Assembly (NCBI RefSeq): GCF_030052815.1
Contig: NC_079499.1
Span: 69,703,760 to 69,767,759, forward strand
Source of the DNA: Hevea brasiliensis
Taxonomy: Eukaryota > Streptophyta > Magnoliopsida > Malpighiales > Euphorbiaceae
Direction: 5' to 3'
Length of the DNA stretch: 64,000 bases
Made by a program: the position numbers and the translations under genes. The notes under the pieces are model-generated. The model had not been told where the DNA came from, did not search any database, and saw nothing but the letters and a program-made list of their open reading frames with translations. Below, in pieces: positions 1-64,000 of the stretch; the stretch's first letter is position 1, and each line of letters begins with the position of its first letter.

Positions 1-391
1 GAGATTGGCTCCACACTAGGCATAGTCTCAATTTCAAACTGCACCTCTCTTTCCGGAGGCAATCTCGGTAATTCTTCCGGAAAAACATCCGGAAAATCCC
101 ATACCGTAGGAATATCTTTAAGATCTGGACTCCCCACCTAGGTGTCTATCACATGAGCTAGATAAGCTTCACATCCCTTTCTAATCATCTTTCTAGCAAG
201 CGCAGCTGAAATGATGTTGGATGGCAATAACTGCCTCTCCCCTTGTATCACTATGTCTGCATACTCGAGAAGACCAAAAGTGACTGTCTTCAGTCTATAG
301 TCGATCATGGCATGATGCCTGGCTAACCAATCCATGCCCAAGATGATATCATAATCTCAGAAGGGCATGTCAATTAAGTCTGACAGGAATT
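1..391 (-). pseudogene. Ty3/Gypsy pol fragment (protease to RT N-terminus)
   Basis: Read on the minus strand this encodes the end of the protease domain ([13 protein letters not shown]), the linker ending in AYLAHVIDT, and the start of reverse transcriptase ([17 protein letters not shown], then the ETMP region). It closely matches the homologous stretch of Tekay-1 at about 9250-9650, so it is a chromovirus-type Gypsy element of the same group. The window edge cuts it on the left. On the right homology stops at about 391, in the middle of the protease and without any LTR, and Angela-type LTR sequence begins. An in-frame stop lies just before the VIDT end region. It is a dead fragment. Confidence 0.85.
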
Positions 392-432
392 TATGTGTGT
401 GACTCACTAGGCTCATCACTAATTGGCGATGA
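392..432 (-). mobile_element. Angela-2 LTR, distal fragment
   Basis: This short piece is the reverse complement of the Angela-1 LTR near 30150-30195 (the GTGTGACTTACTAGGCTCAT part). It continues directly at 15503 once solo LTR s1 is removed. The rest of the LTR towards its sense 3' end is absent, so Angela-2 is truncated here. Confidence 0.75.
428..432. repeat. Target-site duplication of solo LTR s1
   Basis: GATGA here pairs with AATGA at 15498-15502. The uninterrupted Angela LTR reads CAATGAGAC at this point, so the left copy has one substitution. Confidence 0.75.
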
Positions 433-2789
433 TGTAACACCGCTATTTGGATAGCATGGTGTATTTCACTGATCCGGTGATTGATGTCGGTCTGAATAAT
501 TAAGGGGATTAGAACCACATCTAAGATAACTAGATAAGCCCTGAAGACAAATAATTAGTAATTGCCAAATAATTAAGTATAAATAAGAAAAATAGAACAC
601 AAAAAGTTAAATAAACCGAGAAACACAGCGATGAGTTTGAATTAGGACTATTGTGAACACAGTGGAAAAGAGAAAATCACGAAAATGAATTGTTAAGCAT
701 GTCAAATTATTAGGTCAGGGATCCAGAAGAAATATTGAATTATTTGCAAACCGGATCGAACCGGCGAGGGGCAATCTGGTCAATTTACCTCTAGAGCTGA
801 CTCTTGACTTAACTATCCAATAAAATTGGAAAAAAGAAAATTTCGGGATCAAGAATTAAATTAAAGAACTAAAGAAAAATAAATAAATAAAAAGAAAAAG
901 AAAAAGTTGAAAAAGTTTATTACATCATGCATGACATCATGCATGATGCAATAAACCTAACAATTAAAAAAATTTAAATTCTAGGATAATTTTGTCTTAC
1001 TAAAGGTTTAAAAATTCATAAAAGAAAAGAGAAAAAAATAAAATTCACTCTTCTTCTTCCTTGTTGCTGTGACCCATTCTCACTCTCTCCCTCACTTCAC
1101 CATTAAAACAACTCCCATAGAAGCTTGATCAAAGCTTTCAAAACCTCACTTTGTCCTCAAAAATCCCAATTAAACCTTGTTAACTTCACTTGAGAAAAAG
1201 CTTGAGCAAGAAAAGAAAAGAGGAATTGAGGAAGAGAAACTTCAAGTTGAGGTAAGAAATTAAATTGAAATTTAATGTTTAAAATACATATTTTGAGTTA
1301 CTTTAACTTAGATTTCATCCTTAAAATCAAAAGAAAACATGGTTGAGCGACCAAACATAAATTTTGGCTAGCTAGGGTTTAGGTTTGAGAATGAATGATT
1401 TTGATGCAAATGAAGAAGTAGTTAAGTGCAAAAGAGTGTAAAGGTATTAATTATGCATTTAGATTTTATCAAATAAGCTAAGCATGAAAATTAGGGTTTA
1501 GCACCTAGGGTTTTGGGAGGAAAAATGTGAGAATTAGCCAAATGATGTGTTTGACCTTACCTAAGTTGGAAAATGGTCATGTATGACCAATTGTGATGAG
1601 TAGAAAGTGTTAGAACTAAATTGAAATTCGGATTAGATATGGTCATTCTGCAGGCAGCATGACTAAGGTCCCTTTCAGGAATCAAAATTGAAATTTTACC
1701 AACCCAATTGGTGTGAGGCTAATTGGGAATAAAACTAGACACAAAATGGCACATATTTTATTAGGAATCATGCCTAGAAAGTGACCATAACTTAGTGAAC
1801 AAATTAGCCAAATCCGGATTAGGCAAATTGACCTATACAAAAATGACCAAATAAACAGGTTTGTTCATTTGGCCATAACATTGGCTAGGCAGGTCCAAAT
1901 GACCTGAAATTTTACCAATAGAAAGCCGAGACATAGCCCTACAACTTTTATAAGGAATAAAAGTCCAAATTATACCCTTAACCAAGTCATTTAGCCACCC
2001 AAAGTTAGTGAGCCAAAACTGCCAGAACCAAATTAGGTGCCAAAAAAATCTGGGTTAGACCTATCCGACCGGCCATGTTCAAATCACTATAACTTGAGCT
2101 AAAAAACTCTAAATAGAGTGATTCAAAAAGGAAAATAAAGTTAAGAAAATAAGGAACAACTTCTATGAAGAAAACTTAGCCAAATTCTAACAGCAACATG
2201 ACCAATGTAACAGTACAAAATAGGACACCAAAATTGAAAATTTGAAATTTATGCCTAAAAGACTTAAGATTTGAGAAAACAACCAAAACCAACAAATTAG
2301 GTAACCAAAATGTGGTATGTGGGTGAAATTAGAATTCCCATACCTATTAAGCATTAGAAAGTCAATCAATTTGACTTGAATAGTCTCGTGAATACAATTT
2401 TTAAAGAATGAAAAGTTTCGCATATTAAAGCTAGGTATAAGTATATTTGAATTCATTTTTGGACTTATGATAAATTGTGATACTGAAACACTATGAAATT
2501 ATGTGTTTTAGTTGAAAAGAATACCGGGAAAGAACCCGAGGCATCGAGTTAAGGCCAAGAGGTGACTCGTTTAAGGTTTGTGGACAACATCAATATTCTT
2601 TAAAATTCATTTACAAAATGCATGTAATGAATTGCTTATATTGTAAAATGTGTATTATGGTTTTGACTTAAATTGTTGAAAGTTTATTTGTTTGTGTTTG
2701 AAATGGAAATAAATGTTTGATAAATTATTAAGATAGTTTTGAAACCACAGTGTCATGACTATATATTTGAATATCTCACTAGCATGACT
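433..2789 (+). mobile_element. Solo LTR s1 (Tekay type), 5' part
   Basis: It starts TGTAACACC and is homologous, in reverse orientation, to the LTRs of Tekay-1. It holds a pyrimidine-rich leader (about 1060-1100), a donor-like GAG|GTAAGA at 1252 and several diverged copies of the CCATAACT module. The part ends at TGACT (2785-2789), where Tekay-1 was inserted. No gene is present; the short minus-strand open frame at 2187-2456 lies in LTR sequence and matches nothing. Together with 14421-15497 the LTR is about 3.4 kb and has no internal region on either side, so it is a solo LTR. Confidence 0.88.
2785..2789. repeat. Target-site duplication of Tekay-1
   Basis: TGACT here and TGACT at 14416-14420 directly flank the terminal TG and CA of Tekay-1. 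The flanks rejoin s1 at a site whose homologue in Tekay-1's own LTR reads CACTAGCACGACTAGTGG. Confidence 0.93.
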
Positions 2790-3451
2790 TGTCACACCTT
2801 ACCCCTCTGTAAGGCATCACATGATCTCGTAGAATACCTAATGAACTACCGCACTTCACCTACCGATAACTCATTAAGTACCCTACAAGGGATTTTAAAA
2901 CAATTTTCCTATTTTTGATAAGTGGTGAGCATTTCTAATAAGTGTTTAAAACATTTAGTTGAATTTAAAACTAATTAATATTTTTGGCCATTTTAGTTTT
3001 CCGCAAATTTTATAAAAATTTTGACAGAGTTTCCTCTGTATTTTGAGAAAACCGTTCTTCGAATACCTGTAAAAAGCACTTCTAAAAGTTTTTCTCAACC
3101 ACTACTTCAGTTTCACAATCAAACTCAATCAATTTCTCAAGATTCACAAGTTCAATAATTCTCAAAATACTGTCAATCAATATCATTCATATTTCATTAA
3201 AAACAAAACAATTTGTACACAACCTTACAAATTTATATCAAAAGAAACACAAACTAAACTTTATTACAAACTTCATACAAATTTGTGTACAAGCTGCTCA
3301 AGACCCATTTTTACATGTCCATACATTTATGTGCAATATATACATCAAAAGAAGTATTTACAGTTAGGGTATAAATTATACCCGAAGGCTTCAAGCTGAT
3401 GACTTCACACACCTCAGCAGCTCAGTCTGCTGCTCCTCTAGTCTCTCAGAT

Positions 3452-5584
3452 CTGCGCATAATAAAGCTATCGCTGAGTACTAGGACTCAGTGGTGCACAA
3501 TATACTAAAATAATCTTTATGCAAAACTTAAAGCACATTCATTCAAAAATTTGGCTAAACATGAAAATTAAATACAATCATGCATTGTGAGATTTTACAT
3601 GTAAACCAAGTTCATTTCAAAGTATCAAAACACATTTCATAAAACCCACAGTTAGATCACGCCATTCGAAACAAATAGAATCTCAATAGCCAGAGGCTAA
3701 AGAGAAATCACATGAATCTCAATAGCCAGAGGCTAAAGAGAAATCATATCACAAGGCTAGCTAGCTCAAATATATGGATATCCATTCACATCCTCTTCTA
3801 CTTTCACACCTCAACACTTCTCCAGAGAAGGAATCAAAATTCGAAACTAATTACCCCCACTAGTCGTGCTAGTGAGGTGTTCAAATATATGGTCATGACA
3901 CTGTGGTTTCAAAACTTATCTTAACAATTTGCTAAACATTGTCATTTCAAATATACACAATAACTTTCACAATTTAAATCAAACATCATAAAAATGCTAT
4001 AATCCAATATTTCACATTATTCAAAACATTATGCAAAAGATGATTATAAAAGTATATGTTGTGCACAAACCTCAAACGAGTCGCCTGTTGGCCTTGACTC
4101 GACTCCTCGGTTCTGTCCGGTATTCTTTCCACTGAAACACGAAATTTTCCAATGTTTCAGTACTAAAACTTAAAATAAATCCAAAATAAACTTAACTTCA
4201 CATTTACCTAGCTCTAACGTGTTAAATTCGACGTTCTCGAAATTTTGTGTTTCGGGTTACTATTCATTGCACTATTCAAGTCAAATTATTGACTTTCTAA
4301 GGCTTAATGGGTATGGGAACTCCAACTTCACCCACATACCACAGTTTGGTCACCAAACTTGTTGGTTTTGGTCATTTGTTTAAAGCTTAGGTCATTTTGG
4401 CAAAATTGCCAATCTTCGCTTTTGGTTCTCCGAAGTTGTACTGTTCCATTGGTCGATCTACTGTTGGAATTTGACAAAACTTCCTTCATAGAAAATGTTC
4501 CTTATTGTCTTAAGTGTATTCTCATTTTTGGATCACCCCAATCGGAGTTTTGTAGCTCAAGTTATAGCCAAAATAAGTTTACTGTTCACATGTACTGTTC
4601 ATACTGAGATTTTAGTGCTGGCAGATTTTTGGTCCAACTTTGGTTAATAATTTGACCAAGTTAAGTTCATAATTTGGTCTCACTTTCTTCATATGAAATG
4701 TTGTACTATGTCTTAGGTTTCCATCGGTTCAAGAATCGCCTAAATCCGAGTTTTCTAGAGAGAGTTATAGCCATCCAAACATTGCTGCTCAATGAAAATT
4801 CTGCAGAATCTCAGTACAGTAATTTAATTTTGCTCAATGATTTTGAAAGGGTTAATGGCCTAATTTGGGTTGGTGTTCTTCATGAAAGTTTTAGGTCTAT
4901 ATCATATCTAATTGCTGGTAAAATTTCAGGTCAATTTGACCTACCTAGCTCGAGTTATGACCACTGTTCATTTGGTCAGTTTAGTGCAGTGGCAGCATGC
5001 AATCAATCCACTTTGGTCAATTGTTTCACCAAGTTTTGGTCAGTTTTTGGCCATGGTTCCTTAATGAAAATTGTGCTCTTTTATGTTTATTTTCATCTCC
5101 AATTGGTGGCATATCAATTGGACTTGTAAAATTTGAGTTTTGGTCCTTCAAAGTGGGTTTGGTCATGCTGCCAGCAGCATGACCATTGACCTACGAATTT
5201 GATTTTTATTCCAACAATTCCCACACAACTTATTTGGTCATAATTGACCATTATTTCACTTCACAATAAAGTCCAACATGCCATTTATGCATTTTTCCCA
5301 AAATTTGGTTCACAACCCTAGCATTTAAAACCCTAACTCATCAATTTCACTACTTTGTTGCAATTAATCACACTTAATGGTTTTAATACTAATCATTCAA
5401 CCAAGAAAGGTTTCTAAACTCATTCAAATGTATCATATCCATGCAAATCATATTCCTCTCAAGCTGCCCAAAATTTCAGTTTAATTCTTCCCCCATATTT
5501 GTTTCATTTAAATCAAGTTCTAAGCTCACTTTCAACCATCACATGTGCATTTGAATGGATAAATGAAGAGTTTAGCATACTAAC
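3452..5584 (-). other. Predicted LTR leader intron (Tekay-1 3' LTR)
   Basis: On the minus strand a donor-like AAG|GTTAGTA starts at 5584 and TTATTATGCGCAG|A ends at 3452, a span of 2133 bp. The hairpin ends 21 nt before the acceptor. Same layout as in the other Tekay LTRs; unproven. Confidence 0.45.
3473..3490 (-). other. Conserved LTR hairpin
   Basis: CTGAGT-(6 nt)-ACTCAG, a 6-bp perfect stem beside the GGTGCAC motif. Its arms differ in compensating ways from those of Tekay-2 (CTAAGC/GCTTAG). Confidence 0.7.
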
Positions 5585-6461
5585 CTTAGGTGAACCTTAA
5601 ATCTTCACTTTTTGTTCTTCTTCTTCCTTCTTCTTCTTGCTTTCTTATGCTTCTTCTATACTCTTCAAGATGCAATAATGAAATTCATGTGGAGAATTTT
5701 AGGGAAAGCATGTTTAATTTAGGGTTTCAAAAGCTTGGTTAGACTGATCCATGGTGGAAGATGAAATAAGTGAGAGGGAAGAGTGAGTCACGTTTTCCTT
5801 TTGAAGATGATGAATTTAATTTTTTTCTTTTGTTTCTTTTATTTATTTTGCTATGGAAGACCATAAATATCAAATTTAATAAATATTTAATAAATTTGTT
5901 TATGACATCATTAATGATGTCATCAACTTTGACTTTTCCAACCTCTTTCCTTTTCTTTTTTTTTTATTTATTTTCTATTAGTTCTTTAATTTTATTCTCG
6001 ATTCAAATTTTTTTCTCCGATTTTATTTGTGATTAGGTCGAGTCACTCGGGTCAATTGACCAAATTGCCCTCGGCTTCATCCGGTTTGAGATAATCCAAT
6101 ATTTCTTCCGGCTCCCGACCTAATTATTTGACCGCTTAACAGCTTCTTTTCATGGTTTTCTTTTCCACTGTGTTCATAAGGGTCCTAAGGACCGCAGCGT
6201 CACTACTTTTTACGGTTCGAATTTGAGTTTAGAATGACTTATGATCATTCGAGGAGGTCACTCATCGCCGTGACTCTACTGCGTTTAACCTCTTATGTTC
6301 TGTTTTTCTTATTTATAGTTAACTAATTAAACATTACTAATTATTTGTGTTTATGGCTTCTCAAATTGTCTTAAGTGTGGCCCTAATCCCATTAATTGTC
6401 CGGACCGACACCGGTCACCGAAACAGTGAAATATACCAGGCTATACAACGGGGGTGTTACA

Positions 6462-6474
6462 ATTCTCCCCCCCT
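6462..6474 (-). other. Polypurine tract of Tekay-1
   Basis: In the sense direction a run of G and A (AGGGGGGGAGAAT) directly precedes the 3' LTR start TGTAACACC, the expected place for the plus-strand primer. Confidence 0.85.
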
Positions 6475-6479
6475 TAAAT

Positions 6480-6498
6480 AAATTTCGTCTCGAAATTT
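6480..6498 (-). other. Palindrome at pol 3' end of Tekay-1
   Basis: AAATTTCG-TCT-CGAAATTT, a perfect 8-bp inverted repeat just before the PPT. Tekay-2 (39168-39187) has the same arms and Tekay-3 (45139-45158) has them with one change. Confidence 0.75.
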
Positions 6499-7240
6499 TT
6501 ACCTGGTATCAATCTCTGAACAGCTGTGGGTGTTGTCTCCTCATGTCCTCCTCTCATTTCCAAGTAGCTTCTTGGCCCGAATGATGGTTCCACAGCACTT
6601 TTACCAACGGTATCTGCTTATTCCGTAGCTGCTTCACCTCATAAGCCAGAATCTTTATGGGTTCTTCTTCATATGTGAGGTCTGGATTCACTTCTATTTC
6701 TTCTACTGGTAGTACATGAGATGGGTCTGATCGGTACCTCCTCAACATGGACACATGGAAGACATTATGTATCTTCTCCAACTCTGGAGGTAGTGCCAAC
6801 CGATATGCCAAAGGACCCACTCTTTCTAGAACCTCATATGGCCCGATAAAACGAGGACTCAGTTTCCCCTTTCTGCCGAATCTCATAATTCTCTTCCAAG
6901 GAGAAACTTTGAGGAAAACTTTCTCACCCACTGCATACTCAATATCCCTTCTCTTCAGATCAATGTAGGACTTCTGACGGTCTGATGCAGTCTTAAGTCG
7001 ATCTCGAATCACCCTGATTTTCTCTTCAGTTTGTTGAACAATTTCGGGTCCAATCATTTTTCTTTCACCCACGTCATCCCAACACAACGGGGTTCTACAT
7101 TTCCTGCCATACAAAGCTTCATATGGAGGCATCCCAATGCTTGATTGGTATCTGTTGTTGTAAGCAAACTCAATCAAAGGCAAGTGTGTATCCCAACTAC
7201 CCTCAAACTCAATCACACAAGCCCGTAGCATGTCCTCCAA
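6499..7240 (-). pseudogene. Tekay-1 integrase C-terminus and chromodomain-like tail
   Basis: The 228-codon frame 6554-7240 begins at MEDMLRACVIEFEGSW and includes the AYNN and EALYGRKCRTPLCW segments of the integrase C-terminal region. The SPRFIGPYEV and HNVFHVSML motifs follow, then the chromodomain-like IPLVKVLWNHHSGQEATW. In full-length relatives the tail goes on through an acidic helix to PQLF; here a stop directly after EATWK cuts it, although PQLF is still readable in the same frame beyond. The integrase inserts cDNA, and the tail is thought to guide it to methylated histone. Core motifs lie in the next segment, separated by a frameshift near 7250. Confidence 0.9.
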
Positions 7241-7860
7241 AATCTGAATTACCCTCTCGCATCGCCATCCGTCATGCGTGGGTGGAATCTGATACTAAAG
7301 TTCAATCTAGTTCCTAGGGCTCTCTGAAGACTACCCCAATCTAGAAGTGAACCTAGGATCTCTGTCTGACACAATAGATACTGGCACTCCATGCAGTCTC
7401 ACAATCTCATCGATGTATAACTTGGCCAATCTTTCTAAACTGTAATCCATCCGGACTGGCAGAAAATGGGCAGATTTAGTCAATCTGTCAACAATGACCC
7501 AAACTGCATCATGACTCTTCTGTGTCCTCGAAGTCCCATCAAAAAATCCATCATTATTCTCTCCCATTTCCACTGCATCGCGGTAGTGGATGCAACAACC
7601 AATGGTACGTGATGCACTGGCATTACTTGCTGACAAGTTAGGCTTTTGGATACAAATTCTGCCACATCCATTTTCATACACATAAACAATTAATTCTACT
7701 TTAGCCCTCTAAACATTTTTGTTCCACCAGGGTGCATGGCAAATGGTGACTCATGTGCTTGCTTCAAAATGATCGCCTCAAATCAACATCATTAGGAACA
7801 CACATTACGCCTCGGTGTAGCAAGAGACCATCATCTCCGATTGAGAATTACGGTTTCTTG
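7241..7860 (-). pseudogene. Tekay-1 integrase zinc-binding and catalytic core (frameshifted)
   Basis: Two overlapping frames (7331-7681 and 7480-7689) together cover the core. Recognisable are HPGGTKM and SLTCQQV (zinc-binding part, with Ser where relatives have the first Cys), MMDFLMGL with the first catalytic Asp, [17 protein letters not shown], and [10 protein letters not shown] with the second Asp. The DGQSE region carrying the catalytic Glu is garbled at about 7250-7275. A frameshift near 7500 and another near 7330 destroy the protein. Confidence 0.85.
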
Positions 7861-7863
7861 CCC

Positions 7864-8450
7864 TCATGGACTTCTTCCATCGACCGATACTTCGATCATT
7901 ACGAGCGACCATTCTAATCGATCAACCAACACTGGCTGTACATGCCATGCAATTGCTGTTTGCCCATCATCATTAATCTCTAAACTGGCATGTAATGATC
8001 TCAACTCATGTACCAAAGACAAAGGAGTAACTTGTAGATTTGCCATAGTCTTACGACTTAAGGCGTCAGCCACCACATTAGCTTTCCTGGCTGATAGTCT
8101 ATCAGACAATCGTAGTCTTTTATCAACTCTAACCATCTCCTCTGTCTCAAATTCAGCTCTTTTTGGGTGCCCAAATACTTCAAACTCTTATGATCTGTGT
8201 AGATGTAACACTTTTCCCCATATAAATAATGTCTCCAGATCTTAAGAGCAAACACAATGGCTGCAAGCTCCAAATCATGTGTTGGATAATTCCTCTCATG
8301 CGGTTTCAGCTGGCGTGATGCATAGGCAATGACATTTCGATCTTGCATCAACACACAACCTAACCCGTTGTGAGAAGCATCAGAATCAGTATATTCTTTA
8401 CCCTGTGGGTAAAGTTAGGGCTGAGCTTCACCAAACATCTCTTCAATTCA
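7864..8450 (-). pseudogene. Tekay-1 RNase H and linker
   Basis: Frames 8058-8354 and 7864-8136 give the RNase H of the Gypsy polyprotein: [11 protein letters not shown] with the first catalytic Asp, [26 protein letters not shown] with the Glu, and YTDHKSLKY with another Asp. The connection to integrase ([11 protein letters not shown]) follows. A frameshift at about 8060-8100 splits the domain and another separates it from RT. The enzyme would degrade the RNA strand during reverse transcription. Confidence 0.88.
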
Positions 8451-9535
8451 TCAAAACTCACTGTGGCATTTATCCGTCCACTGAAATTTTACATCTTTTC
8501 TAAGCAGCTTGGTCAATGGAGATGCCAACATGGAGAATCCCTTCACAAATCTACGGTAGTATCCAGCTAAACCCAGAAAACTACGAATTTCTGTGACATT
8601 TCTGGGTGGCCTCCAATTAAGGACAGCTTCAATCTTACTTGGATCTACCTTGATGCCCTCTTCTGATACTACATGCCCCAAGAAAGATATCTCCTTCAGC
8701 CAAAATTCACATTTCGACAATTTGGCATATAGCTGTTTCTCCCTCAAAATCTGCAGTACAATCCGCAGATGTCTATCATGCTCTTCTGCAGTCCTCGAAT
8801 AGACCAATATATCATCAATGAATACCACAACAACCTGGTCGAGGTATGGTCTGAAGATAGTGTTCATCAGATCCATAAAAGCAAATGAGCATTAGTTAAC
8901 CCGAATGGCATAACCAAAAACTCATAATGGCCATAGCGGGTTCTAAAGGCAGTTTTAGAAATACTCTGCTCTTGTACCTTCAGCTGATAATAACCTGATC
9001 TCAGGTCAATTTTGGAGAACACAGCTGCACCCCTCAACTGATCAAACAAGTCATCAATGCGGGGTAATGGATATCTATTCTTTATTGTCACCTTATTCAA
9101 CTGTCGATAATCAATACACAAGCGGAGAGTGCCATCTTTCTTCTTTACAAACAACACTGGCGCTCCCCAAGGTGACACACTAGGGCGGATAAAGCCCTTG
9201 TCAAGCAATTCTTGCAACTGCACTTTCAATTCTTTCAATTCTGCAGGTGCCATTCTATATGGCGTTATGGAGATTGGGTCCACACCAGGCATAACATTAA
9301 TCTCAAATTGCACTTCTCTTTCTGGAGGTAATCCTGGTAGTTCATCAGGAAATACATCCGGAAAGTCACATACAGTAGGGATGTCCTTCAGTGCTGGACT
9401 CCGCACTTGGGTGTCTATCACATGTGCCAAATATGCTTCACACCCCTTTCTAATCATTCTTCTGGCTAGTGCAGCCGAAATGATGTTTGATGGCAGTAAA
9501 TGCCTCTCCCCGTGTATTACCACATCACCGTACAA
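8451..9535 (-). pseudogene. Tekay-1 reverse transcriptase
   Basis: Frames 8867-9535 and 8451-8876 encode nearly the whole [61 protein letters not shown] with a catalytic Asp, [13 protein letters not shown] and [14 protein letters not shown] with the FIDD active site. A 1-2 nt shift after TNA (about 8870) splits it. The start upstream is shared with the protease frame. The other RT motifs look intact, so this copy decayed mainly by indels. Confidence 0.92.
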
Positions 9536-10098
9536 AGGGAGACCAAAAGTGTATCTTGATCTAAATCAATCATAGCGTGATGCCTGGCTAACCAATCCAT
9601 GCCCAAGATAATATCATACTCTCTGAAGGGCATTTCAATCAAGTCTGACAGGAAAACATGTCCTTGGATCACCAAAGGACAATCTCTATAAATTCTGTTG
9701 ACCCGGACTTCTTGTCCTAACGGACTAGTTACTAGCACTTCAAAATCCATTTGCACACATGGAACAGCAAGTGAACTGACTATGCTAGCACTAACATATG
9801 AATGGGTTGAACCCGGATCAAACAATACAAATACTTCTTGATCAGAGATAAAGAATGTACTGACTACAACATCAGAAGTCTCAGCCTCTTCTCGCTGTCT
9901 CATCGTGTAGACTCTGGCTGACGCACTTCCTTGTGCAGACTGACCAACTGTGCCCTGACTGCCTGAAGCAGTGCCTCTACCTCTGCCTCTTCCTCTGCCA
10001 ACAGACTGTGAACCTCTAGGAGCAGGACTCTGAATAGATGCCTCGGCAGTAGTAGGAGTTGGACCATATCTCGGAGCACTAGTACAATCTTTAGCCAT
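9517..10098 (-). pseudogene. Tekay-1 aspartic protease region
   Basis: The 193-codon frame starts in the gag zinc knuckle (MAKDC), crosses a Ser/Gly/Arg-rich linker, and reaches [19 protein letters not shown] and [16 protein letters not shown], typical of plant Gypsy proteases. The catalytic triplet is DPG instead of D[ST]G, as in Tekay-2, so this looks like a lineage trait rather than decay. The frame shifts at about 9540, before the RT. Confidence 0.88.
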
Positions 10099-11106
10099 AT
10101 GGCCTTTGCCTCCACAGTTAAAACAGGCTCCAGTGGCCCAATAGCATTCCCCCCCATGAATCTTGCCACAAGTCTCACAGGGCGAATATGAACCGCTGAT
10201 CGCCGACTAGACCTAGGGGTCTCGACTGAAAATCTGCCTCTGCCACCGCCACCTCGACCCTGCTGGGTCCACTAAACTTCTTTTTCTTTCCGAGGTAGCA
10301 CCGTAACTCGCTCAACTGATTTTTCCCCCTTGTCTTTTCTAATTTCTCGACTTTTTCCTTCACCGGGTTTGCTTCGCTTCAACTCTCTCCAATTCAAGTG
10401 CTTGAGACATAAGCTCGAGAAGTTCTTTGTGTCGAAATCCTACAACTTGCATCCGTATGCTGGGCTTCAAACCCGTTTCAAATCTCTTGCACCTTGCCTT
10501 ACTGGTAGTAAGGAGACTCTCCGCATAGTGACTCAAGCGGGAGAACTCCCTCTCATACTCCACCACTAATCGATTTCCTTGTTTTAAGCTCAAAAATTCT
10601 TGCAGTTTCTGATCAACATATGCATCTGGGATGTATTTTTGTCTAAACTCTCTGATGAAGTCATCCCAGGTCAGCACTGGTGGTTCTGCCAAGCTGTGGG
10701 GGATGGTCTTCCACCAATCATATGCATCCCCTTGCAGTAGCGACACAGAATATTCAAACTTCAACTCATCTGGGCAGTGCAATTTCTTAAACACTCTGTC
10801 CATTCTTTCGAGCCATTGCTCTGCCTTCTAAAGGGTCCACAGATGCTTTAAATTCTGCAACCCCATACTTCAATAATTTATCATATTGTCCGGCCGAGGC
10901 GGTGGTTGTGCCACAGTGGTTGGGGTGGAGCTTGAACGGGCATACCTGACCATTTGTTGAAACATCGCAGCCATCTCAGGCGAATCGTGCAGAAATCGCG
11001 GCATTTGTGGGGGTGTCGCTGACCAACTAACATTCTCGCAAAGTCGGGCTTCCCCTTGTGCCTCGGCTTCAACAGATCGCTCAATCGAGCGATCCCCTTC
11101 TTCCAT
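10099..11106 (-). pseudogene. Tekay-1 gag with CCHC zinc knuckle
   Basis: The N-terminal frame is 10870-11106 (MEEGDRSIERS); the core gag domain is 10360-10803 with LERMDRVFKKLHCP, VSLLQGDAYDWWKTIP and REFRQKYIPDAY. The nucleocapsid end has CETCGKIHGG and then CFNCGGKGHMAKDC, a perfect CX2CX4HX4C knuckle at about 10096-10137. Frameshifts at about 10180 and 10360 and stops at about 10805-10870 interrupt the frame. Gag would form the virus-like particle and bind the RNA. At the codon that is TAG in Tekay-2 and Tekay-3 this copy still has Gln (SLLQGDAY). Confidence 0.88.
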
Positions 11107-11293
11107 TTTAGTCTGAAGTTAGGGTATCTCCTGAACAAGTAACACATGGAGATTTCCCTCCGTTAGTTCATATTCATGATGTAATACACTGTATGTAACA
11201 ATTATGGACATTGAGCAGTTGTACTTAACAAGAAAGACACAAATTTATATGTTAAAACATACTTCAAAAATTTGCTCTGATACCACTAAAACA
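11107..11293 (-). other. Tekay-1 5' leader with primer binding site
   Basis: Between gag and the 5' LTR. The PBS is at 11274-11285 (sense TGGTATCAGAGC, complementary to the 3' end of initiator tRNA-Met), separated from the LTR by 8 bp. The other bases are AT-rich leader with no recognisable signal. Confidence 0.88.
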
Positions 11294-14200
11294 TGTCACA
11301 CCTTACCCCTCTGTAAGGCATCACATGATCCCGTAGAATACCTAATGAACTACCGCACTTCACCTACCGATAACTCATTAAGTACCCTACAAGGGATTTT
11401 AAAACAATTTTCCTATTTTTGATAAGTGGTGAGCATTTCTAATAAGTGTTTAAAACATTTAGTTGAATTTAAAACTAATTAATATTTTTGGCCATTTTAG
11501 TTTTCCGCAAATTTTATAAAAATTTTGACAGAGTTTCCTCTGTATTTTGAGAAAACCGTTCTTCGAATACCTGTAAAAAGCACTTCTAAAAGTTTTTCTC
11601 AACCACTACTTCAGTTTCACAATCAAACTCAATCAATTTCTCAAGATTCACAAGTTCAATAATTCTCAAAATACTGTCAATCAATATCATTCATATTTCA
11701 TTAAAAACAAAACAATTTGTACACAACCTTACAAATTTATATCAAAAGAAACACAAACTAAACTTTATTACAAACTTCATACAAATTTGTGTACAAGCTG
11801 CTCAAGACCCATTTTTACATGTCCATACATTTATGTGCAATATATACATCAAAAGAAGTATTTACGCTAGGGTATAAATTATACCCAAGGCTTCAAGTGA
11901 TGACTTCACACACCTCAAGACTCGATCTGCTTCCTCTAGTTCTCAGATCTGCATAAAGAATAAAGCTATCGCTGAGTACTAGGACTCAGTGGTGCACAAT
12001 ATACTAAAATAATCTTTATGCAAAACTTAAAGCACATTCATTCAAAAATTTGGCTAAACATGAAAATTAAATACAATCATGCATTGTGAGATTTTACATG
12101 TAAACCAAGTTCATTTCAAAGTATCAAAACACATTTCATAAAACCCACGCTTAGATCACGCCATTCAAACAAATAGAATCTCAATAGCCAGAGGCTAAAG
12201 AGAAATCACATGAATCTCAATAGCCCGAGGCTAAAGAGAAATCACATCACAAGGCTAGCTAGCTCAAATATATGGATATCCATTCACATCCTCTTCTACT
12301 GGCACACCTCAACACTTCTCCAGAGAAGGAATCAAAATTCGAAACTAATTACCCCACTAGTCGTGCTAGTGAGGTGTTCAAATATATGGTCATGACACTG
12401 TGGTTTCAAAACTTATCTTAACAATTTGCTAAACATTGTCATTTCAAATATACACAATAACTTTCACAATTTAAATCAAACATCATAAAAATGCTATAAT
12501 CCAATATTTCACATTATTCAAAACATTATGCAAAAGATGATTATAAAAGTATATGTTGTGCACAAACCTCAAACGAATCGCTGTTGGCCTTGACTCGACT
12601 CCTCGGGTTACGTCGGTATTCTTTTCCACTGAAACACGAAATGTTCCAATGTTTCAGTACAAAAACTTAACATAAATCCAAAATATACTGAACTTCACAT
12701 TTACCTACCAATAACGTGTTAAATTCGAAGTTCTCGAAATTTTGTTTTTCGGTTTACTATTCACTGCACTATTCAAGTCAAATTATTGACTTTCTAAGGC
12801 TTAATGGGTATGGGAACTCCAACTTCACCCACATACCACATTTTGGTCACCAAACTTGTTGGTTTTGGTCATTTGTTTAAAGCTTAGGTCATTTTGGCAA
12901 AATTGCCAATTTTCGTTTTGGTTCTCCGAAGTTGTACTGTTCCATTGGTCGATCTACTGTTGGAATTTGACAAAAATTCCTTCATAGAAAATGTTCCTTA
13001 TTGTCTTAAGTGTATTCTCATTTTTGGATCACCCCAATCGGAGTTTTGTAGCTCAAGTTATGGCCAAAATAAGTTTCTTGTTCACATGTCTTGTTCATCT
13101 TGAGATATTAGTGCTGGCAGATTTTTGGTCCAACTTTGGTTAATAATTTGACCAAGTTAAGTTCATAATTTGGTCTCACTTTCTTCATATGAAATGTTGT
13201 ACTATGTCTTAGGTTTCCATCGGTTCAAGAATCGCCTAAATCCGAGTTTTCTAGAGAGAGTTATAGCCATCCAAACATTGCTGCTCAATGAAAATTCTGC
13301 AGAATCTCAGTACAGTAATTTAATTTTGCTCAATGATTTTGAAAGGGTTAATGGCCTAATTTGGGTTGGTGTTCTTCATGAAAGTTTTAGGTCTATATCA
13401 TATCTAATTGTTGGTAAAATTTCAGGTCAATTTGACCTACCTAGCTCGAGTTATGACCACTGTTCATTTGGTCAGTTTAGTGCAGTGGCAGCATGCAATC
13501 AATCCACTTTGGTCAATTGTTTCACCAAGTTTTGGTTAGTTTTTGGCCATAGTACAACATTTCACATTCCTTCTTATGCTTCTTCTATACTCTTCAAGAT
13601 GCAATAATGAAATTCATGTGGAGAATTTTAGGGAAAGCATGTTTAATTTAGGGTTTCAAAAGCTTGGTTAGACTTATCCATGGTGGAAGATGAAATAAGT
13701 GAGAGGGAAGAGTGAGTCACGTTTTTCCTTTTGAAGATGATGAATTTAATTTTTTTTTCTTTTGTTTCTTTTATTTATTTTGCTATGGAAGACCATAAAT
13801 ATCAAATTTAATAAATATTTAATAAATTTGTTTATGACATCATTAATGATGTCATCAACTTTGACTTTTCCAACCTCTTTCCTTTTCTTTTTTTTTTCTA
13901 TTTATTTCTCTATTAGTTCTTTAATTTTATTCTCGATTCCGAAATTTTCTTTTCTCCGATTTTATTTGACAGTTAGGTCAGGAGTCAGCTCTCGGGGTCA
14001 ATTGACCAAATTGCCCCTCGCCGGTTCATCCCGGTTTGCAAATAATCCAATATTTCTTGGCTCACGACCTAATTATTTGACTGGCTTAACAGTTCTTTTT
14101 CGTGGTTTTCTCTTTTCCACTGTGTTCATAAGGGTCCTAAGGACCGCAGCGTCACTTTTTACTGTTCGAAATTTGAGTTTAGAATGACTTCGCAGTCATT

Positions 14201-14415
14201 CCCGAGGAGGTCACTCATCGCTGTGACTCTCGGCTCGTTTAACCTCTTATGTTCTGTTTTTCTTATTTATAGTTAACTAATTAAACATTACTAATTATTT
14301 GTGTTTATGGCTTCTCAAATTGTCTTAAGTGTGGCCCTAATCCCATTAATTGTCCGGACCGACACCGGTCACCGGAACAGTGAAATATACCAGGCTATAC
14401 AACGGGGGTGTTACA
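11294..14415 (-). mobile_element. Tekay-1 5' LTR
   Basis: 3122 bp from TGTCACACC to GGGTGTTACA. Compared with the 3' LTR it lacks about 587 bp (3' LTR 5055-5641), replaced by about 20 bp of unrelated filler at 13551-13570. The loss removes the predicted donor site and one module, while the hairpin (11972-11989) and acceptor (ending 11949) remain. Elsewhere the copies are nearly identical apart from clumped differences near 11860-11960, 12585-12620 and 13950-14200. No gene is present. Confidence 0.92.
11972..11989 (-). other. Conserved LTR hairpin (Tekay-1 5' LTR)
   Basis: CTGAGT-(6 nt)-ACTCAG, same as in the 3' LTR, 23 nt before the predicted acceptor at 11949. Confidence 0.7.
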
Positions 14416-14420
14416 TGACT

Positions 14421-15497
14421 AGTGGAGGAAATCAGTTTCGAATTTTGATTCCTTCTCTGGCTGAAGTGTTGAGGTGTGTGCCAGTAGAAGAAGAAATTGA
14501 ATGGATATCCATATATTTGAGCTAGCCAGCCTTGTGATGTGACTTCTCATAAGCCTCTAGCTATTAAGATGATTATTGTTTCGAATGGCATGATATACTG
14601 TGTATTTTTATGAAATTTGTTTTGAGACTTTCGAAATGAAATTGTTTGGATTAAAAGCTTATAAATCATATTTTGTATTTATTTCTCATATGCAATTTAG
14701 TTTTTGAATAAGTATGATTTAAATTCTGCATAAAAGTTATTTTAGTATGTTGTGCACAACTGAGTCATAGTACTCAGCGATGCCTGTTATTGCTGTCGCA
14801 GATATAGAGACTAGAGGAGCAACAGAGTGAGCTACTGAGGATCTTGGAGCCACATCCCTGAAGTTTTATCGTATATATTTTATACTCTCAATGTAATAAT
14901 TATTTTGATGCATGTAAATGTATGCACAAGTAGAACTGGTCATGAGCAGTTATATAAAGTTTGTAATAATATTAGTTTGGATTTTTTTAATGTAAATTCT
15001 GGATGGATGAATATAATTTGTTTTAACTTTACTAAAATATGAATGAAAGTATTTTGTTTTAATTTGAATAAAATTACTTAGTATTATTTTGGATGATATT
15101 TGAATTGGAAATTATTGACTTGAATTTTAGAATTTGAGAAATGATGTTGAAATTTGTTGTGATGGATGTTGAAGCTGTTGAATTGATAAGATAAATCATT
15201 GGAAGTGTTTTTTTTAGGTATTTGAACAACTATTTTATCAAAATACAGACGGCACTCTGCCGAAATTTTTCTAAAATTTGCAGAAAAATAAAAAAGGATA
15301 AGAATTTTAACTAGTTTTCAAACTCTAATTAAATGTTTTAATACCTATTAGAAAATGCTCACCACTTCTAAAAAGTAAGAAAATGATTTTAAAATCCCTT
15401 GTAGGGTACTTAATGAGTTATCGGTAGGTGAAGTTTGGTAGTTCATTAGGTATTCTACGAGATCACGTTATGCCTTACAGAGGGGTAAAGTGTGACA
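14421..15497 (+). mobile_element. Solo LTR s1, 3' part
   Basis: It continues s1 after Tekay-1 and its target-site copy (14416-14420). It carries the hairpin, the acceptor ending at 14801, an AT-rich probable polyadenylation region (about 14880-15060), and ends GGTAAAGTGTGACA. The small open frame 14301-14525 crosses the Tekay-1/s1 junction and is not a gene. Confidence 0.9.
14760..14777 (+). other. Conserved LTR hairpin (s1)
   Basis: CTGAGT-(6 nt)-ACTCAG followed by CGATGCC, 24 nt before the YAG at 14801. Confidence 0.7.
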
Positions 15498-15502
15498 AAT
15501 GA

Positions 15503-16284
15503 GACATGATATTAACTCTTAATATCATCAGAACTCTTTCTTACCATAAGTGATTTCTCTAAATCATTTTAGATATCTCATAGACCATGGTTGACACCTA
15601 GCATAGCGTGCCAAGGCCACCTAATCAGTAACAAGGAATACCTTAAATAAACCTATAATTATATGTTACCATGTAATAGAATCTCTGTTTTACAAAATCC
15701 CAATTCAAACTGGAGTCATGGTTAATGTCAAACCCCATTTGCTATGAATATTATGTTCTCTTTTAATTTCAGTTCTTAATTAATTAGATTTTCTTGTCAA
15801 AAACTCTTTTCTAACAAAATCTGTCTGTCCTGGCCAGGAACTTGAAACATCAAGAACAATTAAATGAACATAGGATTTTATTCCTATTTACTTAGGGTAA
15901 TAGATTCCATCTTGATCAACACCTATCTCCATATATAACTAGTAGGAGCCAACACATGCCCATATACCTATACACAGTACAAATATGAAAGCAGTATCAA
16001 ACTCAAAACACCTATGTATAATATAACTGTGTTATCTTAGGTCTAAAGATTATATGCACTGATATGATATATGATAATGCATTGACAATAGTAAACTCCA
16101 TGTGCTTGTCATATGCATCACTGGTTCAGCCTACTATCATGTATAAGTGCCTATCATGTTTGTTATGTGGCATGAGACTCACCACTCCATCTTATTTATG
16201 TCTCATATAAATACCTTGGGAACAAACATGATTACAATCTTTATGGATAAGTCATGTCCTTTGTGAAGTATCCTCGATTGCGAA
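15503..16284 (-). mobile_element. Angela-2 LTR, middle part
   Basis: Reverse complement of the Angela-1 LTR (about 29395-30150), clearly diverged. Landmarks are the TCTTGATGTTTCAAGTTC region and GGGCATGTGTTGGCTC, both readable on the minus strand. No coding sequence. It ends at the GCGAA duplication of s2. Confidence 0.88.
16280..16284. repeat. Target-site duplication of solo LTR s2
   Basis: GCGAA here and at 19640-19644, exactly flanking TGTCACACC and GTGTTACA. Confidence 0.93.
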
Positions 16285-16732
16285 TGTCACACCTTATCCC
16301 TTGTAAGGCACGACATGTTCCTATAGCATACCTAATGAATTACCGAACTCCACCTGCTGATAACTCATTAGTTATGCTACAAAGGATTTTAAAACAAACC
16401 ATAGCTTTTTATCTTATCAATTCTTTTGCAGAAAACTGTATGAGAATAGTTAAAATTCCATGTAAACATTCATTAGAAATAATGATAGACTAAATATTGG
16501 AAAAGTTACATTTTCATAAGTCTCAAGATAAAATACAAAATAGTTACAACTCAAAATGTGATAGTAATGCTGTACTTTTTAATACAAACTGCTCAATGTC
16601 CGTACATCCTTACATATAGGTACAAAATACATCCAAAGGAATCACAAGGGTATACCTAACATAAATACCCACAAACAATACCAAAATGCTGCCTCTAAGT
16701 CTCTCACTCGGCAGCTTTCTCATTTCCCTTAC

Positions 16733-18952
16733 CTACGACGGTATAAAGGAGCTATCGCTGAGTATATCACTCAGTGGTGCACAACTAATAACTTTAAAAC
16801 TTAAGGTAAAACACAATTTATCAAAGCATAATAAATCACATTTTTCTTAAGCATGAAAACTTCATAATAGTTCTAAGTCCATAAGAGCCATTTATTAGAA
16901 TAACATTTCAAAAGAGAAATCACACTTCATAAATCACAATTCACAAAGCATTAGTGTTGCCAATATCAACACACAGTTTAGGCCATGACATAAAATTTCA
17001 TGATCAGTGCCATGTTGTACACCACGACAAAGCAATCTCAACCGTACTAATCGTTATCAATAAGGGAAGGGCTAGCTAGCTAATGAGTACTCATATAGTC
17101 TTACCCCACTAACCGTTATTAATGGGAGATATAATCAATATCAATTATCAACCCCAAGTAGCCGTTACTACTGGGGAGTTCCGAAAGGGACTGCTATGCT
17201 AACTATGGTTTCAAAATAGTTTCCAAAAATTTCCCACTCAACAATCACATTTATAAAACAATAAACACATTTAAATTCATCATAGTATCCATATAAAGGT
17301 GGCAACACCCAAATTTCTTAAATGCAGGAGAAAAACCATATTTCAGTCAAAGTAAACTTGTTCAAAGCACACTCATTCAATTTAACACTTTCCAAGCAAT
17401 TTACAAGTTTAAAAACGAAGAAAATGTTAGTTGTGCACAAACCTTCAATAATTCTCCTTCCTTATTACCTACTTCTCCCTATCCATTCCAACTTCTTTTT
17501 CTACTGAAAATATACAAATACAATACCTCAATACCAATCTCAATTGCTGCCAAGAACTCATTACATGTATGTCTAATGCATCCCAAGTTAGCTTTGAAAA
17601 TTTTAGAATATTTTGGTTTTGGGATAGCATGGTGCCCCAATCTTTGAACCCAATTTCTGCTTAGTTTCGATCATAATTTGGTGAGGTGTTCTTCATGATT
17701 AGGTCTTAAGTTTATTTTCCTTTTTGAATCGCCTAATTCGAAGCTGTGTAGCTCAAGTTATGACCAAAATACAGTTACTGTTCATGTCACTGTTCATCCT
17801 ACAGATTCAGTTCTGGCAGATTTATTAATCCAACTTCGTTCAACAATTTGATCAAGTTAAGTCCATAATTTGGTCTAATTTTCTTCATACAAAATAATTT
17901 ACTATGTCTTAGGTTTCCATCGGTTCAAGAATCGCCTAAATCGGAGTTTTCTAGAGAGAGTTATAGCCATGCAAAGTTTACTGTTCATATGGTAAATCTG
18001 CAATTCTGCAGATTCGGTAATTCAACTTTGCTTAGTAATTTGATTGGGTTAAGTCCAAAATTTTGAATTAAGTTCTTCATATGAAATGTTCTACTATGTC
18101 TTAGGTTTCCATCGGTTCAAGAATCGCCTCAATCGGAGTTTTCTAAATAGAGTTATGGCCATGCAAATTTTACTGTTCATATAGTCAAATTCTACAGGTT
18201 CTAGAATTTTGTCTCTAAGTTCAAGGATTATTTCAGATAGCTTAAGGTCATTTTTGGAGAAGGGTATCTTCACAAAAATTCTAGCCCTATGTCTTAAGTT
18301 TCATTTCCAATTAGTTTCACACCAATTGGAGTTGTCTAGCTCAATTTATGAGCTGTCAAACACACTGAACTCAGTGTGCAAATTCTGCCCTAAGTTCAAA
18401 TTTTTCATTTCTTCAATTATTCCCACTAACCAATCTCAATTCATATTTAATTCACCAAAAATGACTATAATTTAGCATTGAAATATCAATGGAACTTCCT
18501 AGATCAAACCTCACAATTTTCAAACACCAAAGTTTGCAATTTCCCTAATCCTACCATTTCATTACTTCCATTCATCAACCCAATGTCAATTCAAGCTAAA
18601 TAAACCTCAAATGACCATAATTTAATACTACACACACCAATTTCACTCTTTAGCACCAAAACTCCAATTTTCCCATGAACCCTAATCTCCCATAATTAAA
18701 TTTATATACATTTCATGCAATTTCTTTGCCCAATCATGTATACTACTTCAATTAAGCTTAATCTCATCATAAATTTCATTCAAATACATCAAACCCTAAC
18801 TTTTCTCCAATTTGGCCAAAACCCTAGTTTAGATTCCATACATTTTTTTTTTCATTTTCTTATGAAATTTCATGCTTTCTCATGTAAATTCATCACACCC
18901 AAACTTGATTCAAAACATATTTGGTTAATCAAGCATGAAATTGAGAGATTAC
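16733..18952 (-). other. Predicted LTR leader intron (s2)
   Basis: GAG|GTAATC at 18952 to ATACCGTCGTAG ending at 16733 on the minus strand, 2220 bp. The donor lies about 250 bp after the TATA box, the same distance as in Tekay-2. Unproven. Confidence 0.42.
16758..16774 (-). other. Conserved LTR hairpin (s2)
   Basis: CTGAGT-(5 nt)-ACTCAG with flanking GCTATCG and GGTGCAC, 25 nt from the predicted acceptor. Confidence 0.68.
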
Positions 18953-19202
18953 CTCACTTGATGATTTTTTCCACTTCCAATCTCTTCCAAATCTTGCTCT
19001 TCTTGTCTTTAATCTCTCAATCAAAGATCTCTTTGATGTTTTCTTTTAGTGGGCTATGGAATTTATGAAGGGAATTGAAGTGAATCAAGACTTGGAAGGG
19101 AAAACAATGGTGGAAGAAGCTTGGAGAAGAAAAGAAAAGAAAAGAGAGGGAAAGGGAAGATGGGTGGTGGCGTGGAAGAAGGGAAAGAAGGAGACTTGTC
19201 TT

Positions 19203-19210
19203 CTTTTATA
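19203..19210 (-). promoter_or_regulatory. TATA box of s2 LTR
   Basis: Sense TATAAAAG about 430 bp inside the LTR, followed by a purine/pyrimidine-biased leader. It would start transcription towards lower coordinates. Confidence 0.6.
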
Positions 19211-19644
19211 CTTATTTATTCCTTTTTAATTAGATAATTAAGTTTAATTGTCAAAAGCCCATAAGTCATTAATTTTAATTAGGTCAAAAATGGAATTTAA
19301 ATTCTAGATTTTTGCCTCTTTTATTTTCTTTCCACTTTTACTCTAATTTTTCCCTCAATATTTCTTCATAATTCAATATTTTACTTTCATTTAATTAAAT
19401 TAACATTTTGGTCAAAAATCAACTCTTAAAGTGAATTGACCAAAATGCCCCTTATCGGGTCATAATCCCTCTTTTACAATATACCCGATGAGTCCTTATA
19501 TTTTTGGGTCACTTGAATTTTTATTGTGTCTATCTCAATTAATTTTCTATTTATTTTTGGTCATCAAGGTGTCTTTGAATAGTACTAGTCACGGACCAAA
19601 AATAGTACTATTCATAACTCGGAGGTTCGGGGTGTTACAGCGAA

Positions 19645-19845
19645 CCAATTTATGATACTTTGTGCTATAAATACTATCACTCATATTCTTAACAGCTTAA
19701 GAATAGAATTTCTAACAAAATATTAATGGACCTTTTCTATTATGCATAAATATATTATATAAATGGAAAAGTGAAATTGTCTTTTATTAATAAGATATGT
19801 ACAAGATACATACAAAATGATCTGCTCTTGGGCATACTACTAACA
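19645..19845 (-). mobile_element. Angela-2 LTR, sense 5' end
   Basis: Reverse complement of the first 200 bp of the Angela-1 LTR; the sense start TGTTAGTAGTATGCCC ends at 19845 on this strand. It abuts Copia-1 RT coding sequence, so Angela-2 inserted into Copia-1. Its other boundary is lost at about 391. Confidence 0.88.
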
Positions 19846-20470
19846 GCAACCTCTATTCCAAGAAAGTACTTGAGCCTTCTCAAATCTTTAATTTCAAACT
19901 CCTGTGCTAGGCACTCCTTTAAAAGAGCCATTTCTTCCTTATCGTCACCACTTACCACAATATCATCCATATAAACAATAAGTAGTGTGATTTGGCCTCT
20001 ACGATGCCTCATAAATAAGGTATGATCAGCATTACTTTGGCATTTTCCAAAGAAGATCATCGCTTTACTGAACCTATCAAACCATGCTCTAGGTAGTAGT
20101 TTTATACCATACAAAGCCTTTCTCAATCTGCAAACTTGCCCTCTAGTCTTCTCATCCTTAAATCCTGGAGGAATTTCCATATGCACTTTTTCTTCCAAGT
20201 TACCATGTAGAAATGCATTTTTAACATCAAATTGCTGCAAGTCCCACTCAAGCTGCACATGACAACAAAATTCTAATGGTATTCATTTTAGCAACAGGAG
20301 CAAAGGTCTCTTGGTAATCTGCTCTATAAGTCTGTGTGAAGCCTTTTGCTACCAGTCTGGCCTTATACCTAACAATTGAACTATCTGCTCTATGCTTCAT
20401 AGTGAACACCCACTTGCATCCAACTAGCTTCTTTCTAGTGGGAGAGTAGCCACTTCTCATGTCTCATTCT
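19846..20470 (-). pseudogene. Copia-1 reverse transcriptase (N-terminal two thirds)
   Basis: Frames 20248-20460 and 19755-20258 (real part from 19846) encode [46 protein letters not shown] with a catalytic Asp, ALYGIK with PRAWF, and LLIVYMDDIVVSGDD with the YMDD active site. It ends at LKYFLGIEVA, where Angela-2 was inserted. The following residues in the open frame come from the Angela LTR. A frameshift near 20250 splits the segment. RNase H and the rest lie beyond the truncated Angela-2 and are not in the window. Confidence 0.92.
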
Positions 20471-20876
20471 TTGCCAAAGCTTTTATCTCCTCCACCATAA
20501 CTGCCCTCCATTTTGGATCGAGGCAAGCTTTCTTCTAATCTTGTGGGATAGAGACAGAGGAAACAAATAGTAGAAAGGCTCTGTAGGATAGAGACAGAGA
20601 ATTATAGGAGATGAAATTAGAAATGGGATGTTTAGTATAGGTTTTAACATCTTTTCAGAGAGTAATATGAATATCAAGATCGTTATTAGAAAAAGGAAGA
20701 ATAGACTGAAAATCAAAATTAGACTCACCAGAAGCCAAAGGAGACTCATCACATACCTCAAGATGTCCAGGAATTGAATCCAGGGATTCTGGTTGATCAG
20801 TAGTCTCCTGCTTAATGGCTATATCTGTCTTTTTTCGTCGAGTATATATTCTCAAATTTGGCCTTTTTAGTTTTTC
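20471..20876 (-). pseudogene. Copia-1 integrase-RT linker
   Basis: A poorly conserved, low-complexity connector between integrase and RT. Frame 20655-20855 (TRRKKTDIAIKQETTDQPE) is the readable part. Stops and shifts interrupt both sides. Copia linkers are normally variable here. Confidence 0.65.
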
Positions 20877-21790
20877 TCAAGATTTAGGTGACTCTCCCTC
20901 AGTATCATTATTAGGTATAGGCTCTAAACCCATATTCTCTCCTTGAAATTGAAGGTTGGGAGAGGATGAGGATGAAGAAAAATACACCTCTTCCTTTCTA
21001 TGCTCCCGCTGAAGAGGTGGATCGAAATAAGATTCAGATTTCCTAAAGGTAATGTCCATACTCATAAAATATTTTCGTAAAGGAGGATGATAACATCTAT
21101 ATCCCTTATGAGTACTAGAATAACCAACAAAAACACATTTTAAGACATGAGGTTCTAATTTCCCACTATTAAACTTATGAACAAAGCAAACACAACCAAA
21201 TACCTTTAGAGGAATGGTATATGAATTTTTACCCTGCAAAACCTCTAAAGGACTCTTAAACTCCAATGTTCGAAGAGGCATCCTGTTAATAAGATATGCA
21301 GCAGAAAGAATAGCATCCCTCTAATAAGGTTTAGGAACATTCATGGTAAACATAAGAGACCTAGCAACCTCGAGTAAGTGTCTACTTTTTCTCTCAGATA
21401 CCCCATTTTGTGAACTAGTATTAACACAACAAGTCTGATGTAAATCCCATGTGTCTTCAAATACTCCTGAAAGACTTCATTCATATATTCTATACTATTA
21501 TCAGTTCTCAATATTTTAACGTGAGCATCAAAATGTGTACTAATCATTTTATGGAACTGCTGGAAACAAGAGAAAACTTCATTTTTCCCTTTCATCAAAT
21601 ATACCCAAGTTAACCTACTGCAACAATCAATAAAGGTCACAAACCATCTGTAACCCGATAAAGACACAGTTCGAATAGGCCCCCATACATCAGAATGGAT
21701 AGTTATAAAAGGAACTGAAGCCTTTTTATTTATTATAGGATAAGATTGTCCGGTATGTTTAGCAAACTCATAAGCATCACATACTAACAA
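20877..21790 (-). pseudogene. Copia-1 integrase
   Basis: Frame 21341-21790 holds the core: ITIHSDVWGPIRT with the first catalytic Asp, RWFVTFIDCCSRLTWVYLMK, and ILRTDNSIEYMN with the second Asp. Frame 20877-21281 holds the C-terminal half with LEVLQGKNSY, KVFGCVCFVHK and the KCVFVGYSSTHKGYRCY motif common to plant Copia elements. A frameshift after GIYIR (about 21425) and a stop near 21320 break it and obscure the catalytic Glu. Confidence 0.9.
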
Positions 21791-21953
21791 TTCAGTTTTG
21801 CATTATTTAAACAGAAAAGGATAAAATTTTTCTAACACAGTAAATGAAGGATGTCCTAGTCTCTTATGCCACATGATAATTTGTTCCTCATCACCCATTA
21901 ATTGCCCCAACATGGCCAAGCCAACATAATCATTCAAGAGATATAGCCCATTT
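21791..21953 (-). pseudogene. Copia-1 GAG-pre-integrase domain
   Basis: GLYLLNDYVGL and IIMWHKRLGHPS (the conserved HxRLGH zinc-binding histidines) precede the integrase core. The left portion of this domain continues at 42203 across Tekay-2: the protease-side sequence there ends SGRLQD and this side resumes at GLYLL, which shows where Tekay-2 entered. Confidence 0.88.
21949..21953. repeat. Target-site duplication of Tekay-2
   Basis: CATTT here and CATCT at 42203-42207, one mismatch, flanking the TG...CA ends of Tekay-2. Confidence 0.78.
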
Positions 21954-22457
21954 TGTAACATCCTCATTTTAGCTAGTCCGTACAGTTTACTGTTCCGATG
22001 ACCAGTGTTGATCCAGACAGCTAGAACGTTCAGAAAAATATTTAAACTAAAGTGAGGAACTAAAAATAAACTCAAATAATTAATAAGAAAAAAAATTTAG
22101 GAAAAATTATAAAATAATTTTTGGGACTCCAGAGAAGGGTTATTGAGGTTCTTATGGCATTAGAATGCCAAGAAAATACTTAGAAAAATTTTTCAATTGG
22201 TAAAGACAATTTTGGCCCGTTAAGCCAAACGGAGGGCATTTTGGTCATTTCGTCTTCAGAGATGATTTTTGGGCCAATTTGTCCAATTAAATAAATAATT
22301 TATATAACATAAAATATGATTAAATGTTGTTAAAAATTTAATTGAAATTAATTGGACAAAAAAAGGATGGAAAAATGAAAGAAATTGAAATTATGAAATC
22401 ATAAGGATTTCATTAAAAGTCTCCAACCCAATCAAGTGTTGACACATGTCACCAAGG

Positions 22458-22467
22458 TATATAAAAG
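22458..22467 (+). promoter_or_regulatory. TATA box of Tekay-2 5' LTR
   Basis: TATATAAAAG about 505 bp into the LTR, followed within 60 bp by a pyrimidine-rich stretch typical of plant core promoters. Repeated in the 3' LTR at 39710-39719. Confidence 0.72.
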
Positions 22468-22714
22468 AGACAAAATGGGCAGAAAGTGAAGAAGAAAAAT
22501 AAGACCTCCTCTCTCTTCTTCTCCTTAACGTAAAACCTCCACCATTGCCCTCCATAACCAAGCTTTACCCAAGCTTGATTTCTTGGGTTTCTATCCATTA
22601 AAACTTAAATTTCTCAACACAAAAACTTGCTCTTACACCTTGGTATTTCTTTTGGGAGCAAAAAGAAGAGGAAAACATGAGCTTTAGCAAGTGAAAAAAT
22701 CTCACTCCTTTGAG

Positions 22715-24405
22715 GTTAGTGACCCAACTATGAATTTTTCTTTAAATTTATGTTAAGAACTTTGAATATGTGTAAATTGCAAAGAAAAATTATTGAATAC
22801 CATTGGGATGGAAACCCTAGATTTTTGGTAGCCATGATTAGGGTTTGATTGTGTTGAGTTTAATGAAATTAAAAGACTATCATGGCTGCCCATAATATGT
22901 ATTTACTAAGTGAATTGAAGAAATGCAATGAAAATGAATGAAGGGTAATGTGTGAGTTAGGGTTTGGGGTGGAAAAATGGGATTTTGACCATGTGATGAT
23001 GAAAATAGATTTTAATATTCAATTAGTGACCATTTAGTTCTGTTTAAACTAAAAATGAAGTGTGTTGAATGATGGAATTGGGTTTGGTGTGACTACCATG
23101 AAAGTGACCTGCAGAATGGAGTGACCTGCAAAATTGGACTTGAGTCCAGTAGCTTTGGGCAACCATAACATAAATTGTAGAGGTTCAATTGGTGCAAGGC
23201 CAATTGGACATGAAACTAAACACATAATGGCACAACTTTGGTGAAGAAACCATTCCATAAAACCAAACCAAGTGGACCAAAAGCTTGCCTTAATCCGGGT
23301 GACCTGCAGTCTATTTCTGCAAAATGACCAAATGAACAGTGATTGTTCATTTGGCCATAACTCAATGTAGAAAGGTCCAATTGACCTGAAATTTTAGCAA
23401 AAACAAGATGAGATATAGACCAACAACTTTCATGAAGGAACCTAACCCAAATTATGATCAGAACCTATCCAACAAGTGAGTTGTAGTCACTATTCACTGC
23501 ACTATAGATATGATCAGTTTAGAAAAATTTCAATCCGGCCAGTTGTGGTTTTTGGACCATAACTTGAGTTACAAAACTCCAAATGGAGTGATTCAAAAAA
23601 GGAAATTCAATTAGACAAAATAAGAAACAGCTTTCATGTTGATCATTTTGCCAAATTCCCACTGCAAAATTGACCAATGGAACAGTAAATATAAGGTATG
23701 AAAACTGAAAATTCTACTAAATTAATATTAAGCTTAGAAATGGTTTTGGCAACCAAAACCAACAAGTTTAAAATGCAAAATGTGGTATATTGGTGATATT
23801 AGAACCAATGTACCTATTGCCTATGCAAAAGTCAATATTTTGATTGACTAATGAAGTGAATAGTAATACCAAAACTTGAAATTCAAAAATTGTGAAACTT
23901 AAAAGTGTAAAATGCCCTAGTATACCTAATAAGATTGGTTTGGATAGCTTGGCATGCCAATAGGGTTCTATTAGCAGTACTGCTTATGGCTTTATGCCAT
24001 TTTGTGTTTCATGGCTCCTATGCCATTATGTGACATAATAGCCTTTGGCTATGTTATTTGAGTTGATATACTTGGGTTTTAACCCTGATAATTATTACAG
24101 CTTATTAGTCGCATTACATTTGCCTGGAGACACAATGTGACCGATGGTGTGATGGTCAGAGGTACTTAGTACCCAGTGCCAATTTACCCATTTATCCAGT
24201 CCAGTCAATTAGTATGGGTTACTCGGGCAATGTTAAAGAACCTTACCAAAATTTTAATTGAACAAAAATGCAAATAATATCAGAAGTTAAGTCTACCAAA
24301 AATTGTAAACACACATTCTGCATCTTTGTTTTATCATATTTTATTTTATTTTATATTGTCACCACTAAGCAGAATTGCTTAGCACGTCACTTTTGCCACA
24401 CGCAG
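22715..24405 (+). other. Predicted LTR leader intron (Tekay-2 5' LTR)
   Basis: TGAG|GTTAGTG to TTTTGCCACACGCAG|GTACT, 1691 bp. Removing it would join a leader exon of about 225 nt to the U5-side exon and take out many upstream ATGs before gag. Both sites are present in the 3' LTR and, with variation, in every other Tekay-type LTR here that includes the region. Inferred from conservation and spacing only. Confidence 0.5.
24365..24382 (+). other. Conserved LTR hairpin (Tekay-2 5' LTR)
   Basis: CTAAGC-AGAATT-GCTTAG. Arms differ from the Tekay-1 family at two paired positions, keeping base pairing. It lies 23 nt before the predicted acceptor. Confidence 0.72.
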
Positions 24406-24945
24406 GTACTGGAGACCTAGTAAGGGAGCCCAGCAGACATCAGACGGGGTGAGTCTTCAGAGCTGCATCAGGAGTCCAGAGTCACCTCACATCTGCACTG
24501 CATATGGTAGGACATTAGGACTATAGGTGACCCTTTTGTATTTTGCATTTTGTATTGGTTTGGATTGTAATTATAAACTCCTGTAATTATGTATTAATGT
24601 AAATATATGAAATCTCATATTATTGAGGTTTTCTGCATTATGTATGTTGAAAAATGAAATGTTGAGACTTTGAGATTGACTTGAATGTGTATAATGTAGT
24701 TTGGATTTGGAAATTATTTTGGAAGTGTTTTTAAACAGGTTCAGAAGAACTATTTTTTCAATTTATAGCCGGCACTCTGCCGGATTTTCTATAAGATTTG
24801 CGGAAAAATCCAAATTTATAAACAATTGAAAATAAATGAATTAAAAGGGATAAATTGTATTAGAAACATAAGTTGGTGCTCCAGCACACTGAGTGGCATA
24901 ACTTGCTCGGCTACACTGTAGACGAGTAAGGGGTGTCACATTTAG

Positions 24946-24957
24946 TGGTATCAGAGC
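24946..24957 (+). other. Primer binding site of Tekay-2
   Basis: TGGTATCAGAGC, 5 bp after the LTR, complementary to the 3' end of initiator tRNA-Met. The stretch from here to gag (24958-25068) is leader without other recognisable signals. Confidence 0.92.
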
Positions 24958-25068
24958 ATCGGTTTAGGCATTTTTGGGCCTAAATAGAGTGCATACCATT
25001 ACATTGCATTTGTAAGTGTTGAGGCGACGCTAATGCAGATCTGTTTGTTTTCTTATTTTGAATAGGAC

Positions 25069-26150
25069 ATGGATCTTGCTTCGCAAAGAGCAGTTGATGA
25101 AGAGGTGGAGAGTCATACTCCACCAAGGGCTGAAATGCAGGGCGAGGAGAATCTGCTCCACCAGCAGCTGAGGCACATGCCCAACCTCAGTTTGCACTAT
25201 TTCAACAAATGACCGAGTTTTACCAGCAAATGATGGGGGCAATTCCATCACCACAACCACAGCCACAACCTCCACCAGCACCACAGAAATCTCATCTGGA
25301 GAAATTGAGGAAGCATGGGGTTGTGAATTTCTTTGGAAAGAGGGAAGATGATCCCATGGCCGCAGAAAATTGGTTGGATAGAACCAACAAAGTGCTGAAA
25401 CAGCTAAATTGCACCCCCGAGCAGAACCTGGTGGGTGTTGTGTCCCTACTTTAGGATGATGCATATCAGTGGTGGGACACAGTAACCAGTGAGGTGCAAC
25501 CTGAACGGATCACCTGGGAATTCTTCCTCACAGAGTTCAGGAAGAAATATATTAGCAAAGTGTATTTAGAAGAGTGAAGAAGGGAATTTATCAGTCTAAG
25601 ACAGAGACAGTTGTCAGTGGCTGAGTATGAGCATGAATTTGTCAGACTGAGCAGATATGGGAGGGAGAAAATCCCTACAGAGGTAGAGAGGTGCCGAAGG
25701 TTTGAAGAAGGGCTCAATGACAACATCAAAGTCATGATCATAGCATTGGAAATCACAAATTTTGCTAAGCTAGTGGATGCTACATCAAAAGTGGAAAGGG
25801 TCAGAATCAATGAACAAAATAGAAGGGAAAGATAGCAGAAGAGGGGTTCGGGCCAGTCCAGTACATTTTCTGCTCCTAGTAAGAAGAGTAAGGGTCCTCC
25901 TACTCAGAGTTTAGGACCACCACAGGGTCAGGGTCAATCTAAGGGGTCCAAACCACAGTTCACACCTATGAGAGGCCAGTCCATGCCATCAATGGGCAAC
26001 TCTCCAGGGACGGTGTTTAGGGGACCAGCCCCTTCATCTTCTGCTTGTTAGTACTGTCAGAAGTGGCACAAAGGGGATTATTGGCGAGTGATTGGTGCAT
26101 GCTTATGGTGTGGATCGACAGAATACCAGATCAAAAATTATCCGAAGAGG
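25069..26150 (+). pseudogene. Tekay-2 gag
   Basis: It starts MDLASQRAVDEEVESH at 25069 and a frameshift follows near 25160. Frame 25209-25454 carries a Pro/Gln-rich stretch, then LEKLRKHGVVNFFGKREDDP, the entry of the retrotransposon gag domain. Stops at 25452 (TAG within SLL*DDAYQWW), 25575 (TGA) and 25833 (TAG) interrupt the rest, which still reads FLTEFRKKYISKVY and VAEYEHEFVRLSRYG. The zinc knuckle near 26040-26145 (YCQKWHKG then [15 protein letters not shown]) is degenerate: a stop precedes it and the second unit has lost its last Cys and His. Confidence 0.9.
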
Positions 26151-28280
26151 ACTACTACAGTTGCTCCAACACAAATTGACAGACCTGCTCTTACACCACA
26201 AAGAGGTAGGAAGCCTGGTAAACCTGAGGCAGCTGGTCCATCACTGAGGCCTGCATCCGAGTCAGCTGAGAGGCCAGACACTAGAATACCAGCCAGGGCC
26301 TATGCTATCAGAGCCCAAGAGGAGCAAGATGCCCCGGATGTCATCAGGGGTACGTTTTCCCTCTACAACACTTTTGTACATGCATTGGTGGATCCAGGAT
26401 CCACTCATTCCTACATTTGCATCAAACTACTCATAGAGAGGGGAGTTTCAGTAGAGGAAAGTGATCAAGACATTCTGGTCACAAATCCACTAGGCTACAG
26501 TGTGGTAGTGAATAAGGTATATAAAGGTTGCCAATTGAGGATTCAGGAGTATAAATTCTCGGCAGACCTAATTGAGTTGCCCTTCCACGAGTTTGACGTG
26601 ATTTTAGGAATGGACTGGTTGTCACGTCATCAGGCAATAGTTGATTGCAAATTGAAGAGGATTTCTTTGAAAACTGCTGAGGGTAATGAGATCACTGTTA
26701 TGGGTGAAAGGATAGATTTCCTATCTAATGTTATCACAGCCACAGTTGCAAGAAGATTGATGAGAAAAGGCTGTAAAGCTTACCTAACACACGTGGTTGA
26801 TACTAGGCAGGCTAAGCCAAACTTGGGTGATATACCCATAGTAAGAGACTTCCCAGATGTATTTCCTGAAGAGTTGCCTAGTTTACCACCAGAAAGGGAA
26901 GTCGAGTTTGCTATTGAGGCAATGCCGAGTACAGCACCCATTTCTATTGCTCCTTATAAGATGGCACCCACTGAGTTGAGGGAATTGAAAACTCAGTTGC
27001 AAGAGTTGCTTGATAAGGGGTTCATACGCCCCAGTGTGTCACCATGGGTAGCTCCGGTGCTGTTTGTGAAGAAAAAGGATGGAACTTTGAGATTGTATAT
27101 TGATTACCGGCAGTTGAACAAAGTAACTGTGAAGAACAAATATCCATTGCCCATAATCGATGATCTGTTTGATCAGTTGAAAGGAGCCGGTGTATTTTCA
27201 AAAATTGATCTCAGATCAGGGTATCATCAGTTGAGGGTAAAGGATGCAGATGTGTCAAAAACTGCATTCAGAACTCGGTATGGGCACTATGAATTTTTAG
27301 TGATGCCGTTTGGGTTAACAAATGCTCTAGCAGCATTTATAGACCTTATGAACCGTATCTTCCATCCATACTTAGATCAGTTTGTAGTGGTCTTTATTGA
27401 TGATATTCTGGTGTATTCCAAGACCAGGGAAGAACATGATGAACATTTGAGGATTGTTCTGCAAACCCTACGAGAAAAGGAGCTGTATGCTAAGTTGTCC
27501 AAGTTTGACTTCTGGATGAGTGAAATCTCTTACCTTGGACACATAGTATCAGCAGAGGAGATTAGAGTGGATCCCAAAAAGATAGAAGCAGTGATGGAAT
27601 GGAAGCCTCCTAGAAATACAATTGAGGTCAGAAGTTTCTTGGGGTTAGCTGGGTATTGCAGAAGATTTGTGAAGGGGTTCTCTCTTATAGCTGCTCCAAT
27701 GACCAAGTTGTTACACAAGAATGTGAAATTTGGCTGGAACGACAAGTGCCAAGCCAGTTTTGAGAGGCTAAAGGCTATGTTGACAGAAGCACCAGTGTTA
27801 ACACAGCCAGTGTCGGGAAAAGACTTTGTGGTCTATAGTGATGCCTCACATAATGGGCTAGGGTGTGTATTGATGCAAGAGGGGAAAGTGGTTGCCTATG
27901 CTTCCAGGCAGTTAAGGCCACATGAACAGAACTACCCTACTCATGACCTGGAGTTAGCAGCAATTATCTTCGCACTAAGGATATGGAGGCATTATTTGTA
28001 TGGTGAAAAATGCTACATCTATACAGACCACAAGAGTCTAAAATATTAGCCAACCCAGAAGGAGCTCAATCTTAGACAGAGGCGATGGATTGAGTTCCTA
28101 AAGGACTATGATTGTGTGATAGATTATCATCCTGAGAAGGCAAATGTAGTTGCTGATGCTTTGAGACAGGAAGTCCATCACAGCTTTAAGATCACTAAAT
28201 GCCTGTCTGTCCTTAGCTCAAGATGGAGCTATTTTGGCAGAGTTGCAAGTGAGGCCAACCCTGCTACAACAGATATAAGA
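26088..28280 (+). pseudogene. Tekay-2 protease, reverse transcriptase and RNase H
   Basis: A 653-codon frame runs 26088-28049, the longest in the window. Protease: [10 protein letters not shown] at residues 101-110 and [15 protein letters not shown] near 172-186. [14 protein letters not shown] (335-345), [12 protein letters not shown] with Asp 374, [12 protein letters not shown] with the FIDD site at 436-439. RNase [11 protein letters not shown] with Asp 585, HDLELAAI with Glu 622, YTDHKSLKY at the end. A TAG at 28047 replaces the Leu seen in relatives, then coding continues with [13 protein letters not shown] and ANVVADAL to about 28170. Odd residues are Tyr for Cys in LRLYIDY and TNALAAF for TNAPAAF. 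Confidence 0.94.
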
Positions 28281-28955
28281 TGGGCAAAGGGCAGATGAAA
28301 AATTAATGGCCATTATGGGCAAAATTCCAAAGGGAAAGGAAAATGATTATGAGGTAAAAACAGATGGGTGTCTGTACTACAGAGGAAGAGTGTGTGTACC
28401 AGATGATGGGGAATTGAAGACTAGTATTCTAAAAGAAGCACACACTAGTATTTATGCTATGCACCCGGGGAGCACAAAAATGTATAATGATTTGAAGCTT
28501 CATTATTGGTGGCCTGGTATGAAGAGGGATATAGCTGACTATGTGACTAAGTGTTTGACATGTCAACAAGTTAAAGCAGAACATCAGGTTCCACCAAGAT
28601 TGCTACAGCCTATAAACATACCTGAATGGAAATGGGACCGGGTCACTATGGATTTTGTTAGTGGTCTACCTCTCACCCAAAGGAGGCATGATGCAGTATG
28701 GGTGATAGTGGATAGATTGACGAAATCAGCACATTTTCTCCAAGTTAGGATTGATTACTCACTGAAGAAGCTAGCATAATTGTATATCAGTGAGATAGTT
28801 AGACTGCATGGAATTGCACTTTCCATCATATCTGACCGAGACCCAAGGTTTACATCGAGATTCTGGAAAAAGTTGCAAGAAGCCTGGGGCGCACAACTCC
28901 GTTTTAGCACGCTTTTCATCCCCAGACGGATGGACAGTCAGAATGAGTAATCCAG

Positions 28956-29029
28956 GTAAACCTAAGAACTAATTGAATTTTTGCAAGTAATAAATTGAAA
29001 TGATAGTAACACTGTGAATTATGTGATAG
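28956..29029 (+). other. Intron-like 74-bp insertion in Tekay-2 integrase
   Basis: It starts GTAAACC and ends GTGATAG, is AT-rich, contains stops, and its length is not a multiple of three. It lies exactly between the codons for VIQ and ILEDM; Tekay-1 and Tekay-3 read straight through this point. Removing it restores the frame. It could be a minimal spliceosomal intron or a chance insertion with GT-AG ends. Confidence 0.55.
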
Positions 29030-29176
29030 ATCCTGGAGGATATGCTAAGGAGTTGTGTCATTGAGTTTGAGGGGAGTTGGGATAGATACCTCCCACTAGC
29101 ATAATTCGCATATAATAATAGCTACCAAGCTAGCATTCAAATGGCTCCGTGTGAAGCACTGTATGGGAGGAAATAT

Positions 29177-29181
29177 AGAAC
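29177..29181. repeat. Target-site duplication of Angela-1
   Basis: AGAAC here and at 38580-38584, exact. The Tekay-2 integrase codons join across it (YGRKYRT then PVCW). Confidence 0.95.
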
Positions 29182-31259
29182 TGTTAGTAGTATGCCCTAG
29201 AGCATATCATTTAGTATGTATCTTGTACATATTTTTAATAATAAAAGGCATTTTCACTTTTCCGTTTACATAATATATTTATGTGTAATAGAAAAGGTCC
29301 ATTGATATTTTGTTAGAAATATTATTCTTAAGTTGTTAAGAATATGAGTGACAATATTTCTAGCACAAAGTATCATAAATAGGTTCACAATCGAGGATAC
29401 TTCATAATAAGGACATGACTTATCCAGAAAGATTGTATTCATGTTTGTTCCCAAGTTATTTATATGAGATATAAATAAGATGGAATGGTGAGTCTCATGC
29501 CATATAACAAACATGATAGGCACTTATAAATGATAAGTAGGCCGAACGGTGACACTTATGACAAGCACATGGAGTTTACTCTTGTCAATGTTTTGTCATA
29601 AATCATATCTGCATATAATCTTTAGACACGAGATATTATCTTGTATATAGGTAGTTTGAGTTTGATATCGCTTTCATACTTGTACTATGTATGGGTATAT
29701 GGGCATGTGTTGGCTCGCTAGTTATATATGGAGGCAGTGTTGATCAAGATGGAATCTGCCTCTAAGTAAATAGAGATAAAATCCTATGTTCATTTAATTG
29801 TTCTTGATGTTTCAAGTTCTGCCAGACAGATAGATTTATTCAGAAAAGAGTTTCTGATGAGAAAAATCTTTTAATCAAGAACTGGAATTAAAAGAGAACA
29901 TAATATTCATAGCAAATGGAGTTTGATATAAACCATGACTCCAGCTTGAGTTGGGATTTTGTAACATAGAGATTCTAGTGCATGGTAACATATGATTATA
30001 GGTTCATTTAAGGTAAATCTTATTACTAATTGGGTGGCCATGGCATGCTATGCTAGGTGTTAACCATGGTCTATGAGGTTCATAAAATGATTTAGAGAAA
30101 TCATTTATGGTAAGAAAGAGTTCTGATGATATTAAGAGTTGATATCATGTCTCATTGCCAATTAGTGATGAGCCTAGTAAGTCACACACATACACAAGTT
30201 ATCACCTATTTAAATATGATTTAATTAATTAATTAAAGAGTTTAATTGATTAATTAAATAGATTTGGTTTGCAATAAAATTGCAAAGTCCCTAGCATGAC
30301 TTGAAACCAAATCTAGATTATTGGATGTGTAGTATAAATTAAATTTATATTTAAAGTGTTTAAATATGAATTTAATTGATGAGAAATTAATTAATAGAGA
30401 TTAATTAATTAATTTATATTTGATATAAATTAATTAGAAGAAAAAAATAATTATTTTGGGTTAAGAACTCAAAATTAAGACACAGGGGCATTTTGGTCAT
30501 TTTGCAGTGTGACACGTGGCACCATGAGATGGTGACACATGGCATAACACATAAGCTTGCCAAATATTTTTAATCATGTAAGATGATTAAAATCAAGATT
30601 AAATATAGGTTTGACACTTGGCACAATGTGATTGGGTCACTTAAACCTAGAGCTAATCAAAAGGTGACATGTGGCTAGGGTTTAATGTGTTAACCTAGCT
30701 ATTTAAGTGGGGTTATGAAAAGAAAACACAACCAGCAGCCTCTCCTCTCATATGTCACGCCACTTTGAGCCTCTCCAGCTATTTCTCTTCATCTCTCATC
30801 AATTCAAAGAAATTAGCCATCAATCTCTTGAATTAAGAACACTAGAAATTGTTTCTAGTGTCCTGTTTGCATCTCTAATCTCTTAAAAGGCAGAACTTGA
30901 ATTTCTAATTAATAGAAAAGGCTTTAGAAGCTGTTCAAGGGCTGCCATAGGTGTTCTTGGTGTGGACAAGCTAGAGGGACAACATCCGTGTCCTCAAGAC
31001 GAATCTCAAAGGCGCAAAGACATCAAGAGGTTAGTGTAATCGTTCTTGATTTAATCTAGGGTTCTAAAATTAATCTGATTAATTTTAAAATCTTAAATGG
31101 CAAATACAGATCCAAAAACATATTAAAAGAGTTTTAATATGTTGTTTATCATTGAAATCAAATAGATAAAAATAAATCTTGCATGGTGCATGTGACCCTA
31201 GGTGAAAATTTTTGAATTCAATGGTATAATATTGTGTTTTTCACGCTTCCGATCCTTCA
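29182..31259 (+). mobile_element. Angela-1 5' LTR
   Basis: 2078 bp, TGTTAGTAG to GATCCTTCA. A TATA-like TATTTAAG is at 30700-30707, with CT-rich leader after it. Stretches of alternating TTAATTAATTAA occur around 30225-30420. No coding region: the frame at 29266-29523 on the minus strand is duplicated in the 3' LTR and has no recognisable homology. Confidence 0.93.
30700..30707 (+). promoter_or_regulatory. TATA-like box of Angela-1 LTR
   Basis: TATTTAAG about 1.5 kb into the LTR, preceding an A-rich then CT-rich leader. The second copy is at 38023-38030 in the 3' LTR. Confidence 0.55.
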
Positions 31260-31261
31260 AT

Positions 31262-31273
31262 TGGTATCAGAGC
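31262..31273 (+). other. Primer binding site of Angela-1
   Basis: TGGTATCAGAGC, 2 bp after the LTR, complementary to initiator tRNA-Met. Confidence 0.92.
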
Positions 31274-33049
31274 CACTATATTTGCCATTTAGATTATTGA
31301 TTTTATGATTTAATTGTGTGATTTGATCATAAGATGATTTATTCATTGCTGGTTGGATTAAGAGGTGTGGCGTCAAACATGGTGAAGACACCAATGGTGG
31401 CGGCAACAAAGGATCCATGGGTGATTCAAGGTTTGGCTTTTAATTCTGCAATTGTTGTATGATCTAAGGCCTATTCTTTGACTAATTAAAGTGTTTAATT
31501 AGTTGTTTTAATCACACAATTAAATTATGATTCAAATCAGAATTTTAAAAAAATGTTTGAATGTGATTCAAATCTGAATTTTAAAAGTTGTTTGAATGTG
31601 ATTCAAATCTGAATTTTTAAAGTTGTTTGAATCATATTTAAATCTGATTTTTTAAAATTGATTCAATAAAATTCAGATCTGATTTTTTAAAAATGTTTGA
31701 ATGTGATTCAAATCTGAATTTTTAAATTTATTTGAATGAGATTCAAATCTGAATTTTTAAATTTATTTGAATGTGATTCAAATCTGAATTTTTAAATTTG
31801 TTTGAATGAGATTCAAATATGAATTTTTAAATTTATTTGAATCATATTCAAATCTGATTTTTAAGTTGAATATGAGATATTCAATTTAATATAAGTATGT
31901 ATGTTTTATTTAATTGTTAAATAGTGATATGCATGATGGATGATCATGGACTATAAAAGACCAATGTGATTGGATTTATTTCTTTTATGTTTCTTTGGGA
32001 TTGTAAATTAATTAATTTATTTTAATTTATTTTGGGCATGTATTATTAAGTTTGTAATATTTTTTGGGTTGTAATTTCATTTATTTAAGTTCTTGTAAAT
32101 TCGCCTTGGTATGCCAAGGATTACTATGTAATATTGGATTGCAAGAAGTTCAAGGAGGTCAAGAGCATTGGTGGGACCAGTGGGAGGAATTCAATATCAA
32201 GTGTTGATTATGTACTCCTTCAGCAACTCTTGTAAAATGAATGAATGAAATGCACCTAGGAATGCCCTGATTCAATTCTTGGTGGCTCTAATTGAATCCC
32301 TTAGAAAGTCCATGATCATACCATATTTATCGCTTATCCATGAATGCATGAGATGTATGGGAATGTATGCAATTATATGATATATGCATGCTAAATGGAT
32401 AATGTGCAAAGTGAGACCTTAATAGTAATTAGGATGGCTATAAAATCTTCCAAACAAATGATTAAGTTGGAAATGCTATAATTAAAGTAATTATAACATA
32501 AGCCCTCCATTGGGGCAATTATTTTAAGAAATTTTAAATAGTTGCATGAGATGCAATTAATTTAAGAGATTTTCTTAAGAATAATTGTTAAGCATGAGAT
32601 GTTGTAAATATGTAAATGGTTTGGTGGCCAATATTGGATGTACTGAGGACATTAAAATTATTTGCATAATTATCGCTCAATGGGATCAACTTAACTAATG
32701 CAAGATAAGTCAATATTGGATGTACCGAGATTTTGAGCATTAGGGGCTAGCAAAAGGATTGAACCTCACATGAGATGTGATGGGCAAGGAGTTGCTCACT
32801 TATAGTTTATTGTAATTCCAATAATGGATGTACCGAGGATGATCAATAGAATTATAAGAATTCAATCACCCACTAGAAATCCATCAAACTAGGATATCCC
32901 TATTCTACTTAGGACGTGAAGTATTCGCTAAGTTAGTGGGATGACCAATTAGATTAAAAGACCAAAAACATTGTGGTTAATTACATGATACATATACTAA
33001 TAAATCTTGTTATAATCTCCAGTTACTAATCTGATAAAAAAGAGCACAA
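31274..33049 (+). other. Angela-1 untranslated leader
   Basis: About 1.8 kb between PBS and the first gag-like sequence, AT-rich and without an open frame. It contains the minisatellite at 31524-31866 and three copies of ATTGGATGTACCGAG-like sequence (near 32633, 32715 and 32823). Long structured leaders are known in Angela/BARE elements, where they serve translation and packaging. Confidence 0.75.
31524..31866 (+). repeat. Minisatellite in Angela-1 leader
   Basis: About nine units of 36-37 bp built on TTTGAATGTGATTCAAATC followed by TGAATTTTTAAA. Units vary at GTGATT/GAGATT/CATATT. Each unit contains the inverted repeat ATTCA-AATC-TGAAT. Confidence 0.85.
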
Positions 33050-33890
33050 AACAACCACCACCATCCAATCTCCTAGCAAGCATACTTGATCACAACAGTT
33101 GACAGGACCTAATCATTGGCTAAGAAATTTGAAACTTGTCTGAACCTTGAACATAGAGTATATGTTATATATTCATATGTTACTTGTCCCTTACCTCCAT
33201 AGTCCACACAATAGTAACATGATAATTTGGACAAGTGGAAGGAGCATGATATGAGAGCTAAGTGTTACATGCTTGCTTCCATGAGTAATGAGTTCTGAAG
33301 CAACATGAGAACATGCAGAGTGCTAGTGAGATCCTCCTTCACCTACAAGATTTGTATGGTGAGCACAAGAGAATGCTAGGTATGAGATATCTAAACAGTT
33401 ATTCCGTATGAGGATGTCCGAGGGACAGAATGTTGGGGATCATGTCCACAAGATGATTCGGTGATTGAGCGGTTGGAACATCTTGACTTCAACATGGATT
33501 TCCAACTACAAACGGATTTGATCCTTGATCCCTTCCCGAGTCTTTTGGGAATTTTGTGACAAATTTCCATATGACTAAACAGAATGCACCTTAGAATTAC
33601 TCAACATGCTGGTTATTGCCCAAAAGAATATGCCAGCAATAAAGAAAAAGAGGTAGCTTTGTTGCATCTTCTTCTCACTGGAAAGTCCAACAAGAAGAAA
33701 GGCAATAAGAAAAAGAAACCTCGATTCTCGGTCCTTCCAAGAAAATAGCTAAGCAGAAAAGTAAGACTAAAGTCGATGGAGGCAAAGGAAAGTGTTTCCA
33801 CCGCCAACAGAGTGTTTCCATTGCGAAGAAAGTGTTTCCACCGGCAGTGTAGCAATCTAAATGAAAGCAATGCCATGGTGAAAACCAACT
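33050..33890 (+). pseudogene. Angela-1 gag
   Basis: No long frame remains, but conceptual reading in shifting frames gives Angela-type gag features: a NVGDHVHKMIR-like segment (about 33430-33460), a part ending in SRVFWEF (about 33520-33550), LNMLVIAQKNMP-like sequence (about 33600) and a lysine-rich tail (about 33680-33720). The zinc knuckle region is replaced by a 10-mer repeated three times at 20-bp steps (33791-33840). Many TAG/TGA stops show long decay. Confidence 0.75.
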
Positions 33891-33894
33891 CAAG

Positions 33895-34720
33895 TTCAAA
33901 ATATACTTGGCACTTAACGTTAGGTCATGTTGCGTAAGATAGGATTGCAAAATTGGAGAAAATGGGGATTCTATCCTCATTGGGCTCGAGCCTACTCCAA
34001 CTTGTGAATCTTGCCTTGGCAAAATGACTAGATCACCCTTTGTTGGACAAGGGCTAAGAGTGAAAATATTTTGGAGCTAATACATAGTGATGTATGTGGT
34101 CCATTTGAAGAAATGGCTAGAGGGCTTTCATTATTTTATTACCTCGATGATAAATCAAGGTTTGGGTATTTGTATTTGATGAAATACAAACATGAATCCT
34201 TTGAAAAGTTTAAGGAATTTAAATCAAGTAGTAAATCAAACAGAAAAAATATTAAAGCTCTTCGATCGGATCGTGGAGGTGAATATTTGAGTAATCGAAT
34301 TTGATGAATACTTGAGAGAGCATGGCATTGTTTCTCGGTGACTCCTCCAGAACGCCACAACCGAATGGTGTATCTAAAGGAGAAATCGTACCCTATTGGA
34401 TATGGTACGTAGTATGATGAGCTATACAAATATGCCAATCTCCTTTTGGGGATTTGCATTAGAATCAGCTTTGTATATTCCGAATAGGATTCCATCAAAA
34501 TCAATTTCTTCCACACCTTATGAGATATGGCATGGAAGAAAACCAAGTCTTAAGCATGTTAAGATTTGGGGTTGTCCAAATTATATCAAAAGTGAACAAC
34601 GATAAATTGGAGACCAGATCGTAAAAGGTCGATTTGTTGGATATCCAAAAGATAGTTTTGGATATTATTTTTATTTGCCTACTTCACAAAGGTTGTGATA
34701 AGTAGAGATGCCACATTTCT
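33895..34720 (+). pseudogene. Angela-1 GAG-pre-integrase and integrase
   Basis: TWHLTLGHVA and RIAKLEKMGIL mark the pre-integrase zinc site. Frame 34071-34304 has LIHSDVCGPFEEMARG (first catalytic Asp), SRFGYLYLMKYKHESFEKF and ALRSDRGGEYLS (second Asp). After a frameshift, frame 34396-34605 has MVRSMMSYTNMPISFWGFAL, PSKSISSTPYEIW and KHVKIWGCPNYI. A further shift and stops near 34605-34700 separate it from RT. Confidence 0.9.
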
Positions 34721-34792
34721 TGAACAGTTTGTTCAAGAAGGAGGCAAAGGAAGGCAAATAGAGTTAGAATTGGAGAATTCGACCAACCATCG

Positions 34793-35887
34793 ATGGATAT
34801 AGATCCATCTAGTCAACCTATACCCATTGATGAAACATCTACACTGTTCCTCGTAGAACAACTGGTATCTCACCCACCGGTGAGATATGGTTTTCTTCAT
34901 GAAGAAGAACAAGAGTTGTCTACTCATGAAGAAATAGATCATGGAGATGATCCACTTACCTATGAAGAAACTATATCAGATATAGACTCTTCAAAATGGA
35001 TTGATGCTATGAAATCCGAGATTGATTCCATGTATAAGAATCAAGTTTGGGATCTTGTTGACCCACCTAAAGGTATTGTACCTATAGGGAACAAATGGGT
35101 TTTCAAGAAGAAAATTGGTTCTGATGGAAAGGTAGAGACCTATAAGGCAAGGCTAGTAGCGAAAGGGTTTCGCCAAAGGCAAGGAATAGACTATGAGGAG
35201 ACTTTCTGCTTTGTTGCCATGCTTAAATCAATTAGGATTTTATTAGCAATAATGCATACTATGATTATGAGATTTGGCATGGATGTCAAAGCGACTTTTC
35301 TTAATGGATACATTGAAGAAAACATTTTCATGGAACAACCTAAGGGATTTGAATCCCAAGATGGTTCCAAGGTATGCAAGCTAAAGCGATCCATTTATGG
35401 GTTGAAACAAGCTTCGAGGAGTTGGAACATCCGTTTTGATGAAGCCATTAAATCTTTTGGTTTTATCAAAAATGAGGATGAGCCATGTGTATATAAGAAG
35501 GTTAGTGACAGTGCTATCACTTTCCTTGTCTTATATGTGGATGACATACTATTGATGGGTAATGATACAGGTATGTTGACGACTATAAAGGTATGGTTGT
35601 CAAATACATTCTCCATGAAAGACTTATTGGAGGCAACCTATATTCTTGGGATTCGCATCTATAGAGATAGAGCGAAAAGAATAATTGGTTTATCCCAAAG
35701 TCTATACTTGGAAAAGGTGTTAAAGAGGTTTAACATGCTTGATTCCAAGAGAGGATTGTTACCAGTGAGACATGGTATCCACCTTTCTAAAGAGATGTCT
35801 CCAAAGACACCTGAAGAAAGAGATAAGATGGCGAGATTCCATATGCTTGGCTATTGGAAGTTTAATGTATGCAATGTTGTGTACTAG
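34793..35887 (+). pseudogene. Angela-1 reverse transcriptase
   Basis: A 364-codon frame. WIDAMKSEIDSMYKNQVW at about 69-86, GNKWVFKKKIGSDG (99-112), [40 protein letters not shown] with the catalytic Asp 164, SIYGLKQASRSWNIRFDE, and LYVDDILLMGND with the YVDD site at 248-251. It ends in a frameshift near 35830, and coding continues in the frame of 35772-36071. The active-site residues are present, so the RT core itself looks intact. FCFVAM replaces the usual FSPVAM. Confidence 0.92.
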
Positions 35888-36240
35888 GCCGGATATCGCA
35901 TATCTCGTTAGTTTGACTAGCAAGTATCAATCCAATCCAGTTTGGAACATCGATAGTCACAAGAATATCCTTAAGTACTTGAGAAGAACTAAGGATTTAT
36001 TCTTGATTTATGGAGGTGGAGACTTGCAATTGGATGGTTATACGATTACGATTTCCAATCGATATCGATGATAGAAAGTCTACCTCTAGATATGTGTTCA
36101 TTTGTAATGGAGGTGCGATCGGTTGGAAGAGTTCCAAACAGAGCACGATCGCAGATTCCACTCGAGGTGAGTATATTCGCATCGATGTCGCAAAGGAAGT
36201 CGTTTGGATAAAGAAGTTCGTGATGTAACTTACAGTAGTT
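35830..36240 (+). pseudogene. Angela-1 RNase H
   Basis: Frame 35772-36071 reads AIGSLMYAMLCTRPDIAYLV, SKYQSNPVW, then KNILKYLRRTKDLFLIYGG. Frame 36010-36228 continues with DDRKSTSRYVFICNGGAIGWKS, STIADSTRGEYIRIDVAKE and VWIKKF, the usual Copia RNase H ending. A frameshift at about 36040 and decayed ends inactivate it. After it (36241-36488) only degenerate C-terminal coding remains. Confidence 0.88.
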
Positions 36241-36488
36241 CCTTCCATTGAGTCAGCGGTTCCATTACATCGTGACAACAATGGAGCGATCATCTAAGGA
36301 ACCAAGGTCTCACGAGAAATCCAAACACATAGAAAGGCGCTACCACATTATCGGAGAAATAGTTGGGCGGCGATGTAGCCATGCAGAAAATAGCATCACT
36401 GAAAATCCGGTGATCCATTCACTAAGCCTATGTCACGACATCTTGAGAAGATAGGTTTAAGATATTGTAATGAATGGCTCTAGTGCTA

Positions 36489-36497
36489 GTGGGAGAT
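36489..36497 (+). other. Polypurine tract of Angela-1
   Basis: GTGGGAGAT directly before the 3' LTR start TGTTAGTAG, the usual Copia PPT form. Confidence 0.85.
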
Positions 36498-38579
36498 TGT
36501 TAGTAGTATGCCCTAGAGCATATCATTTAGTATGTATCTTGTACATATTTTTAATAATAAAAGGCATTTTCACTTTTCCGTTTATATAATATATTTATGT
36601 GTAATAGAAAAGGTCCATTGATATTTTGTTAGAAATATTATTCTTAAGTTGTTAAGAATATGAGTGACAATATTTCTAGCACAAAGTATCATAAATAGGT
36701 TCACAATCGAGGATACTTCATAATAAGGACATGACTTATCCAGAAAGATTGTATTCATGTTTGTTCCCAAGTTATTTATATGAGATATAAATAAGATGGA
36801 ATGGTGAGTCTCATGCCATATAACAAACATGATAGGCACTTATAAATGATAAGTAGGCCGAACCAGTGACACTTATGACAAGCACATGGAGTTTACTCTT
36901 GTCAATGTTTTGTCATAAATCATATCAGTGCATATAATCTTTAGACCTGAGATAGCACTTATCTTGTATATAGGTAGTTTGAGTTTGATCTCGCTTTCAT
37001 TCTTGTACTTTGTCAGGGTATATGGGCATGTGTTGGCTCCGTCTAGTTATATATGGATGTATGTGTTGTTCAAGAAGTTATCTGTTCCTCTATTTACATA
37101 GAGATAAAATCCTTTGTTCATTTATTTGTTCTTGATGTTTCAAGTTCTGCCAGACAGATAGATTTATTGTAAAAGAGTTTCGATGAGAAAATCTTTTAAT
37201 CAAGAACTGGAATTAAAAGAGAACATAATATTCATAGCAAATGGAGTTTGATATAAACCATGACTCCAGCTTGAGTTGGGATTTTGTAACATAGAGATTC
37301 TAGTGCATGGTAACATATGATTATAGGTTCATTTAAGGTAAATCTTATTACTAATTGGGTGGCCATGGCATGCTATGCTAGGTGTTAACCATGGTCTATG
37401 AGGTTCATAAAATGATTTAGAGAAATCATTTATGGTAAGAAAGAGTTCTGATGATATTAAGAGTTGATATCATGTCTCATTGCCAATTAGTGATGAGCCT
37501 AGTAAGTCACACACATACACAAGTTATCACCTATTTAAATATGATTTAATTAATTAATTAAAGAGTTTAATTGATTAATTAAATAGATTTGGTTTGCAAT
37601 AAAATTGCAAAGTCCCTAGCATGACTTGAAACCAAATCTAGATTATTGGATGTGTAGTATAAATTAAATTTATATTTAAAGTGTTTAAATATGAATTTAA
37701 TTGATGAAAATTAATTAATAGAGATTAATTAATTAATTTATATTTGATATAAATTAATTAGAAGAAAAAATAATTATTTTGGGTTAAGAACTCAAAATTA
37801 AGACACGAGGGCATTTTGGTCATTTTGCGGTGTGACACGTGGCACCATGAGATGGTGACACATGGCATAACACATAAGCTTGCCAAATATTTTTAATCAT
37901 GTAAGATGATTAAAATCAAGATTAAATATAGGTTTGACACTTGGCACAATGTGATTGGGTCACTTAAACCTAGAGCTAATCAAAAGGTGACATGTGGCTA
38001 GGGTTTAATGTGTTAACCTAGCTATTTAAGTGGGGTTATGAAAAGAAAACACAACCAGCAGCCTCTCCTCTCATATGTCACGCCACTTTGAGCCTCTCCA
38101 GCTATTTCTCTTCATCTCTCATCAATTCAAAGAGATTAGCCATCAATCTCTTGAATTAAGAACACTAGAAATTGTTTCTAGTGTCCTGTTTGCATCTCTA
38201 ATCTCTTAAAAGGCAGAACTTGAATTTCTAATTAATAGAAAAGGCTTTAGAAGCTGTTCAAGGGCTGCCATAGGTGTTCTTGGTGTGGACAAGCTAGAGG
38301 ACAACATCCGGTGTCCTCAAGACGAATCTCAAAGCGCACACATCAAGAGGTTAGTGTAATCGTTCTTGATTTAATCTAGGGTTCTAAAATTAATCTGATT
38401 AATTTTAAAATCTTAAATGGCAAATACAGATCCAAAAACATATTAAAAGAGTTTTAATATGTTGTTTATCATTGAAATCAAATAGATAAAAATAAATCTT
38501 GCATGGTGCATGTGACCCTAGGTGAAAATTTTTGAATTCAATGGTATAATATTGTGTTTTTCACGCTTCCGTTCCTTCA
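36498..38579 (+). mobile_element. Angela-1 3' LTR
   Basis: 2082 bp, nearly identical to the 5' LTR except for a cluster of substitutions and indels at about 36860-37180. Ends GTTCCTTCA, then the AGAAC duplication. Confidence 0.93.
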
Positions 38580-38584
38580 AGAAC

Positions 38585-39194
38585 CCCAGTGTGTTGGACT
38601 GAATTGGGCGAAGATAAGCTGGTAGGACCAGACCTGGTGAAATAGACTGAGGAAAAAGTAATGATAATCAAAGCTAACCTGAAGGTTGCCTCAGATAGAC
38701 AGAAGTCTTATGCCGACCTGAAGAGAAAAGAGATAGAGTATGCAGTTGGCGATAAAGTGTTTCTCAATGTATCATCGTGGAAGAAAGTACTGAGGTTTGG
38801 CAGAAAGGGTAAGTTAAGCCCTAGGTTCATTGGCCTATATGAAGTTATTGAACGTGTGGGACCAGTGGCCTATCAGCTAGCTTTACCACCAGAACTAGAT
38901 AAAATTCACAATGTGTTCCATGTTTCTATGCTGAGAAGATATCGCTCAGACCCTTCACATGTCATTTCCATGGAAGAGATTGAAATCCAACCGGACTTGA
39001 CATATACAGAAGAACCTATATAGATCCTAGCTCGGGAAGTGAAGGAACTGAGAAATAAACAAATTCCACTAGTGAAAGTGCTTTGGAGGCACCACAACAC
39101 TGAAGAGGCAACTTGGGAAAGTGAAGAGATAATGAGGCAACAGTTCCCTCAACTGTTTGTATCAGGTAAATTTCGAGGACGAAATTTTTATTAG
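38585..39194 (+). pseudogene. Tekay-2 integrase C-terminus and chromodomain-like tail
   Basis: Resumes with PVCWTELGEDKLVGPDLVK, a TAG at about 38644, then frame 38661-39023 with SDRQKSYADLKRKEIEYAVGD, GKLSPRFIGLYEV and HNVFHVSMLRRYRSDP. After a second TAG at about 39021 the chromodomain-like tail reads EVKELRNKQIPLVKVLW, then HNTEEATWESEE, ending QFPQLFVSGKFRGRNFY and a stop at 39192. The last codons form the palindrome at 39168-39187, just upstream of the PPT. Confidence 0.92.
39168..39187 (+). other. Palindrome at pol 3' end of Tekay-2
   Basis: AAATTTCG-AGGA-CGAAATTT, 8-bp perfect stem encoding KFRGRNF. Shared with Tekay-1 and nearly with Tekay-3. Confidence 0.78.
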
Positions 39195-39204
39195 AGGGGA
39201 AGAG
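39194..39204 (+). other. Polypurine tract of Tekay-2
   Basis: GAGGGGAAGAG immediately before the 3' LTR (one T intervenes). Confidence 0.87.
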
Positions 39205-39709
39205 TTGTAACATCCTCATTTTAGCTAGTCCGTACAGTCTACTGTTCCGGTGACCAGTGTCGATCTGGACAGCTAGAACGTTCGGAAAAATATTTAAACT
39301 AAAGTGAGGAACTAAAAATTAACTCAAATAATTAATAAGAAAAAAAATTTAGGAAAAATTATAAAATAATTTTTGGGACTCCATAGAAGGGTCATTGAGG
39401 TTCTTATGACAATAGAATGCCAAGAAAATACTTAGAAAAATTTTTCAATCGGTAAAGACAATTTTGGCCCGTTAAGCCAAACGGAGGGCATTTTGGTCAT
39501 TTCGTCTTCAGAGATGATTTTTGGGCCAACTTTTCCAGTTAAATAAATAATTTATATAACATAAAAATATGATTAAATGTTGTTAAAAATTTAATTGAAA
39601 TTAATTGGACAAAAAAAGGATGGAAAAATGAAAAATTTGAAATTATGACATCATAAGGATGTCATTAAAATTCTCCAACCCAATCAAGTGTTGACACATG
39701 TCACCAAGG

Positions 39710-39719
39710 TATATAAAAG
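39710..39719 (+). promoter_or_regulatory. TATA box of Tekay-2 3' LTR
   Basis: TATATAAAAG, same position as in the 5' LTR; could drive readout into Copia-1 sequence downstream. Confidence 0.65.
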
Positions 39720-39966
39720 AGACAAAATGGGCAGAAAGTGAAGAAGAAAAATCAGACCTCCTCTCTCTTCTTCTCCTTAACGTAAAACCTCCACCATTGC
39801 CCTCCATAACCAAGCTTTACCCAAGCTTGATTTCTTGGGTTTCTATCCATTAAAACTTAAATTTATCAACACAAAAACTTGCTCTTACACCTTGGTGATT
39901 CTTTTGGGAGCAAAAAGAAGAGAAAAACAAGAGCTTTAGTAAGTGGAAAAATCTCACTCCTTTGAG

Positions 39967-41666
39967 GTTAGTGACCCAACTATGAATTTTTCTTTGAAAT
40001 CATGTTAAGAACTTTGAATATGTGTAAATTGCAAAGAAAAATTGTTGAAAACCATTGGGATGGAAACCCTAGATTTTTGGTAGCCATGATTAGGGTTTGA
40101 TTGTGTTGAGTTTAATGAAATTAAAAGTCTATCATGGCTGCCCATAATATGTATTTACTAAGTGGATTGAAGAAATGCAATGAAAATGCATGAAGGGTAA
40201 TGTGTGAGTTAGGGTTTGGGGTGGAAAAATGGGATTTTGACCATGTGATAATGAAAATAGATTTTAATGGTCAATTAGTGACCATTTAGTTCTGTTTAAA
40301 TTAAAAATGAAGTGTGTTGAGTGATGGAATTGGGTTTGGTGTGGCTGCAATGAAAGTGACCTGCAGAATGGAGTGACCTGCAGAATTGGACTTGAGTCCA
40401 ACAGGTTTGGGCAGCCATAACTTAAATTGTAGAGGTTAAATTGGTGCAAGGTCAATTGGACATGAAACTAGACACATAATGGCACAACTTTGGTGAAGAA
40501 ACCATGTCCATAAAACCAAACTAAGTGGACCAAAAGCTTGCCTTAATCCGGTGACTGCAATTGTTTTACGAGAATGACCAAATGAACAGTGATTGTTCAT
40601 TTGGCCATAACTCAATGTAGAAAAATCCAATTGACCTGAAATTTTACCGGAAATAAGCTGAGATATATACCAACAACTTTCATGAAGGAACCTAGCCCAA
40701 ATTATGATCAGAACCTATCTAACAAGTGAGTTGTAGTCACTGTTCACTCCACTGTAGATATGGTCAGTTCAGAAAAATTTCAATCCGGCCAGTTATGGTT
40801 TCTGGACCATAACTTATGCTACAAAACTCCAAATGGAGCGATTCAAAAAAGGAAATTCAACTAAACAGAATAAGAAACAACTTTCATGTTGATCATTTTG
40901 CCAAATTCCCACTGCAAAATTGACCAATGGAACAGTAAAGATAAGGTATGAAAACTGAAAATTCTGCTCAATTAATATTAAGCTTAAAAATGGTTTTGGC
41001 AAACAAAACCAACAAGTTTAAAATACAAAATGTGGTATATTGGTGATATTAGAACCAATGTACGTATTGCCTTTGCAAAAGTCAACATTTTGGTTGACTA
41101 ATGAAGTGAATAGTAATACCAAAACTTGAAATTCAAAAATTGTGAAACTTAAAAGTGTAAAATGCCCTAGTATACCTAACAAGACTGGTTTGGATAGCTT
41201 GGCATGCCAATAGGGTTCTGTTAGCAGTACTGCATATGGCTTCATGCCATTCTGTGTTTCATGGCTCCTATGCCATTCTGTGACATAATAGCCTTTGGCT
41301 ACATTATTTGAGTTGTTATACTTGGGTTTTAACCCTGATAATTATTATAGCTTACAAGCTGTTCTGTTGCACACCGGGAGACACAATGTGACCGATGGTG
41401 TGATGGTCCGAGGTACTTAGTACCCAGTGCCAGTTTACCCGTTTATCATGTCCAGTCAATTAGTATGGGTTACTCGGGCAATGTTAAAGAACCTTACCAA
41501 AATTTTAATTGAATAATAATACAAATAATATCAGAAGTTAAGTCTACCAAAAATTATAAACACACATTCTGCATCTTTGTTTTATCATATTTTATTTTAT
41601 TTTACTTTATTTTATATTGTCACCACTAAGCAGAATTGCTTAGCGCGTCGCTTTTGCCACGCACAG
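39967..41666 (+). other. Predicted LTR leader intron (Tekay-2 3' LTR)
   Basis: TGAG|GTTAGTG to TTTTGCCACGCACAG|GTACT, with both sites conserved although the LTRs have diverged. Confidence 0.48.
41626..41643 (+). other. Conserved LTR hairpin (Tekay-2 3' LTR)
   Basis: CTAAGC-AGAATT-GCTTAG, unchanged from the 5' LTR, 23 nt before the acceptor. Confidence 0.7.
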
Positions 41667-42202
41667 GTACTAGAGACCTAGCTGGGAGCTCCAGCAGACA
41701 TTAAACGAGGTGAGTCTTCAGAGCTGCATCAGGAGTCCAGAGTCACCTCACATCTGCACTGCATATGGTAGGACATTAGGACTATAGGTGGCCCTTTTGT
41801 ATTTTGCATTTTGTATTGGTTTGGATTGTAATTATAAATTCCTGTAATTATGTATTAATGTAAATATATGAAATCTCATATTATTGAGGTTTTCTACATT
41901 ATGTATGTTGAAAAATGAAATGTTGAGACTTTTAAGATTGACTTGAATGTGTATAATGGAGTTTGGATTTGGAAATTATTTTGGAAGTGTTTTTAAACAG
42001 GTTCAGAAGAACTGTTTTTCCAATTTACAGCCAGCACTCTGCTGGATTTTCTATTAGATTTGTGGAAAAATCTAGATTTATCAAAAATTAAAAATAAATG
42101 AATTAAAAGGGATAAATTGTATTAGAGCCATAAGTTGGTGCTCCGGCACACTGAGTGACATAACTTGCTCGGCTACACTGTAGACGGGTAAGGGGTGTCA
42201 CA

Positions 42203-42530
42203 CATCTTGCAGTCTACCACTGCCAATCGTTCTCCCTATCATCAATTCCTGAAATACACAATGATTTGGAAAATTTCAATTTTGCAGTTTAGAGCTTTTG
42301 TGATTGAACTAACAGACAAGAGGTTAATAGGAAAGCTAGGCACATATAAAATAGAACTAAGACTTATATTAGGTGTACATTTAATAGAACTTATTCCAAA
42401 AACACTAGATAAGGATCCATTCGCAGTGCAAACTTTTTCTTTTTTTAAACATGGAGAATAGGATATGAATTTATTTAAAGAGACTGTCATATGCTTGTTT
42501 GCTCCAGAATCTATAACCCAAAAAGAATTA
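42203..42530 (-). pseudogene. Copia-1 protease
   Basis: On the minus strand VIDSGANKHMT (about 42490-42525) is the DSGA aspartic protease site, followed by frame 42242-42490 with GISSIKCTPNISLSSILYVP and FPINLLSVSSITKAL, the usual Copia protease to pre-integrase sequence. A TAA near 42460 and a shift near 42245 break it. It ends at SGRLQD where Tekay-2 entered, and resumes at 21953. Confidence 0.9.
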
Positions 42531-42850
42531 TTAAGATTGGCAAGAAAAGCATTACCTGAGTTGAGGAAGTTAGAAGAGACAATTGGGGTGGATTGTGATT
42601 CAAGTTATAATAGCAAACACCTACCTCTTTATTAAAAAACATCCCAGTGGTGGTAGTATCTTCAAACTGATTCACAGCTTCGAATACATTAACTTGTAGT
42701 TTAGTAGGGCCCATCCTTTTTCCTCCATTCCCTTTAATGGGGCATCCATTTAGTTTCCAATAGTGTTCCTTAGTATGCCAATTTTTTCCACAATAGTGGC
42801 AATGAAGTTGATCTTTATCTGATGAACCATGTGACTATCCACGTGAGGAA
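42531..42850 (-). pseudogene. Copia-1 gag nucleocapsid end
   Basis: CHYCGKNWHTKEHYW (about 42755-42800) is the CCHC zinc knuckle with Tyr in place of the fourth Cys, so zinc binding is probably lost. Frame 42511-42714 continues with a Gly/Lys stretch and LQVNVFEAVNQFED towards the protease. Confidence 0.82.
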
Positions 42851-43555
42851 TTAGCAACTAGCCCTGCCTTATCAATAGACATAGAATGAATCATGGCACT
42901 CATCCTGCTCTTTTCCTGCTGAACATAAGAGTATGTCTATCTTAAGGTAAGTAAAGGATCCTTCCCAAGCACTTGGACCCTATTTTGATTATATTCCACA
43001 TTCAACCCAGTAAGAAAATCATAGATTTGCTCTTTCTCAACCAACTTCTGAAATTTAACTACATCATCAAGACATAAAGCCTGAAAGTCTTAGTAAAAGT
43101 CTAGTTCCTGTCATAGACCAGTCAATTTTGGATAATATTGAGCAATAGTTAGCTCACCCTGTTTCATACCATAAACCTTGTTTTGAAGTTCATACACTTG
43201 TGCATTGTTCCCAACTTGAGAATAGGTCTGAGAAACTACACTCCAAATGGTAGCTACATTATTCAACAATAAATACCCATGAGCTATATGTGGTTGCATG
43301 GAATTGATAAGCCATGACATGATAAGAGAATTTTTTGACTCCCACTGACTGTAGGTAGAAGCATACTTTTCTGGTTTTTTGCTTATCTCCAGTAAGATAA
43401 CTTTGCAACCCTCTAGCTTGAATAAAAAGGAGACATGATCTAAACCATGCAAGGTAATTTGTCCCATCAAGCTTTACGAGGCTAATAATTAATGAGTGAT
43501 TTTTAGTTATAGTAGTCATTTTCCCTTCAACTACTGAATTTTTTGCATCAGACAT
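42851..43555 (-). pseudogene. Copia-1 gag
   Basis: Starts MSDAKNSVVEGKM at 43555. Frame 43259-43555 reads LVKLDGTNYLAWFRSCLLFI, then shifts to frame 43111-43470 with SLIMSWLINSMQPHIAHGYL, NNVATIWSVVSQTYSQVGNN, AQVYELQNKVYGMKQGEL and IAQYYPKLTGL, the UBN2-type gag of plant Copia elements. Downstream the frame is interrupted by stops (about 43090-43110 and 42840). Gag packages the RNA. Confidence 0.9.
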
Positions 43556-43951
43556 GATTCAGATAACTGATTAAAAGAAACAGTAGGCAAAAAACAAATA
43601 CTCAAAAATAAAATTGCAAACCAAGAGATAGGAATGGGCTAGGCAGAGGCGCGATACACTAGGAATGTCGTCGAAAAAAAGTGCAGCCGGAAAAACTAAC
43701 TAGGAACAGGCTCACGTGCTGGCGCGTGTACAAGAGGTGGGAACCTTCTGTAGGCGCGTGGTATCACGCGCCTCACTGGATGATAGCGAGACTCTAGGTG
43801 AGGACTGGCGACGAGGTTCTCTTCCTTCCTAGAGGGGTGGTGACAACTACCTCCCTCGATAGACCCACTTTCAAGACTTACCTACACAAATCCTAACTAT
43901 TTCTCACTGTTCTCTCTCTGTAAAAAAAAATTTCTAGATAAAATGGCTATT
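43556..43951 (-). other. Copia-1 leader
   Basis: The leader between PBS and gag is much more GC-rich than its surroundings at 43640-43860. It contains the perfect hairpin at 43752-43773 and a related CACGTG...GCGCGTG cluster at about 43713-43730. No frame. Confidence 0.75.
43752..43773 (-). other. GC-rich hairpin in Copia-1 leader
   Basis: AGGCGCGTG-GTAT-CACGCGCCT, a perfect 9-bp stem with a 4-nt loop, between PBS and gag, where retroelements commonly hold dimerisation or packaging signals. Confidence 0.8.
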
Positions 43952-43963
43952 GCTCTGATACCA
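43952..43963 (-). other. Primer binding site of Copia-1
   Basis: Sense TGGTATCAGAGC directly abutting the LTR end CTCAACA; initiator tRNA-Met type. Confidence 0.92.
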
Positions 43964-44157
43964 TGTTGAGATTAGAGATAATTGAAGAATTTCTTGATGT
44001 ATGTCAATTTGTTACAATGATTCAAATTTATACACAAAGTCTAGAGCCTTAATAGGAAAGAAAATAAAAGCTAATAAATACAAATATCCCTAATATCACT
44101 AATTTGCATTCTAATTTACAGCTAATACACTAATTAAGGGATTTTAATAGTACTACA
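43964..44157 (-). mobile_element. Copia-1 5' LTR
   Basis: On this strand it begins TGTTGAGATTAGAG. The outer end is placed at GTACTACA (44157), which gives a short LTR of 194 bp with sense start TGTAGTACTATTAAAATCCC. The other LTR of Copia-1 is outside the window, so neither the end nor the target-site duplication can be confirmed. Confidence 0.68.
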
Positions 44158-45119
44158 TTATTTACACACACTAAGCATCATTTTTCTATCTATAAATTAG
44201 ATATTTACATTCAATTTAGCCAAAACTCCTGAATGGCATGAAAATCCTAAGTAACAAATTAAGGAGATATTAAGAGTGTACATACCAAAATTAAGCTTTT
44301 AATCTTTGCTTAGCTCTTCAAATTCACCTCTAATCAACTTTATTGTCCTTCCTTTGTTCCTTGTTAGCTTGGACCGAACTTCCTCCTTTAAGAAATTCAA
44401 AATGTTCTCATCTTAAATCATATTTATGCTATGATTATGACATGATAATATAAATTCATACTTGTTAAGCTAAATTTTCTCTTACCTTGAACTTTTTTCC
44501 AATTTGATTACTTGGTAACCTTCCTAAATCCTTGGAATTTCTTACTTAAATGATGTACTTTCACTAAATTAAAGCTTAATTATACTATTTGAAGTGATGG
44601 AGGTTAAGAACTTGGTGAGAATTCAAGCTTGGAAGAAAAAACAATGGTGGAAGGAAGATGATGAAGGGTTCGGCCAACCAAGAAAATGAGGAAAAAAATG
44701 GTGATTTGTCCCTATCAAGAGATATTTATATTATTTTAAATTCAAAATAGCAAACTTATAAACATTGTGAATGGCAAACTTGTAAATATTTAGAGATTCC
44801 TAATCATTAAGCTTGACTTTCTAACTAATTATGTTTAATTTTCCTAATCATGATTAATTGAATTAATTCAACTTCATTAACTTAATTAATCACATCTTTG
44901 GTCAATGTATGATCTTTAAACTTAATTGACTAAATTTTTCTCTTATCAGTTTACTATTCATCTTTTCTATAATGCCCGATAACTCCATACTCCGTTTTTC
45001 ACTTTAGTTTTTAATATGCTTATTTGAACTTATTTTCAAGTCATACTTAATCCTCAAATTTTCTTTGAATAACACTATTCACAAGCTGATATTAGTACTG
45101 TCTAAGGTAGGAAGTTACA
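44158..45119 (-). mobile_element. Tekay-3 3' LTR, remaining part
   Basis: Ends AGGTAGGAAGTTACA next to the PPT of Tekay-3. This is the sense 5' part of the LTR (U3, leader), cut by Copia-1. A donor-like TTTTG|GTATGT occurs at 44285 (minus strand). AT-rich, no gene. Confidence 0.82.
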
Positions 45120-45132
45120 ATTCTTCCCCTCT
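45120..45132 (-). other. Polypurine tract of Tekay-3
   Basis: Sense AGAGGGGAAGAAT abutting the LTR. A degenerate form of the pol-end palindrome lies at 45139-45158. Confidence 0.85.
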
Positions 45133-45902
45133 AAAAATAAATTTCGTCTCTGAAATTTACCTAATTCAAATAATTGTGGATATTATTGTCTCATGATCTC
45201 TTCGCTTTCCCACGTTTCTTCCTCCTATTCGTGGTTCCTCCAAAGCACTTTCACCAGTGGAATTTTCTTATTCCTCAGTTTCTTAATTTCTCATGCTAAA
45301 ATCTTTACTAGTTCCTTCTCTTACATCAAATCAAGTTGTATGTCGATGGTCTCTACTGATAAGAGATGTGAGGGATCTAATTTGTATTTCCTTAATATCA
45401 GGACATGGAATACATTATGAATCTTATCCAACTTAGGTGGTAAAGCTAGCCTGTAGGTTACTGGACCCACACGCTCAAGAATCTCGTATGGACTGATAAA
45501 CCTAGGGCTTAACTTACATTTCTTCTTAAATCTAAGAACTTTCTTCCATGGTGACACCTTCAAGAAGACTTTATCGCCAACCTCGTACTTAATATCTTTC
45601 CTCTTTAAATCTACATAGGACTTCTGTCTATCTAAAGCGGTTTTCAAACTACCCTTGATGATTTTTACTTTCTCCTCAGTTTCTCTCACCAAGTCCAATC
45701 CTATCAATTTATCCTCACCAAGTTTAGTCCAACATAGAGATGTTTTACATTTTCTCCTATACAAAGCCTCATATGGTGCCATCTTTATGCTTGATTGATA
45801 ACTATTATTGTAGGTAAATTCCATTAATGAAAGATACCTATCCCAACTTCCTTCAAAATTAATAATGCAACTTCTAACCATATCTTCAAGTATATGGATC
45901 AC
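45133..45902 (-). pseudogene. Tekay-3 integrase C-terminus and chromodomain-like tail
   Basis: Frame 45321-45902: ILEDMVRSCIINFEGSWDRY, YNNSYQSSIKMAPYEALY, GDKVFLKVSPWKK, LSPRFISPYEILERVGPV and HNVFHVLILRKYKLDP. A stop near 45320 is followed by the tail KLRNKKIPLVKVLWRNH, ETWESEE and YPQLF with more stops. At the point of the Tekay-2 intron-like insertion this copy reads ERVIHILEDM with no gap. Confidence 0.9.
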
Positions 45903-46630
45903 TCTTTCTGACTGATTATCTATTTAAGGGTGGAAAGCAATACTGAAATGCAACTGAGTGCCTAAAGCTTCTTGCAACTTCTTTAAGAATCGCGATGTAA
46001 ACCTCATATCTCTATCAGAAATGGTTAATGCAAGCACTCCATGTAACTGAACTATCTCATTAATGTATAACTTAGCTAATCTCTCCAATGAGTAGTTGGT
46101 CTTAACAAGTAGAAAATGGGCAGGACTTAGTCAATCTGTCAACTATCACCCATACAGCATTATGCTTCTTCTGTGTAAAAATGAGACCAATAACAAAATC
46201 CATAGTGATGTGATCCCATTTACACTCTGGTATTGATATTGGTTACAGTAATCCTGATGGAACTTGATGCTCTGCCTTAACTTGCTGACATATCAGGCAT
46301 TTAGTCACATAATCCGCAATGTCTTTCTTTATACCAGGCCACCAATAATGAGTTGTCAAATCCTGATGCATCTTTGTGCTACCTAGATGCATGGGAAAAA
46401 AACTACTGTGTGTTTCCTTGAGAATGCTTTTCCTAATTTCCTCATCATCAGGTACATATATTCTTCCTTTATAATACAAATAACTATCTCCCTTGATCTT
46501 ATATTCATTATCCTTCCCCTCATGAATTTGTCTTATGATGGTTACTAGCTTTTCATTCTGTTTCTGCACCTCTTGCACTTACTGTAGCAAACCAGGCTTC
46601 ACTTACAACTCAACTATAATAGCTCCATCT
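45903..46630 (-). pseudogene. Tekay-3 integrase N-terminal and core parts
   Basis: Frame 46243-46578 has GDSYLYYKGRIYVPDDEE, HLGSTKMHQDLTTHYWWPG and CLICQQVKAEHQVP, the zinc-binding domain. The core (45903-46242) is broken by stops but shows MDFVIGLIF, a DRLTKSCPFS-like stretch and SDRDMRFTS. The DNQSE Glu region is near 45915. Confidence 0.86.
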
Positions 46631-47205
46631 CATGCTAAAGTTAAGCGGGAATTCAAAGATCTTAAAGTTATTATGGACTTCTTGCTTAAAGCATCTGCTA
46701 CTACATTCGCCTTCTGGGGGTGGTAATCAATAATATAATTATAGTCCTTCAAAAACTCTATCCACCTCCTTTGTCTTAGATTAAGCTCATTCTGAGTTGG
46801 CAAGTATTTAAGACTCTTATGATCTATGTAGATATAATACTTCTTACCATATAAGTAATGCCTCCATATCTTCAATGCAAACACAATCACTGCTAGTTTT
46901 AAATCATGTGTGGGGTAGTTCTTCTCATATGGCTTAAGTTGCCTAGAAGCATAAGCAACTATCTTCCCTTCTTGCATAAATACACATCCTAATCCATTCT
47001 AAGAGGCATCACTATAGATCACAAAGTCTCTCCCCGACAATGGTTGTGTAAGGATAGGTGCCTCTGTAAGCATCGCTATCAACTTTTCAAAGCTTGCTTG
47101 ACATTTATCATCCCACTCCAATTTAACATTCTTGTGCAATAATTGAGTTAATGGTGATGTTATGAGGGAGAATCCCTTCACGAATCTCCTATAATAGCCA
47201 GCCAA
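46630..47205 (-). pseudogene. Tekay-3 RNase H
   Basis: Frame 46999-47205 carries [15 protein letters not shown] and ends FVIYSDAS with the first catalytic Asp, then a stop just before the NG of DASxNGLG. Frame 46630-46977 continues [31 protein letters not shown] (Lys where the catalytic Glu is expected), [20 protein letters not shown] and [11 protein letters not shown]. Confidence 0.9.
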
Positions 47206-47853
47206 CCCTTAGAAACTTCTAATTTCTGTCGCATTCTTCGATGGTTTCCAATTTACAATAGCTTATATCTTTTTGGGATCCACCCTAATCCCATCAACTG
47301 ACATAATATGGCCCAGAAAGGTAATCTCATGTAGCCAAAACTCACATTTAGACAACTTAGCATATAGTTGCTTCTCCCTCAAGGTCTGTAGTATAATCTT
47401 TAAATGCTCTTCATGCTCTTCCCGGTCTCTAGAATACACTAGTATATCGTTAATAAAAACCACCATGAACCGATCTAAATAAGGATGGAAGATACGATTT
47501 ATTAGGTCCATAAATGCTGCTGATGTATTGGTTAGCCCAAATGGCATAACTAAAAACTCATAATGTCCATATTGGGTTCTGAATGTCATCTTAGGTACAT
47601 CAGACTCCTTTACTCTCAGTTGATGATACCCTGACCTGAGGTCAATCTTGGAGAAAACACCTACTCCCTTCAACTGATCAAATAATTCATCAATCCTGGG
47701 TAAAGGAAATCTATTCTTTACAGTCACCTTATTTAACTATTTGTAAACCACACACAGTCTAAGTGTCTCATCCTTCTTATTTACAAATAATACCAGTGCT
47801 CCCCAGGGCAATACACTAGGGCGTATAAACCCTTTATCCAGCAACCCTTGCAA
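47206..47853 (-). pseudogene. Tekay-3 reverse transcriptase
   Basis: Frame 47263-47727 holds [53 protein letters not shown] and [13 protein letters not shown]. The active-site FIDD is FIND, so the first Asp of the catalytic pair is lost (a G-to-A change). Stops near 47730 and 47270 bound the frame. Confidence 0.9.
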
Positions 47854-48470
47854 CTAGATTTTTAACTTATTCAATTCTATGGGTGCCATCCTATCAAGAG
47901 CAATAGACACTGGTGCTATACCAGACATAACCTCTATAGCAAACTCCATTTTCCTCTCTAGTGGCAAACCAGGCAACTCCTCAAGGAAAACATCTGGAAA
48001 ATCACATACAATGGCTATGTCATGAAGGTCAAACCTAGCCTTCCTAGTATCAACCATATGTGGTAGGTAAGCTTCACAACCCTTTCTTATCAACCTTCTT
48101 ATAGTAGTGACTGATATAACATTAGACAGATAATTCATCCTTTCCCCCATAATAGTGATCTCTTCATTATCAGGAGTCCTCAATGTGATTCTCTTTAAAC
48201 GGCAATCCACCATAGATGTGATAGCCAATCCATCCCCAAAATCACATCAAACTATTAAAAAGGTAGCTTAATAAGGTTTGCCAATAACTCATACTCCAGA
48301 ATCCTCAAGGGACAACCCTTATAAGCCTTATTCAACATCACACTATGGCATAAAGGGTTAGTAACTAAGATGTCCTGCTCAATGGTTTCAACCTTTAAAC
48401 CCCTCTTTACTTGGATGGCTGTGCACATGTAAGAATGAGTTGAAACTGGGTCTATCAATGCATGCACCAT
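47854..48470 (-). pseudogene. Tekay-3 protease and RT N-terminus
   Basis: Frame 48255-48470: MVHALIDPVSTHSYM, with Val replacing the Gly of the active-site DPG, so the protease is dead. Frame 47854-48228: linker with IMGERMNYLSNVISVTTIRR, GCEAYLPHMVDTRKA, then FPDVFLEELPGLP of the RT. Confidence 0.9.
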
Positions 48471-49695
48471 AGAGTCAAAGAGAGAAAATGTACCAACTAT
48501 GACATCAGGTGCATCCTACTCCTCTCTGGCTTGAATGACATATGCACGTTCTGGCACTCTAGTATCTGGTCTCTCCATTGTCTCAAATGCAGGCCTCACA
48601 GTGCCCTCAGCTGCCTCAGATCTCCTAAGCTTCCTACCCCTCTGTGCAGTAGGAGCCGACATCTCTGTCTATGCTGAAGGGATTATCCTCCTCTGGAAGT
48701 GGTCAGTAGCCCCACATCTATAACAAGCTCCAGTCAATGCCCAGCATTCTCCTCCATGCCTTCTCCCACAATGTGTGCATGCTGTTGGGACTGGACCTTC
48801 ACTGCTGGTCTTGGTGTGTTAGCCACTGAAGTTGCCAGCTAGCCTCTCCTAAATATGGACCTAGACCCCTGTTCTGGCCTCTGAGTTGGAGCCTGACTAT
48901 AGTACCCCTTGAGCCTCTTACTGGCTGTGAATGTGGAGCTAAACTGGCTAAAGCCTCTCTTCTGCTGTTCACCCCTCCTACTATGCTCACTAGCTCAAAC
49001 TCTCTCCACATTCATAGCTGTTGCCATAAGTTAAGTGAAATCTGTATGCTACAATGCCATAATGTGAAGTCCGATACTATCATTGAAGCCTTCCTCAAAC
49101 CTCCTGCATCTCTCTGCCTCTGTGGGAATGATCTCTCTAGTGTACCTACTCAGCCGGACAAATTCCCACTCATATTCATCCACTATCAGCTGTCTCTATC
49201 TCAGAGCAATAAACTCTCTCCTCCTATCCTCTAAGTAAATATGATAGATGTACTTCTTTCTGAACTCTGCCAGAAAGAAATCCCAATTCACCACGACTAG
49301 CTACACTATCCTCGTCACTGTGTTCCACCACTGGTAAGCAGCCTCCTATAGTAGTGAGACTGCGCATTTCAAACTCTGATCCAATATGCAATGCAACTGT
49401 TGGAGAACTCTCTCAATCCTTTCCAACCAATACTCTGTAGTAGTTGGGTCATCCTCCCTCTTTCCTCTAAAATCCACAACCCCATACTTTCGAAGCTTCT
49501 CCAAAGGTGATCTCTGTGCGGGCTGCGTCTGAGCTCTCATCACCTGCTTGAGTAAATCAGTTGTCTACTAGAAAAACTGCTGCTGAGGTTCTATAAGCTA
49601 CTCAGTAGATACCTATGCTACAAAATCTCTCATGCCTCTAACACTACTGCTCTCCAGGGCATGACTCTCCACTTCTTCTTCAATAGCTCGAGGAG
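48471..49695 (-). pseudogene. Tekay-3 gag with zinc knuckles, cut by s3
   Basis: Zinc-knuckle sequence near 48715-48790 reads CTHCGRRHGGEC and CYRCGATDHFQRR, the last Cys lost. The core gag domain frame 49346-49543 reads SPLEKLRKYGVVDFRGKRED, YWLERIERVLQQLHC and stops at a TAG after SLL, the same codon as in Tekay-2. The N-terminus (about 49560-49690) reads PRAIEEEVESHALE, parallel to SQRAVDEEVESH of Tekay-2. Solo LTR s3 entered a few codons after the start; the start region is at 56541-56558, where ATG has become ATA. Confidence 0.87.
49691..49695. repeat. Target-site duplication of solo LTR s3
   Basis: AGGAG here and at 56541-56545, exact. Confidence 0.93.
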
Positions 49696-51953
49696 TGTAA
49701 CACCCTCACTGTAGTAATTCCGTATATTCTACTATTCAGGTGACCGGTGTCGATCCGGACAGCTAGAACGTTTGGAAAAATATTTAGACTAAAGTGAGGA
49801 ACCATAATTAACTCAAATAATAATAAGAAAAATTTAGGAAAAATTTTAGAAATAAAATACAACCAAGTTAAATGAGCAGGTGCCCTAGCGATGGATAACC
49901 CAGTGGGAAGTTGCGGTCCTTGCAGCTAGAAGCCCTAAACTCAGGAGAAAATTCATAAAATAATTTTTGGGACTCCAGAGAAGAGTCATTGAGGTTTCGA
50001 TGGCATTAGAAGGCCAAGAAAATGTTCCTGAAATTTTATCAATCGGTATAGGCAATTTTAGCTCAACAAGCTAAATGAAGGGCATTTTGGTCATTTCACC
50101 TTCAGAGATGATTTTTGACCAACTTGTCCAGTCGAGTAAGTAAAATTTATAACATAAAATGTGAATAAATATTGATGAAAAATTTTTTAAAAATGATAAA
50201 TGAAAGTAAGAAAACAAAACAAAAAGAATTTCAAGATAATGTTAATTATGACATCATAATGATGTCATTTAAAATTGATCCACCAATCACCATTCAACAA
50301 ATACACTTAAAACAAATAAAAAGGGATGAAAAATAAAATCAAAATCTACTTCTTCTTCCTTCATACCAACCAAACTCTTTCCCTTTCTATTCTACATTGA
50401 TGCTCTTACTTCTCTCTAAAAGTTCCTTGTAAACACACAATAAAATCACTTGTTAATTTCACAAAAATTGGTCCTTGCAACAAGAACAAGCCTAAGACAG
50501 CAAAAAGAAGAAGGAATTAAGAGGTTAGGGTAGCTTGGACTCTCCTAAGCAAGGTTAGTGCTCATCCCTCCTTTCCTTTTTTCCTTATTCTTACAATTAA
50601 CGGTGATTAAGTATAAATTCCATGAGCAAAACTGAAATTTATGCATGAATGATGAGACACAAATTTCAGCCAGCAAAGGAAGTTGATAATCTTGATGTTT
50701 TCTTTTGATTAAATTTTGTTTATTAACATCAATTACAATGTTTACTTGAGCCATAATTGAAGATTGCATGAGTTATATGAGATGTGAAGTATGGAGTTAG
50801 GGTTTGGGGCACAAAATTTAGATTTTTCTCATGTGTTAGCAAATGGAAGTTCTAATGGTCAATTAGTGACCATTTGGCTAAGTATAATGAGGAATTGAAG
50901 TGAATTGTAGCGTTGGATTTATGGTTGGGTGTGCTGCCTTGAGCGCCCTGCAGGTCTAGATGTGAGTCCAGCATGTTTGGGCAGCTATAACTTTGGTTGT
51001 GTAGGTTCAATTGGTGCAAGGCCAATTGGACATGAAATTAGATACATAATGGCACAACTTTGATGAGGAACCCTATCTAGAAACTAAACTTAGCGTGCCC
51101 TAAAAATTGACTAAATCCAGGTAGCGCTAATTCTACCTAGGCAAAATGACTAAATGAACAATGTTCATTCATTTGGTCATAACTCAATGTAGAAAGGTCC
51201 AATTGACCTGAAATTTATATCAATGGAAAGATGAGACAATTTAGAACAACTTTTATGCAGAACATAATCTCAATTTCTAGACTTAACTAAATGAAATTGC
51301 TAGCCAAAGTTGGACTACCAAATCTGGCAAAACCAAAAATTGTCCAGAAATTCTGGGTAAAGGCAATCCGACCAGTTATGGTGCAATAGCCATAACTTGA
51401 GCTAGAAAACTCCAAATGGGGTGATTCGAAAAGTGAAATGTAACTAGACACAATAAAGAACAACTTTGATTAAGAACACTTGGCCAAATTCTCACTGTAT
51501 AATGGCCTAATAGAACAGTGAACTCTAGTACCCAAAAATTGAAATTTTGATTTATTTTCCATTGGTTAGAAGTATGGATTGGCAACTAATGCCAACACTT
51601 TTGGGAACCAAAATGTAGTAAATTTATGTGATTAGGACTCATGTAACTATTATGTTGGAAAGTCAATAATTTAACCTAAATAGTAAAATAAATAGTAACC
51701 TTACATGTAAAACATGAAAATTCAATCAATAACTTTGTAATGTGCCCTTATAGGTTAAGATTGGTTTGGATAGGTTGGCATGCTAATAGGGTTCAGTTAG
51801 CAGTACTGCACATGGCATTAAATCATTCTATGATTCTATGGTTTTTATCCATTCTGATATCAGTGTGATACTTTGCCTTATGCCCAATGTTTATTACAGC
51901 TTATTAGCTGTTCTGTTGCACACTGAGAGACACATTGTGACCGATGGTGTGAC
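49696..51953 (+). mobile_element. Solo LTR s3 (Tekay-2-like family), 5' part
   Basis: TGTAACACCCTCACTG start, similar along its length to the Tekay-2 LTR. Donor-like CAAG|GTTAGTG at 50554, preceded by a CTTCTTCTTCC leader; modules at about 50985, 51175 and 51390. Ends at GTGAC (51949-51953), the s4 target. Length with 55610-56540 is about 3.2 kb. No gene. Confidence 0.9.
51949..51953. repeat. Target-site duplication of solo LTR s4
   Basis: GTGAC here and at 55605-55609, exact. Confidence 0.93.
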
Positions 51954-52561
51954 TGTCACACCCTACCCCTCTGTAAGGCATAACATGATCCCGTAGTATA
52001 CCTAATGAATTACCAACTCCGTCTACTGATAATCCATTAAATACACTACAAGGGATTTTAAAAACTTTTCTTACTTCTTTTACAGTGGTGAGCACTATTT
52101 ACAGGTGTTAAAAACCTTTTTGAACTGAAGTAATAGAACTAACATATTTGAATTATTTGGAATTTCTGTAAAAATTTTGGCAGAGTACCATCTGTATTTT
52201 GGATAAAACAGTTCTTCAGAAAACCTGTAAAAAGCACTTCAATATTTTTCCAAATCTCAACTCCAATAAATTTCAACACAATATTTTTCTCAACTCAATC
52301 CAACAACAATTTTTCAGTATTTTCAAAGGATGAGATAAAAGAAATATAATACAAATTTTATAAGTCAAAATAACTCATAATTCACTTTACAACTTCAATG
52401 TACAATTTTAATTTACAATTGCTCAAAACCAACAACAATATGTACATACAGTGAACATACATTACATTACAAAATACAAAATATTGGTATACTCATTATA
52501 CCCGGTAGTCTCTCGCTGGAGGTACTAGCAGCCTAGTCTGCTGCCCTGTCTGTCTGTCTAT

Positions 52562-54724
52562 CTGCGACAGCAATAAAAAGCTATCGCTGAGACAATGTCT
52601 CAGTGGTGCACAACATTAATCAAATACAATTTAAAACACAATTCATAAGTCATGTAAATAGTGGATACTTAAAACTATAGTTAAATTCAAGACAATATTG
52701 TCATAAGGAATTTAACACAATATTACAATAAATCTCAGTAATCAAAACATAGCTAAATTCAAAAGACAGTGAATGTCAATAAGAATTTAAACTCATTTTA
52801 CAATCTTACAATATGCATCAATAAATCACACACAGCTTTAATCATGTTCCCAAGTTCAATTCATCCCAAAAGCCAATGGCTAATGAGGTATTCAATTCGT
52901 CCCAAAAGTCGATGACTAATGAGGAATAACATAGCTAGCTAGCAAAAATATGAGTACTCATTCTATTCGTCCTCAACAGGCATACACCTCAACACTTCAG
53001 CCAGAGAGGGAATTCAATTCATCCCACTAGACAAGCTAACGAGGAATACAATTAATGTACATGATAGCTGTGGTTTCAAACCAATTACAGTGCTTTTCAA
53101 TCAATAAGTATCCATCAAATATCATTCAAACCATTTTTCACAATTTCACAATTTAAAACAATAATATGCAAATAGTCATAATTTATTTCAATTGAAAATA
53201 ATTCAAAAGAAATAGTTGTTGTGCACAAACCTCTGATAACTGTCTCCGGGTCTGGACTCAGTATTTCCTTCCCTTTTCCTGAGTCTTTGGTAACTGAGAA
53301 ACACAATTTGAAGTGTTTCAGTACTAAATTAAACTGTCTCTAACGATAATGTTCGATAAGTAATTCACTGAAGACTATTATTTGCTCAATCACCTAATAT
53401 ACCGACCCTCGATGCGTTTTAGGTAAATTAGGTTTTAGTGTCATTAATATGTCACATTCGATAGGGTTTTAGGGTTGGTACGTTTTACCAAACTCATTTC
53501 TATGTATACTGCATTTTAATGCAACTTGCTGGATTTCGGGATACTAGTTTGACCTAGCCGGACGACCTAGTTCCCTCGGTTTTCGGGTTTCGGTTAAAAC
53601 AACAAACTTGTAGATCTATGTCTTATGGAACGCGGGGCAAAATTTTAGGTCAATCCGAGTTAAGTAGACCAAGTTATGGTCATCATACTATTGCTGGTCA
53701 AATGGCATCAAATTAGGTCAATTTTAGGTCAATTTGGTCAACTCTGGTTCGGCCAGTTTTTGGACCTGAACTTGTGCAAGTTGTTTGACTTACTTATGGT
53801 CATTTCTGGGTTTTGGTGTCTTCATAAGACTTGTAGGTATGGGTCTTAAATATTCATGGTTAAAATTTCAGGTCAATTGGACCTGTTTTGAGTGAGTTAT
53901 GGCCTAAACACTAACTGTTGCCCAATTGGTCAATTTTCAGGTTTCAATTGCACTTAATCCGAATTGGTCATTTTTCATGTCATCTTGCAAGCAGAATTTT
54001 GGTATGCTTTCTCAATGAAAGTTTGCACATTTTGTGCCTAGTTTCACCTCCAATTGGTCTCATACCAATTGAGGTTACACATTTAAAGTTATAGGTTAAA
54101 ATGCATACTGCCCTTAATTACCTTGCTTAAACCTACATCAATGACACATTTACCTTACTATATGTTCACTTCCCTTACCAACTCTGTTTTGGTACATTAC
54201 CAAAACCATATACCACTTCACTTTAAATTCACTTTGGGCATATTACAATTATCCTCAATACACCAATTAAAACTCAAATTTACAAAGTCTAAGTACAATC
54301 ACATATACACCTACACATTACTAATTCTTACATACACTTTACACAATCACTCTATATACATATCCATCAATCCTCAATGTCAATATTCTGCCAATACCTT
54401 CATAAACACATACATTTATCCAAGAGTCCCAAGGCTGCCGAAAATCTTCACCATGCCAAAGTGTCCTACAATTCATCAATTTTCATTCCAAGTGCACAAT
54501 CACCATATACATGTGGAATAATTTACTAGGATATTAAATCACCCTAATCAACATCATTTCTCATCAAATATATGTATAAATATTTCCTTAAATACATAAC
54601 TCCATAGCTGTCCAAAATGAACATATCAATAACTCCTCAAACTTGAAAATTTTCTTCACAAATCCAACACCCATAACATGTACACAAAGTTTAACAAAAC
54701 AATATTCAAAAAATGTAAACTTAC
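52562..54724 (-). other. Predicted LTR leader intron (s4)
   Basis: ATAG|GTAAGTTT, a near-consensus donor, to TTTTTATTGCTGTCGCAG, a near-consensus acceptor; 2163 bp on the minus strand. Confidence 0.52.
52587..52603 (-). other. Conserved LTR hairpin (s4)
   Basis: CTGAGAC-AAT-GTCTCAG: seven pairs and a 3-nt loop. The arms differ from Tekay-1 and Tekay-2 at paired positions. 25 nt from the acceptor. Confidence 0.72.
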
Positions 54725-55609
54725 CTATGGTTGGAACTTGCTAAACCTTGATTAAACTTCTTGATTTTGGTATCAAGCTCTCCCTTATGATGTGTAGACA
54801 AATTTTTATGAAGCTATCTAAGTGATTGGAGTTGAAATGGAGGAGTAGATCAAGCTCATGCAAAAACGGCAATGGTGGTTTTCATTTCCTTCAATTCGGC
54901 TAGGTTAAGGGAAATGGAGAAGATGAAGTATTCAGCTGGTATAGTGGACTTACATCTGCCCCATTTTATGTTTAGTTTATTCATTAGTGGCCCACTCACA
55001 CAAATAATCATATTATAAGTTAAATTCCCACTTATTCCACATTAAACCCTTAATTCTTGTTATTTACTTTAGGTACCACTAAATTAATTTTTCATTTTAT
55101 TTTCTAAGTGTAATATTATTTATTTTTAATGGAATTTTAGGTCAAAAGATAATTCGGGATGTCGATTGACCATAATGCCCCTGTTCGAGTTGCATTCCCG
55201 ATTTTTCAGTAACACCGGGTTTTGTCTGTTTTTCCATTTCTCACTTTTCCTTGTACTAATAATCTAATTTTTCTTTGATATTTCTAATGATATTCCTACT
55301 TCCATTGATGTCTCTTTAAGTCCTAAAAATATTTTCCAGGGTTCCCCGCAGTCCAGGGCTAGTCAACGGTCCACGCCGTGACTTCCCGGTGCGGTCACCC
55401 ATTGCTAGGGTTCTCGGCTCGCTTAACTTGATTACATTTCTTTGCTATTATTTTTCCTTTGTTTTTCTTGTATTTTCTTTTCTTGTATTTCATTATTTTA
55501 TGTCTCCTCACTCATATTGAAGTGTAGTTCTAGGCATCCTAGCTGTCCGGACAACACTGGTCACCGGAGCAATAGAATGCACTACCGAACTTAGGGGTGT
55601 TACAGTGAC

Positions 55610-56540
55610 GGCCTGAGGTACTTGGTACCCAGTGCCAGTTTACCCGTTTATCCAGTCCAGTCATCCAGTATAGGTTACTTGGGTAACCAAAAATGGAAGT
55701 TGATAAACTTAATAAAATAATTGATATAACAAGTACCAAATAAATAGACTACAAGTAATTACAAAAAATTTGTCTGCATGAGACATCAATATATACACTG
55801 CATGTTTATTTCTTTTTAGTTCTTTTCATTTTATTATTAGCACCACTAAGCATTATTGCTTAACACGTTGCTTTTTGCCACGCGTAGGTTCTGGAGACAC
55901 TTACAGAGAGCCCAATAGACCATAGATTGAGTGAGACCGTTCACAGTTCTGCATAGTGTCCATGTCACCTCACAGACTTTAGTGCATTGGTAGGACACTA
56001 GGTCCCATTTTGGTATTTTGTACTGTTTGTATTTTATAATTAAACTTTTATTTTCTCATGTATAGTTGAAACTCATGTAATATATTTTGGTATTAATGCA
56101 AATATTTGTAATTTATGTTTATGAATGAAAATTGAGTATTTATTTATGATTTGTACATGATTATCATGTGAAATGAATGAATGACAAATGGAACCATTTT
56201 TGAGAAATGGTTGAGAAATATTGAGATTATGTTGATACAATGGAGTTTGAAAATGATTGAAAATGTATTGGAAGTGTTTTTCATAGGTTCCGAAGAACTG
56301 TTTTCTCCATTTTTAGCCAGTATTCTGCCGGATTTTCTAAAAAAAAAAATTTCGGAACCTCAAATTAATTTAAAATTTCAATAAATGACTTAAATGAGTT
56401 AAATTTCACAAATTGCACTTCATAACCATGAAGAAATAAATTAAGAAATGATAAAAAAAATTGAGATAAAATATGGTGTTTCGGTATACTGTGTGACAGA
56501 TCTTGCTCGGTTATACTATAGATGGGTAAGGGGTGTTACA
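55610..56540 (+). mobile_element. Solo LTR s3, 3' part
   Basis: Continues s3 after s4. Hairpin 55846-55863 (CTAAGC-ATTATT-GCTTAA, one closing pair lost), acceptor ending at 55887, AT-rich poly(A)-like stretch 55990-56130, end GGGGTGTTACA. The frame at 56181-56384 is not a gene. Confidence 0.9.
55846..55863 (+). other. Conserved LTR hairpin (s3)
   Basis: CTAAGC-ATTATT-GCTTAA, five of six pairs kept, 24 nt before the acceptor. Confidence 0.62.
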
Positions 56541-56702
56541 AGGAGTATTAGAATCTATTATACCAACCTAAAATAGATAGGAGATGAGATCTGCATAAGA
56601 GTCACCTCCATCCCTAGTAGATGCAATGCATGTTCACACACATATATTATAACTTGCTATTTAGCTCTAGGAATGCCTAAACCTTGCTCTGATACCACTA
56701 AA
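56541..56702 (-). other. Tekay-3 gag start region, leader and PBS
   Basis: After the s3 duplication the gag N-terminus resumes. Aligned with Tekay-2, the start ATG corresponds to ATA at 56556-56558. The PBS is at 56686-56697 (sense TGGTATCAGAGC), 5 bp from the LTR, as in Tekay-2. Confidence 0.85.
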
Positions 56703-56802
56703 TGTAACACCCCTTTACCCAGTCTACAGTGAAACCGAGAAGGACATGTTACGTTCGGTGCACGGAGCACCCATCTCTGTGCCATTATTTATTATCTTTC
56801 AA
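56703..56802 (-). mobile_element. Tekay-3 5' LTR, PBS-proximal end
   Basis: TGTAACACCCCTTTACCC start next to the PBS. Interrupted at TTCAA by s5 and continues at 60950. Confidence 0.88.
56798..56802. repeat. Target-site duplication of solo LTR s5
   Basis: TTCAA here and at 60945-60949, exact. Confidence 0.93.
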
Positions 56803-57426
56803 TGTCACACCCTACCCCTCTGTAAGGCATCACATGATCTCGTAGTATACCTGATGAATTACCAACTCCGTCTACTGATAACCCATTAAATACACTACAA
56901 GGGATTTTAAAAACTTTTCTTACTTCTTTTACAGTGGTGAGCACTATTTACAGGTGTTAAAGACTTTGGTGAACTGAAGTGAAGCAACTAACTCATTTGA
57001 TTTATTTAGAATATCTGTAAAAATTTTGGCAAGGTGCCATTTGTATTTTGGACAAAACAGTTCTTCAGAAAACCTGTAAAAAGCACTTCAATTATTTTCC
57101 AAATCTCAACTCCAACATTTTTCTCAATACAACACATTTCTCAACTCAATTCCATAGAAATTTTTCAAAGTCTGAGATAAGGAAATATAATACAATTTTT
57201 ATAAGTCAAATAACTCATAATAAATTTACAACTTCAAGGTACAATCTGAATTTACAACTGCTCAAAACCAAAAACAAAATGTACATACAGTGTCATACAT
57301 TACAGTACAAAATACAAAATATTGGTATACTCATTATACCAGGTAATCCCTCCTTTGGATGTATTAGCGGCCTAGTCTGCTGCCACTGTCTGTCTCTCTA
57401 CTGCGGCGACAATAAAAGCTATCATT

Positions 57427-57441
57427 TGAGACAATGTCTCA
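57427..57441 (-). other. Conserved LTR hairpin (s5)
   Basis: TGAGAC-AAT-GTCTCA, with the next pair changed to a T/G wobble-type pair. About 25 nt from the acceptor. Confidence 0.65.
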
Positions 57442-57586
57442 GTGGTGCACAACATTAATCAAATACAATTTTAATTCACAATTCATAAATCATATCAATA
57501 GTGGATACTTAAAACCATAGTTAAATTCAAGACAATGAATGTCATAAGGAATTTAAACTCCAATTCACAAATTATCAAAATTCATA

Positions 57587-58010
57587 ATAACACAATTTAG
57601 TCAAATAGTTTAAGAATACTGTATTGCCAATTCATGCACAATTTGATCAAATAACTGAATAATACCTTTTTGCAAATCAATAACACAATTCGATCAAATA
57701 ACTGAATAATATCATTTTGCAAATCAATAACACAATTCAATCAAATAACTGAATAATATCGTTTTGCAAATCAATAACACAATTGATCATTATTCAGTTT
57801 TGCAAATCAATAACACAATTGATCAAATAACTGAATAATATCGTTTTGCAATTCAATAACACAATTGATCAAATAACTAAATAATATCGTTTTGCAAATC
57901 AATAACACAATTGATCAAATAACTGAATAATATCGTTTTGCAAATCAATAACACCATTCGATCAAATAATTGAACAATACAATGTTGCCAATCAATAACA
58001 CAATTTAGGT
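57587..58010. repeat. 46-47 bp minisatellite in s5
   Basis: About eight units of the form AATAACACAATTGATC, AAATAACTGAATAAT, ATCGTTTTGCAAATC. The unit at 57780-57808 is shortened and has AACTGAATAAT replaced by its reverse complement. Absent from s4. Confidence 0.88.
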
Positions 58011-60949
58011 CATGACACAAATTTTTCCATATATTCCGTGTTGTACACCACGACAAGACATACTCACCCCAATAATCGAAATCAATGAGGGAGGAAGCTA
58101 GCTATCTAATGAGTACTCATCCACACTCACCTCGGACTGGGAAGTCAAGAGGGAGGAACATAATCATACTCACCCCAGACTGATAAGTCAAAGAGGGAGG
58201 AATAATCACACTCACCCCATTAATGGAGGAGGAACATAATATCCGTGTCATGCCAATTGTGAGTCAAAACAATTCCAAACATTTTATTCAAATGATCCGT
58301 AAGAATCCAATAAATTTCCAAAGTTATAATTTCATTCACAAAATGGCAACACAATTCGTAATTCACTTCAATTTCCATAAAAACCATTTACAGTGCTTTT
58401 CAATCAATAAGTATCCATCAATATCATTCAAACAATTTTTCACAGTTTCAAACCATTCACAATGTTTTTCAATCAATAAGTGTCCACCAAACACATTTCC
58501 ACAATTTAAAACAATAATATACAAATAGTCATAATTTATATCAATTGAAAAATTCAAAAGAAATAGCCGTTGTGCACAAACCTCTGATATTTATCTCCTG
58601 GTCCTGACTCAGTATTTCTTTCCCTTTTGCTGAGTCCTTGTTAACTGAGAAACACAATTCGAAGTGTTTCAGTACCAAATTAAATTGTCTCTATCGATGG
58701 TGTTTGGTAAATAATGCACTAAACTCAATTATTCACTTAATCACCTAATATACCGACCCTCGTTGCGTTTTAGGTAAATTAGGTTTTAGTGTCGTTAATA
58801 TGTCACATTCAATAGGGTTTTAGGTTTGGTACGTTTTGCCAAACTCGTTTCCTTGTTTAGTGCATTTTAATGCAACTTGCTGGATTCCGGGATACTGGTT
58901 TGACCTAGCCGGACGGCCTAGTTCCCTCGGTTTTCGGGTTTCGGTCAAAACTACAAACTTTTAGATCTAGGTCTTATTGCACGCGGGGAAAAATTTCAGG
59001 TCAATCCGAGTTAAGTAGACCAAGTTATGGTCATTATACTATTGCTGGTCAAATGGTACCAATTTAGGTCAATTTGGTCAACTCTGGTTCGGCCAGTTTT
59101 TGGACCCGAACTTGTGCAAGTTGTTTGACTTGCTTATGGTCATTTCTGGGCTTTGGTGTCTTCACAAGACTTGTAGGTATGGGTCTTAACTATTCATGGT
59201 TAAAATTTCAGGTCAATTGGACCTGTTTTGAGTGAGTTATGGCCTAAAAACTCACTGCTGCCCAATTGATCATTTTTCAGGTCCTAATTGCACCTAATCC
59301 TAATTGGTCATTTTCTTAGGTCACCTTGCAAGCAGAATTTTGGTATGTTTTCTCAATGAAAGTTGGCACATTTTGTGCCTAGTTCCACCTCCAATTGGTC
59401 TCATACCAATTGAGGTTACACATTTAAACTTATTAGCTAAAATGTACACTGCCCTTGGTTACTTTGCTTAACACACATCAATCACACACATTTACCTTGC
59501 AATTTGTTCACTTCCCTACCAATCTGTTTTGGTACATTACCAAAAGCATATTCTACTTTACATTAACATTACTTTGGGCAGATTATAATTACCCTCAACA
59601 CACCAAATATAATTCACATTTACAAATTCTAAGTACCATTACATACACACCTAACCATTACAAATCTTACATACACTTTACAATATCAATCTACATACAT
59701 ATCCATCAATCCTTCTAGGTCAATATTCTGCCTACACTTCCATGAATACATACATTTACTCAAGTGTTCCCAAGCTGCCGAAAATTGTCCTTCAACATCA
59801 AAGTGTCCTACAATTTACCAATTCCCATCCAAGTGCATAAATCACCATATATATGTGAAATAATTCACTAGGATATTAAATCACCAAGATCAACATTATT
59901 TCTCATCAATTATATGCATAATAAATCATTAAATGTGTGACCCCATGGCTGTCCAAAAATGGCTATCTCAATAACTATTTAAACTTTAAAATTTCCTTCA
60001 CCAAACTAACACCCATTACATGAACATAAAGTTTAACAAAGGAATTCTCAAAAATGTAAACTTACCTTTGATTGTAATTTGCTAAACCTTCACCAAACTT
60101 CTCAAATTTGGTATCAATATCTTCCTTGTGATGTGTAGACCATTTTTGATGAAGGAACTCAAGTGATTAGAAGTGAAATGAGTGGTTAGATGAGCTTGCA
60201 TGAAAAATGGCCATGGTGGTTCCCATTTTCTTCAATTCGGCAATGTTTATGAAATGAGGAAGATGAACATTCTGATGGGTTTAGTGGACTTACATCAGCC
60301 ACATTTTATGTTTAATTTAATCCTTTAGTGGTCCACTTACTCATTTAATCATATAATAATGCTTAAATGTGTTATTTACACATTTTTCACTCCATTTTTG
60401 GCTATTTACTTTATGTACCACCAAATTAATTTTTCATTTCATTTTCTAAGTGTAATATTATTTATTTTTAATGGACATTTAGTTCAAAAGACACTTCGGG
60501 ATGTCAAATGACCATAATGCCCCTGTTCAGGTGGCATTCCCGATTTTTCGGTATTACCGGGTTTTGTCTGTTTTTCGATTTCTCACTTTTCTTTGTACTA
60601 ATTATTTAATTTTTCTTTAATCTTTCTAATGAGATTTATACTTCAATAAGGGTCTATTTATGTCCTAAAAATGTTTTCTAGGGTTTCCCGCAGTCCAGGG
60701 CCAGTCAACGGTCCACGCCGTGACTTCCCAGTGCGGTCACCCATCGCTAGGTTTCCCGGCTCACTTATTCGGTTACATTTCTTTGCTATGATTTTTCCTA
60801 TGTTTTTCTTGTATTTTCTTTTCTTGTATTTCATTATTTATGTCTCCTCTCTCATATCAAGGTGTGGTTCTAGGCATCCTAGCTGTCCGGACAGCACTGG
60901 TCACCGGAACAGCAGAACGCACTACCGAACTTAGGGGTGTTACATTCAA

Positions 60950-61945
60950 TTCCTTACAAATTTATTTATAATAATTTATTTATTTTTATTAAATAGAGAA
61001 ACTACAAGAGTTTTCCCTAAATTTTAACAATTCACCTCTTAAAATATTATTCATAACCTATTAAATCCTCAATTTTCATATCATTTCTATCACATAGTAA
61101 TCATCAAATTTCATCATTATCACTTTCCAATCATTCCTGTCATATAAGTTTCGTCAAATTTCATCAACATCAATTTTTCACCTAAGTTGCATATACATAA
61201 GAAATATCTTTAATTTACAATTTTATTAACCAACTCATGTGGCTAAATTAAACTTTCATACTTATAATTACAATCTCCAAAATAAAGTTTACATAATATT
61301 TATTACAACATAAATGTACACACACGTATGAGTAAAAATATACAATGAGGATGATGATGATGCATCTACCCAAAAGTCTGAGATCAGGTGACTCTGGACT
61401 TTTCTGCAGATCCAATCTACCTCCTGTCAACCAAAATCTGCACTTTATCTACTATACCTGCGCAAGAAAATAAATCTCCACGCTAAGCTAAATAGCTTAG
61501 TGGTGCATTCTTAATTTAAAACAAAATAATTTCCATTATGTACATTAACACATAATATGCTAATAATATTCATACAAGAGTATTTAAAAATTTAAAAGCA
61601 ATTATAAAATATCATGACGTAAATATAGGTCAATAAATTCATACTTGTTAATCATACCATTTAATGAGGTTAAATGCACTTTATTAATTCAACAATCCTT
61701 TATGTTCATCGATCAGCCTTTATCATATTTTATTTTATTTTTATTTTTTTTGCCTTTATGATCACAAATGGGAGCTTTACTTCCATGTTCATATTAACCT
61801 ATGACAGATGGTATATAGACTAGATAATGGGACTCGCAGTGCTGACCACTCAGTGGTTCAGGTCAGTATAACACAAGCTTACATTATCGGTACTGACCAC
61901 TTGGTGGCTCTGACTGGTATATCACTGGCTTTCATTCTCGGTACT
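60950..61945 (-). mobile_element. Tekay-3 5' LTR, continued
   Basis: Resumes after s5. It has the sense order seen in the Tekay-2 LTR: an AT-rich part, GTGACTCTGGACTTTT, acceptor-like TTTTCTTGCGCAG ending at 61458, hairpin 61483-61500, and a diverged GATGGTAT...TGACCACT region. Cut at GTACT (61941-61945) by p6. No gene. Confidence 0.82.
61483..61500 (-). other. Conserved LTR hairpin (Tekay-3 5' LTR)
   Basis: CTAAGCT-AAAT-AGCTTAG: seven pairs and a 4-nt loop, 25 nt from the predicted acceptor at 61458. A further arm variant that keeps pairing. Confidence 0.72.
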
Positions 61946-64000
61946 TGTAACACCCTCATTTTCATAGTCCATACGTCCTACTATTCCGATGGCTAATGTC
62001 TGCCTCGGAAAGTCGGAATGTCTGGAACTACACTCCAGCGATAGTAAACAAGCATAAAATAATGAAATATCTGATTAGAAAAATTAAGAAAAAATAAAAG
62101 AGATAAAATGTGAGTAAGTTAAATGAGCCAAACCCATAGCGATGGGTGACCGCACCGGGAAGTTACGGTGAGGATCGTTGACTAGCCTTGGACCGCGGAG
62201 AACTCAGGTAAATATTTTTGGGACCTAATTAAAGGTCTACTGAGGTGTAATTGACATTGGAAATGTCAAAGAAAAATTAGTAAGTCAGTACAAATAAAAA
62301 CGAAAATGTAAGAAAATCGGTGGTACAAGGAGTAAATCGGTGGTATCGAAAAAGTCTGGATTTGACCCGAAGAGGGGCATTTTGGTCATTTGACACTTAG
62401 AGTTGACTTTTGACCTAAATGTCCATGGAAAATATGTGGTATTATATTTTGAAAATTTAATGAAAAATGAAATTCAAAATAAGGTGTAATTAAAAAATTA
62501 TGAGGGCATTATGGCAATTATGATAACTTTGAATTATTATAATGTTAATCATAATTAGTGGGACTTAGTGGAGGATTAGTGGACCATATAAATACCCATA
62601 AGTGGATAGCAATGACCACTTCAATATTCATTTCTTCATTTTGCACAACCATGGCCGAAACATATTTTCTCAAAATCTCCATGGAAGGTTTCAATCAAAG
62701 CTCTCAATCCTCACCATTTTTCCATATAAAACCACAAGGTGCCTTCACAAGAACTTGTCCTTACCTCATGGGCAGCATGTAGGAAGCAAAAAGAAGAAGT
62801 TTTGGTGAGGTTTATCAAGCACCAAATAAAGGTTAGTGCTTAATCTTTCCATTTTCCTTCACTAATCCTTGTGTTGAGCTTTGGGTAAGTTGAATTGCTA
62901 AGAAAAATTGAGGAAATGATTGAGTATTGGTGAATCTTAGTTTTGGCAGCCATGGAACTTCATATTGTATAGCTTGCTTATGCATGTAAATTGTAGTTTG
63001 AGATGTTGAATTAAATGTTTAATTGTATTGAAGTTGAATTCCATGTGTGAAGTTGAATGGTAAGCTTGAAAAGTGAAAATGGAAGTTGATGTGTATGTAT
63101 AATTTTTGGGCAGCCTCAAAATGGAAATTTGTAATGTTCAAATTCATGAAATATTGTTGAAATATTGTACAAAAATTTGGCATCATATATGTGTGTGGAA
63201 TAGTAGTGATAGGTATGTAATTTGATGATGGAAGTTCGTGTGATGATTAGAAGTATTTATGTGTATACATTATTGGGATTGAACTTTGTGAATGGTGACT
63301 GCATTTGGTATATTTGAAGTGGTTATATTCTGTCTAAGTTGACCTATAATGTAGAGAATGGAATGGTTTTGGTTAGTGCCAAATGCAGAATATGGTGGGG
63401 AAATGAAGATGTAATTAGTAAACTTGTGTTTGGTTTGATGTTTGAAAAGGATATAGAGGGCAGTGTGCAAATGGACCTATAACTCTAAGTGTGTGGCTCC
63501 AATTGGTATGAGGCCAATTGGAGGTGAAACTAGGCACTAAATATGCCAACTTTCATGAAGGAAGCTTACCTAAATTCTGCCTAGAAGGTGACTTGAAAAA
63601 TGACCAAATCCGGATTAGTGACTTGGAAGCCTGAAAATTGACCATTTGGGCAGCAATTAGTGTTTTGGCCATAACTCACTCAAAACAGGTCCAAATGACC
63701 TGAAATTTTTACCATGAATATATTAGACATAGATCTACAATTCTTATGAAGATACCAAAGCCCAGAAATGGCCAGAACCAAGCCAAATAGCTTGCACAAA
63801 TTCGGGTATCAAAACTGGCCGAAGTGAAAATGACCTAAAAATGACCTAAGCCTACCATTTTAGTACATTCTGTCCAGCATTGGTAAATTGACCATATCTT
63901 AGTCTACACAACTCAGAATGATCTGAAATTTTTCCCTACGTGCAATAAGACATAGACCTACAAGTTTGTAGTTTGGACCGAAACCCGAAAACTGAGGAAA
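61946..64000 (+). mobile_element. LTR p6 (Tekay type), truncated by the window edge
   Basis: TGTAACACCCTCATTTTC start; homologous in reverse to s4/s5 (shared CGATGGGTGACCGCAC and TTGACT near 62145-62190). TATA box 62587-62594, leader with short ATGs, donor-like AAAG|GTTAGTG at 62832, modules near 63476, 63669 and 63892. Whether it is a solo LTR or the 5' LTR of an element cannot be told. The frames 62558-62808 lie in the leader and are not supported as genes. Confidence 0.88.
62587..62594 (+). promoter_or_regulatory. TATA box of p6
   Basis: TATAAATA about 640 bp into the LTR and 245 bp before the donor-like site. Confidence 0.62.

Follow-up and report, generated by a model that had tools for sequence, protein, structure and literature searches.

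A candidate leader intron, strongly supported by sequence conservation, within the long terminal repeats of Ty3/gypsy retrotransposons of Hevea brasiliensis

The long terminal repeats (LTRs) of a group of related Ty3/gypsy retrotransposons in Hevea brasiliensis appear to contain a conserved leader intron, an interpretation that is strongly supported by the comparison of LTRs within a single window, by which we mean the whole stretch of 64,000 nucleotides analysed here. A donor site (D1) and an acceptor site (A1) are conserved above background across LTR families, and the hairpin that precedes A1 shows covariation. Taken as a whole, the likely explanation is a spliceosomal leader intron, probably situated in the R region, whose removal would divide gag mRNA from the template for reverse transcription.

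Nested LTR retrotransposons fill the window, as seen from self-comparison and target-site duplications (TSDs). Element E1 is bounded by two forward-strand LTRs, L1 at the 5' end (21954..24940) and L2 at the 3' end (39206-42202), which are 94% identical by self-BLAST (match to 39205-42202), and a tRNA-iMet primer-binding site lies at 24946. Element A (TSD TGACT) is on the reverse strand, with L5 (11294..14415) as its 5' LTR and L6 (2790-6462) as its 3' LTR. It is a younger insertion that splits the forward-strand LTR Lc, leaving D1 and A1 of Lc on separate pieces. The same has happened to L3, a forward-strand solo LTR (TSD AGGAG, read by eye) split by the younger insertion of S1, a reverse-strand solo LTR (TSD GTGAC); the 3' parts of L3 and Lc are called L3b and Lcb. 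The window also holds the reverse-strand solo LTR S2 (TSD TTCAA), the reverse-strand LTR L7, the forward-strand LTR L4, which is cut by the window end, and L8 (60945-61945, reverse strand), a remnant of the 5' LTR of the older reverse-strand element E5/E8. The halves of E5/E8 flank L3; they lie at 45119-49695 and 56541-56702, with the L3 duplication AGGAG at the break. Internal duplications are present in L7 (17808-18188, unit of about 192 bp) and S2 (57579-58005, units of about 47 bp and larger).

By BLAST identity, the LTRs can be grouped into families F1 (L1, L2), L3, L4, S (S1, S2), Lc, A (L5, L6), L7 and E8. D1 is held by seven families, all except E8, where the LTR start lies outside the window, and A1 by seven, all except L4. 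All of these sequences are related and come from one window, and the families are not fully independent. The proteins encoded in the window are Ty3/gypsy, except for one nested copia-type element (29182-38580) with RVT_2, LTRs of about 2.1 kb and the TSD AGAAC; a 35-bp tandem repeat (31509-31897) lies 3' of its primer-binding site at 31262. In E1, pol carries RVP_2, RVT_1 and RNase H in a single frame with an H2C2 integrase downstream, which is the protease-RT-RNase H-integrase order of Ty3/gypsy. Among the best 120 of 7945 scored proteins, most of them unnamed, the top named matches are plant gypsy pol, and the nearest protein with a name comes from Hevea brasiliensis, with 90% identity across 88% of the query. 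Pfam searches found SH3_Tf2-1 and no chromodomain up to E = 10; E1 and A each have a stretch, recognised by eye, that may be chromodomain-like. Placement in the Tekay (Del) clade follows the label given by an earlier, sequence-only reading of this DNA.

That reading had listed ten donors and ten acceptors, and each sequence was read at the coordinates given. Taken in the sense orientation of their LTRs, nine of the donors make strong 5' splice sites, scoring 8.0-11.0 bits with approximate plant consensus frequencies as weights, and they rank in the top 0.06-1.5% of GTs over both strands of the whole window. They share the motif AG/GTNAG, with GAG/GTAATC in L7 (the slash marks the splice site). 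A narrow MAFFT alignment places D1 in a single column in 9/9 LTRs keeping this stretch and in 7/7 families, every family representative reaching at least 8 bits. When the sequences were dinucleotide-shuffled and realigned 200 times, at most two families came together in a column, and two did so only once. Because shuffling ignores ancestry, all columns of a longer, real alignment were ranked too. This longer alignment was the first to be made and puts the L6 donor (5584) 18 nt off the donor column, which contains 6/7 families with a mean of 7.0 bits over the seven; the only column with more families (7/7) has a mean of 2.5 bits. On the antisense strand, one column with six families and one with five appear at a loose cut-off of 0 bits. 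The tenth proposed donor, at 44285 (TTG/GTATGT, 6.3 bits, top 4.6%), lies outside the donor column and was rejected, so the list of donors holds for nine of its ten members. Among the LTRs of the window, the donor and acceptor consensus are conserved above background, as seen in the splice-site scores and column ranks and, for the donor, in the shuffled realignments.

The surroundings of D1 are far more variable than D1 itself. Identity between families is 34-55% in 40-column windows around D1, whereas the donor is the most conserved 7-column window, with an identity of 0.87 against a median of 0.42 (six families, L6 excluded). The next-best window (0.86) is a CACAAAA-like block at column 879, about 120 columns before D1, and a purine-rich AAGAAGA block at columns 943-955 or so, 40-60 nt upstream of D1, reaches 0.77. 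GAAGAA or AAGAAG is found 36-54 nt upstream of D1 in 7/9 LTRs (absent from S2 and Lc), with a background of 0.14 per 100 nt. Further upstream, 239-263 nt before D1, 8/9 LTRs have a TATA-like site followed by CT-rich sequence; none at that distance is listed for S2. In L1, L2, L4 and L7 the site is canonical and outscores any other within 400 nt; in L3, S1, Lc and L6 it is weaker, non-canonical and not the best-scoring over that distance. In L1 it lies at 22458..22467 on the forward strand, 255-257 nt before D1, and transcription would start about 30 nt downstream of it.

All ten of the listed acceptors are YAG, and here the earlier list stands complete. Nine share one column (9/9 aligned sequences), and the tenth, at 61458 in L8, has the same hairpin-YAG context. 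A1 scores 6.9-8.7 bits in 6/6 family representatives and 6.0-11.2 bits over all ten, within the top 0.01-5.1% of AGs; some of these are moderate, such as S2 (6.0 bits, top 5.1%) and L3b (6.3 bits, top 3.9%). A conserved AG in the 3' half of the LTR is not unique to A1, since nearer the LTR end there are three more AG columns that score, in 6, 5 and 5 of 6 families respectively. It is the hairpin upstream that sets A1 apart from them. An acceptor-like site at 24737 in L1 (T-rich, YAG/GT, in the last third of the LTR, 5/6 families) has counterparts in L3b, S1, Lcb and L6. The use of A1 itself as a donor (CAG/GTA in some LTRs) was considered and rejected; a GT follows the YAG in only 5/10.

The hairpin carries CACCACTRAG, has a 6-7 bp stem and is present in 10/10 LTRs about 20-45 nt upstream of A1. 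For example, it occupies 24360..24383 (forward strand) in L1, with the pattern CACCACTRAG...CTYAG, and in L8 the hairpin and A1 together span 61458..61505 on the reverse strand. Under the search used, hairpins of this type were found nowhere else in the window, where stems of at least 6 bp begin at 0.9% of positions. Its arms contain the branch-point-like motif CTNAG. Three of the seven stem pairs (3, 6 and 7) vary on both sides in a compensatory manner. With arms anchored on the stem, 65/70 pairs form, compared with a shuffled mean of 54.9 and maximum of 61, although arms picked for best pairing favour the observed value. A MAFFT alignment of the stem, which has a gap within the stem in three rows, gives 86.8% of cells pairing against 79.9 after shuffling (3/500 shuffles as high) and a covariation score of 0.235 against 0.118 (reached by 0/500). 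In the same alignment, the number of pairs with two-sided changes was equalled in 52/500 shuffles, the count of further pair types was not raised (492/500 shuffles), and sliding by -1 still gave a score of 0.230 although just 34% of cells paired. A second hairpin directly before A1 (GCGATAGC...GCTGTCGC in S1) is good in S1, L2, L3b, Lcb and L8, partial in S2 and absent from L1, L5, L6 and L7, and was dropped as a general feature. Rfam gave no match in the window at gathering thresholds, and a pol-based search of viral_contigs gave no relative; the hairpin pattern matched 21 stretches in viral_contigs, all lacking the downstream context and taken as chance.

Between these two sites lies the putative intron 1, delimited by the D1 and A1 alignment columns. 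On the forward strand it extends over 22715..24405 in L1 (from GAG/GTTAGT to CGCAG/) and 39967..41666 in L2; on the reverse strand it covers 52562..54724 in S1, 57401..60065 in S2, 3452..5584 in L6 and 16733..18952 in L7. In these six LTRs, which are uninterrupted between the sites, the distance is 1,691-2,665 nt, in agreement with the 1.7-2.7 kb that had been proposed. The interrupted or cut copies, all forward, are L3, with D1 and the 5' part of the intron at 50554..51953 (up to S1) and the 3' part, ending at A1, at 55605..55887; Lc, with the corresponding parts at 1252..2789 (up to element A) and 14421..14801; and L4, where D1 and the start of the intron (62832..64000) run to the window end. 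In L5, A1 is present at 11949 and D1 is gone; by BLAST against L6, a gap of about 585 bp in L5 has taken D1 and the start of the intron. The missing 585 bp or so are not the intron itself. The GC content of the intron is 0.32-0.35, and that of the first 100 nt after A1 is 0.36-0.54. T content differs little, as the assumed exon 1 (0.24-0.32) is just slightly below the intron (0.30-0.35).

The intron contains a core that is the part most shared among LTR families (23154..23473 in L1, forward strand, by BLAST; a further block at about 23553-23853), with counterparts in L2, L3, L4, S1, S2, Lc, L6 and L7. On average, BLAST matches from about five other families cover each base at L1 LTR positions of about 1200-1500, about three at 1500-1900 and none in the leader at 500-1000. 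An inverted repeat in the core, CAATTGG...CCAATTG, forms its central pairs in 9/9 sequences. Over the whole core, 4/22 predicted pairs differ on both sides in some sequence, with a covariation term close to zero. An 11-bp hairpin, CCAAATGAACA...TGTTCATTTGG, is found in L1 and L2 as well. The conservation of the core exceeds what an intron needs and was counted against the intron reading. Retroviral packaging signals often lie downstream of the donor, and for this reason the core could, speculatively, be a candidate packaging or dimerisation signal.

Sequence of the poly(A) type lies 3' of A1. In 10/10 LTR 3' parts, UGUA-type words number 6-12 in a 100-nt window that opens 82-149 nt past A1; over both strands, at least five words occur in 1.3% of windows and at least seven in 0.7%. 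These counts come from sliding windows, and fixed bins gave Lcb just 3 and 3. Similar clusters occur elsewhere in S1, S2 and L4, and the cluster after A1 is supportive, not decisive, for the end of R. Because of this UGUA-rich sequence, the whole intron may lie within R. Should transcription begin downstream of the TATA-like site and the poly(A) site fall in the cluster, R would be about 2 kb or more, with the intron in both LTRs.

Removal of the intron was originally proposed as a need of gag translation, and this claim stands in part. The intron is indeed rich in ATGs, with 52-68 in each of the six uninterrupted LTRs and 0-4 in the eight assumed first exons counted. However, its removal does not clear the leader. 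There are 11 ATGs from A1 to the LTR end in L1 and 15 in L5, and a further 1 (E1) and 5 (A) between the LTR end and the gag ATG, leaving 12 in E1 and 20 in element A between A1 and the gag ATG. Removal of intron 1 as sufficient for gag translation was therefore rejected, and a second splice, reinitiation or shunting would still be required.

Candidate sites for a second splice were noticed after the fact in three elements, E1, A and E5/E8, and a second leader intron is accordingly no more than a hypothesis here. A donor (D2, 7.2-9.2 bits) follows an exon of 35-43 nt in L1, L2, L5, L6 and L8; at the corresponding place L3b, Lcb, S1, S2 and L7 have a weak one or none. The GT directly at A1 is itself the best donor within the first 100 nt in L1, L7 and L8. 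Just upstream of the gag start, 3/3 elements in which the stretch survives have an acceptor (A2), which ranks first among the acceptors between the primer-binding site and gag in E1 and A and second in E5/E8. In E1 the candidate intron would extend over 24449..25065 on the forward strand, from D2 (GTGAGT) to A2, spanning U5 and the primer-binding site, and the probable gag ATG is at 25069..25071 in a gag copy that is frameshifted downstream. In element A it would extend over 11131..11913 on the reverse strand, from GAG/GTGTGT to A2 (TTGTTCAG/), with the probable gag ATG, the first 3' of A2, at 11104..11106. In both E1 and A the stretch from A2 to the gag ATG is free of ATGs. In E5/E8, where the gag start codon is not intact, the candidate A2 is at 56568 on the reverse strand, which is the final base of the AG preceding the region of the gag start. 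A splice from D2 to A2 would take U5 and the primer-binding site out of the leader of all three elements. The suggestion that splicing could separate mRNA from packaged RNA gains some weight, because A2 precedes gag in 3/3 elements and this removal would drop U5 and the primer-binding site. It had also been argued that genomic RNA must keep the intron. This would apply to the 3' LTR but not necessarily to the 5' leader, as a spliced 5' leader might be repaired by early strand transfer in the short exon after A1.

Together, these features suggest the following course of events. With a TATA-like site some 240-260 nt upstream of D1 and transcription starting about 30 nt past it, the first exon would be CT-rich and about 220 nt long, and it would close with a purine-rich (GAAGAA-type) stretch and a strong donor. 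The ATG-rich intron of 1.7-2.7 kb would end at the YAG behind the covarying hairpin, whose branch-point-like CTNAG arms may hold splicing partial, and given the UGUA-rich sequence after A1, R probably holds the entire intron. In at least three elements, splicing from D2 to A2 may then place the gag AUG near the cap, with U5 and the primer-binding site removed. The spliced RNA would serve as gag mRNA and the unspliced RNA as the template for reverse transcription. That every part of a fuller scheme applies jointly (a complete R intron in both LTRs, a two-intron gag mRNA without U5 and primer-binding site, a structured core that marks unspliced RNA for packaging, splicing limited by the hairpin and, where a spliced 5' leader is copied, strand transfer from the short exon after A1 that restores the intron from the 3' LTR) is possible but rather unlikely.

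Other explanations must be weighed against a leader intron ending at A1. It is unlikely, for instance, that D1 splices mainly straight to A2 with A1 as a minor or alternative site, so that a single long intron takes out U5 and the primer-binding site together with the remainder of R. The position of A2 just before gag in 3/3 elements fits such an arrangement, as does the lack of D2 in 5/10 LTR 3' parts, from which a separate exon 2 would not be general; however, A1 and its hairpin are kept in 10/10, and the five LTRs without D2 are unattached to an internal region in the window, where A2 could be examined. Somewhat less likely still is the use of two promoters, as has reportedly been found for BARE, with an upstream promoter for spliced mRNA and one near the A1 hairpin for a genomic RNA with a short R, whose U3 would then contain the intron. 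A short R could also start at a covarying hairpin that has UGUA-rich sequence within 82-149 nt behind it, and moderate TATA-like sites (5.7-7.0 bits) do occur 69-149 nt before A1 in L2, L3b, Lcb, L5, L6 and L8. But their distances are variable, no site within 160 nt exceeds 2.9 bits in L1, S1, S2 and L7, and T-rich sequence with a branch-point-like motif and a YAG fits the end of an intron better.

Two further readings do without splicing to A1. D1 could be a U1-binding site that acts against premature polyadenylation in a long, AT-rich LTR, which would suit both its standing as the strongest conserved feature and the GC content of the intron (0.32-0.35). This would leave the conserved YAG, the hairpin with branch-point-like arms and the purine-rich block before D1 unexplained, and we regard it as very improbable. 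Slimmest of all is the chance that ancestry alone is responsible, with D1 and A1 being chance matches kept from one ancestral LTR. The LTRs are all related and from one window, and antisense columns with five or six families above 0 bits exist too, but ancestry accounts poorly for a donor window at 87% identity in a leader at 34-55%, for a donor column that averages 7.0 bits where the lone 7/7 column averages 2.5, and for compensatory changes in the hairpin.

Parallels to a leader intron within the LTR can be drawn from several known systems. Among retroviruses, foamy viruses and HTLV-1 have their major splice donor in R, and as proposed here, the donor is in the LTR part of the leader and spliced and unspliced RNAs have separate roles. 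Their acceptors are outside the LTR and gag is made from unspliced RNA, whereas here the LTR contains donor and acceptor alike, and spliced RNA is the proposed source of gag. A major splice donor is named in PMC7828637. A December 2025 review (PMC12786077) describes plant LTR retrotransposons as generally without introns, with exceptions that include Ogre and EVADE. Ogre (Ty3/gypsy, Tat) and EVADE (Ty1/copia) have conserved facultative introns, as we propose here, but between or within coding regions and not in an LTR leader (PMC12786077 and PMC6317226). BARE1 of barley, according to PMC3735527, has an alternatively spliced gag RNA and separate RNA pools, with spliced RNA proposed for Gag translation and other RNA for replication, much as suggested here; its intron is 104 nt at the end of gag, in contrast to 1.7-2.7 kb of noncoding sequence inside an LTR. 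BARE1 is also Ty1/copia and the elements here Ty3/gypsy. The plant pararetroviruses RTBV and CaMV likewise have a long leader that contains numerous short upstream ORFs as well as a splice donor. In RTBV, however, a leader ORF is joined to a distal ORF; no LTR takes part, and shunting is the main route past the leader (PMC5902531).

Among the matches listed for open-licence PMC papers, no report of an intron inside an LTR was found, and none is described in the portions available of PMC12786077, PMC3735527, PMC6264596, PMC5902531, PMC7730604, PMC6317226 and PMC7828637. In a study of sunflower, two copia elements were spliced with a change in coding capacity, and its highly expressed set included no Tekay element (PMC7730604). 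The absence of reports may therefore reflect low expression.

An intron in R that takes up most of the LTR would, if real, account jointly for the length of these LTRs, the abundance of ATGs in their leader and the way in which translation conflicts with reverse transcription. In many plants a large share of the genome consists of LTR retrotransposons, and we know of no explanation for why some of their LTRs are very long. A leader intron also predicts that LTR copies lacking the intron should occur in genomes, and it would give annotators a way to place the transcription start and the R region of such elements.
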